Part shown: positions 1 through 40,124 of the stretch, piece after piece
Position numbering within the stretch: the first letter of the stretch is position 1
Layout: each line of letters starts with the position of its first letter
The notes under the pieces: generated by a model
Database searches by the model: none
What the model was told of the DNA's origin: nothing
The model's input: the letters and a program-made list of their open reading frames with translations, nothing else
DNA from: Phycisphaera sp.
GTDB lineage: Bacteria > Planctomycetota > Phycisphaerae > Phycisphaerales > Phycisphaeraceae
DNA: 40,124 nucleotides
Reading direction: 5' to 3'
Assembly: GCA_028285385.1 (NCBI GenBank)
Contig: JANQPR010000124.1
Location: 1 to 40,124 of the forward strand
Made by a program: the position numbers and the translations under genes

Positions 1-1014
1 CCGCCGTGCGGTGCGGTGTTGGACGCGATCCGACAGCTTCCGGCCGAGGCGTTGCGGCTCTATCCCCCGCCGACGGCCGACCGGTTTCGCGCGGCAGCCG
101 GCACGATGCTCGGGCTGACCGCGGGCCATGTCATCGCGACCAACGGCGGCGACGAGTTGCTCCGGCTGATCATTACTTGCTTCTGTGCCGCAACGACCTC
201 CCGCGGCGGCATCGGCGTCACTGAGCCGACCTACTCGCTCTACCCTGTCTTGGCCGACATCCACGGCACGCCGATCACCGCCGTCGAACGCGCCCCGACC
301 GATTTCGCACCACCAGCGGCAGCGAAGCTCGCGCAGGCGTGGAACGACGCGGGTTGCGCGGTTGGTTTCCTCGTGAACCCGCACGCGCCGTCGGGCCGGT
401 TGGAGGGCCTCGAGTACCTGGAGTCGCTGGCCGATCATTTCCAAGGGCTGCTGGTGATCGACGAGGCGTACGTCGACTTCGCCGAGCGTGACGCGGTGCC
501 GTTGATCGCCGCGGGGCGGGACGACGTGATCCTCTTGCGTTCGCTGAGCAAGGGCTACTCGCTCGCGGGGTTGCGTTTTGGCTACGGGATCGCGCACCCG
601 TCCGTGGTCGCGACGCTCGACAAGGCCCGCGATTCGTACAACACCGACATCCTCAGCCAGGCCGCCGCCGCCGCGGCCGTGCGGCACCACGACGAAGCCG
701 CAGCGACCTGGAAACGCGTGGTCGCCGAACGCGGCGCGTTGACCGAAGCGTTGCGGAAACGCGGCTTCGTGGTGCTCGATTCGCAGACCAACTTCCTGCT
801 AGCCACGCCGCCGACCGGGAGCGACGCCGCGTTGACCTACCGCGGGCTGAAGGCGCGCGACATCCTGATCCGCTACTTCCAAACGCCGAGGCTCGCCGAC
901 CGTCTGCGCATCACCGTCGGCACGCCCGGGCAGGACGCGCGGCTGCTCGAAGCATTAGACGAACTCCTGCCCGCGCCCTCCTCCGTCGACGCAAGCTCCT
1001 CCGCTCAAACGTGA
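1..1014 (+). CDS. hisC: Histidinol-phosphate aminotransferase, 5' end outside window
   Basis: This PLP-dependent class I/II aminotransferase converts imidazole-acetol phosphate to histidinol phosphate in cytoplasmic histidine synthesis. The reading frame is open from base 1 and its first codons (PPCGAVLDAI) match the stretch just after the N-terminus of HisC, so roughly 25-30 residues and the start codon lie upstream of the window. A GTG at 16 is internal to the gene. Visible family features are TNGGDE (phosphate-binding loop), VNPHAPSG (the N-P-x-x-P-x-G element), DEAYVDF (aspartate that contacts the PLP ring), SLSKGYSLAGLRFGY with the Schiff-base lysine at codon 184 counted from base 1, and RLRITVGT with the C-terminal substrate arginine. 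The gene ends 26 bases before the likely hisB start, which supports a his operon. The family call is firm; hisC over a close paralogue rests mainly on the neighbouring hisB. Confidence 0.93.
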   Translation, partial: PPCGAVLDAIRQLPAEALRLYPPPTADRFRAAAGTMLGLTAGHVIATNGGDELLRLIITCFCAATTSRGGIGVTEPTYSLYPVLADIHGTPITAVERAPTDFAPPAAAKLAQAWNDAGCAVGFLVNPHAPSGRLEGLEYLESLADHFQGLLVIDEAYVDFAERDAVPLIAAGRDDVILLRSLSKGYSLAGLRFGYGIAHPSVVATLDKARDSYNTDILSQAAAAAAVRHHDEAAATWKRVVAERGALTEALRKRGFVVLDSQTNFLLATPPTGSDAALTYRGLKARDILIRYFQTPRLADRLRITVGTPGQDARLLEALDELLPAPSSVDASSSAQT

Positions 1015-1040
1015 TCTTCTTTCGTTGGAACCAGTCTCTC

Positions 1041-1670
1041 ATGCCGCGTGCCGCCGAACTCCACCGCCAGACCAACGAGACCGACATCCGTTTGTCGCTC
1101 GACCTCGACGCCTCCGGCGATCCCGGCCAGATCAACACCGGCGTCGGGTTCTTCGACCACATGCTCACGCACGTCGCCAAGCACGGCCGGCTTGCGCTCG
1201 CGGTGAACTGCGAGGGCGACACGCACATCGACGACCACCACAGCGTCGAGGACATCGGCATCGCGCTGGGCCAGGCGATCAACCGGGCCCTCGGTGACAA
1301 GCGCGGGATCGAGCGTTATGGCTCGGCCGACGTGCCGATGGACGAGTCGCTGGCCCGCGTCGCGCTGGACCTGTCCGGCCGGCCGGCGCTGGTGTTCCGC
1401 GTGCCGTGGGTGAGTTACGGCATCGACCCGGGCAACCCCGACCGCCCCGTGATCGCCGGCGAGAAGATCGGCGTGTTCGACGTCCAACTCGTGCAGGAGT
1501 TCTTCAACGCCGTTGCGACCAACGCGAAGATGAACCTCCACGTCGAGGTGCCCTGGGGCCAGAACAACCACCACATCGCCGAGGCGATTTTCAAAGCCTT
1601 TGGCCGGTCGCTGCGTCAGGCCGTGCGCGTCACGGGCGACGACATCCCGAGCACGAAGGGCGTGCTGTGA
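1041..1670 (+). CDS. hisB: Imidazoleglycerol-phosphate dehydratase
   Basis: HisB dehydrates imidazole-glycerol phosphate to imidazole-acetol phosphate, the step just before HisC. The protein has 209 residues and is a monofunctional IGPD with no phosphatase domain. Both metal-binding histidine clusters are present: DDHHSVEDIG in the first half and NNHHIAEAIFKAFGRSL near the C-terminus. GVGFFDHML and VFDVQLVQEFF are also typical. I place the start at the ATG at 1041 because the family homology (RQTNETDIRLSL) begins a few residues later. A GTG at 1011 in the same frame overlaps the hisC stop and would add ten residues that do not resemble the family. No clear Shine-Dalgarno sequence precedes the ATG, so coupling to hisC translation is likely. 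The gene is followed by a convergent minus-strand gene 27 bases away. Confidence 0.95.
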   Translation: MPRAAELHRQTNETDIRLSLDLDASGDPGQINTGVGFFDHMLTHVAKHGRLALAVNCEGDTHIDDHHSVEDIGIALGQAINRALGDKRGIERYGSADVPMDESLARVALDLSGRPALVFRVPWVSYGIDPGNPDRPVIAGEKIGVFDVQLVQEFFNAVATNAKMNLHVEVPWGQNNHHIAEAIFKAFGRSLRQAVRVTGDDIPSTKGVL

Positions 1671-1697
1671 GATTCGCCCACGTCCTTTTCGAGTGGC

Positions 1698-2543
1698 TCA
1701 GCGCTGCCCCGGGTAACGGCGTTCGAACCCCATGCTCTCAGGGCGAAAGTTGAAAATGACCTCCGGCCAGAGGGCCCGGTCTTCTTCGGTGAACGTCGGG
1801 TCTTCGTAGGTGTAGTGCCAACCGCGGTAGCCGCTGTCGGACTCGCGGACCGGGTTGACCTGATGCGCCGCCGAGCCGTCGACTTTGGCGGAGTTCGCGC
1901 CGTTGTCGTGACGGAGACCGACGAAGATCGGCGTGGCGGCAAAGTCGTTGCCGTCGATGTTGCCGGTCGTGACAGAGGGCGTGTCGAACGCGCGGCCGTC
2001 GATGTAGAGGACAGTGTTGCTCGGTGACGAGACGTCCGTCACTTTGTAGTGTTTGAACAACGGGCCGGCGGCGGGCGTCGACTGCACGCCGATGTGCCCG
2101 AAGAACTCGTTCATCTTGTAGGTCTGCTGGTTGCGTTGGTCCGGTTCACTGCCGGGCTCGTCTTCGGGGAGCTCCAGCCAAACGGGGTCTTGCTTGAAAG
2201 TCACGTAGTTTCGTTCGGCGGTGTTGCCGCGCTCGTAGTCCTTCACCTGTTGCGCGAGGTAGTAGTCGATGGCGTTGAACCAGAGAGCGCGGCCGGCTAC
2301 TTCGTCGTTGACTGCATCGCCGTCTTGTGAAGGCTGAGGCAGGTGCCGGCTGTAGTCGGAGGTGTAGCCCAGCGTGGCCTGCCCGATTTGGCGGAGGTTC
2401 GACAGGCACACCGCCGCCTTGCCCGCCCGTCGTGCGGCGCCGAGGACGGGGATGAGGATGCCGATCAGGAGCGTGATGATGCCGATGACGACGAGCAGCT
2501 CGATGAGCGTGAAGGCCCGGGCGTGTTGCGTGTGCTTGCCCAA
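1698..2543 (-). CDS. H-X9-DG type prepilin
   Basis: This 281-residue pilin-like protein has a class III signal, HARA|FTLIELLVV, with glutamate at +5 and a hydrophobic helix over about residues 11-32. Alanine replaces the usual glycine at -1. The planctomycete-type motif is present near the C-terminus: RHDNGANSAKVDG, where a histidine is followed by nine residues and then DG. Proteins of this family are very numerous in planctomycetes and are thought to be processed by a prepilin peptidase; their roles are mostly unknown. The best start is a TTG at 2543, with only weak support from upstream sequence, and the frame stays open further upstream. The gene follows a HIT gene on the same strand. No Shine-Dalgarno sequence is evident. 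Confidence 0.85.
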   Translation of the reverse strand: MGKHTQHARAFTLIELLVVIGIITLLIGILIPVLGAARRAGKAAVCLSNLRQIGQATLGYTSDYSRHLPQPSQDGDAVNDEVAGRALWFNAIDYYLAQQVKDYERGNTAERNYVTFKQDPVWLELPEDEPGSEPDQRNQQTYKMNEFFGHIGVQSTPAAGPLFKHYKVTDVSSPSNTVLYIDGRAFDTPSVTTGNIDGNDFAATPIFVGLRHDNGANSAKVDGSAAHQVNPVRESDSGYRGWHYTYEDPTFTEEDRALWPEVIFNFRPESMGFERRYPGQR

Positions 2544-2605
2544 AATGTACCCCGCGGCCGGGTGTTGGCGAAGGGATTTCTGGTCGGCCGGGCCGGTCGT
2601 GCGGG

Positions 2606-3043
2606 TCAGGCCGACTCTAACGCCGCCCGCGCCTTCGCGACCAGGTCCGCGGCGTCGGCGTCGGTCAGCTCGCCCGTCGGCCAGCGGAAGCCGAAACCGT
2701 CCGGCACGCCGGCGTCGTCGGCGTACCGCGGGATCAGGTGGAAGTGCACGTGCATCACCAACTGCCCGGCCACCGTCCCGTTGTTCTGCAACACGTTGAG
2801 CCCGTCACAGCCCGTTGCCTGCCTCAATGCGGCGCACACTTTCGGCAGCGCGACGCCGAGCGCCGCGGCGACGTCCGGCGGCAGGTCGGCCACCTCGACG
2901 AAGCAGCGCTTCGGGATCAGCAGTGTGTGCCCGCGCGTCACCGGGCCGATGTCGAGGAACGCCAGCGTGTGCGCGTCCTCGTACACCCGGTGGGCCGGGA
3001 TGTTGCCGGCGACGATGCGCTCGAACAGGCTGGGCTCGCTCAT
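2606..3043 (-). CDS. HIT family nucleotide hydrolase or transferase
   Basis: The 145-residue protein belongs to the histidine triad superfamily, small cytoplasmic enzymes that cleave nucleoside phosphoramidates or related nucleotides. The triad HVHFHLIPR near residues 98-106 is the signature, and GHTLLIPKR and the QNNGTVAGQ segment ahead of the triad are also typical of bacterial HIT (HINT-like) proteins. Length is normal for a single-domain HIT protein. The ATG at 3043 gives the expected N-terminus (LFERIVAGNIPA), so the start is secure even though no clear ribosome binding site precedes it. It lies 45 bases downstream of the GspK-like gene on the same strand, but a functional link to the pseudopilin cluster is not apparent. 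Confidence 0.93.
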   Translation of the reverse strand: MSEPSLFERIVAGNIPAHRVYEDAHTLAFLDIGPVTRGHTLLIPKRCFVEVADLPPDVAAALGVALPKVCAALRQATGCDGLNVLQNNGTVAGQLVMHVHFHLIPRYADDAGVPDGFGFRWPTGELTDADAADLVAKARAALESA

Positions 3044-3088
3044 GGGTGTAACAGCGGCCGTGTAGTCGCGGCGTGTTCGGACATGGTG

Positions 3089-6000
3089 TCAGTTCAGCAG
3101 ATCCTGCCGGTGGTAGGACAGGATGCGCGGCACGGGTCGGCCGTCGTGGACGACGGAGCGGTCGACGGTCGCGGTGATGCGGAACTCGCGGATCTTGCCG
3201 TTGGCGAAGTCGCCGGTCCGGTACCCGCGGAGCAGGATGTAGACGGTCACGATGTCGCTGCGGACGTCGAACACCTGGTGGAACGCGCCGAGCGCGGCGA
3301 GGCGTTCCTCGAGGTTGTCGGTGGTTCCGTCGGTGTCAAAGTCGGTCCCAGACGTCGTGCCCGTTGCGCTGATGTCCGACTCATACTCGTTGAAATCGCC
3401 GGTGATGAGTTCGGCGGAGGCGGGGTCGCCGAAGTCGTCGAAGCCCGGCGGGCCGAGCCGGAAGTCGAGCAGGTCCATGATGGACATGAGGCCGTAGCCG
3501 TCCTCGGCGCGCTGCCGACGGTGGGAGCGCCGGTCGCCGAGCGTCACAGGCAGGCCGGTCAACTCTCGGCTGCGCAGCACGGACAACGCCAATGACTGCC
3601 GCAACGCCGCGTCGGTGTCGTCCACGGGCAGGATGCGGCGGAACGCGTCGTCGAACGCGCCGGTCGCGACCAGCGGGTTGGTGATCGGGATCGTGTTGAG
3701 GTTGATCCGCCCGGGGACGAGCTGCTCGTCGGTGTCGTCGATCCGGCCGTCGCCGTCGTTGTCGATGCCGTCCTGCCCGGGGCCGTGCGTCGTGAGCCGG
3801 GACAGCAGGAAGTTGGCGAACGTGGTCTTGATCTGCGGTGGGGCGTCGGCCTCGGTCGAGATCATGTCCGCCGGGTTGGTGGGGCTGACCGAACCGGCCG
3901 GGGGCACGGCGTCGATCATGAAGTCGGCGAGCTCGTAGCGGCCGTCACTGGTTGGTGAACTGATAGTCTCGTGCCAGACGTCGGCGATGGTCAGCTTGTC
4001 GACCACCGGGTCTGTGACCTCGCGCGGCCCGAGGAAGACGATGCGGAAGAAGTCGCTCGCCCGAACGAACAGCCCGGCGTTGCCGATGAGGAAGGGCTCT
4101 TCGTCGCCGGAGGGAGAAGCCGACGTAGGTTCGGGCACACCATCGCTGCCGGTGGCCAACTGTTGCACCGCGTCGCGGACGCGGCCGTCAAAGGCAGTGC
4201 CACCGCCGGTACCGCTGCGACCCTTGGCGAAGTCGCCGAGCCGTGCGTCGCCCGAGGGTGCGCCGGTTGCCGTGGCTTCAATCACCACGTTGATCGCGCG
4301 GCCGTTGCTCCGCGTCGGGGCGGGAAGGACATCGGTCAGGTATGGGCCGGCTGGCAGATCGGTGAAGACGTCCTGTACTTCGAGTTCTTGGGGTCGGACG
4401 GTGAGTGCAGACAGCCCGGAAGCGGTGCCGATGATCGAGACCCGGGCGACGGCTTCCTGCCCGGGAGTCGCGGCCGAGACGGGAACGTTCGGGGTGTCGT
4501 CTTCGTAGCGGCGAATGAAACCGCCGTTGGGGTCGGGGATCGGCGGCACGGCGAACTGTTGATAAACCGTCGTTGCGCCGCCATCAACCGGTGCGAGCAG
4601 CGCGAGCGCGATGTCCGAGTCCAGGTTCCATTGGTCGGTCGTCGCGTCGACCGGCCAATCGGGCGGTGGCGGGGCCGCGCCGCCGCCAATTTCAACGTGC
4701 CGAACATCGTTGGGCCCGGTGCCAAAGTTGTATTCGCCGTCGATTTCTTCAAGCGGTTCACCCGTGGCGATCCCGCCGACGCGAAGGACGATCACCTCGT
4801 GGGGATTCATGTAGGCCCGGCCGATCTCGTCCACGATCTGATCGCGGAGGAAGGACGGCGTGGTGCCGAAGGTGCCACCCGCGATCGCCGTGTCCGTGTT
4901 GATATCCTGCAGTTGGAGCTGGATCTCCGCGATCGGGATGACGCGGTCCCAGGGATTGAACAACTCGACCACGAGGTAGTACTCGTCGGCATAGGTGTAC
5001 GTCGCTCGGTGACCATCGGTGGGAGGGGTCAGTGGGTTGTTGTCGAAGTCGACGCCCGTTACGACGTCCGGGCCGGGAATATCGTTCTCGTACTTCGCCT
5101 TGAGGTACACCTCGCTGATGAAGGGCAGGTACTCCATGCCGTAGTAGGTGGGGCCGTTGCCGGATTGGGAGCGGGTGAGCTCGGGGCGGGCCTGGGCACC
5201 GTTGCCGCTGTCGCCGCGGTCGTTGTCGCGCCAGTCGACGGCGAAGGCGGCGGCGAGGCGGGCGAAGCCGTCCCAGGTGGGGTCATCGAAGGCGCCGGTG
5301 CCTTGGATGTTGGCGCGGTCTTCCTCGAGCAGGTCGAAGCCGTTCTTGACGCCGGTGAAGGCCAGGTTCTCCGCGAGCACGTCCATCTCGTCGCCCAGGC
5401 CGCGGAGGAACTCGCGGAACTGGGTGCGGAAGCGGCTGTCGGCGGTGGTGGGGTTTCCCAGGCCGATGTTGAGGTTGAACCGCCCGAAGTCGCCGGACCC
5501 CGAGGCGGTGGTGAAGCGGTGCCGGGGCTCGAGCTCGACGTACTCCTGGACGGTGGGCCGGATGGGGTTGGCGCCGGTACCGTTGTGCCAGACCTCGCGG
5601 AAGCCGTTGATCTCGACTTCGTCTACGTCGACGTCGGCCCGCCAGAGCGCCTCGTTGGTGCGGGTCTCGACGGGGGCGTCGGCGTAGGTGCGTTGGTTGT
5701 CGTCGCTGCGGCGGTTGAGCCCGTTGCCGAACCGTAGCTCGACCTCGTTGGCTCCGCCGATGCCGAGGGTGCCGATGTCGTCGGCGAAGCCGTCTGCGGT
5801 GGCGCCGAAGGGCTCGGGGTCGACGAGCACCCCCGCGGCGGTGTCGTAGCCGGTGGTGCCGGCGAGCTGCTGCAGGCCGCTGCCGATCTCGTCCCACGGG
5901 TTCTCCGCGGGCAGCACGGAAGCGGTGTTGCGGTAGGGCTTGCCGGTCAGGAGCCAGCTCGTGAGGCGTTCTTCGTAGGTGTTGCCGTCCTGGTTGGCCG

Positions 6001-7261
6001 TGGCGTACATGCCGCGGACGCCGTCGGTGCCCGAGCGGTCACGCATCAGGCCGCGGAGCGCGTCCAGGCGGTCGGCGGCGGAGGCGTAGGGCAAGACGTT
6101 CTGCAGGAACGACGCCTCCAGGCTGAGGTCAGCCGGGTTGTACCACCGCGGCGCGACGCCGGCGTCAGTGGAGTTGCCGGCGTTGTGGCTGGCGACGTTA
6201 AGGTTGACCATCGAGGCGTTGTCGACGACGCGCCACGCGGCGACGTAGGTCAGCCCGCCGCCGGTGGTCGCGGCGGCGTAGGTCCAGCGGGAGTCGGCGA
6301 TGCCGTCGCCGTCGGCGTCGGCGAAGCGGTTGCCGTCGTTCAACTCCCAGTCGGCCTGCATGTTGGCCAGGTCGAGCCAGGTGTCGCCGCTGCGGAGGTC
6401 GTTGTCGGCGGTGCTGATGTAGGCGGTCGGCCACGTGCTGCCGTCCCCGTCGGTCTCGACGTTGCCCAGGTCGAGGAACACGCCGCGGACGTTGGAGATG
6501 TGCGGCCAGTAGCCCTGCACGGAGCCGTTCGCGCCGGTGACGATGTTGTGCGTGTCCTGGACGGTGTCCGGCAGTCCGCTCGGGTTGGCGGGCCAGGCCG
6601 CGAACACCGGCTCGGTGGAAGCGAGCCACATGTCGTCGTTCTGCCCGCGGTCGGGCACGGCGTTGAACGGCGGGCGGCCCTGATCGGCCAGCAGATCGGC
6701 GATCTCGCCGACGAAGCCGCTGCGCGTCGGGCCGACGCCCTCGGCTTCGTAAAGAAGCGGTCCGCCGTTGCCGGGTGGGATTGAATCGCGCGGGTCGTCG
6801 ATGTCGCCGGGGTTGTTGGCGGGCGTACGGCCGTTGAGCGCCTCCAGGCCGACCGGGAAGGTCAGCCGGTCGCCATCCTGGATCTGCGGCCGGCTCGACC
6901 ACGTGAACGGGTAGTCCCGGCCGATCTGCCCGAACCGGGTGGTGAAGATGCCATCCGCGGGGTCTCGGCCGACGGTCACGGTCCGCGTCGGCAGGTCCGG
7001 CACGTAGACGCTGCGGTTGAACCACGCGAGCTCGTTGTCGTTGTAGTCGTTGACGCGCGTGTCCATCTGCTGGGTCGACCGGCGGTCGCTGCGGGCCATC
7101 TGCAGGAACGACGCGCCCATCATCACCAACAACACGATCAACACGACCGAGAGCACGAGGATCGAGCCTTGCTCGCGCGCGGCGGGGCGTCGCGTGGCTC
7201 GGTTCGATTGTGCACGGGGCGGGGAGGCGTCGGGGCGGCGGGCGGGGGAGAGACGACGCAT
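3089..7261 (-). CDS. Very large GspK-like / PilX-like minor pseudopilin
   Basis: The 1390-residue protein starts with a basic leader followed by EQGSILVLSVVLIVLLVMM, a prepilin-like signal with glycine at -1 and a single hydrophobic helix at about residues 33-52. It lacks glutamate at +5, as GspK and PilX proteins do. In the C-terminal third the segment PGRINLNT resembles the conserved start of the GspK helical domain. It is preceded by aspartate-rich elements (DNDGDGRIDDTDE), and an earlier one reads DADGDGIADS; both are calcium-site-like. GspK normally has about 300-350 residues, so most of this protein is an expansion I cannot assign. The likely role is a tip or minor pseudopilin in the envelope. 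A strong AAGGAG at 7268-7273, six bases before the ATG, fixes the start. It is the last pilin-like gene of set B. Confidence 0.75.
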   Translation of the reverse strand: MRRLSPARRPDASPPRAQSNRATRRPAAREQGSILVLSVVLIVLLVMMGASFLQMARSDRRSTQQMDTRVNDYNDNELAWFNRSVYVPDLPTRTVTVGRDPADGIFTTRFGQIGRDYPFTWSSRPQIQDGDRLTFPVGLEALNGRTPANNPGDIDDPRDSIPPGNGGPLLYEAEGVGPTRSGFVGEIADLLADQGRPPFNAVPDRGQNDDMWLASTEPVFAAWPANPSGLPDTVQDTHNIVTGANGSVQGYWPHISNVRGVFLDLGNVETDGDGSTWPTAYISTADNDLRSGDTWLDLANMQADWELNDGNRFADADGDGIADSRWTYAAATTGGGLTYVAAWRVVDNASMVNLNVASHNAGNSTDAGVAPRWYNPADLSLEASFLQNVLPYASAADRLDALRGLMRDRSGTDGVRGMYATANQDGNTYEERLTSWLLTGKPYRNTASVLPAENPWDEIGSGLQQLAGTTGYDTAAGVLVDPEPFGATADGFADDIGTLGIGGANEVELRFGNGLNRRSDDNQRTYADAPVETRTNEALWRADVDVDEVEINGFREVWHNGTGANPIRPTVQEYVELEPRHRFTTASGSGDFGRFNLNIGLGNPTTADSRFRTQFREFLRGLGDEMDVLAENLAFTGVKNGFDLLEEDRANIQGTGAFDDPTWDGFARLAAAFAVDWRDNDRGDSGNGAQARPELTRSQSGNGPTYYGMEYLPFISEVYLKAKYENDIPGPDVVTGVDFDNNPLTPPTDGHRATYTYADEYYLVVELFNPWDRVIPIAEIQLQLQDINTDTAIAGGTFGTTPSFLRDQIVDEIGRAYMNPHEVIVLRVGGIATGEPLEEIDGEYNFGTGPNDVRHVEIGGGAAPPPPDWPVDATTDQWNLDSDIALALLAPVDGGATTVYQQFAVPPIPDPNGGFIRRYEDDTPNVPVSAATPGQEAVARVSIIGTASGLSALTVRPQELEVQDVFTDLPAGPYLTDVLPAPTRSNGRAINVVIEATATGAPSGDARLGDFAKGRSGTGGGTAFDGRVRDAVQQLATGSDGVPEPTSASPSGDEEPFLIGNAGLFVRASDFFRIVFLGPREVTDPVVDKLTIADVWHETISSPTSDGRYELADFMIDAVPPAGSVSPTNPADMISTEADAPPQIKTTFANFLLSRLTTHGPGQDGIDNDGDGRIDDTDEQLVPGRINLNTIPITNPLVATGAFDDAFRRILPVDDTDAALRQSLALSVLRSRELTGLPVTLGDRRSHRRQRAEDGYGLMSIMDLLDFRLGPPGFDDFGDPASAELITGDFNEYESDISATGTTSGTDFDTDGTTDNLEERLAALGAFHQVFDVRSDIVTVYILLRGYRTGDFANGKIREFRITATVDRSVVHDGRPVPRILSYHRQDLLN

Positions 7262-7267
7262 GGTTTT

Positions 7268-7273
7268 CTCCTT
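7268..7273 (-). promoter_or_regulatory. Ribosome binding site of the GspK-like gene
   Basis: Read on the minus strand this is AAGGAG, six bases before the ATG at 7261. It is one of few strong Shine-Dalgarno sequences in set B and supports independent initiation of this gene after a 146-base gap. That gap holds nothing else I recognise apart from repetitive G-rich sequence. Confidence 0.7.
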
Positions 7274-7407
7274 GGCTGGCGGACGCGCGGCGTCCGGTTC
7301 CGGGGAGGCCGGCGCCTCGAGAGCGTCGGCACGGGGTTCGGGTTGGGCGCGGAGCCGGGGTTCGGGTGGGGCTTACGCGCGGGCAAGCGCATCGGGCTCG
7401 CGTGGGT

Positions 7408-9693
7408 TCAGTTCGTGTCCGGCCGGTGGTTGTCGTGGTGGACGATCGGGATGACCTGTTCGAACCACTTGCCGGGGATCGGGTCGAACTGGTCCTGGTC
7501 GGGGTCGAGGACGACGGGAGTGGCCGAGGGCACCTCGCCGACGGAGGCGTAGGACCCGTCGCCGTCGTGCAGGCGGTAGCGGACGCGCAGGGCGTAGGGC
7601 CACCACTTGGCGGAGCCGGCCTCGAAGCCGTTGCCGCCGTCGATGCGTGCACGCGTCCCGTCGCCACGTTCAAACGCGCCCGCATTAACCTCCCCGCCGT
7701 CCAGGTCGTAATCGGCGGTGTGTCCGAACACGAAGACGGCCCGGACACCGACGTTGTTCGGCAACGAGCCCGTCGGGCTCACGGTGGTCACGTTGGGCGT
7801 GCGTTGGAAGATCAAGAACGGGGTGCCGGCCGTGGTGTACCCGACGTAGGGCGGGTATTCGATCGCGCCGGTGCTCCCGCTGCCGGGCCGGGGGATCGTG
7901 TGATACTGTCCCTCGATCTGGGCCAGGAAGTTCCGGTAGGGCGATGCCGTGCCACTGGGGGCGCCGAAGTTCCGCGGGAGGCGGTAGAAGGACGGCCGGG
8001 TGCGGTCGACCGCGGTCCCGAGGCGGGAGGGGAATGCCGGGTCGACGTTGATTGGGTTGCCGAGCTGCCCCCCGGGCTGCGCCAGGTCGAAGGCCATGTT
8101 GTACCACTTGATCCCGACGATGCGGATCGGGTTATTGTTGTTGTCTGCCGAGGGCAGCGGGTCGATGCAGTACTCGTCGGGCCGGCCGTCGGGCAGGCCG
8201 TCTGGATGAAAGCCCGGTGCGTACCGCTCGTCCACATCCGGTGTCGTGTCGTCATCGGTCCGGGTGGCATCCAGGCTGTCCCACTGATTCGGCCCGGGCA
8301 GGAAGCGTTCGTCCCACCACGGCAGCAGGATGTTGTCGTACAGCGGGACGGTGGCCCCGGACGAGTTTTGCTGCACCGTGTTCGGGTCGTCGGCCAGCGT
8401 GTAGTCGTCGACGATGTCGGCGGCGAAGTCAACGGCGAAGTCGCTGACGTACGGCACGAAGAACGTGTGGTTCCGCGCGACGTCCAGCGGCTCGTACGGG
8501 TAGTTGATGTCCTGGCTGGTGACCAGCCGACGCTCCGGTGACGCGAACGCCCAGCCCAGGAGGTGACGCTGGTACAGTTCGGTCGGCTGGAGGTAGGTGT
8601 GGTCGGTCGGGTAGGCCGGGTCAAACGGCGTGATAGTGCCCAAACCAATCGGGTTGCCGGGGTCGTTCAACGCATTCGGGGTTTCGAGGTCCGGCCGGTC
8701 GGTGCCGAACACGTGCCCGGTCGCGTAGAAGCCCTTGACCCCGCCGCCGCCGGCGCCGTCGCTGCCCTTGCCTTCCCACTCGAAGAAGTTCGCGAAGTCG
8801 ACGCCGCGGTTCTGCGGGTCGAACAGCCCGAACAGGTCGGTGCCGCCCATGTGGACTTCGTTGTACTGGTCGTCGCCGGCGGGGATGCCCGGGTCGACGT
8901 TCAACACGCGCAGGCGGTCGACGCGGGAGTTGAGCCGGAAGAACCCGACCGGCTGGCTCACCATCACGCTGTTGCCGATGTTGTTGCGGGTCTGGCTGCT
9001 CGTGTCGTACGCCTCTTCGCCGGTCGGCAGCAGCGACTGGTCGTCGATGATGAGCAGGCCCTGACGCCCGAGCACGAGGTCGGTGACGAGGGTGGGGTCG
9101 AAGTCGTCGTTGTTGCCGTCCTGACCAACCTCGGTGTCGTCGGGGAGGGTGCCGTCGAGGTTGGCGCGGGGGACGTGCCCGTACCAGATGCGCTGGTAGG
9201 GGGCGAAGGCGTCGGAGTCGTAGCGGTCGCGTGAGCCCGGCGTGATGGACTCGGCTTTGTCGGCGGCGGCGATGAACGCGATCTGGTCGGTGCGGATCGG
9301 GTCGCCGACCGGCCAGTCCTCCGGGGCCTGGCCGGGGCGGCCGGGGTCGGGGAAGCGGACGCCCGCGTTGAGCTGCTGGATGATCACGAGGAACCCGCCG
9401 GGCTCGTCGCTGAACTTGCCGCGGCTGGCGTCCTTCTCGGGGTTGGCCTTGGCGACGTTCATCCGCCCGGCGTCCTGGAACATCTGGTCCGAGATCGTCC
9501 GCGAGTTGGCGACGATCTGGCTGGTGTCGGCGCCGATGTTGATCGCTCGGGTCGTCTCGGTGAACACCCGGCTGACCAGCAGCAGCATGATCGACGTCAC
9601 CGAGATCGCGACGAGCAACTCGATGAGCGTGAAGCCGGGCGCAAAGGCGTTGCGACGAGACAGAAAGTGGGATGAAGCGGGGGAAGCAGGCAT
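7408..9693 (-). CDS. Large PilW/GspJ-like pseudopilin
   Basis: The 761-residue protein has a standard class III prepilin leader, FAPG|FTLIELLVAISVTSIMLL, with glycine at -1 and glutamate at +5. The remainder is a long periplasmic or surface domain rich in Asp, Gly, Pro and Tyr that I do not recognise. The N-terminal helix variant (LVSRVFTETTRA) and the position in the operon between a PilV/GspI-like gene and the GspK-like gene fit the GspJ/PilW slot, although typical GspJ proteins have only about 200 residues. The ATG at 9693 places the leader correctly, but no Shine-Dalgarno sequence is visible. It lies 36 bases downstream of the preceding pseudopilin stop. Family membership is firm; the J/W assignment is inferred from position. 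Confidence 0.8.
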   Translation of the reverse strand: MPASPASSHFLSRRNAFAPGFTLIELLVAISVTSIMLLLVSRVFTETTRAINIGADTSQIVANSRTISDQMFQDAGRMNVAKANPEKDASRGKFSDEPGGFLVIIQQLNAGVRFPDPGRPGQAPEDWPVGDPIRTDQIAFIAAADKAESITPGSRDRYDSDAFAPYQRIWYGHVPRANLDGTLPDDTEVGQDGNNDDFDPTLVTDLVLGRQGLLIIDDQSLLPTGEEAYDTSSQTRNNIGNSVMVSQPVGFFRLNSRVDRLRVLNVDPGIPAGDDQYNEVHMGGTDLFGLFDPQNRGVDFANFFEWEGKGSDGAGGGGVKGFYATGHVFGTDRPDLETPNALNDPGNPIGLGTITPFDPAYPTDHTYLQPTELYQRHLLGWAFASPERRLVTSQDINYPYEPLDVARNHTFFVPYVSDFAVDFAADIVDDYTLADDPNTVQQNSSGATVPLYDNILLPWWDERFLPGPNQWDSLDATRTDDDTTPDVDERYAPGFHPDGLPDGRPDEYCIDPLPSADNNNNPIRIVGIKWYNMAFDLAQPGGQLGNPINVDPAFPSRLGTAVDRTRPSFYRLPRNFGAPSGTASPYRNFLAQIEGQYHTIPRPGSGSTGAIEYPPYVGYTTAGTPFLIFQRTPNVTTVSPTGSLPNNVGVRAVFVFGHTADYDLDGGEVNAGAFERGDGTRARIDGGNGFEAGSAKWWPYALRVRYRLHDGDGSYASVGEVPSATPVVLDPDQDQFDPIPGKWFEQVIPIVHHDNHRPDTN

Positions 9694-9729
9694 GGTGGGT
9701 CAAAAAAAGTGCGTGGCGGCGGGAGGGGC

Positions 9730-11085
9730 TCAGTCGCCCGAGCGGATCACGTCGCCGGAGAGCACGCGGATGTCGCGCAGCGGGGACCGGGCGGCCGCGG
9801 TGGGGCGCATCGCGATCCAGACGGCCCGCATGCTGCGGTCCTGGGTGAGGAAGTCGCCGGTGGACTGCCGGGTCTCTTCGCTGACGCGGAGGACGGTGAG
9901 GTTGTTGACGTTGGGGTAGCCGACGACGCGGAGGATGCGCCCGGTGTCGGTGAGCATCATGTCGCCGGGGCGGAGCAGCAGGCCGCGGCTGCCGTCGGCA
10001 GGGAACTGCACCTCGTTGGGCACGAGCAGCTGGATCTCGTCGGGTTCCAAGCCGAACGGGTTGGCGCCGGGGGCGTTGGGGTCGATGTCGGACGGGTCGC
10101 GTTCGTTGAGCGTGTTGTCGACCGCGGGGATGCGGAAGACCTTGGGGAAGTAGTTCGGGTTGTCGTAAGGGTTGGCGCAGACGATCGTGTTGCGGGCGTC
10201 GTCCTCGGGGATGGAGCCGTAGCTGGGGTAGACCCGCATGTACGGCGCCCGAAGCACGATGCTGTCGTACGGGCCGGGATCGAGATCGATGTCCTCGATG
10301 TCTTCGGGGTAGCGTTCCAGGATCATGCTGAAGACCTGGTAGTCGGCGGCGAACTCGCTGGCCTGCAGGCCCCGGCGGAACAGCGGCACGATGTAGAGCT
10401 CGCGGTCGGCGGGATTCGCGACGTAACTCGGGAACGAGCGGTCGATCTCGCCCCAGTTGGCCAGCAGTGACTGGTGCTGGCTGTAGCTGCGGCGCGGCGC
10501 GATGCCGGGCGGCGGGTTCGACGCGCCGTAGTCGCTGTAGGCCCGCATGTCGGGGAACTGGTAGTTCGCGACGCCTTCGGACGGCCCGGGGGTCGTGGGC
10601 GGGATGACGTAGCTGGTTGCGTTGGGGTCGAGCGGCGGCATGTACGCGTCGGCCTCGGCCAGCGCGAAGATGTCGAACTCCGGCTCGGGCACGATGTAGC
10701 GCTCCTTCGACGGCGCGGTGTTCACGTCCGCGCCGCGGGCGATGGCGGCGCCCATCGTGTTGTCGTCGTCGATGTCATCGGAGGACGTGCGGCGGTTCGT
10801 CGGGCCCGTGAGGTTGTCCGTGAACCGGAACAGCGCGTCGCCGTTGATGCCCTTGGCACGCAGCAGCGCGTCCGAGCTGCGGACGTTCTGCTGGGCGAGC
10901 ACGTCGCGGACGGTCTCCTTCTGCATCAGGATCGCCGGCGGGAACAGCGACGCGACGGCCGTGATCCCGACCGCGAGGATGCCCAGCGAGATCAACACCT
11001 CGTTGAGCGTGAAGCCCGCGGCCGAGGCCGCGCGTCGGCGGCTGGTGCGGCGGGTCGGTCGGGTTGGGAACGTCGAACGAAGCAT
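9730..11085 (-). CDS. PilV/GspI-like pseudopilin
   Basis: The protein has 451 residues and a prepilin leader AAG|FTLNEVLISLGILAVGI, with glycine at -1, glutamate at +5 and a proline-free helix typical of PilV/GspI (the LISLGILAVG pattern). The rest is a large unassigned extracytoplasmic domain with many Asp, Pro and Tyr residues. I start it at the ATG at 11085, which gives a 26-residue basic leader before the cleavage site. The frame is open far upstream, to about 12234, but that part is antisense-like shadow of the next gene and ends in unrelated sequence. The gene sits 41 bases after the stop of the 364-residue pseudopilin. It is much larger than the usual GspI of about 120 residues, in line with its neighbours. 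Confidence 0.82.
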   Translation of the reverse strand: MLRSTFPTRPTRRTSRRRAASAAGFTLNEVLISLGILAVGITAVASLFPPAILMQKETVRDVLAQQNVRSSDALLRAKGINGDALFRFTDNLTGPTNRRTSSDDIDDDNTMGAAIARGADVNTAPSKERYIVPEPEFDIFALAEADAYMPPLDPNATSYVIPPTTPGPSEGVANYQFPDMRAYSDYGASNPPPGIAPRRSYSQHQSLLANWGEIDRSFPSYVANPADRELYIVPLFRRGLQASEFAADYQVFSMILERYPEDIEDIDLDPGPYDSIVLRAPYMRVYPSYGSIPEDDARNTIVCANPYDNPNYFPKVFRIPAVDNTLNERDPSDIDPNAPGANPFGLEPDEIQLLVPNEVQFPADGSRGLLLRPGDMMLTDTGRILRVVGYPNVNNLTVLRVSEETRQSTGDFLTQDRSMRAVWIAMRPTAAARSPLRDIRVLSGDVIRSGD

Positions 11086-11126
11086 CGTGGTCGGTGGAGC
11101 AAGAACGGGGAGCGGCCGCGTCGCGG

Positions 11127-12221
11127 TCAGCGGCGCAGCTCGGCGCCGGTGCGGCGGTTGAAGAACAGCACGGTGCCTCCGGCCGACGACGCGGCCCAGG
11201 CGAGCAGGTTGTCGTCTTCGGTTAGGTCGATGGTGATGCCGGCGGCGCGTTGCGGGTGGAACTGATCGGTGTTGTTGGGGCCGGTGCCGTCGGCGTTGAC
11301 GTCGGCGGGGTCGTCGCTGAAGATCGAGAACCGAGCGGGGACCCGGTCGGTCTGGAAGATCACGATGCCGACGACCGGCTCGATCTTCTCGAACGGCAGC
11401 TTGCGTCGGCCCTCCATGAAGCCGCGGGCCTCGGGGTCCCGGTTCTCGGGGATCGAGAGGGTACGGGTGCGGAAGTCGTCGGGAGTGATGTTCTCGGCGC
11501 CGCCGCGGCGGTACGCGTCGAGTGTCTGGTTGCCGTCGTCGTCGCCGTTGTTGACGAAGTCGTCGCGGTCGTTGGAGGTGTCCCAGACGCCGTCGCCGTC
11601 GCCGTCGTAGTACACGAACCCGTCGGCGCGGCGGAAGTTGCGCAGCGTGGTGATCTCGGACGGGTCGACCGCCTGCGTGATCAGGTCGCCCCGCCGGCTG
11701 AACGACACCGCGAACGGCGGCGGCAGCAGCTCGATCGTGTCCTCGCCGGTCCGCACCAACCCCAACACGCTGACGCCTTTGGGCAGCAGCAGGTCGTCGA
11801 GGTCCTGGATCGGCCTGTAGCCGTTGTAGATCGCGGTGCCCAACGGCGGGAGTTCCAGCCGCCGGCCGCCCGATTCCTCCGCGGCCTCGTCGTTCTCGCT
11901 GATCCGCAGCTCGTTGGCGGGCGTGAAGATCACCGCGGCGCCGCTGTAGCCGTCGCCGTTGGTCTCGGAGGTGCGCCCCTGGAACGAGTCGACGAACGGG
12001 ACGTACCGCGTCGCGTAGGCCCGCGCGGCCTGAACCGCGTTGCTGATCGAGTTCGCCGCCATCTGCTCCTGGCTGGAACGCAGCATGCCACGGACGTAGG
12101 TGAACGACAGCCCGACCAGCAGCGAGATGATCGCGATCACGACCAGCAGCTCGATCAGCGTGAACGCCGAGCGTCGCGGGGCCGCATGCGTACGGGTTGA
12201 TTCGCGCCGAGTGCTGTGCAT
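11127..12221 (-). CDS. GspH/GspG-like pseudopilin with large C-terminal domain
   Basis: The 364-residue protein has the leader RRSA|FTLIELLVVIAIISLLVGL, with alanine instead of glycine at -1 and glutamate at +5. After the N-terminal helix, SISNAVQAARAYATRY resembles the helix of GspH-type pseudopilins. The middle holds a very acidic stretch (DGDGDGVWDTSNDRDD) that could bind calcium, followed by a beta-rich C-terminal part ending in FFNRRTGAELRR. The ATG at 12221 overlaps the stop of the upstream gene by one base (TGATG), so translation is probably coupled and the start is secure. The family is certain; the H versus G class is not. Confidence 0.82.
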   Translation of the reverse strand: MHSTRRESTRTHAAPRRSAFTLIELLVVIAIISLLVGLSFTYVRGMLRSSQEQMAANSISNAVQAARAYATRYVPFVDSFQGRTSETNGDGYSGAAVIFTPANELRISENDEAAEESGGRRLELPPLGTAIYNGYRPIQDLDDLLLPKGVSVLGLVRTGEDTIELLPPPFAVSFSRRGDLITQAVDPSEITTLRNFRRADGFVYYDGDGDGVWDTSNDRDDFVNNGDDDGNQTLDAYRRGGAENITPDDFRTRTLSIPENRDPEARGFMEGRRKLPFEKIEPVVGIVIFQTDRVPARFSIFSDDPADVNADGTGPNNTDQFHPQRAAGITIDLTEDDNLLAWAASSAGGTVLFFNRRTGAELRR

Positions 12222-12970
12222 CAGTCGAACTCAAAACTCACGATGTTGTCCTCGGCGGCTTCCGCCAGCTCGCGGTCCTCGTCCGACAGCGTCGTGCCGG
12301 CTTTCAACTCGGCCAGCAGCTTGGCGCTGCCCCACACCCCGTCCGGTCCGGCGGAGGCGAAGAACGGCGTCGGGTGAACCGGCAGGAAGTCGTCTTCCTC
12401 GAAGCTGTCCTCGTGGCTGACCCGTTTGGCGTAACGCATCTTGGCGTCCCACGGGTCCAGCAGCGTCCACAACTCCAAGTCGAGATAGGCCGTCGTCTGG
12501 CCACGGTTCACCGCCGTCTGGAAGTCCGGCGGGTTCTGGTCGTCGCTGTCGTGCCCGTCGTTGTCGGCGTCCCACGACAAGCCCTGGCGTCCTACGCCCG
12601 CGCGCAGCATCGACTCCGCCGTGCCGCCGAGCTGCTGGATGTTCACCAGGACCAGCCCGATGGTGGTGTCGTCTTCGTCATCGTCGGAGACCACGAGCCC
12701 GTCGATCCGGTCGACGCCGGTCGTCCGGGTGTGGTCGGGGACGTTGCCGGTCTGGAGCTTGTACTCGTCCAGCGCGCCGGAGAGCGCGTTGAGCACGGCC
12801 TTGGTCTTGCCGACCTCCGCCTGAGCCAACATGCGGATCGCGACCGGCGTGATGATCCCGACCAGCAGCGCGATGATCGAGATCGTCACCAGCACCTCGA
12901 TCAGCGTGAAGCCGGTCGGCCGTGCGGGCGCTCCTCGTGTCGAGCCGGGATGTCGGCGTGTTGCGTTCAT
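12221..12970 (-). CDS. GspG-like pseudopilin of set B
   Basis: The protein has 249 residues from the ATG at 12970. Its leader is RPTG|FTLIEVLVTISIIALLVGI, with glycine at -1 and glutamate at +5. The helix continues as RMLAQAEVGKTKAVLNALSGALDEYKLQTG, the pattern of GspG major pseudopilins, in which a short helix precedes the length-determining strand. The C-terminal part (PWDAKMRYAKR, GPDGVWGS) also resembles the GspG core with extra residues. A GTG at 13039 would extend the frame 23 residues upstream, but those codons lie in the heptamer repeat and encode VSGQWSVVSGQ, so I reject that start. It follows gspF of set B across an 87-base spacer that holds the repeat. Confidence 0.85.
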   Translation of the reverse strand: MNATRRHPGSTRGAPARPTGFTLIEVLVTISIIALLVGIITPVAIRMLAQAEVGKTKAVLNALSGALDEYKLQTGNVPDHTRTTGVDRIDGLVVSDDDEDDTTIGLVLVNIQQLGGTAESMLRAGVGRQGLSWDADNDGHDSDDQNPPDFQTAVNRGQTTAYLDLELWTLLDPWDAKMRYAKRVSHEDSFEEDDFLPVHPTPFFASAGPDGVWGSAKLLAELKAGTTLSDEDRELAEAAEDNIVSFEFD

Positions 12971-13002
12971 GTTGAACTCGCGTAACGGCGTTTCACACTC
13001 GC

Positions 13003-13054
13003 ACTGACCACTGACCACTGACCACTGACCACTGACCACTGACCACTGACCACT
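13003..13054. repeat. Heptanucleotide tandem repeat, 7 full copies
   Basis: The unit ACTGACC is repeated seven times without a mismatch from 13003 to 13051 and is followed by a further ACT. It fills most of the spacer between the gspF stop and the start of the next pseudopilin gene. Being seven bases long, the unit changes frame with each copy. There are no spacers between copies, so this is a short tandem repeat and not a CRISPR array. Confidence 0.95.
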
Positions 13055-13057
13055 CGC

Positions 13058-14365
13058 TTACATCATCGAACTCATCAGCTTCACCAACGGGAGGAACAGC
13101 GCGACGACGATGAAGCCGACGATGCCGCCGAGGATGACGACCATGATCGGTTCGAGTAGCGAGACCAGGCCCGCGACGGCGGTGTCGACTTCTTCGTCGT
13201 AGTTGTCCGCGATCTTCAGGAGCATCTTGTCGAGGTCACCGGTCTCCTCGCCGACGTCGATCATGTTGACGACGATGGGGTCGCAGACCTTGGCCTTGCG
13301 CAGCGGCTCGGCGAAGCTGTCGCCCTGACGGACGGAGTTGTGCACGCCGATCAACGCGTTGGCGTAGATGGCGTTGCCGGTGGTCTCGGAGGTAATGGTG
13401 ATCGCGTCGAGGATGGGCACGCCGGCGTTGACGAGGGTGCCGAGCGTCCGCGTGAACTTGGCGATGGTGGCCTTTTTGACCAGCGGGCCGATGATCGGGG
13501 CCTTGATCATGACCCAGTCGGTAGTTTTTTTGCCGCCAGAGGTCTTGCGGATCAGCTTGAAGAACAGGTAGATCAGCGGCGGAGCAAACACCAGCAGGAT
13601 CACGCCCGGGAACGGCATGTCGCCCTGCAGGTCGTCGGGCAGCAGCGGCCCGGCGAGCCACTTGGACATCTCGATGAGGAACAGGGTCAGCGCGGGCATC
13701 TCGGTGCCGAAGTCGTCGAAGATCTCGATGAACTTGGGCACGATCAGCAGCATGATGCCGATGACGATGATCGCCGCCACGGAGATCACCGCCGCCGGGT
13801 AGATCATCGCCGAGATGATCTTGCGCTTGAGCTTGGCGGCCTTCTCTAGGAAGTCGGCCAGGCGGGAGAGGATCAGGTCCAACACACCGCCGACCTCGCC
13901 GGCCGCGATCATCTTGACGTAGAGCTTGTCGAACGCCTTGGGGTGCTTGGCCATCGCGTCCGAGAGGGCGGCACCGGAAGACACGTCCTCGTGGATCTCG
14001 ACGAGCGCCTTCTTGAGCGCACCGGGTTTCTGCTGCTGCTCCAAGATGGCGAGCGAACGAAGGATCGGCAGGCCCGCGTCCTGCAGCGTGGACATCTGGC
14101 GGGTGAAGGTGGTGAGCTGCTTGTTGCTCACGCCGCCGATGGAGATCGAGATCTCGCCCTTCTTCTTGCCCCCGCCGCCGGCGCCGGCCTTGCCGCCCTT
14201 GCCGCCGCCCCCGCCGCCTTTCTTGGCCTTCTGCTCGCGGATGGACGTGGGGAAGAAGCCCTGGCTCTTGATGCGCGCGGCCGCCTCCTCGGGGTTGGCC
14301 GCGTTGATCGTGCCCTTCTGGGGCTTGCCCGCGTCGTTCAGCGCTTCAAACGTGTAGGTCGGCAT
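13058..14365 (-). CDS. gspF: Inner-membrane platform protein GspF/PilC of set B
   Basis: This 435-residue polytopic protein is the inner-membrane platform that couples the GspE ATPase to pseudopilus assembly. It starts PTYTFEALNDAGKPQKG, as GspF proteins usually do, and has two T2SSF domains. Three membrane segments are visible: around MIYPAAVISVAAIIVIGIMLL, around ILLVFAPPLIYLFF, and the C-terminal VVILGGIVGFIVVALFLP. Conserved elements include TRQMSTLQDAGLPI, the GxEGG-like AAGEVGGVLDLIL in domain 1 and VGEETGDLDKML in domain 2. An unusual glycine/lysine linker occupies about residues 46-70. The ATG at 14365 is preceded by AAGGAG seven bases upstream. The long upstream open frame is shadow sequence. 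It lies 143 bases downstream of gspE. Confidence 0.95.
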   Translation of the reverse strand: MPTYTFEALNDAGKPQKGTINAANPEEAAARIKSQGFFPTSIREQKAKKGGGGGGKGGKAGAGGGGKKKGEISISIGGVSNKQLTTFTRQMSTLQDAGLPILRSLAILEQQQKPGALKKALVEIHEDVSSGAALSDAMAKHPKAFDKLYVKMIAAGEVGGVLDLILSRLADFLEKAAKLKRKIISAMIYPAAVISVAAIIVIGIMLLIVPKFIEIFDDFGTEMPALTLFLIEMSKWLAGPLLPDDLQGDMPFPGVILLVFAPPLIYLFFKLIRKTSGGKKTTDWVMIKAPIIGPLVKKATIAKFTRTLGTLVNAGVPILDAITITSETTGNAIYANALIGVHNSVRQGDSFAEPLRKAKVCDPIVVNMIDVGEETGDLDKMLLKIADNYDEEVDTAVAGLVSLLEPIMVVILGGIVGFIVVALFLPLVKLMSSMM

Positions 14366-14372
14366 GGCGGAA

Positions 14373-14378
14373 CTCCTT
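14373..14378 (-). promoter_or_regulatory. Ribosome binding site of set B gspF
   Basis: On the minus strand AAGGAG lies seven bases before the ATG at 14365. It decides the start of gspF, because the same frame is open for more than 150 further codons upstream. Confidence 0.75.
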
Positions 14379-14508
14379 GCTACCCGGGACCAACGGCAAT
14401 CCACCTCGAGTCTTCGAAACGCGTGTCCTTCGCATCCCGTCCCCCCGGAAGCGCCTCGTTCTCGCCGACGGCCTCGCCGGCTTGCTGTCCACCGACCCTG
14501 TCCGGGGG

Positions 14509-16260
14509 TCAGTCTTCGATCATCGTTTCGCGCACCACCTCGTCGATGCTGGTCAGCCCGTCGTACAACGCGATCAGGCCGGCCTGACGCAGCGTCCGCA
14601 TCCCGCGTTTGCGCGCCTCGCTGCGCAGCAGCTGCGTCGACGCTTGTTTCATGATCAGGTCGCGCAACTCGTCGTCGAGCACCATGATCTCGAACAGGCC
14701 CATCCGGCCCTTGTAGCCCGACTGGTTGCAGAAGTCGCAGCCTCGGCCGCGGTAGAGCTTCCGGCCCTCGAGGTCGTCCTGCGTCAGGTTCAACTGGAAC
14801 AACTCGTCCTCGCTGGGGTCGTAGGCCTCTTTGCACCGCGGGCAGATCTTGCGGACCAGCCGCTGGGCGACGATGCCCTCGATCGTCGCGGTGATCAGGA
14901 AGGACTCGAGCCCGAGGTCGAGCAGCCGGGCGATCGACGAGGGCGCGTCGTTGGTGTGCAGGGTGGTGAACACCAGGTGTCCCGTGAGCGACGCCTGCAC
15001 CGCGATCTGCGCGGTCTCGAGGTCGCGCGTCTCGCCGACGAGGATGATGTCCGGGTCCTGCCGCAGGAAGGACCGCAGCGCCGCGGCGAAGGTGAGCCCG
15101 ACGTCGGGGTTGACCTGGACCTGGCAGAGGCCGTCGATGTCGTACTCGACGGGGTCCTCGGCGGTGAGGATCTTCTCGCTGATCTCGTTCAGCTCCGCCA
15201 ACGCCGAGTACAGCGTCGTCGTCTTGCCCGAACCCGTGGGCCCGGTGACGATGACGATCCCGTTCGGCTTCTTGATCAGTTGGCGGAAGGAGTCGAGGTC
15301 GTCGCCGCGCATGCCGACCGCGTCGAGCGAGAGCGACGTGTTGGTCCGGTCGAGGACACGCATGACGACCGACTCGCCGAACATCGTGGGCAGGACCGCG
15401 ACGCGGAGGTCGACCGGGCTGTTGCCGACGGTCAACTCGATCCGACCGTCCTGCGGCAGGCGGCGCTCGGCGATGTCGAGGTTAGACATGACCTTGATGC
15501 GGGACACGATCGGCAGGGCCAGGTGCCGCGGCGGCGGGATCATCTCGTAGAGCACGCCGTCGATGCGGTACCGCATCTTGAACTCGTCCTCGAACGGCTC
15601 GAAATGGATGTCCGAGGCCTTGTCCTTGATCGCCTGCAGCAGCACGAGGTTGAGCAACCGGATGACCCGGTTGTCGTTGGCCATCTCGATCTGCTCTTCG
15701 AGGTCGACCGACTTGCCGCCGTCGAACTCGAAGTCCTCGTCCTCGTCCTCGGACAGCTCGGCGACCAGCGAGGCGAGCGACTCCTCGTCCTCGCCGTAGT
15801 ACTGGTTGATCTTGCCCTCGAGCTGCTCGGCCGGGGCGACGACCGACTCGACGCTGAAGCCCATCATCAGCTGCAGCGTGTCGAGGGCCTGGTAGTTGTC
15901 GGCGGACTTGACGGCGACGGTCAGCCGCTTCTTGCCCTCGTCGTACGAGAGCGGCAGCACGTTGTAGGTGTTCGCCATCTCCGAGGGGATGAGCTTGAGC
16001 ACCTCCTCGGGGATGTCGAAGTCGCCCAGGTCGACCATCTCCATGCCCTGCTGGGCGGCGAGGGCCTGGTTGAGCTGGTCGGCGTTGATGTAGCCGAGCT
16101 CGATGAGCAGCTGCCCGAGCGGGGCCCGACGGGTCTCCTGGAGGGCAAGCGCTTCCTGGACCTGATCGCGGGTGACCATGCCGAGTTTGGTCATCACTCG
16201 GCCGATGCGTCGCCCCTTGAGGTCGCCACCGCCGCTGCTTCGGGAGGATTTCTCAGCCAT
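14509..16260 (-). CDS. gspE: Assembly ATPase GspE/PilB of set B
   Basis: The 583-residue cytoplasmic hexameric ATPase powers pseudopilus assembly. The N-terminal MshEN/GspE-N region covers about residues 15-155 (LGQLLIELGYINADQL and following) and is followed by an acidic linker. The motor domain has Walker A GPTGSGKT at 340-347 with lysine 346, the aspartate box around AEDPVEYDIDG, Walker B DIILVGE with glutamate 410, and the histidine box TGHLVFTTLHTNDA at about 426-439. A tetracysteine zinc motif is formed by C473, C476, C508 and C511, as in GspE and PilB. The start at 16260 gives a natural N-terminus, although no Shine-Dalgarno sequence is visible. It is the first gene of set B and is preceded by a 370-base non-coding region. 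Confidence 0.96.
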   Translation of the reverse strand: MAEKSSRSSGGGDLKGRRIGRVMTKLGMVTRDQVQEALALQETRRAPLGQLLIELGYINADQLNQALAAQQGMEMVDLGDFDIPEEVLKLIPSEMANTYNVLPLSYDEGKKRLTVAVKSADNYQALDTLQLMMGFSVESVVAPAEQLEGKINQYYGEDEESLASLVAELSEDEDEDFEFDGGKSVDLEEQIEMANDNRVIRLLNLVLLQAIKDKASDIHFEPFEDEFKMRYRIDGVLYEMIPPPRHLALPIVSRIKVMSNLDIAERRLPQDGRIELTVGNSPVDLRVAVLPTMFGESVVMRVLDRTNTSLSLDAVGMRGDDLDSFRQLIKKPNGIVIVTGPTGSGKTTTLYSALAELNEISEKILTAEDPVEYDIDGLCQVQVNPDVGLTFAAALRSFLRQDPDIILVGETRDLETAQIAVQASLTGHLVFTTLHTNDAPSSIARLLDLGLESFLITATIEGIVAQRLVRKICPRCKEAYDPSEDELFQLNLTQDDLEGRKLYRGRGCDFCNQSGYKGRMGLFEIMVLDDELRDLIMKQASTQLLRSEARKRGMRTLRQAGLIALYDGLTSIDEVVRETMIED

Positions 16261-16630
16261 GAGGGGTCATGCGTGGGGTACGGGGTGGATCAGGCTCCGT
16301 CACACGATTCGTTTTCCCGGTGTCCGATTTAAACACTTTTTATTCCGTGAACGAAGGAAGTAACAGCCGCGACGGTCACGGAGAATCAAACAGTGCAGCA
16401 AGCAGGCGGTGGCGCTACGGCCGAGTGCGGGGCGTACAAGCCTTTCGCCAGTACGTAACACGACAGTAACGAGGTTCGTCGGGATTTACAAGGGAAAACG
16501 CGGACGAAGATAGATATGACAGTCGGAATGGTGATCGATTGATCGTCGATCATCGACCTGGAGCGACGCTCGAGAGCGGCAAACCGAGTCGCAGGACTGA
16601 GATTGACGGAGTCGTGACTTCGGCCGTGGA
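16261..16630. other. Intergenic region upstream of set B gspE
   Basis: This 370-base stretch holds no convincing gene and is clearly richer in A and T than its surroundings around 16315-16360 and 16480-16560. It separates the 3' end of the receiver gene from the start of gspE and is the obvious place for a set B promoter, but I see no confident -35/-10 pair. A perfect inverted repeat, TGATCG-T-CGATCA, lies at 16540-16552. It could be an operator or part of a terminator for the receiver gene. Confidence 0.4.
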
Positions 16631-17029
16631 TCAGGTCCGGGTCGTCGCGGAAGCCAGCAGCTCCTGGGCCTTGGCGATCAGGTGTCGGGCGCTGAACGGC
16701 TTCGATTCCATGTGCTGGATGTTGGTCCGTGCGAGCTCTTCATCCGATACGGCGTGGCCCCGGGCGGTCAGCATGATCACCGGGACGTCCGCGGTTTCGG
16801 GGGTGTCCCGCAGCGCGATCGCGAACTGCAGCCCGTCCATCACGGGCATGTTGAAATCCGAGATCACCAACGCCGGGCGGACCCGCTGGGCCAGTTCGAG
16901 CGCGTCCTCGCCGTTGTTGGTCGGGTGGACGTCGTACCCCGCCTCCTCGAGCTTGACCTTGAGGATGTAGACGATGTGGGTGTCGTCGTCGGCGATCACG
17001 ACCGGGATGGGGGTGCCTGGATCGGGCAT
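16631..17029 (-). CDS. CheY-like single-domain response regulator
   Basis: The 132-residue protein is a stand-alone receiver domain with no output domain. The phosphoacceptor is D58 in VISDFNMPVMDG, the acidic pocket is D14/D15 in IADDDTH, and the switch residues are T88 (MLTAR) and K110 (MESKPFS). It probably relays phosphoryl groups by protein-protein contact. It lies between sets A and B, 59 bases after the PilX-like gene that ends set A. Set A also begins with a histidine kinase, so the two may act together on pilus or secretion assembly; that pairing is inferred. The ATG at 17029 is the natural start. Confidence 0.93.
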   Translation of the reverse strand: MPDPGTPIPVVIADDDTHIVYILKVKLEEAGYDVHPTNNGEDALELAQRVRPALVISDFNMPVMDGLQFAIALRDTPETADVPVIMLTARGHAVSDEELARTNIQHMESKPFSARHLIAKAQELLASATTRT

Positions 17030-17049
17030 CTAAATGACCATCGGACAAA

Positions 17050-17072
17050 GCCCGGCGGCGTTTCACCGCCCA
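17050..17072 (-). terminator. Possible weak terminator after set A
   Basis: On the minus strand GGCGG and CCGCC flank a seven-base loop, followed by GGGCTTTG. It lies directly after the PilX-like stop. The T run is short, so this may instead be an mRNA-stabilising hairpin. Confidence 0.3.
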
Positions 17073-17088
17073 GCGGGGATCCGAGGCT

Positions 17089-18054
17089 TCACGGGTCCAG
17101 CTGCCGCCGATAACTCCCGCGGACCACCATGAACGGGCTGTCGTTCAGGACTTCGCGGACGGACAGGTCGTCGAAATGGATGGTCTGGTTCCCGGAGACG
17201 GTGACGCCGTAGACGTAGGTCAGGTCCGGGGTGAACGAGAAATCCGGCGTGAGGTCGGCGGTGACCTTGGTCCACGTCGTGCCCGCCGGGGTGGCCTCGT
17301 CGACGTAACGGATGCTGAAACCTTGGGAGGTGTAAAGGCCGATTTTCACGTCTTCGGGCGTGTTGGGCAGGCGCATCCAGACCGTACAGCGGTAGGTCTT
17401 GTCGGTCTCGATGTCGCCGTTGGGCAGGTCTTGCTTCCAAGCGTCCAGTTGGGTGAACCGGTTTTCGAAGGCCAGGTAGATGTTGCCGCCGTGGGGGCTG
17501 TCCGAGTAGCCGTTGATGTTTCCGGCCAGCGCGGTTCTGCCATAGCCCGCCGAGCCGGCCTCCATGTCGCCGTTGGTCACCAACTCCGGGCCGAGCACTT
17601 CCAACGCCTCGACTTCGATGCTGACCAACCGCACCGCCTCGCCGCGCGTGGCGCGGGCGGTCAGGCGGAACGGCTCCTCGTCGTCGTCGTCGAGGGCCGT
17701 GTCGTTCAGGTCCTCGAGCTTGAACGTGAACCCGCCGTCGCCGAGCGCTTCCCAACCGGTCCACTGCTCGTGGGTGTAGGTGTCGCGCCAGTTCGGGTCG
17801 TTGACGAGGCGTTCGAGCGCGATCTGCAGGGCGGCGTCGGCGAGCACCTGGGCCTCGGCGGCGTGGGCCTCGTCGAGCTGGCCCCGCTGCTGGATCCGCG
17901 TCGCGGCGACGGCCGACATCCCGATGATCATCACGAGCCCCGACACCGCCAGCACCAGCAGGTACACCGACCCGCGCCGGCGGTGGTCCCGCTGACGACG
18001 GCTCGGCGACCGCTGCACCATCGACTCCGTTGCTCGGGGGTGGGTGGGGGTCAC
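17089..18054 (-). CDS. PilX-like minor pilin with carbohydrate-binding-like domain
   Basis: The 321-residue protein starts with a basic leader and RRRGSVYLLVLAVSGLVMIIGMSAVAA, a PilX/GspK-type N-terminus without glutamate at +5. AAEAQVLADAALQIALERL follows, as in PilX proteins. After about residue 150 there is a separate beta-rich module beginning ELVTNGDMEAG and containing HGGNIYLAF and TYRCTVWMRLP. This resembles the CBM4/9-like carbohydrate-binding fold, in which the N-G-D/S-F/M-E start is common. The GTG at 18054 overlaps the upstream stop as GTGA, which supports coupled translation; an ATG eleven codons later would also work. I infer a minor pilin displaying a ligand-binding module. The CBM assignment is by motif only. 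Confidence 0.75.
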   Translation of the reverse strand: MTPTHPRATESMVQRSPSRRQRDHRRRGSVYLLVLAVSGLVMIIGMSAVAATRIQQRGQLDEAHAAEAQVLADAALQIALERLVNDPNWRDTYTHEQWTGWEALGDGGFTFKLEDLNDTALDDDDEEPFRLTARATRGEAVRLVSIEVEALEVLGPELVTNGDMEAGSAGYGRTALAGNINGYSDSPHGGNIYLAFENRFTQLDAWKQDLPNGDIETDKTYRCTVWMRLPNTPEDVKIGLYTSQGFSIRYVDEATPAGTTWTKVTADLTPDFSFTPDLTYVYGVTVSGNQTIHFDDLSVREVLNDSPFMVVRGSYRRQLDP

Positions 18055-18599
18055 CAGGTGGGCTCAACGAGTTCGTCGGGGTCGGGCCAGCTCGCGGCGC
18101 GGACGCCGGTGAGGGTGGCGAGGGTCTTGCCACCGACGGAGACGGAGACGGTGATGACTTTCACCGGTGTGCGGGTGGCGGAGGTCGTTTTTGGGCTGTC
18201 TAACTCGACCCAGGCGACGCTGGCGGTACGAGTGAAGCGGCTCAGGCCGGGCCGCGTATTACCCGCGGCGTCAACGGGGGGGTTGGCAGACCACCCGTCG
18301 TAGTCGTCGAAGTCGTTCCAGGTGTTTCGTGGGCCCCCAGCTTCGCTGCTGGTTGGGCCGAGTGCGTTCGGCGTGATCGAGCTCTCGTACGGCAGCAGCA
18401 GCGCCTCGGCGAGCAGCTCCTCGCAGAGCTGCATCGCGGTCTGGCGGTCGGCGAAGGCGGCCTGCGTGACCTGCGAGCTGCCGACGAGGTTGAGCGCGAC
18501 GAGGTAGACCCCGCCGACGAGGACGACGGCGATCGTGACCTCGACGAGCGAGAAGCCGCGGCGGCGGGCCGGACGGGTTGGGCGGGCGCGTCGGGCCAT
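18051..18599 (-). CDS. GspI/PilV-like pseudopilin of set A
   Basis: The 182-residue protein has the leader RRG|FSLVEVTIAVVLVGGVYL, with glycine at -1 and glutamate at +5. The helix continues with QTAMQLCEELLAEALLLP, the pattern of GspI/PilV pseudopilins, where the A-x-x-L-A-E-x-L segment is typical. The C-terminal part is a small beta-rich domain ending SWPDPDELVEPTW. Its ATG at 18599 overlaps the stop of the preceding gene as TGATG, and its own stop overlaps the next start as GTGA, so it sits firmly inside the set A operon. Confidence 0.85.
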   Translation of the reverse strand: MARRARPTRPARRRGFSLVEVTIAVVLVGGVYLVALNLVGSSQVTQAAFADRQTAMQLCEELLAEALLLPYESSITPNALGPTSSEAGGPRNTWNDFDDYDGWSANPPVDAAGNTRPGLSRFTRTASVAWVELDSPKTTSATRTPVKVITVSVSVGGKTLATLTGVRAASWPDPDELVEPTW

Positions 18600-20431
18600 C
18601 AGTTAAAGAGGCTCCCCCACCAGCTGCTACTGCTGCTGGTGCTCGAGCTGGTGCTGCTGCTGGAAGTGCCCGAGCTGTCGGCGGACGACGTGCCGGCGGT
18701 GTTGCCCAGGCCGAGGCCGCCGTCGTCGTCGTCGAGGTCGATGCTCGCGCCGGCGGTGGCGCCGTTGATGGTGGCGTCGGCCTCGACTGCGGTGGTGCCG
18801 GCGACGGCGACGGCGACGTGGTCGCACTGCACGCCGGCGTTGGCGGAGTCGGCGAAGAACCCCAGGCTGGGCGAGCCGTTGTCGGCGGTCGTGCCGTAGA
18901 CGAACGCGCCCACGCGGAGCTGGTTGATCTCGACGCCGGCTCGGTCGTTGTCGGGGTCGAGCAGAAGCCGGAGGTGGACCCAGGCGTCGGTGTCGTCGGT
19001 GGTGGCGGTAAACCAGGTGGTGAGTGTGCCGCCGTCGTCGAGGCCCTGCACGGTGAGCACCTGCTCTCCGCCGTCGAGTTCGAGCTCGGCGGTGATGACG
19101 GTCTGCAGCCCGTCGCCGCGGTCGCACCGCCAGCGGACGCCGGCCCCGGCGCCGTCGTCGGTGATGTCGCGCAGCCGGACGTTAAGCACGGTCGGCGTGT
19201 CGAAGGCGGTGTCGTCGGGCTCGAGCTGGTGTCCGGCCTGGATGGCCCAGTGCCCGTTCATCATGCGGCTGTCGTTGAACGAGCCGGACCAGTCGGCGAC
19301 GCCGTTGGCGTCGAGGTCGAGCCGCGTCGGGTCGCTGCCGAAGTCGGTGACCCAGAGGTCGTCCACGGCGACGGGCGCGTTGGGCAGGGCGACCATCGTG
19401 TCGAGGGTGCGCGACGGGTTGCGGGTCAGGGCCAGCGACAGGTCGACGCACTTGACGCGTTGCCGGGTGTAGGACCAGCCGTCGCCGGGCGCGGTGTAGA
19501 TGCCGTAGACGTAGTGCTTCAGTTCTTCGTCGTCGGCGTAGGCGGTCCACGCTGCGCCTTCGTCGCCACTTTCGTACATGTTGGTCGGGGCGCTGTTGCC
19601 TTTGTCGTACTCCCACTTCCCGGCGTCGCCGCCGCCGTAGTTGGCGAGGTTGATGAAGGCGTCTTCGCTCGCGTCGAACGTCGGCGAGCCGTCGAAGCTG
19701 AAGTCGTACCAGTCCCAAGCGGTGAGGTCGGATTCGGGACGGTCCATCGAATCGAAGACGGTGTTGCCGGGGGCGTCGCTGTCCCAGTCGCGGAGTTCGA
19801 CGGTGATCGTTGACCCGGAGCCGCCTTGCTTGTCTCCGTAGAACGTGGCGCGGGTGATGCGCCAGCCGGTGGCGTCGGCGGGGAGGTTGGGATCGACACG
19901 CGTGCCGAACCACGCGCTGCTCTTGAGCTTTTCGCTCCCAGTGCCGGTACCGCCGTCCTGGCTGGACAGCAGTTCTTCCGCCGACTCCACGGGCGTGCCG
20001 GGGAAGACGGCGCTGCGGTCGACGGCGGCGTAGCCGAGGGTGAGGGTTTCGACTTCCTTGATCACGATGACGGGGGCGCCGCCGTTGCGTTGGCGGGTGA
20101 GGGGGTCGGCGGCGCTGCCGGCCCAGGCCCAGCGGATGACTTCGGGGGCGCCGTCGCCGTCCTGGTCGGGCAGGACCGCGGTGACGGCGTTGGGGTCGCG
20201 CTCGGTGAGGTGGATCGCCTGCTGGAGGTCGTCGCGGAACTGCTGCATGACCTGCGCGGCGGAGACGATGGAGCCGGCGTCGGTGTCGTCGGTGGGCAGG
20301 GCCTTGGTCGCGAGCACGATGGCCGAGCTCATGGTGGCGACAAGCACGCCGATGACGACGAGGCTGATCACGACCTCGAGGAGGGTGAACGCGGCGGGGC
20401 GGCGGCGCTGTCGGCGGTGCGTGGGGGTCAT
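18599..20431 (-). CDS. GspJ/PilW-like pseudopilin with LamG-like domain and Ser-rich tail
   Basis: The 610-residue protein has the leader RRPAA|FTLLEVVISLVVIGVLVATM, with alanine at -1 and glutamate at +5. The early part (VMQQFRDDLQQAI, VIRWAW) fits GspJ/PilW. From about residue 370 to 560 the pattern DDLWVTDFGSD, DTPTVLNVRLRDI and WVHLRLLLDPDNDRAGVEI suggests a concanavalin/LamG-type jelly roll, which often binds glycans. The last 40 residues are almost only Ser, Thr and Asp and end in SSSSWWGSLFN, an unusual tail. It overlaps its neighbours at both ends: ATGA with the GspH-like gene and TGATG with the GspI-like gene. Pseudopilin identity is firm; the domain names are motif-level guesses. 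Confidence 0.78.
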   Translation of the reverse strand: MTPTHRRQRRRPAAFTLLEVVISLVVIGVLVATMSSAIVLATKALPTDDTDAGSIVSAAQVMQQFRDDLQQAIHLTERDPNAVTAVLPDQDGDGAPEVIRWAWAGSAADPLTRQRNGGAPVIVIKEVETLTLGYAAVDRSAVFPGTPVESAEELLSSQDGGTGTGSEKLKSSAWFGTRVDPNLPADATGWRITRATFYGDKQGGSGSTITVELRDWDSDAPGNTVFDSMDRPESDLTAWDWYDFSFDGSPTFDASEDAFINLANYGGGDAGKWEYDKGNSAPTNMYESGDEGAAWTAYADDEELKHYVYGIYTAPGDGWSYTRQRVKCVDLSLALTRNPSRTLDTMVALPNAPVAVDDLWVTDFGSDPTRLDLDANGVADWSGSFNDSRMMNGHWAIQAGHQLEPDDTAFDTPTVLNVRLRDITDDGAGAGVRWRCDRGDGLQTVITAELELDGGEQVLTVQGLDDGGTLTTWFTATTDDTDAWVHLRLLLDPDNDRAGVEINQLRVGAFVYGTTADNGSPSLGFFADSANAGVQCDHVAVAVAGTTAVEADATINGATAGASIDLDDDDGGLGLGNTAGTSSADSSGTSSSSTSSSTSSSSSWWGSLFN

Positions 20432-20907
20432 GGGAGCGCGGCCTCCCCGGTCGAAGGGTCGACCGTGATGGTGCGGGTGTTGTTGCCGGCGGCGAGGACG
20501 ATGGTGCCGCCCGAGATGGGCGTGCCGTACCCGGTGTAGGTGAGCGTGGGGTTGCCGGCGAAATCGGCGGAGACGAGGTCGGCGGTGTAGGGGGTGTCGG
20601 CGAAGTCGGTGAGGTAGTCGGCGTCGCGGTTGTCGTTGCCGGCGACGCCGGTGATGATCATCGTCTCGGCGGCGGGGTCGAAGGTGGCGGTGATGGCCTT
20701 GCTGCGGGTCTTGGCGCGGCTCTGGGCGAAGGCGAGGTCGGCGATGACGCGCTGGGCGGCGGCGTCGACGCGGTACCGGGCCTGGGCGTCGGCGTAACGG
20801 GGCACGGCGATGGCGGCGATGAGCCCGACGATGACCATGGTCAGCGCGAGCTCCACGAGGGAGAACGCGGCGCGGCGGCGGTCGGACTCGGGGAGCGCTG
20901 CGGGCAT
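20428..20907 (-). CDS. GspH-like pseudopilin of set A
   Basis: The 159-residue protein has the leader RRAA|FSLVELALTMVIVGLIAAI, with alanine at -1 and glutamate at +5. AAQRVIADLAFAQSRAKTRSKAITATFD follows, which is the characteristic GspH helix-to-strand transition. The length fits GspH. I choose the ATG at 20907 because it gives a normal leader of about 15 residues; the frame is open to 21159 but the added part is low-complexity shadow. Its stop overlaps the next start as ATGA. It follows gspG after 151 bases that contain no recognised gene. Confidence 0.88.
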   Translation of the reverse strand: MPAALPESDRRRAAFSLVELALTMVIVGLIAAIAVPRYADAQARYRVDAAAQRVIADLAFAQSRAKTRSKAITATFDPAAETMIITGVAGNDNRDADYLTDFADTPYTADLVSADFAGNPTLTYTGYGTPISGGTIVLAAGNNTRTITVDPSTGEAALP

Positions 20908-21058
20908 CACGCGGGGCGGGTCGGTGAGCGACGGGTGGCGGCGTGAAACGAAAACGGCGACTCGGCCGGGTAGGGCCGCGTCGCCGTGGGCCGAGCGTGG
21001 TGGCGCGGCCGGTGGGGCGGCGTGGCGGTCACGCACGCCGGGGCGTTGGAACGCCGGG

Positions 21059-21535
21059 TTACCAGGTGATGTAGTCGGTCTCGTTGGCCCAGATCTCGCC
21101 GGTCGTGGCCTTGTAGAGCCAGCCGTTGGTGGCGGTGCCGCTCTCGGCCGCGGGGGCACCGGCGGTCGTGTAGTCCTCGATGCCGGTGGCGCCGGCGTAG
21201 GTGCCGCCCTTGAGCGCGGGGATCTGGCGGAGGTACGGGCCGTACACGAAGGCGCCGGTCTTGGTCGCGCTGGTGCCGCCGGCGGCGTTGGTGTAGGTCG
21301 TGAGCTGGGCGACGAAGGTCCCGGCGGCCGGGTACGTGCCGTTGTGCTCGGCGGCGTACATCTCGATCGCGTTGCGCAGCACGGCCAGGTCGCCCCGGAC
21401 CGCGGATTCGGTGGCGCCGGCGGCCCCGCGACTGAACCGCGGGATCGCGATCGCCGCGAGCAGGCCGATGATCACCACGACGATGACCAGTTCGACCAGA
21501 CTGAAACCCGACGGACGGTTCTTGAAACGGTGCAT
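21059..21535 (-). CDS. gspG: Major pseudopilin GspG of set A
   Basis: The 158-residue protein is the probable main subunit of the set A pseudopilus. The leader is RPSG|FSLVELVIVVVIIGLLAAIAIPRF, with glycine at -1 and glutamate at +5. SAVRGDLAVLRNAIEMYAAEHNG follows, the typical GspG helix, and the C-terminal GWLYKATTGEIWAN matches the end of GspG-like proteins. The length is normal. GGAGG lies five bases before the ATG at 21535, the best ribosome binding site in set A and consistent with high expression of a major subunit. A 125-base gap separates it from the PilP-like gene upstream. Confidence 0.93.
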   Translation of the reverse strand: MHRFKNRPSGFSLVELVIVVVIIGLLAAIAIPRFSRGAAGATESAVRGDLAVLRNAIEMYAAEHNGTYPAAGTFVAQLTTYTNAAGGTSATKTGAFVYGPYLRQIPALKGGTYAGATGIEDYTTAGAPAAESGTATNGWLYKATTGEIWANETDYITW

Positions 21536-21540
21536 GCGTG

Positions 21541-21545
21541 CCTCC
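21541..21545 (-). promoter_or_regulatory. Ribosome binding site of gspG
   Basis: On the minus strand GGAGG stands five bases before the gspG ATG. It is stronger than those of most neighbours, which rely on overlapping stops and starts. Confidence 0.75.
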
Positions 21546-21599
21546 GACCCCCGAGGAGTGGGTGGTGTAATCGTTCGTGCTAGTGGATCGACCTAATTC

Positions 21600-21622
21600 A
21601 ACCCGGCCTTTACCGCCGGGAA
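21600..21622 (-). terminator. Hairpin between PilP-like gene and gspG
   Basis: On the minus strand CCCGGC and GCCGGG form a six-base-pair stem around a seven-base loop, followed by TTGAATT. It could be a partial terminator or an RNA-processing hairpin that sets gspG expression apart from the upstream genes. The T run is weak. Confidence 0.35.
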
Positions 21623-21660
21623 TCGTCCTTGGGCGGCCTTCCTGCGGGTTCGCGTCCCAG

Positions 21661-22203
21661 TTATCCGGACTTCAACGAGACCCGGAACCGCTGGCCGTGC
21701 CCGTCCCAGACCACGAATCGGTCGCCGATGTGTTCGAGCTTGACCCCTTCGACCGCGTCGCCGGCTTTCATCAGCTTCCCGGCCACGATGGCGAAGCGGG
21801 TGTCGCCCTTGGCGGTGACGGCGTCGAGCGGGTGCCGCTGGACGAACTCCCGCGGCTCAAAGGCCAGCGGGACGGCCGCCGAACCCTGCGCTGATTCCGA
21901 TAACCACAGGTTCGACGGCGCAAACGGGTCGGGCACGGCGGCGTCACTGGTGCGCGTCTCCTGGTCCGCGTCGTCCAGCCGCTGGGCGATCGATCGGCCG
22001 GTGAAGGCGGGCGTCGGGTCGGCGACCACCGCGGCGAGATCGGGCGTCGGACCGGCTTGGTCGCCCACGGCCGCCGAGACCCCGGCCGACGCGCTCTGTG
22101 GGCCCGTGAACTCGCCGCCCATGAGCAGGCGGTCGCCCACGACCGCGGCGGCGGCGAGACCGGCGACCGCGATCAGCACTTTGCGTTCCCTGGTCAGTTC
22201 CAT
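21661..22203 (-). CDS. PilP/GspC-like inner-membrane connector
   Basis: The 180-residue protein has one N-terminal membrane anchor (KVLIAVAGLAAAAVVGDRLL, about residues 8-27), a proline- and alanine-rich linker with the element VPDPFAPSN, and a small C-terminal beta domain. That domain reads FAIVAGKLMKAGDAVEGVKLEHIGDRF in overlapping pieces, followed by VVWDGHGQRFRVSL, which is the homology-region pattern of GspC and PilP. In those families the domain links the inner-membrane platform to the secretin. I place the start at the ATG at 22203, just before the anchor, rather than at the upstream GTG at 22287. It follows pilO after 117 bases. The call rests on domain layout and gene order. Confidence 0.7.
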   Translation of the reverse strand: MELTRERKVLIAVAGLAAAAVVGDRLLMGGEFTGPQSASAGVSAAVGDQAGPTPDLAAVVADPTPAFTGRSIAQRLDDADQETRTSDAAVPDPFAPSNLWLSESAQGSAAVPLAFEPREFVQRHPLDAVTAKGDTRFAIVAGKLMKAGDAVEGVKLEHIGDRFVVWDGHGQRFRVSLKSG

Positions 22204-22320
22204 GGTGCCCGAACCGACGGATATAACTGCGCGGCCGTCAAGCCGAGTTCCCAAGAACCCACAGGGTGGGGTTTGCCCAGGCGTCACACCCGGTACGCCG
22301 AGCGGTTCGGCGGCGGCCCG

Positions 22321-22899
22321 TTAGGACGCGGCCGGTGCTTCGTCCGCGACCAGGGTGAACCAGACGATGTTGTAGACCGCGTCGGGCCGGTTGGCGCGCT
22401 GGGCGCCGCGCGGCTGCGTGAGGTCCAGGCCAACGACGCTCATGTCGGTGAAGCGTTCGTGCACCGCCACCAGGAAGGTACGGTGCTGGTCGAATGAGCC
22501 GGCGGCTTCGAGCCGAAGGCCCTTGAGGTCGTAGTGCTCGGCCGGCTGCGACCCGCCGGGCTGGAGTTGCATGACGTCCAGGCCCGCCTGCCGCGCGAGG
22601 TCGATCAGCGCGGCGATGCGGCGGTTGAGGTGTTCCGGATCGCCCAACGTGACCGGGTGTTCGTTGAGCCTGCCGCGTAGTGTGGTCAGCTTCTGATTCA
22701 GTCGGTCGAGCTGCTCTTGGAGGATGTCCGCCTGTTCGGCCTTGCCGCGGGCTTGTTCGGCGAGCCGGACGTCAGCGCTACGACTGGCCTGCACCGGCGC
22801 GATCCCGGCGTAGTACACCGTCGCGGTCAACGCCGTCGCCGCCACGGCGCAGCCGGCCCAAACCTTCCAGACGTTGGCTCGCGGGTTCGCCGGGTTCAT
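22321..22899 (-). CDS. pilO: PilO-like inner-membrane alignment protein
   Basis: The 192-residue protein has one N-terminal membrane segment (WAGCAVAATALTATVYYAGI), a coiled-coil stretch (AEQADILQEQLDRLNQKLTTLRGRL) and a ferredoxin-like C-terminal domain, the layout of PilO/GspM. LIDLARQAGLDVMQLQPG and LVAVHERFTDMSVVGLDL match the usual PilO core. Partners would be the PilN half of the upstream fusion and the PilP-like protein. The ATG at 22899 overlaps the upstream stop as ATGA, so coupling is expected and the upstream in-frame extension can be ignored. Confidence 0.87.
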   Translation of the reverse strand: MNPANPRANVWKVWAGCAVAATALTATVYYAGIAPVQASRSADVRLAEQARGKAEQADILQEQLDRLNQKLTTLRGRLNEHPVTLGDPEHLNRRIAALIDLARQAGLDVMQLQPGGSQPAEHYDLKGLRLEAAGSFDQHRTFLVAVHERFTDMSVVGLDLTQPRGAQRANRPDAVYNIVWFTLVADEAPAAS

Positions 22900-24479
22900 G
22901 GCGCCGCCTCCTGCACCCCGTTGCCGATCTCGGCGCGGACGGTGAAACGGGTCATGGCGTTTGCGCCGCGCGCCGCGCGCTGCGAGTCGGCGATCTCGAC
23001 CCGCTCGAACAGGCCGAGCTGTTCCAGACTCAGCACGAACGCCGACACCTGCCACGGATCACGGGTCGTGCCCGACAGCTGGACGCGGGCGGCGGCGTCG
23101 ATGGTCGGCCCGGTCGTTTCGACCCGTACGCCGTCGAGCACGACGTCGCCGCCGGACGCGCGGGCCACGAGGTCCAGCAGCGTGCTCCAGTTCGGGCGTT
23201 CGGACAGGACCCGGCTGGCCTCGAGTTGGCGCGTGCCCTCGCGGAGGTCGCGCTGCGCGTCGGCGACGGCGACGGATAGTTTCTCGACCCGTGCCGTCTC
23301 GATCGCCATGCGGTCGCCCGCGGCCATCGTCTGACGTGGCGCGCTCAGCGACAGGTAGCCCACCGCCCCGAGCAGCAACAGGCCGGAGTACCCCGCCGCC
23401 ACCAGCACGCCGCCGCGCGATTGGCGTTGACCGGCCCGGCGGTCCAGCTCGGTCTGGGGCAGCAGGTTGATCCCGCCGTCCCGTTCGGCGAGCGCCAGAC
23501 CCGTGGCCACGGTGTAGGCGCGGTCCTGTGTCTCGCCGCCGGCGTCGGGACGCCGGGTCGAAGCCGTGGCCAGTGACAGCTCTTGCGCGACGGCTTCTTC
23601 GAGCCCGTCGATCGATGCGCCCTCGCCGATCACCGCGAGGCGTTCGATCACCTGCGGCGCATAGAGCCGGGCCGCGTAGTCCAGCGCCGGGTCGGCTTCC
23701 TGCGCGACCGCGCGGGCGAGGCGGGCAATGGCCGTGTCCCGCGTCGCGCGGTGTCGGTGTGTCGCGTCGTCGCCTTGGTGCAAGACGAACGCCGCAAGGT
23801 GGTGGTCTAGGCCCTGGTCGGCGAGGAAGGCGTGGGCGGCGCCCAGCCCCGCGTCGATCAGGGACCGCTGGTACACCACGACGCCCCGGCGAACCAGGAT
23901 GAGTTCCGACTCGGTGCGACCGATGTCCAGCACTGCGGTGAGGTGGTCGCCTGCGGAGGCACGATCCGTGTCGACGCACCTCGCCGCCGCCGAAGACCGG
24001 CTGTCTAATGCCTCGAGCCTCAGACCCGCTCGGTTGAACCATAACAGCCACCGCTCCGCGTCGTCGTGGCGGCAGCCGTTCACGACCACGGCCGCCTGAC
24101 GCGACTCGGCCGGCATGTCCGGCTCCCAAGCCGCGAGCTCGTACGTGCCCGGCTCCAGCCCGTTGCCCCGCTCGATCTCCAGCGCCGCGTTGAGCAACGC
24201 CTCGTGGTCGTCCGGCTTGACCTCGACCAGGCCGCGGATCAGTTCGGCGTTTGGCAGCGCGGCGGCCACGCGGTCTCCCTTGAACCGTCGGCGTTTCAAC
24301 ACCTCGGCCAGAAGCGTCACGTCCTCCGCGGCGAGCGGCGCAGACGCCTCCTCACGTGGGACCGTTACGGCGTCGCACAGCGCCCATCCGCTTCCGCGGT
24401 GCTGGTACTGGACCGCGCGCAGCGCGTCGGCCTCTAGCGACACGCCGATCGGGCTCAGCTTGTGGTTCGGCGTCAGCAT
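22896..24479 (-). CDS. Fused PilM-PilN protein
   Basis: This 527-residue protein joins two components that are normally separate. Residues 1 to about 330 are PilM-like, with an actin/FtsA fold: PIGVSLEADALRAVQY at the N-terminus, LDIGRTES at 184-191 as a phosphate-2 loop and VIGEGASIDGL at 283-293 as the adenosine loop. PilN begins at GGINLLP (INLLP at 337-341), the peptide that in separate PilN proteins docks into PilM. It is followed by a membrane helix at about 357-379, a coiled coil at about 385-425 and a PilO-like periplasmic domain. No stop or frameshift separates the halves. The ATG at 24479 overlaps the gspF stop as TGATG, and its stop overlaps pilO as ATGA. I infer an obligate 1:1 cytoplasm-to-periplasm link. 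Confidence 0.88.
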   Translation of the reverse strand: MLTPNHKLSPIGVSLEADALRAVQYQHRGSGWALCDAVTVPREEASAPLAAEDVTLLAEVLKRRRFKGDRVAAALPNAELIRGLVEVKPDDHEALLNAALEIERGNGLEPGTYELAAWEPDMPAESRQAAVVVNGCRHDDAERWLLWFNRAGLRLEALDSRSSAAARCVDTDRASAGDHLTAVLDIGRTESELILVRRGVVVYQRSLIDAGLGAAHAFLADQGLDHHLAAFVLHQGDDATHRHRATRDTAIARLARAVAQEADPALDYAARLYAPQVIERLAVIGEGASIDGLEEAVAQELSLATASTRRPDAGGETQDRAYTVATGLALAERDGGINLLPQTELDRRAGQRQSRGGVLVAAGYSGLLLLGAVGYLSLSAPRQTMAAGDRMAIETARVEKLSVAVADAQRDLREGTRQLEASRVLSERPNWSTLLDLVARASGGDVVLDGVRVETTGPTIDAAARVQLSGTTRDPWQVSAFVLSLEQLGLFERVEIADSQRAARGANAMTRFTVRAEIGNGVQEAAP

Positions 24480-25636
24480 CAGCCGCCGGCTCCTTCCCCC
24501 GCCATCGCGGTCAGGTCGAACAACGGCAGGAACAGACTCACCGCCAACAGCCCGACGAGCGCGCCGAGCACGATCAGGATCAACGGCTCGAGGATCTTGG
24601 TGAGCGAACGGACGATCACGTCGTTCTCCTCGTCCAAGAAGTCGGCGACCGTCGTCAGGGACGCGGCGATCCGCCCGCTGTTCTCGCCGCTGCGGAAAGC
24701 CTCGTAGACCGACGGTGCGATCAGGTCGGGGTCGTTGAACGCGTTGCTCACCGGCTCGCCCCGGCCGACGGCCGACTCGGCGTTGGTGATCAGCGTCGCG
24801 TAGTGGACGTTGCCGCAAGAGCCACGCACGAGCTCGAGGACGCTCAGCAGCGGGAGGTGGCTCTGCACCAGCGTGCCGATCAGACGAACCACCCGGGCCG
24901 TGATGAACGCGCGGGTCAGGTTCCCAATCACCGGCATCCGCAGGGCTAGCGTGTGCATCGCCCGTTGCCCGTTCGGCGTGCTGACCCACAGCCACGTGCC
25001 GACCCCGCCCGCCGCCAACAGGAACAGGATCACCCACCAGTACGACTTGAGGAACGCGCTGGCCGCGAGGGTCGCCTGCGTCGTCGGCGGGATCGGCACC
25101 GACAGCGACACGAACAGGTCGCCGAAGCGCGGCACCACCACCGTCAGGGTCAGGCACAAGACGATAAGGACGACGGAGAGCAGGATCGCCGGGTACAGCA
25201 GTGCGCCGACGACGCCGTTGCGCATCTGCAGGTCACGCTGCGTGAGCGTGACGATGCGGTCGAGCATCTCGGGCAGCTTGCCCGCGGTCTCGCCGGCCTC
25301 GAACAGCGACCGGGTCACGCGGTCGAAGAGGTGCGGGTGTTCGGCCATCGACTCGGCCAAGCCGCTGCCTTGTTCGACCTGCCTGCGGACGTCGGTGATC
25401 GCGGCCTGCCAGGTCTTGTCGGCGGTCTGACGTTCGAGGCTCTCGAGCGCGGCGACCACCGGCGTGCCCGAGCCGAGCAGCACGTGAAGCTGCCGCGTGA
25501 ACAGCAGGAGGTTTTTCTTGCGGTGCCAGCGTTGCGTGATCGGCAACGACGGGCCACGCTTGGCCTTGGTCGTCACGCGCTTGGCCGGCGCGGCGGTCGG
25601 TCGGGCGGTAGAGATGCGGGTCGGCGCGGAGGCCAT
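24479..25636 (-). CDS. gspF: Inner-membrane platform protein GspF/PilC of set A
   Basis: The 385-residue protein has two T2SSF domains and three membrane segments (around LLYPAILLSVVLIVLCLTLTVVV, SYWWVILFLLAAGGVGTWLW and LILIVLGALVGLLAVSLFLPLF). Conserved GspF elements are FTRQLHVLLGSGTPV, LFEAGETAGKLPEML and AFRSGENSGRIAASL. A basic, proline-rich N-terminal extension of about 40 residues replaces the usual first residues. It differs clearly from the set B copy and lacks the Gly/Lys linker. The ATG at 25636 overlaps the gspE stop as TGATG and is preceded by AGGAGG. The open frame further upstream is shadow. Confidence 0.94.
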   Translation of the reverse strand: MASAPTRISTARPTAAPAKRVTTKAKRGPSLPITQRWHRKKNLLLFTRQLHVLLGSGTPVVAALESLERQTADKTWQAAITDVRRQVEQGSGLAESMAEHPHLFDRVTRSLFEAGETAGKLPEMLDRIVTLTQRDLQMRNGVVGALLYPAILLSVVLIVLCLTLTVVVPRFGDLFVSLSVPIPPTTQATLAASAFLKSYWWVILFLLAAGGVGTWLWVSTPNGQRAMHTLALRMPVIGNLTRAFITARVVRLIGTLVQSHLPLLSVLELVRGSCGNVHYATLITNAESAVGRGEPVSNAFNDPDLIAPSVYEAFRSGENSGRIAASLTTVADFLDEENDVIVRSLTKILEPLILIVLGALVGLLAVSLFLPLFDLTAMAGEGAGG

Positions 25637-27390
25637 CAGGCAGACCTCCTCAGCTCGACCGTTGGTTCTTCGGTGACGTCGTCGTTGTGCGTCACGCGTA
25701 GGATCTCTTCCAGGCTGCACTTGCCGTTCAACGCAATCGACACGCCTTCCTGCCGCAGCGTCCGGCCGCCTTGCTTCTGCCACGCGGTGCGCAACTCGTG
25801 TGAAGCCGCGGCGCGGTGGATGTCTCGGCGGAGCTCCGAGGTGACCTGCATCACCTCGTAGATCCCGATGCGCCCGAGCATCCCGCTGTTGTGACACTTG
25901 GTGCAACCGGTGCCGCGGACAAACGGCCGGCCAACCTTGTCGGGGATGTCGGCGTCGCGCAGGGCGTCTTCCGAGGGGTAGTACTTGGCCATGCAGTGCG
26001 GGCAGACGTTGCGGGCGAGGCGCTGAGCGACGACGCCGTTGAGCGCGCTGCTGAGCAGGTAGGGCTCGATGCCCATGTCGAGGAGGCGTGCGACCGCGCC
26101 CGGCGCGTCGTTGGTGTGCAGCGTGGCGAGGACGAGGTGGCCCGTGAGCGCGGCCTGAACGGCGACGCGCGCGGTCTCCTCGTCGCGGATCTCGCCGATC
26201 ATGATGACGTCGGGGTCTTGCCGAAGGATGCTGCGCAGCGCCTTGGCGAAGCCGAGGCCGATGCTGTCGTTGACCTGGATCTGGTTGATGAGGTCGAGCT
26301 GGTATTCGACGGGGTCTTCGACGGTGACCATGTTGCGTTCGGGGCTGCGCAGCAGGTCGAGGCCGGAGTACAGCGTGGTCGTCTTGCCGGAGCCCGTGGG
26401 CCCGGTGACGAGGACGAGCCCGTGCGGCTCGTGCAGCATCTCCTTGAAGGTATCGAGCGCGTCTTCGCGGAAGCCCAAGTCCTCCATGCGGACCCGGAGG
26501 TTGCGCTTGTCGAGAACGCGGACCACGAGCTTCTCACCCAGCAGCGTCGGCAGGCTGGAGACACGCAGGTCGATGTCCCGGCCGTCGGCGAAGAGGCGCA
26601 CACGGCCTTCCTGCGGCAGGCGTTTCTCGGCGATGTCCATCTTCCCGATGACCTTGACGCGGGAGACGATCGCGGCGTGCATGCCGGCCGGGGGCTGCAT
26701 CAGGTCGCGCAGGACGCCGTCGATGCGGTACCGGATCCGCGTGGACTTCTTGTCGGGCTCGATGTGCACGTCGCTGGCGCCGTCCTTGATCGCGGTGAGC
26801 AGCGCGACGTTGACGAGGTTTACGATCGGGCTGCCCTCGACCATGCGGTCCAGGCTGGCGTCGGACTCGTTGTCGACCTCTTCGGTCTCGACGACCTCGA
26901 CGTCGGTCTCGGCGAGCGAGGTGAGGAACGCGTCGACGTCGACGTCCTCGGCGGCGTAGCGCTTGATGTAGTCCTGGATCTCGGAGTCGAGCGCGAGGAC
27001 GGGGCGGACCTTGCAGCCCGTGAGTTGACGCAGCCGGTCGATGGTCGGCAGCGACTGCGGCTCGGCCATGGCGACGGTGAGCGTGTCGTGCACCTTGAAC
27101 AGCGGCAGGACGCGCAGCCGGGCGGCTTCGTCGGGCCCCACAAGCTTGAGCGTGGTCGGGTCGGCCAGGCCATGGCGGAGTTGCACGCCGCGGACGCCGA
27201 GCGACTCGGCGAGGGTGTGCACGAGTTGGTCGGCGGTGATCAGGCCGGTCTCGACCATGATCTCCCCGAGCAGCTTGCCCGAAGATTTCTGCTTGCTGAG
27301 CGCGTCCTGCAACTGCTCCTGCGTGACGGACTGGTCGCGCAGCAGCAGGTCGCCGATCCGGGCCTTGGGGGAGAACGACCGCCCGCTCAC
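25636..27390 (-). CDS. gspE: Assembly ATPase GspE/PilB of set A
   Basis: The 584-residue hexameric ATPase drives the set A apparatus. The N-terminal MshEN-like region covers about residues 10-145 (LGEIMVETGLITADQL and following). The motor has Walker A GPTGSGKT at 330-337 with lysine 336, VEDPVEY in the aspartate box, Walker B DVIMIGE with glutamate 400, and the histidine box TGHLVLATLHTNDAPG. The zinc motif cysteines are C463, C466, C496 and C499. The start is a GTG at 27390 that overlaps the STAS stop as GTGA; the protein begins naturally with KARIGDLLLRDQSVTQ. It is only distantly similar to the set B ATPase outside the motor motifs, so the two are not a recent duplication. Confidence 0.96.
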   Translation of the reverse strand: MSGRSFSPKARIGDLLLRDQSVTQEQLQDALSKQKSSGKLLGEIMVETGLITADQLVHTLAESLGVRGVQLRHGLADPTTLKLVGPDEAARLRVLPLFKVHDTLTVAMAEPQSLPTIDRLRQLTGCKVRPVLALDSEIQDYIKRYAAEDVDVDAFLTSLAETDVEVVETEEVDNESDASLDRMVEGSPIVNLVNVALLTAIKDGASDVHIEPDKKSTRIRYRIDGVLRDLMQPPAGMHAAIVSRVKVIGKMDIAEKRLPQEGRVRLFADGRDIDLRVSSLPTLLGEKLVVRVLDKRNLRVRMEDLGFREDALDTFKEMLHEPHGLVLVTGPTGSGKTTTLYSGLDLLRSPERNMVTVEDPVEYQLDLINQIQVNDSIGLGFAKALRSILRQDPDVIMIGEIRDEETARVAVQAALTGHLVLATLHTNDAPGAVARLLDMGIEPYLLSSALNGVVAQRLARNVCPHCMAKYYPSEDALRDADIPDKVGRPFVRGTGCTKCHNSGMLGRIGIYEVMQVTSELRRDIHRAAASHELRTAWQKQGGRTLRQEGVSIALNGKCSLEEILRVTHNDDVTEEPTVELRRSA

Positions 27391-27722
27391 AGGAAGCTCC
27401 TCACGGCCGAGTTGACGTCCTGGTAGTGGTCGAACCGGTCGTGCAGCTCGGTCAGTTCGAGCACGGTGCGGAGCGTCTCGTTGGCGCCGGCGATGCGCAG
27501 CGTCTGGCCGGTTTCCTCGAGCGCCGCTGCGGCATCGGCGAGGACCTCGAGCCCACGGCTGTCGACGAACGGCACGTTGGTGACGTCGACGAGCAACCGC
27601 CCGAGGCTGGTGCGGACGGTCTCTTCCAACTGCTTGCCGAACTGGTCCGCGTCGTCCTGGATGATCGCGCCGCGCGGCTCGATCACGGTGACGGCCCCCT
27701 TGCGTTGAGTCTCGATCTGCAT
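27387..27722 (-). CDS. STAS-domain anti-sigma-factor-antagonist-like protein
   Basis: The 111-residue protein is a single STAS domain. The signature VDSRGLEVLADAA carries the serine that partner-switching kinases phosphorylate in SpoIIAA/RsbV proteins, and LLVDVTNVPFVDS is the typical strand before it. In this setting it could bind a kinase or another switch partner and modulate the pilus apparatus rather than a sigma factor; that is inference. The ATG at 27722 is followed downstream by a four-base overlap with gspE (GTGA), and it lies 16 bases after the histidine kinase stop, so it belongs to the operon. No anti-sigma kinase of the RsbW type is visible in the window. Confidence 0.9.
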   Translation of the reverse strand: MQIETQRKGAVTVIEPRGAIIQDDADQFGKQLEETVRTSLGRLLVDVTNVPFVDSRGLEVLADAAAALEETGQTLRIAGANETLRTVLELTELHDRFDHYQDVNSAVRSFL

Positions 27723-27738
27723 GATCGCCTCACGGGGG

Positions 27739-29301
27739 TTATGCGGCCTTGGCCTGGGCTTTCGTCTCGGTGGTGCCCTTGTCGCCGGTCTGTTTGGCCG
27801 GGTCCTTGACGGGGAGCCGGAGCGTGAACGTGCTGCCCTCGTTGAGCGTGGACTCGGCGGTGATGTCGCCGCCGTGCAGCCGGATCACCTCGCGCGCCAG
27901 CGACAGCCCCAGCCCGGTGCCCGTGACGCCGGCAATTCGCTTGTCGTTGGCCCGGTAGAACTTGTCGAAGATCCTGGGAAGGTCGTCGCCGCTGATCCCG
28001 ATGCCGGTGTCGGAGACGCGGGCCTCGATGAAGCCGTCGGTTTCCTCGACCTCCACCCGGACCCGTTTGCCCCGCGGCGTGTATTTCACGGCGTTGCTGA
28101 GCAGGTTGTGCATCGCCACCGAGACCTTCTCGCGGTCACCCTGCACGACGGACAGCTTCGGCGGCAGGTCGAAGGTCAACTCGACCGCCTGCGCTTTGGC
28201 TTGCGGGCGGTAGTCTTGTTCGAGCCGCTTGACCAGGTCGTCGAACCGCACGTCGTCGCGGCGGATGTTCAGCGAACCGGCTTCGATCTCGGAAACCGAC
28301 AGCACCTCGTCGACCAGCCGGGCCAGCCGCAGAACCTCGCCGTTGATCACGTTGAGGCATTCGGAACGCTCGGCGACGGCGGCCTCGTCGAGTTCGATCG
28401 CCCGCTCGACGTAAAGTCCGATGTTGGTCAGCGGCGTGCGGAGCTCGTGCGTTGCCTGCGCCACGAACAGGTTCCGGGCCTGGTCGGCGGTGCGTTGCTG
28501 GGTCACGTCCTCAAGGACCACCAATGCCTGGCGAGTAGCCCCTTCGCCCAGGCCGCGGACCGTGACGCGGACGATGGTCTCGACGCCTTCCTCGGGCTCG
28601 AGCCGGAGTTCGGTCTGACCGCCGCGGTTTTGGGGGCTGCTCAGCGTCTCGGCGATGAGTTCGTTCAACGCTTCGTCTTCCAGGACCTTGTCAACCGGTG
28701 CGTTGGCCAGGCGTTCCTTGCTACGCATCAGGATCCGGCAGGCGGCGCCGTTGGCCGCGCTCACGTGCCGGTTGGGCGTGACGAGCAGGACGCCCTGCGG
28801 CAGCAGGTCGAGTGCCTTGCCGTCGAAGCCGTGGTGCCCTTCGGCTTGCTGCAGCTTGTCGTTCGCTTCCGTTTGGATGGCGGCCCGCTGCGCGTCGCGC
28901 CAGGACCGGATGAGCTCGTTCCACCACTGCGCGACCGGGTCGTCGACGGCGGTGATGGTCAGAACCTCAACGTGCCGGCTGCCGGGCGTCCAGGCGCAAA
29001 CGGCGCGTTGGATCTCTTCAGACACCGGCAGCCGCTTCCAAACAAACAGACCAATGAATCCGAGCGCAAACAGCGCCGCCACACACGCCACAGCGAACGC
29101 GGAGCGCACGGCCGGCGACAGTACATCGGCGGACGCCAACGAGAACACGGCGCACGCGGCGACGACAACGCCCGCCACCGCGCAGGCGGCGAGCAACGGC
29201 ACGCGTTGGGAGCGCGGCGCGGGGGAGGTAGCCCCGGTGTCGTTGGTTCCTGCCATGCGTCCCATAACCTCCGGGCTTCCGTGGAATCCCTGAGTGTCCA
29301 T
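27739..29301 (-). CDS. Membrane-bound sensor histidine kinase
   Basis: The 520-residue protein begins set A. It has two membrane helices at about 35-52 and 64-89, a PAS-like region at about 160-265 (LLPQGVLLVTPNRHVSAANGAA) and a HisKA dimerisation helix with phosphorylated H285 in ATHELRTPLTN. The ATP-binding domain has N399/N403 in HNLLSNAVKYTP, the G1 box DTGIGI at 431-436 and the G2 box GTGLGL at 461-466. A lysine- and threonine-rich tail follows. Possible starts are ATGs at 29301, 29265 and 29256; I keep the longest, but the later ones are equally plausible. The only receiver in the window is the CheY-like protein at 16631, at the other end of set A. Confidence 0.94.
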   Translation of the reverse strand: MDTQGFHGSPEVMGRMAGTNDTGATSPAPRSQRVPLLAACAVAGVVVAACAVFSLASADVLSPAVRSAFAVACVAALFALGFIGLFVWKRLPVSEEIQRAVCAWTPGSRHVEVLTITAVDDPVAQWWNELIRSWRDAQRAAIQTEANDKLQQAEGHHGFDGKALDLLPQGVLLVTPNRHVSAANGAACRILMRSKERLANAPVDKVLEDEALNELIAETLSSPQNRGGQTELRLEPEEGVETIVRVTVRGLGEGATRQALVVLEDVTQQRTADQARNLFVAQATHELRTPLTNIGLYVERAIELDEAAVAERSECLNVINGEVLRLARLVDEVLSVSEIEAGSLNIRRDDVRFDDLVKRLEQDYRPQAKAQAVELTFDLPPKLSVVQGDREKVSVAMHNLLSNAVKYTPRGKRVRVEVEETDGFIEARVSDTGIGISGDDLPRIFDKFYRANDKRIAGVTGTGLGLSLAREVIRLHGGDITAESTLNEGSTFTLRLPVKDPAKQTGDKGTTETKAQAKAA

Positions 29302-29818
29302 CGGCCGGTGGGCGGGCGACTTGAATCCGGCGCTGTCGAACGGCGGTGGATTCTGCGCATCGGGTCGAAGGACGAGTTGGTGCCGGCGCGGTTATTGGAG
29401 CCGCTCGAGGCGCTTGAGGCCCGAGGCAAACCGCGGTCGCCCGGTCACGCGTGATCTTGGCTTTCCTTGCGAGTCGGCCCGCTCAAGCAGTCGCACAGGG
29501 AGTCGCGGTGGCTGTGATTTTCCCTAAGCCGCGGGTTTTTGTTCGAGAGTTATGCAATTTTCGCTTCTCCTACCCACAGCTTCTGATATTGTTGAGTCAG
29601 TCGAGCCCTGCACTTCTCAACGTTTGCTTTGCCGAAAAACTGAACGCTCTGGGCCCAACGCTCTGCAGTAACGCGCCGGTACCCGTGAACGACGCCGTCA
29701 TTCGCGCCGCCTCGTGGGTTGAGCGACCGCTTGGATCCATCCGGCGTGTCCACGTGCGCTGAACCTTCGGCGTCCGGTAACGACATCAACGAGGCCGCCG
29801 CATCCAGGAGCCCTTCGC
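29302..29818. other. Intergenic region with AT-rich centre
   Basis: The region separates the divergent histidine kinase and H-X9-DG prepilin genes and should hold both promoters. The stretch 29515-29650 is distinctly poorer in G and C than the surroundings. I see no confident promoter pair. Two short coding-like pieces occur. One is a plus-strand frame 29281-29454 that overlaps the kinase start. The other is a minus-strand frame ending at 29550, whose last 45 residues (for example RRVTAERWAQSVQFFGKAN) look protein-like but match nothing I know. Confidence 0.35.
29806..29810 (+). promoter_or_regulatory. Ribosome binding site of the 295-residue prepilin
   Basis: AGGAG stands eight bases before the ATG at 29819 and supports that start. 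Confidence 0.65.
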
Positions 29819-30706
29819 ATGAATCGACGTTCAGCCCCCGTTGCCGGCTTCACGCTGATCGAACTGCTTGTCGTTATCTCGATCATTGCGTTGCTCATCG
29901 GCATCCTGCTGCCGGCCCTGGGCGCGGCGCGGCGGTCGGCACGCACGATCCAGTGCCAGAGCAACGTGCGTCAGTTGTCGATCGCGTTCCAGGGGTACTC
30001 CACCGACACCAACGCCTTCTACCCCGGCGACGGCCGGCTGACCTACAGCGACCGCGACAACAACCTGGGCAACTGGGTGCCGGGCTTCTCGATGCAGCAG
30101 GCGGTCAGCCCGGTGGACCTGACCAAGGGCTCGATCTACCCCTACGCGGAGAGCCTGGAGATCTTCCGCTGCCCGGAGGACGAGTTCACCGAGCCCGAAC
30201 CGCCGAATCCCGGCAGCAGCGGGCTGAGCTACACCGTCAGCAACCACATCTACAACACGTCGGGCCGGATGCCCGGTTTGGCGGTCAGCGGGTCGATCTC
30301 GATCGGCGCGATCAAGATCAAGAAGACGATCACCGTGTCGAACACCGACCTGTACCGCAGCCCTTCGTCGCTGATCATCCTCGTCGACGAGGGTGGCCCG
30401 AACAACGACCCCGACTTCGGCGGCACGTTCTCGAACCGCGGGGTGAACGACGGGTTCTTCGAGAACATGGGCGTGCCGGACGTTGCCAACGCCAACCCCG
30501 GGGGCCCCACATCGGACAAGTCCAAGTGGTACCACAGCGACGGCGCGGCCTTCGGCTTCGCCGACGGGCACGGCGAGGTGCGCAAGCGGACCGACCTCGA
30601 GGTCGTGGGCTGGATCCAAGGCAACGTGCTCCCGTCCGGCCGAACGTTTTCCTACGGCGGGTTGTGGGACCCTCTGGCCGAGGCGCCGCTGAACCTGTTC
30701 GAGTAG
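29819..30706 (+). CDS. H-X9-DG type prepilin
   Basis: The 295-residue protein has the leader PVAG|FTLIELLVVISIIALLIGI, with glycine at -1 and glutamate at +5, and a hydrophobic helix at about residues 11-31. The planctomycete motif is HSDGAAFGFADG, histidine plus nine residues plus DG, in the C-terminal half. CQSNVRQLSIAFQGYS after the helix is also typical of the family. It is followed 63 bases later by a PEP-CTERM exported protein on the same strand and may share its mRNA, since I see no terminator between them. Its specific role is unknown; H-X9-DG proteins are usually scattered singly through planctomycete genomes. Confidence 0.92.
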   Translation: MNRRSAPVAGFTLIELLVVISIIALLIGILLPALGAARRSARTIQCQSNVRQLSIAFQGYSTDTNAFYPGDGRLTYSDRDNNLGNWVPGFSMQQAVSPVDLTKGSIYPYAESLEIFRCPEDEFTEPEPPNPGSSGLSYTVSNHIYNTSGRMPGLAVSGSISIGAIKIKKTITVSNTDLYRSPSSLIILVDEGGPNNDPDFGGTFSNRGVNDGFFENMGVPDVANANPGGPTSDKSKWYHSDGAAFGFADGHGEVRKRTDLEVVGWIQGNVLPSGRTFSYGGLWDPLAEAPLNLFE

Positions 30707-30756
30707 CCGGTCCTCGTTTCGAAGCTCTTTGCGAAGCCTGTTGATCAACACCTTTT

Positions 30757-30761
30757 GGAGG
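30757..30761 (+). promoter_or_regulatory. Ribosome binding site of the PEP-CTERM gene
   Basis: GGAGG stands eight bases before the ATG at 30770 and decides the start, which then yields a proper signal peptide. Confidence 0.75.
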
Positions 30762-30769
30762 AATGAGTC

Positions 30770-32638
30770 ATGCTTTTGCGGATCCAGGTCGTGGGCGCGA
30801 CGACAGCTGCGTTGGCCCTGACGGCGATGTACGGCGGCCAAGCCCACGCCATCGCGTACGCCTCGGCGGTCACCGACCTCGGCGGCGGCGACTTCCGGTT
30901 TGTGCTCAACGAGGACGCCGACAACGTCACCGTGCAACTCGACGGCGGCCCGCTCGACCTGGGCACGCTGGCGACCGGGAAGCACACCTTCAACGTCGGC
31001 GGTTCGTCGTCGTGGAGCATCGAGGTCAGCGACAGCAACCCCGTTGGCTGGGCGAGTATCGACGACAACGGAGCCAACGACTTCCTTGACTTCGAGCAGC
31101 CGCGCGGCCTGGCGGTCAACACGAACCCGGGCAGCGAGTTCTTCGGCACGATCTACGTGGGCAACGCCCGCACGACCGCCACGGCCAACGGCCGGGCGAT
31201 GGGCGACGGGATCTACGCGCTCAGCGCCGACCGCGTCGACCTCTTCGGCGAGACGGACCCCGCCGCGGTCACCGCGACGGTGCCCGGCACGGCCGACTTC
31301 TCGGGCAGCGACTTCAGTTCGCCGTTCCGCATGCGGGTTGGCGCCGACGACAACCTCTACATCGGCGACTGGTCCGACGGGACCGGCGGCATCAAGTGGG
31401 CCTCGGCCGATCTCACGGCGGGCGGGCCGTTGCTCAATCAGCAGTCCGGGCCGACCGGCGGCGTGACCAACGGCGGCGGCGTGCCGATCCACGGCTCGAT
31501 CGTCTCCCTGCCCAACCCCACCGGTTCGCTCGGCACCGACCTGTCCATCGTCGCCATGGACGAGGACCTCGAAGGCCTCATCCCCGGCACCGGGAACCAC
31601 ATCTGGCGGTGGGACCTGGGCTCCAGCCCGGGCGACTTCGACGGCGCCCCGACCCTCCTGGTCGATTCGACGGCCCTGGGCACCACGTCCGACGGCAAGC
31701 CGATCCACCTCGACCTGAACATCGGCGTCCGCTCCAACGTCTACCAGGCCGACAACGGGCTGCTCTACATCTTCTCGGCGCGCTTCGACGGCAACGAACC
31801 GGGCGTGGTTGTGATCGACCCGACCGTCCCGATCGGGACCGACGACGACGGCGACGGCACCTCCGACCAGGTGCTCTGGAACTCCCGCCAGTTCGCCATC
31901 GACAACGGGCTGGACAGCTTCCCCGACGACCCCGGGAACGAAGCCACGGTGGGCAACAACGACTTGTTGCGGTCCATTAACTCCGGCGTCGTCTCGCCCG
32001 ACGGGGAGCACCTGCTGCTGAAGACCAACTTCCGAGACAGCGCCGCCAGTGACCTCTATTTCGGCGACGAGGGCACGTTCCTGGTCGTCCCGCTCGACGC
32101 AAACGGCGTGCCCGACATCGTGATCGACGACAACGGCACCCCGGGCGACACGTCCGACGACTCGTTCAACATCGAGGCGATCAGCACCCCGGGCGACGGG
32201 TCCTTCAACGGCGCGTCCGAGCTAGCGGTCGACGCCGCGGGAAACGTCTACATCAGCTCGAACGTGGGCGAGACCATCTCGTACTTCACCCCCGGCGGCG
32301 CGTTCAAGGCCACGACGGCTTCGGACGGCACCTTTAGTCTGGCCGAACTGGCGGCGGCGATCGTGGGCGACTACGACAGCTCCGGCCAGGTCGAACAGGG
32401 CGACTTGGACATCGTCCTGCAGAACTGGGGCACCGGCACCTTCACCGGCGGCGAGACCGCGCTCGTCGGCGGCGGCCCCTTCGACGGCACGGTCGACCAG
32501 AACGAGCTCGACGGCGTCCTCCAGAACTGGGGCAGCACCGCCGCCCCGGACTTCGGCGGCAGCGCCGTGCCCGAACCGGCGGCGGTGTTCCTCCTGGGTG
32601 CCGGTGGTTTGGCCTTGGTGCGGCGTCGCGTGATCTGA
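30770..32638 (+). CDS. Exported PEP-CTERM protein with dockerin-like repeat
   Basis: The 622-residue protein has a signal peptide (VVGATTAALALTAMYGGQAHA, cleavage near residue 27) and a long beta-rich, Asp- and Gly-rich body with beta-propeller-like strands (RVGADDNLYIGDW, DAAGNVYISSN). Near the C-terminus come two dockerin/EF-hand-like elements, GDYDSSGQVEQGDLDIVLQNWG and GTVDQNELDGVLQNWG, which probably bind calcium. The protein ends with the sorting signal VPEPAAVFLLGAGGLALVRRR: the PEP motif, a hydrophobic helix and a basic tail recognised by an exosortase. The likely fate is cell-surface or biofilm-matrix attachment. No exosortase is present in the window. The gene ends 31 bases before a strong terminator. 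Confidence 0.93.
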   Translation: MLLRIQVVGATTAALALTAMYGGQAHAIAYASAVTDLGGGDFRFVLNEDADNVTVQLDGGPLDLGTLATGKHTFNVGGSSSWSIEVSDSNPVGWASIDDNGANDFLDFEQPRGLAVNTNPGSEFFGTIYVGNARTTATANGRAMGDGIYALSADRVDLFGETDPAAVTATVPGTADFSGSDFSSPFRMRVGADDNLYIGDWSDGTGGIKWASADLTAGGPLLNQQSGPTGGVTNGGGVPIHGSIVSLPNPTGSLGTDLSIVAMDEDLEGLIPGTGNHIWRWDLGSSPGDFDGAPTLLVDSTALGTTSDGKPIHLDLNIGVRSNVYQADNGLLYIFSARFDGNEPGVVVIDPTVPIGTDDDGDGTSDQVLWNSRQFAIDNGLDSFPDDPGNEATVGNNDLLRSINSGVVSPDGEHLLLKTNFRDSAASDLYFGDEGTFLVVPLDANGVPDIVIDDNGTPGDTSDDSFNIEAISTPGDGSFNGASELAVDAAGNVYISSNVGETISYFTPGGAFKATTASDGTFSLAELAAAIVGDYDSSGQVEQGDLDIVLQNWGTGTFTGGETALVGGGPFDGTVDQNELDGVLQNWGSTAAPDFGGSAVPEPAAVFLLGAGGLALVRRRVI

Positions 32639-32668
32639 GACGTGGCCTTGCCGACCTTGTTTTCGCTT

Positions 32669-32710
32669 CAGCGGCCCGTCACACCGACGGGCCGCTGTTT
32701 TCGGTTTTTT
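32669..32710 (+). terminator. Strong intrinsic terminator after the PEP-CTERM gene
   Basis: CAGCGGCCCGTC at 32669-32680 pairs perfectly with GACGGGCCGCTG at 32686-32697 around a five-base loop, followed by TTTTCGGTTTTTT. This is a textbook rho-independent terminator and marks the right edge of the core-like region. Confidence 0.95.
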
Positions 32711-33311
32711 GTGCCATCTATCGGTGTTGTGTGCACTGTTTTTCGAGTCTGATCCGAGTCGACCATTTCTAGCCTCGGTCACGAGGCAGCCTAACGACCG
32801 ATTTCAGTGGTGGTTCCCGGAGAGCCAGACAACCGACGCCCCGGCCTCACGAGCGGGACGTAAAGGATTGATCCGGTTTCCTGTGGGTTGCCGAGAAAAG
32901 GCCGCGGTGGAATTCGAACCCACGACTGGCAGAGCCAAGCGGATTTGCAATCCGCTGGACGATTCGCAAGTATCTGGCGGCAGTAGGTTTACGGGATCAG
33001 GTGGCGGTGGGGCGGTGGAAGTGGACGGAAAAGTGGACCATCCTTCTCAGGGGCCAAGCGAAACGGCAGCCGATGACCGAGCCTTCACCAACGACCGGGT
33101 CTTCGACATCGCCATGGCCATCGCGAAGGGTGCGATCCCGATTACTTGATCGAGTACCAGCGTCTTCAGGCCGAAGCCGCGAGGTTGCTGCGTGAAATGG
33201 CGGACGAGATCGAGGGGGTCCGGGGGATGGCCCCAGGCCCACAGCATGGATCCTGCTGAATCCGGGTTGTTGCGCCGCATTGCGCAGCAATTCTCACTTC
33301 TGCGGTAGCAG
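32711..33311. other. Gene-poor junction region with coding fragments
   Basis: Besides the tRNA-like fragment at 32899-32955, this stretch has only weak coding signals. A plus-strand frame ends at 33149 with a protein-like tail (NDRVFDIAMAIAKGAIP). Overlapping its stop (ACTTGA) is a TTG-initiated frame, 33146-33256, encoding a helical peptide (QRLQAEAARLLREMADEIEG). These look like remnants of one broken gene or two tiny coupled genes; I recognise neither. An imperfect inverted repeat at 33267-33290 (TTGTTGCGC and GCGCAGCAA) follows and could end their transcript. Confidence 0.35.
32899..32955 (-). tRNA. tRNA-Cys-like 3' half, 5' half missing
   Basis: Read on the minus strand, GCGGA-TTGCAAA-TCCGC forms a perfect anticodon arm with anticodon GCA (Cys). 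GTGGG-TTCGAAT-TCCAC forms a T arm, followed by CGCGGCC and a T in the discriminator position, which is the tRNA-Cys identity base. The 5' side does not complete a tRNA. Only five acceptor pairs can be drawn with an upstream GCCGC, and the would-be D arm lacks the conserved GG. The region between the anticodon and T stems is 15 bases and can form a TGGC/GCCA hairpin, which is long for tRNA-Cys. The piece has the form left by site-specific integration into a tRNA 3' end, or it is a degenerate tRNA. No CCA is encoded. Confidence 0.6.
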
Positions 33312-33345
33312 TAGAAAACCCCACGACAGTTACTGCCGTGGGGTT
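33312..33345 (-). terminator. Intrinsic terminator of the serine protease gene
   Basis: On the minus strand CCCCACGGCAG and CTGTCGTGGGG form an eleven-base-pair stem with one G-T pair and a TAA loop, followed by TTTTCT. It lies 34 bases after the protease stop and is well formed. Confidence 0.85.
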
Positions 33346-33378
33346 CGTGGCACCTCGCACAGGCCAAAGGTTCAGGTC

Positions 33379-34317
33379 TTAACGCCACCGTCGCGAGAGC
33401 ATGCTCATTGCCGCCATGGCGAACCCAATCACCGCGCTCGATGGCTCCGGGACCGTCAAGGTAGCGAGCCGGAAGTCACCACCAACGTGGCTCGTCGGAG
33501 CGTAGGAGGACCCGATGAAGTGGCTCCGCAAACCGGCGTCAATCCATCCGAGGTGAGAGCTAACACGAGTGAAGCCCGCACTGTCGCCGTAGTTGCCCCA
33601 TGGACCCCGCGATGTGTTCCAGATGAAGGAGGTGACGCCCGCGAGCGTCCATCGCCCTCCATCCTTCATGAACAGGCCGCCACCAGAGTCGCCGAAGGTG
33701 GTCAGGCCCTCGTACTTCCGCGGCGAGGGAGAACCGAAGACATTGCCGGCCATAGTGCGGGGGTCGTCGAAGTCGGTCACCAGCAGGTTTTCGTTGTAGA
33801 CGTTGGCCACATTCTGAGTCCAACGCTTCTTCGTTTTTGTGCCGAAGTTTGTCCCGATGATGCCGTTACCCGTCAGGCCGAAGCCAACCGCCGCCACGTT
33901 CCGTTCACTCTCCGCGCGACCGCGGTAAAGCTTGGCAGGCGCCACGCCCGCGACGGGGCGGTCAAGTTCGATTATCGACAGGTCGACGCCGTCGAACAGG
34001 TTGTTGCCGCGCCAGCCGGGGTGAACGACCGAGCGGACTGCGCTGTAGTCGGACCCCTTGAGCCGCACTCGGATGCTGCTGGCACCGGCCGTGACGTGCC
34101 CGGCCGTCAGCATGAACCGGTCGCCGATCAACGTGCCGCTGCCGGTTGAGCGACCGCCGTCAATGAAGATCTTGCCGACAGGCTCGTCGTACGAGCGTGC
34201 CTGCATGATCGACTTGTGGTCCCGCAAGGACCGGTCGTGGCGGACGATGCCGCCGCTTGCCGTGCCGCTAACCGCGACCATCGAGAACACCAACGTTACC
34301 GCCAAAAAACGACGCAT
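33379..34317 (-). CDS. Exported trypsin-like serine protease with PEP-CTERM tail
   Basis: The 312-residue protein has a signal peptide (FLAVTLVFSMVAVSGTASG), a trypsin-fold catalytic domain and a C-terminal PEP-CTERM sorting signal (VPEPSSAVIGFAMAAMSMLSRRWR in overlapping form: VPEPS, hydrophobic helix, SRRWR). The catalytic triad is visible: histidine in MLTAGHVT, aspartate in FDGVDLSIIEL and serine in TFGDSGGGLF. The start is the ATG at 34317, preceded by AGGAG eight bases upstream; the longer open frame to 34539 is not needed. It probably acts at the cell surface after exosortase processing. It is a single gene with its own terminator, divergent from the next gene, inside the suspected accessory island. 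Confidence 0.93.
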   Translation of the reverse strand: MRRFLAVTLVFSMVAVSGTASGGIVRHDRSLRDHKSIMQARSYDEPVGKIFIDGGRSTGSGTLIGDRFMLTAGHVTAGASSIRVRLKGSDYSAVRSVVHPGWRGNNLFDGVDLSIIELDRPVAGVAPAKLYRGRAESERNVAAVGFGLTGNGIIGTNFGTKTKKRWTQNVANVYNENLLVTDFDDPRTMAGNVFGSPSPRKYEGLTTFGDSGGGLFMKDGGRWTLAGVTSFIWNTSRGPWGNYGDSAGFTRVSSHLGWIDAGLRSHFIGSSYAPTSHVGGDFRLATLTVPEPSSAVIGFAMAAMSMLSRRWR

Positions 34318-34325
34318 TGCTAACA

Positions 34326-34330
34326 CTCCT
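34326..34330 (-). promoter_or_regulatory. Ribosome binding site of the serine protease gene
   Basis: On the minus strand AGGAG lies eight bases before the ATG at 34317 and fixes the start at the signal peptide. Confidence 0.7.
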
Positions 34331-34396
34331 AAAACAGAAGACCAAAACCGCCTGGGCAGGAACCGTTCCTGCAACCCGACTGTCTGATGGTCTTCG

Positions 34397-35686
34397 TTGG
34401 CGCGAGTCAACCAAGGCGAGCGGTGGCCCTTGACTGTAAAATCTGGTGTGCCACGCCTAATAGGTGATCGCCACCAGATTCGGAGCTTGATCGATGCGCT
34501 GCAGGTGCTTCTGTGCGATGAGCCAAGGGCTCGGGTCAAACTCGGCGACGTTGCAGATGCGTTGCGTTTTCGCGGTCAAGTACCGCTCTCTCATCTCCGC
34601 GGAAGTGACCCCGAGAGACAGACCGAGGCGAAGGTGAAGGACTTGGTTTTGCGGGTTAATGCTTTGCTCAATGGGGGGAGCTTCACTCCCACAGAGCTCT
34701 TCGCATCTGGAGTCTCGGCCTTCCTCATTCGAGGTTCGGGTCCGGCTCGGGTGGATCTAGACAAGCTCCTACGCACCGACGTGTCGGACGGGGCCTTGAC
34801 GCCGGCTGCAGTAAGGCGGAGGTTCACGTACAACGAGGTGTTGTCCGTCGCGGAGTGGTCGCAGATTCGGAATGATGTGGCCGAGCTGTTTGGTGGAACC
34901 TATCGCGAGCCGACCAGCGATTCTGTTCGGGATGTTTATGAAACCGTCGTAGCTGCAGCGCACAACATCAACGCCATGTGTCCTCCGAACGGGGGCGAGA
35001 TCTACGAGTCGATCTACGAATATGCGGGTCACGTGGCCCGCCGCTGCCGAAGACGTCGGGCCTTCCCAGATGTCTACGCCGACGCAGCGCGTGCGTTCGG
35101 CTTTAGGTATCACGCGGGGCGGCAGTTTGGGCGAGCGATCCAGACTTTTTCTGCCGCGGTGTGGACGCTTGAATCTGGGGTGTTCGGAGAACCGTTCGAC
35201 CCATCGCACCTGCGGTTTGCCGAGATCGATGCGCGCCTGGCATATGAGCCGCGCAGGAGCCTTCCGATTCTGGAGGGGAGTATCTTGAGCCTAGTGAGTG
35301 AGCGGAGAGAAGTTGAACAACCCCATCGACTGATTTGGCCGCAGGCGAAACTGAACTTGCTGAAGCGTGAATATAGTCTCGCTTTCGACCAACTGCTCGT
35401 GGGCCCGTGCATCGAAGACGTTGACAGGCAGTCCCGGCATGGCCAGTTTGAGCAGTGTCAGATGCTTTCCATTGCGGCAGCGGGATCTAAGAGTAGCGAA
35501 GCTAAGGGCTATTTGGATGATGCCGAAGCACTTGCGAGCGAAGCAAGCATGGATCCTCAACTCAAACAAGTTCAGCTGCTCCGTCAGTGTGAGGGCAATG
35601 CGGAACTGATGACGCGTGTGACGGTACGTTGGGATCGGTCGGCGGCGCGGCGACGTCGAGTCGCTGGTCGACGATATGGAAGGTGA
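34397..35686 (+). CDS. Unrecognised 429-residue protein, 3' end probably replaced
   Basis: I do not recognise this protein. About residues 20-150 look like alpha/beta DNA-binding or winged-helix sequence (HQIRSLIDALQVLL, KLGDVADALRF, EAKVKDLVLRVNALL). From about residue 165 onwards it is helical with TPR-like spacing (YESIYEYAGHVARRC, YADAARAFGFRYHAGRQFGRAIQTF). Base composition and codon use are clearly less GC-biased than in sets A and B, a sign of transfer. The last 20 residues (RSAARRRRVAGRRYGR) are abruptly high-GC and low-complexity, as if the true 3' end were lost near 35625. The TTG at 34397 is uncertain; a GTG at 34449 is an alternative. No good ribosome binding site is visible. Confidence 0.6.
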   Translation: MARVNQGERWPLTVKSGVPRLIGDRHQIRSLIDALQVLLCDEPRARVKLGDVADALRFRGQVPLSHLRGSDPERQTEAKVKDLVLRVNALLNGGSFTPTELFASGVSAFLIRGSGPARVDLDKLLRTDVSDGALTPAAVRRRFTYNEVLSVAEWSQIRNDVAELFGGTYREPTSDSVRDVYETVVAAAHNINAMCPPNGGEIYESIYEYAGHVARRCRRRRAFPDVYADAARAFGFRYHAGRQFGRAIQTFSAAVWTLESGVFGEPFDPSHLRFAEIDARLAYEPRRSLPILEGSILSLVSERREVEQPHRLIWPQAKLNLLKREYSLAFDQLLVGPCIEDVDRQSRHGQFEQCQMLSIAAAGSKSSEAKGYLDDAEALASEASMDPQLKQVQLLRQCEGNAELMTRVTVRWDRSAARRRRVAGRRYGR

Positions 35687-35842
35687 AGGCGTGATCGCCC
35701 GCGGCCGAGCCCCAGTCATGCGTGTGGATCGTCAGCCCCCTCGTCCAGACGCGCGCGCGGCCCACGCTTCAAGCAGCGCACCGTGCTGCTCAAGCCTCTC
35801 GACGACCCACGCCGGCACCGACGCCTGGATTCGCTCATTCAC
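35625..35842 (-). other. Minus-strand gene fragments at a recombination junction
   Basis: Two overlapping minus-strand frames have strong coding character here. One runs from a GTG at 35842 to a TGA at 35732 and encodes 36 residues including ASVPAWVVERLEQHGALLEA. The next frame overlaps that stop, starts near 35765 and reads HTHDWGSAAGDHAFTFHIVD and onwards until about 35640, where the sequence changes into the tail of the plus-strand gene. I recognise neither. The pattern suggests a minus-strand gene pair cut at its 3' end by a junction near 35625-35640. Confidence 0.35.
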
Positions 35843-36062
35843 CGAGACCGACCTCGACCCGGTTCAGGAGTCGTCGGAACTCGGCGAGCGGTTCGAGTTC
35901 CTGACCGAGGCCGCCATCGTCCGCATCGTCCGGGAGGTGCCGTACGAGAGCCCCGAGCAATTCGACCGCGACCGGATCGAGGCGTTGACCGACGCTAACG
36001 ACGCGAAGCGCATCGCGCACAACCTCAGACCCGCCCCGGAACCCTCTCGCAAGGAGACCGAA
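35718..36062 (+). other. Coding-like segment in frame with the broken ERF gene
   Basis: From about 35815 to 36062 the plus strand reads convincingly as protein (DLDPVQESSELGERFEFLTE, AAIVRIVREVPYES, DRIEALTDANDAKRIAHNL) in the same frame as the ERF gene and with no stop between them. It could be a separate small gene that has lost its stop, or an N-terminal extension of ERF. The first 100 bases after the ATG at 35718 do not look coding and overlap the minus-strand fragments. I do not recognise a family. Confidence 0.4.
36051..36056 (+). promoter_or_regulatory. Ribosome binding site of the broken ERF gene
   Basis: AAGGAG stands six bases before the ATG at 36063. It argues that ERF translation begins there, although the frame is open upstream. 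Confidence 0.55.
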
Positions 36063-36769
36063 ATGCGACCTTCCGCCCCCGAGCAGGCAACTGTCACCCG
36101 ACCGGCCTCAGCAACCCCGGAGTCCCCGGACACCGTCCCTGCGGCCTCCGCGTCCCCCGCGGACTCGAGCCTGGACGCGGCGCTGCTCGCCTGCCAGCGC
36201 GAGCTGCGGACCATCGGGCGCGACGGCTACAACGACCACGCCGACTACACGTACACATCCGCCGACCACTGGATCGCCACGTCGCACGACGTGCTGCATC
36301 GCCACGACCTGATGGCTCGGCGCGAGCGCTGGACGGTCACGCCCTGAGGCGACCGGGCCATCATCGCCGCGACTTTCACTGTCGTTCACGTCCCCAGTGC
36401 CCAGACGCTCTCGCTGGACACGTCGCTTGCCGTGGAAGACCGGAGGGTACTCCGATCGACAAAGCCATCCTGGCCGTTCTAACTAGCCTCTGGGCGTACA
36501 CGCTCCGCGACCTTCTGCTCGTACCGCGTTGCGACGGGAACGAACTCGACGCCATTGACGACCGCCAGCACGACCCCGACAGCCGCGACGCCCTGATCGC
36601 CGCGATGAAGGCCCGTGGCATCGACGCCGACCGCGCCGCAGACATCGCCAAGTGGTTCGCCGATCAGACCGGCGGCAAGCCATCTGACGCAGACCTGCGT
36701 AACTTCCGCGGCGACATCGGCCGGGGCGTGTTCGACCGGTGGAGCCCGCCGGCGCCGGCTGCTGCCTGA
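36063..36769 (+). pseudogene. ERF-family single-strand annealing protein, broken
   Basis: ERF proteins are phage recombinases that anneal complementary single strands. After a proline/alanine-rich leader the first piece (SLDAALLACQRELRTIGRDG, DYTYTSADHWIATSHDVLHR) matches the ERF N-terminus. A TGA at 36345-36347 then interrupts the frame, which continues sensibly afterwards (GDRAIIAATFTVVHVPSAQT). Near 36420-36440 the coding signal shifts to another frame and resumes with GTPIDKAILAVLTSLWAYTL and RDLLLVPRCDGNELD, the conserved ERF helix in which TSLxYxLRDLL is typical. It ends at TGA 36767-36769 with GIDADRAADIAKWFADQTGG just before. With one stop and one frameshift, full-length product is not expected unless these are assembly errors. 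The gene supports a phage origin for this region. Confidence 0.75.
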
Positions 36770-36890
36770 ACTTCTGCCGGCCGGCCTTGGCTTACCCGCT
36801 GGGGCCGGCATTTCTCGCACGTCCCGCACCGCGGCATGCCAGGGCGTTCTTGGCGGCGCGATCGGTGCGGACAACATTGGAGCCGTCAAG

Positions 36891-37265
36891 ATGGATCCCG
36901 ATGCAACGACGAGTGAAAGCGGTTGGATCACCGAACTTCAGGGCGGGGTCCGCTGCGTTTATCACAGAGACAGCCGGCGGGTGCCGATCGAGGTGGGCGA
37001 CACCGTCGGCGTCTTCTCGTTGGCTGTGACTGACGCACTGGTCGTCGACGCGGACCGGCGTGCCGTCTTGGTGGAGCTCAGAGACGGCACCAGGCACGCG
37101 GTTTCGTACGACGACATCTCGCTTCAGCACATCGGGCCACCGACCGGCGTGACCCCGATCGGCTGCGACGACGAAGCGAGTCCCTCCAAGCCGGGCTTCT
37201 GGGTCAACCGATCGGCCTTGACGTGCAGGCCACGCTCGCCGGCGGCGACAACCGATGCGGTGTGA
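36891..37265 (+). CDS. Small protein of unknown function
   Basis: The 124-residue protein is not recognised. Residues 10-85 look like a compact beta-rich domain (GGVRCVYHRDSRRVPIEVGD, VVDADRRAVLVELRDG), and the last 25 residues are Pro/Arg/Thr-rich and probably unstructured. The ATG at 36891 is preceded by GGAG with eight bases between, so I prefer it to the longer open frame that begins at 36615 and overlaps the ERF remnant. It follows the ERF pseudogene by 121 bases. Confidence 0.55.
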   Translation: MDPDATTSESGWITELQGGVRCVYHRDSRRVPIEVGDTVGVFSLAVTDALVVDADRRAVLVELRDGTRHAVSYDDISLQHIGPPTGVTPIGCDDEASPSKPGFWVNRSALTCRPRSPAATTDAV

Positions 37266-37323
37266 TCGGAGCACTATGCGACCGTGACGTTTCCGTCTCC
37301 CTGGCCGCAGGTCAGAAACGAAA

Positions 37324-37590
37324 GTGCAGAACCGGCTGCCGCACCAGCCTGAGCTTCGACCTGCGAACGCTCACAGAGAGAACGAGGCAGAGATTGACAA
37401 ATCCACGCAGATCGATGCGATCGACGCCACGGCTCGACTTGCGGACACAGTGGCCGCTCTGGAGCTGGCCTCTTTTGACGGGTTGGGTGGACCCGAGGCT
37501 GAGTCTCTGTTGAGGAAAGCGCGGGAGAAGCTGGCGGAGGCGTGTCGGAGGGCGTGGCCCGATGGGGCACGGGCATCGGCTCAAAGCTGA
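37324..37590 (+). CDS. Small helical protein of unknown function
   Basis: The 88-residue frame has a GTG start at 37324 and no obvious ribosome binding site. From residue 25 on it reads as a helical protein (DAIDATARLADTVAALELAS, AESLLRKAREKLAEACRRAW) with coding-like third positions; the first 20 residues are less convincing, so the true start may be later. No family is recognised. It lies between the 124-residue gene and the membrane-protein gene on the same strand. Confidence 0.45.
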   Translation: MQNRLPHQPELRPANAHRENEAEIDKSTQIDAIDATARLADTVAALELASFDGLGGPEAESLLRKAREKLAEACRRAWPDGARASAQS

Positions 37591-37764
37591 AGTTGGGCTT
37601 GGGCTGGTTGGCCGTTTCCTTCGTCCAGAATCGGATGTCGCCCGATGGTCGCGCGTAGTGGCCGCCTCCTCCCCCGAAGCCAAGATTGCGTAAAGAGCCG
37701 ATGTGCTCTACCTTCTGGCCGTCACCGGGGGGGACCGACTCTGCGTCCGGGAGCCATCTGAAGC
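37591..37764. other. Spacer with a minus-strand coding-like fragment
   Basis: The minus strand of this 174-base spacer reads without stops as a protein-like segment (GQKVEHIGSLRNLGFGGGGG, HYARPSGDIRFWTKETANQ), but it lacks a start codon at one end and runs into a shadow of the 88-residue gene at the other. It may be a remnant of another gene. No clear promoter for the downstream membrane gene is seen. Confidence 0.3.
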
Positions 37765-38229
37765 ATGAGCAACGAGACGGTCCAGCGAATCCTCACCTAC
37801 ATCTTCGTGACCGGGCTGATATCGCCTTGTGGCGTCTATCTGGATGTATGGTTCCAGTCTCTTGATGTCACGGGCGCGAAAGGGAGCGTTCAAAGCTCCG
37901 TTCTTGACTCGGGACCTCTCTACCTTTTCGCGGTGACGCTTGGGATCGCCACGTTCTTCGACGTTGGAGAAAAACCTTACTTCCAGTCGAAGAAGGTGGC
38001 GTTCAACTATCTTCGCGCATATATGCTCATTGCTCCATTGATGTGTGTGGTGCTGTTTTATGTGCCGCTACGTCTGGGGATGATGGAGGCTTCTTCCCGC
38101 GTCTACTTGAGTCAGGTTGTGGTTGCGCTCTCCGTGTTCGCGGCCGCCACGTTTGCGAAGATTTTCGAGTATCGCACGGGGTCGGGGATGAGAGTAACCG
38201 CGGGCGTTCCGACCTCTGGGGGTAACTGA
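37765..38229 (+). CDS. Four-helix membrane protein of unknown function
   Basis: The 154-residue protein has four predicted membrane helices at about residues 8-27, 50-70, 84-104 and 112-133, with short loops and no recognised motif. Codon and base composition are less GC-rich than in the core genes, as for its neighbour. GGGAG lies upstream at a rather long distance from the ATG at 37765. The stop TGA is followed immediately by the ATG of the next gene, so the two are almost certainly co-translated. Small polytopic proteins paired with a single-pass coiled-coil partner occur in envelope and defence cassettes, but nothing here proves such a role. Confidence 0.8.
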   Translation: MSNETVQRILTYIFVTGLISPCGVYLDVWFQSLDVTGAKGSVQSSVLDSGPLYLFAVTLGIATFFDVGEKPYFQSKKVAFNYLRAYMLIAPLMCVVLFYVPLRLGMMEASSRVYLSQVVVALSVFAAATFAKIFEYRTGSGMRVTAGVPTSGGN

Positions 38230-38769
38230 ATGGAGCTCTTCGTTACCACAAGCCTTCTGCTATTGGTAACCGCTGGCTTCGCCTCGGTATTGGTCGCGGG
38301 CTTTGTCTTGAATCGCAAGGATTCGGAGCTCCCGCTGGTCGATGTCGCGACGGATGATTTGGAATCTGTGACCGACAAACTTTTTCTTCAGGCTTGGTCG
38401 GTTTCTAATGAGATCGAACGTGAGGTTGAGTTCGACCACCGCGCAATCACGCAGCTTGCTCTACATAGCAACGAGTTCCTCGAAGATGTAAATGGCACTA
38501 TCGCATGGATCGAGAAGGGCGGCACGTCCGTCACGTCTACGTCCCTAGTCGAGTTGAGGGCGACCGTTGAAATCGTTCGACGGGAAGTCGTCTCCGTGGT
38601 TGAACAGTTCCGAACGCTGGATCAAGCTTTGTCCACTCGAGGCGCGGGCGGTACGGCGGCGGTGGACGTCTCTGAAGTGCTTCGCGAGATCGCAGAGACG
38701 CTTGATCGGACTGTGGGGTATCTCGGTCGGCCGGCGCACGCCCGCGGGTCTTTGCGGAGCGTCGCCTGA
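38230..38769 (+). CDS. Single-pass membrane protein with coiled coil
   Basis: The 179-residue protein has one N-terminal membrane helix (LFVTTSLLLLVTAGFASVLV, residues 3-27) and a long helical, probably coiled-coil soluble part (VTDKLFLQAWSVSNEIEREV, LVELRATVEIVRREVVSVVE), with no catalytic motif that I recognise. Its ATG directly abuts the stop of the four-helix membrane protein. It probably forms a complex with that protein. The family is unknown, and the base composition again points to an accessory origin. Confidence 0.78.
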   Translation: MELFVTTSLLLLVTAGFASVLVAGFVLNRKDSELPLVDVATDDLESVTDKLFLQAWSVSNEIEREVEFDHRAITQLALHSNEFLEDVNGTIAWIEKGGTSVTSTSLVELRATVEIVRREVVSVVEQFRTLDQALSTRGAGGTAAVDVSEVLREIAETLDRTVGYLGRPAHARGSLRSVA

Positions 38770-38789
38770 TGTGGGTTATCGGCAAGGAC

Positions 38790-38816
38790 TTGACTTCTGC
38801 AGACGGTCGATATAAT
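38790..38816 (+). promoter_or_regulatory. Sigma-70-like promoter upstream of the 116-residue gene
   Basis: TTGACT at 38790-38795 and a perfect TATAAT at 38811-38816 are separated by 15 bases, slightly short of the optimum. In this GC-rich setting the match stands out. Transcription would start about 38823 and give a leader of roughly 115 bases before the ATG at 38938. That leader contains an eight-codon frame (MPERVLSS), which could regulate translation. Confidence 0.6.
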
Positions 38817-38937
38817 CGCGTGCGCGAGAGAGATAAGGTCCGGGTAACCCCGCGTTATAGAACCATGCCTGAACGAGTGTTGAGCTCATGAGGCACCCCG
38901 TGATGATCGCCGGCGAGGCGGTCGGTGTAAGAAGACC

Positions 38938-39288
38938 ATGTTCACAGCAGCCACCGATGACAGCTTGCCCGGTCTCCTGATTGGAGTCGAAGCGGCGCTC
39001 GACGCCGACGCATTCCTTGATGCCGTCGAGACGTTCTGCATGGCTACTCGCGACGTGTTCCTTCACGCTGTTCGTCGATCTGCCTCCGCTTCCGAGGTTG
39101 CGAACCTCCAGGCGCAACTACTTGCCGGCGCTGAACTGGTTGACACCCGTCGCGCTGACTTCAGCTTTGAACCGGTCACCAGCAAAAAGCTCTCACTTAT
39201 CGTCCTCAACATCCGGAATCGCGCTAGGGATTTGGATGTCCTGTTGGCGAGATCCGGGGCTGTACTCCAGCACGCCGGCGGCGCGTGA
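38938..39288 (+). CDS. Small helical protein of unknown function
   Basis: The 116-residue protein is soluble and mostly helical (GLLIGVEAALDADAFLDAVE, FLHAVRRSASASEVANLQAQ, LSLIVLNIRNRARDLDVLLA) with no motif that I know. The ATG at 38938 has no good ribosome binding site. It has its own putative promoter but lies in line with the membrane pair upstream and may cooperate with it. Confidence 0.6.
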   Translation: MFTAATDDSLPGLLIGVEAALDADAFLDAVETFCMATRDVFLHAVRRSASASEVANLQAQLLAGAELVDTRRADFSFEPVTSKKLSLIVLNIRNRARDLDVLLARSGAVLQHAGGA

Positions 39289-39406
39289 TGATTGGCTCAT
39301 GTCTGTCGTGCTGTTCACGCCGTCAACCTTGGCTGTGGGCGAGTTGCTTGGGTTGGCGGAGTCAAGGTGGGATTTTGTTGTCGCGTAGGTTTGGTGGGAA
39401 GCGCTG

Positions 39407-40124
39407 ATGGCGCGGTGGCGTGCTTTCGCCCTATCTCTTTGTGTCCCGGTGCGTTCGTTGGCTTGGCACTGCCGGAAGCACTCGGCCCGCCACCGGGCTA
39501 CTACGACACCGCCACGGGCACCGGCTCCGCCCTCAAGCAGCAACTCCACGACATCATCGACGACCACACGGTCTTCAGCTACGGCGACGCCCGGACGCTG
39601 CTCCAGGACACGGACCAGGACCCCAACGACCCCGACTCGATCCTCCTCGTCTACGACCGCGTCTCGCTCGACGTGTCCCAGATCAACCCCAACGGCTCGA
39701 TCCCCGGCTGGGACAGCGGGGTGTCGTGGAACCGCGAGCACACCTGGCCCCGCAGCCGCGGCATATTCAGTTCCGGCCCGGACAACAGCGACCTGCACCA
39801 GCTCCGGCCGTCGACGCCGTCGGTCAACAGCAGCCGCAGCAACCTCAACTTCGGCGGCGCGTTCGGCCAGAGCTTCGGCCGCGTGACCGACAGCGGCAAC
39901 GAGGTGTGGTACCCGGGGGACGCGGACGCCGGCATGATCGCCCGCCAGCAGTTCTACTCGGCGGTGCGGTACGACGGCTCGGACGCCAACACCACCGACC
40001 TCGAACTGGTCAGCGGCAACCCGGAGACGTCCAACCTCGGCGACCTCGACCGGCTTGTGGAGTGACACTACGAGGCGCCGCCCGACTTCTTCGAGCGCCG
40101 GCGCAACGACCGGGTGTTCGGCTA
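39407..40124 (+). pseudogene. Endonuclease I family nuclease, broken, 3' end outside window
   Basis: The body is an exported endonuclease I (EndA-like) nuclease with the beta-beta-alpha-metal site SWNREHTWPRSRG, its catalytic histidine codon at 39739, followed by DNSDLHQLRP and NSSRSNLNFG. GYYDTATGTGSALKQQLHDI is the usual N-terminal helix of the mature enzyme. The signal peptide starts at the ATG at 39407 in one frame (MARWRAFALSLC) and continues in another (GAFVGLALPEALGPPPGYYD), so a frameshift near 39440-39455 is likely. A TGA at 40063-40065 falls where the family has a conserved tryptophan. The sequence after it (HYEAPPDFFERRRNDRVFGY) still matches the family up to the window end. Two lesions suggest a dead gene or sequence errors. 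Confidence 0.8.

Follow-up and report, generated by a model that had tools for sequence, protein, structure and literature searches.

The fused gene and its operon

The window, a stretch of 40,124 nucleotides from Phycisphaera sp. (assembly GCA_028285385.1, contig JANQPR010000124.1), carries on its minus strand a single open reading frame (ORF) of 527 amino acid residues at positions 22896–24479, which starts with an ATG at 24479 and ends with a stop codon (22896–22898) that overlaps the downstream ATG as ATGA. Its product, which unites in one chain two proteins that ordinarily come together at a pilus or secretion-machine base, is composed of an actin-like PilM domain (residues 1–335; 23475–24479, minus strand), the INLLP peptide (residues 337–341; 23457–23471, minus strand), a single predicted membrane helix (residues ~358–376; 23352–23408, minus strand), supported by a hydropathy peak and by a helix at residues 342–378 of the AlphaFold2 model, and a periplasmic coiled coil (residues 384–426) followed by a ferredoxin-like PilN domain (residues 432–519; together 22923–23330, minus strand). 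The boundary between the PilM and PilN parts is at approximately residue 335, and the INLLP peptide that follows it, the motif by which PilN binds the PilM groove, is homologous to the starts of split PilN proteins and to the stretch of PilN in the 5eou structure.

Pfam profiles recognise PilM_2 (PF11104) at residues 58–306 (E 3.5e-7, 29.9 bits against a cut-off of 27) and PilN (PF05137) at residues 435–517 (E 1e-6, 29.1 bits against a cut-off of 22.8). The NCBIfam profile for pilM (TIGR01175) matches residues 11–306 with E 1.2e-15, its 57.3 bits being under the cut-off of 133, and the protein thus qualifies as PilM by curated profile cut-off for Pfam only; for PilN, profile match, NLLP peptide and single membrane helix are all present. 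The preliminary description, which read PilM and PilN in one polypeptide with INLLP kept, is confirmed by the two Pfam domains above their cut-offs in one 527-residue frame, and its coordinates are exact, on the minus strand.

The phosphate-1 motif of the PilM domain is degenerate (GVSLEAD in place of GLDLGxx), with serine and glutamate occupying the aspartate and glycine positions of an intact D-x-G motif, which is no requirement of the PilM profiles. This suggests that ATP binding by the domain may be weak or lost. Split relatives show such degeneration in 30 of 77 cases and, since the comparison with the fused proteins (four of five) gives a Fisher p of 0.15 with relatedness uncorrected, we claim no link between fusion and loss of the motif. 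A Thermus PilM mutated in ATP binding kept its ability to stimulate the ATPase (PMC6325625).

The genes around the fusion lie on the same strand in the order (5' to 3') histidine kinase, STAS-like, GspE/PilB, GspF/PilC, fusion, PilO-like, T2SSB-like, GspG-like, H, J, I and K. Upstream of the fusion are a GspE/PilB assembly ATPase with an N-terminal MshEN domain (25636–27390; T2SSE 5.7e-138, MshEN 1.7e-16) and a GspF/PilC platform protein (24479–25636; T2SSF 3.2e-45). Downstream are a PilO/GspM-like protein (22321–22899), assigned by its conserved position and synteny and by a PF04350 match below cut-off (E 6.8e-4), a T2SSB-like periplasmic protein in the PilP/GspC position (21661–22287; PF16537 E 2.7e-5, below cut-off) and a GspG-like major pseudopilin (21059–21535; N_methyl, and TIGR01710 2.1e-13, below cut-off). 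The minor pseudopilins comprise GspH (20428–21159, internal start; N_methyl, with the GspH Pfam profile above cut-off), a J-like protein in which the N-terminal methylation motif alone is recognised (18599–20431), an I-like protein with a weak GspI match (18051–18599) and a K-like protein with a weak GspK match (17089–18054). The same gene order is found in a congener in which the gene is also fused (G242) and in the nearest other genus, in which it is split (G295) (L148, L149).

Several further features of this region were observed. The J-position pseudopilin is unusually long (610 residues), and L148 and L149 encode a comparably long protein; the K-position pseudopilin shows weak similarity to a carbohydrate-binding domain (PF02018, E 2.4e-5, slightly under the cut-off). 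The STAS-like protein (family assigned by eye) and the PAS histidine kinase upstream of the operon (27387–29301, minus strand) keep their place in G242 and G295. Right next to this cluster lies another type IV filament cluster (7408–16260, minus strand), which encodes GspE with MshEN, GspF and several pilin-like proteins.

No sigma-70-like promoter was detected in 16500–30000, where terminators are not in excess. The window holds neither a secretin (GspD) nor a retraction ATPase (PilT); elsewhere in the genome, whose contigs are fragmented, there are five secretin domains, four PilT-class ATPases and several GspE paralogues, together with two further pilM–pilN pairs, both separate (C137, C217). 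The machine encoded by the operon looks more like a type II secretion system than a retractile pilus, an assignment that is not firm because the T2SSB and GspG matches fall short of their cut-offs and the window contains no secretin.

Formation of the junction

The orthologue in the congener G242, from a separate assembly, is also one ORF (533 residues, 42% identity) in a syntenic operon, with PilM_2 and PilN matches just below their cut-offs. The same protein as that of G242 is encoded in L066 (Phycisphaerae bacterium Co_bin.173). As the congeneric orthologue is one stop-free ORF in the same operon, a sequencing error is excluded; the preliminary description had allowed for a hidden stop near residue 330, and none interrupts the 533 residues of G242. 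The assembly of the window is fragmented (264 contigs), which would leave room for two genes having been joined artificially, but the fused, stop-free frame of the congener at 42% identity and the disappearance of the PilN start codon and ribosome-binding site from the window leave that reading a negligible chance.

In the closest other relative (G295; 44% identity), which belongs to another genus, pilM and pilN are separate genes that overlap; GSGVNLIP is preceded there by a GAGGAGG ribosome-binding site and an ATG, which overlap the pilM end. At the corresponding junction of the window, before GINLLP, there is no ATG and no clear ribosome-binding site. Since this closest split relative has overlapping pilM and pilN genes in the same gene order, the fusion appears to have formed at the gene boundary. 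Free PilN could still be produced from an in-frame GTG 13 codons upstream of I337, the fusion then being one of two products; we regard this as improbable, given that no good ribosome-binding site lies at the right distance and no ATG is left at the former PilN start.

Predicted structure and possible docking of the INLLP peptide

AlphaFold2 predicted, from a modest input alignment of 52 rows, an actin-like domain, a pair of membrane/coiled-coil helices and a ferredoxin-like domain, with a mean pLDDT of 89.7. The best structural matches of the PilM domain are 3jc8_Ma, 2ych_A and 5eou_B (Z 27–28, VIA). The possibility, foreseen in the preliminary description, that the N-terminal part is not PilM is contradicted by this fold match (Z ~27–28) and by the PilM_2 match above cut-off. 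The top Foldseek match is 5eou, an engineered PilM:PilN1-12 chimera. GspL structures are absent among the 50 VIA matches listed, which is not evidence for a different fold. A phmmer search of the PDB sequences with the window protein alone gave no match; the alignment profile did match.

The covalent order of the window protein is the same as in the Pseudomonas chimera, in which the PilN N-terminus follows PilM and leads into the peptide (PilM, SSGMAR, INLLP). The chimera differs in that it was built in the laboratory, contains just 12 residues of PilN and has a linker of 10 residues, against 6 between GLAL and INLLP in the window protein. The 10-residue blocks over INLLP have pLDDT values of 85 and 94 in the fusion, compared with 68 and 78 when the PilN half is modelled alone; this comparison is only a weak hint of docking in cis, because the blocks are out of identical register (331–350 versus 335–354) and the alignments differ. 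When aligned to 5eou_B by VIA, the last part of the matched region (342 to 366) is shifted from the sequence register by approximately three residues. The INLLP peptide may thus be held by the PilM domain of its own chain, a weak hint that comes from confidence values and an aligned range.

Alternatively, in the same fusion, INLLP would enter the groove of the PilM domain in an adjacent subunit, and the chains would be joined into a ring by domain swapping. The shorter linker and the PilM/PilN ring assemblies that have been modelled (PMC8389850) speak for such an arrangement, which we consider unlikely though not remote. Against it stands the high confidence given to the peptide in the monomer model. 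The preliminary description had left to structure prediction whether the peptide reaches the groove in cis or only in a neighbour, and this was answered in part: AlphaFold2 confidence agrees weakly with cis, and a single-chain prediction is blind to neighbouring chains. Of the five fused Phycisphaerae proteins identified in this analysis, four retain a recognisable motif (NL[LV]P or DLLP), which suggests that the contact with the groove is kept and now takes place within one chain.

Distribution and number of origins

We collected 80 named Phycisphaerae loci by searching genome contigs with a PilC alignment (a single-protein query over the same contigs gave no matches). PilM and PilN are split in 75, fused in 2 and cut in 3 of these loci. 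In keeping with the statement of the preliminary description that PilM binds PilN in trans in most bacteria, the two proteins are separate in most relatives, including 75 of the 77 scorable Phycisphaerae loci.

In a careful tree of 33 loci, with PilM and PilN joined, the fused proteins of the window (G000) and of G242 adjoin the split pair of G295 (95/93), and the fused G302 adjoins the split G329 (99/95). A single clade of the four fused proteins is rejected in this tree (p-AU 1.5e-29), a value to be read with the caution that G332 forms a long branch of odd composition and that the trait itself defined the tested group. Four changes are required by a quick tree of 82 rows, which adds L108 (Planctomycetales bacterium CSMAG_1105), whose fused ORF was read by HMM and whose NLIP motif has degenerated to NFIS. 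One label in the collection is probably wrong, or its bin is: L127, recorded as Leptolyngbya sp. PLA1 (a cyanobacterium), clusters closely with the Phycisphaerales locus L113.

The fused proteins found here have more than one origin, with at least two to three changes in one family, although a minimum count of changes does not show whether they were gains or losses; around the window, a single fusion that was later split again in G295 is also conceivable. We lean, with some reserve, towards at least three independent PilM–PilN fusions within a single planctomycete order, all at this gene boundary and in lineages whose unfused sister genomes share the operon.

In the wider Planctomycetota, we identified ten fused ORFs by direct reading, and 25 of 40 ORFs with PilN in a long open frame also match PilM_2 (E up to 0.01), which is not a frequency because the sample was chosen for long frames. 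The fused ORFs common in other Planctomycetota, and the large group made up by deep fused PilMs, could be taken to mean that PilM and PilN were fused in the ancestor of Phycisphaerae and that the many split pairs arose by later splits. This we find rather improbable: 75 of the 77 scorable Phycisphaerae loci are split, the fused ones are scattered tips, the changes needed would far exceed three to four, and in the PilM tree the deep fused proteins stand apart from the Phycisphaerae ones.

Several Planctomycetota families (L162–L173, L191–L194 and similar) were also seen to have shorter fused ORFs of ~420–460 residues with a PilN match; these carry a motif such as CNLSLIK, not NLLP, and are possibly GspL-like.

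Relation to GspL and to other PilM/PilN systems

GspL/PulL/EpsL has been described as a natural PilM–PilN fusion (PMC10191384, PMC6325625) and, in Campylobacterota type IV pilus (T4P) clusters, pilM and pilN are fused in most (PMC11870540). The fused architecture is therefore not new, and the idea that a fusion is unusual does not survive these precedents. We found no report of a PilM–PilN fusion in Planctomycetes among the open-licence papers searched. The Campylobacterota genes are likewise joined into one, but belong to another phylum and to a pilMNOPQ cluster of T4P. The separate PilM and PilN of Thermus (2ych), Pseudomonas (5eox) and Myxococcus (3jc8) have in common with the window protein the PilM fold (Z ~24–28) and the NLLP peptide, and differ in being two proteins that bind in trans.

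GspL/PulL/EpsL/XpsL and the window protein share a cytoplasmic actin-like domain, one membrane helix and a periplasmic ferredoxin-like domain in one chain, and in both cases the gene adjoins a GspM/PilO-like gene. This identical domain order, and the neighbouring GspE, GspF, GspG and GspH-like genes, would fit descent of a genuine GspL from the classical type II secretion systems, without a new fusion of PilM and PilN. Nevertheless, the window protein has no match to T2SSL/GspL_C (PF05134, PF12693) at E up to 1, T2SSL (PF05134) has no match anywhere in its genome, and no similarity to E. coli K-12 GspL, the one GspL compared, was detectable by BLAST or profile. It also keeps the canonical INLLP, which E. 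coli GspL does not have, and its nearest relatives in the tree are split pairs in the same operon, which makes inheritance as GspL very improbable. Judged by its sequence, the window protein is PilM/PilN, not GspL; as its sequence is that of PilM plus PilN and the GspL profiles do not recognise it, we do not class it as GspL, even if it probably works like one.

Proposed origin and role

We consider it probable that the window protein arose by a lineage-specific fusion of an adjacent pilM–pilN pair and acts as a functional equivalent of GspL in a type II secretion-like pseudopilus machine. The pair would have fused at the gene boundary through loss of the PilN start, within an operon of such a machine with the putative order E-F-MN-O-B-G-H-J-I-K. 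By analogy with GspL, the protein most likely holds the GspE/PilB ATPase to the membrane platform: the PilM domain would recruit the ATPase in the cytoplasm and tie it to the platform, INLLP may sit in the PilM groove of its own chain, as the model hints, and the PilN part would span the membrane and pair with the PilO-like protein.

Thermus PilM requires bound PilN to stimulate the assembly ATPase, and EpsL/XpsL act similarly on their own ATPase (PMC6325625); by this analogy, the fused protein would stay permanently in the PilN-bound state, which is how we would understand the loss of a regulated binding step suggested in the preliminary description. Fixed stoichiometry, which the preliminary description had expected from a covalent fusion, is not a necessary consequence, since separate PilM and PilN have already been modelled as one PilM–PilN ring around PilB (PMC8389850) and the fusion need not change their ratio.

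Implications

These observations support a view of PilM–PilN and GspL as interchangeable designs, and of the joining of pilM and pilN as an easy, repeatable step; what the present case adds is the recurrent origin beside split sister operons. Searches with single domains can miss fused genes when PilM and PilN are counted in planctomycetes. The related split and fused operons (G295 versus G000 and G242; G329 versus G302) lend themselves to a controlled test between two roles of the PilM–PilN contact, regulation and simple anchoring, and, if at least three independent fusions did take place, they would constitute a natural series for the effect of covalent joining on the platform.
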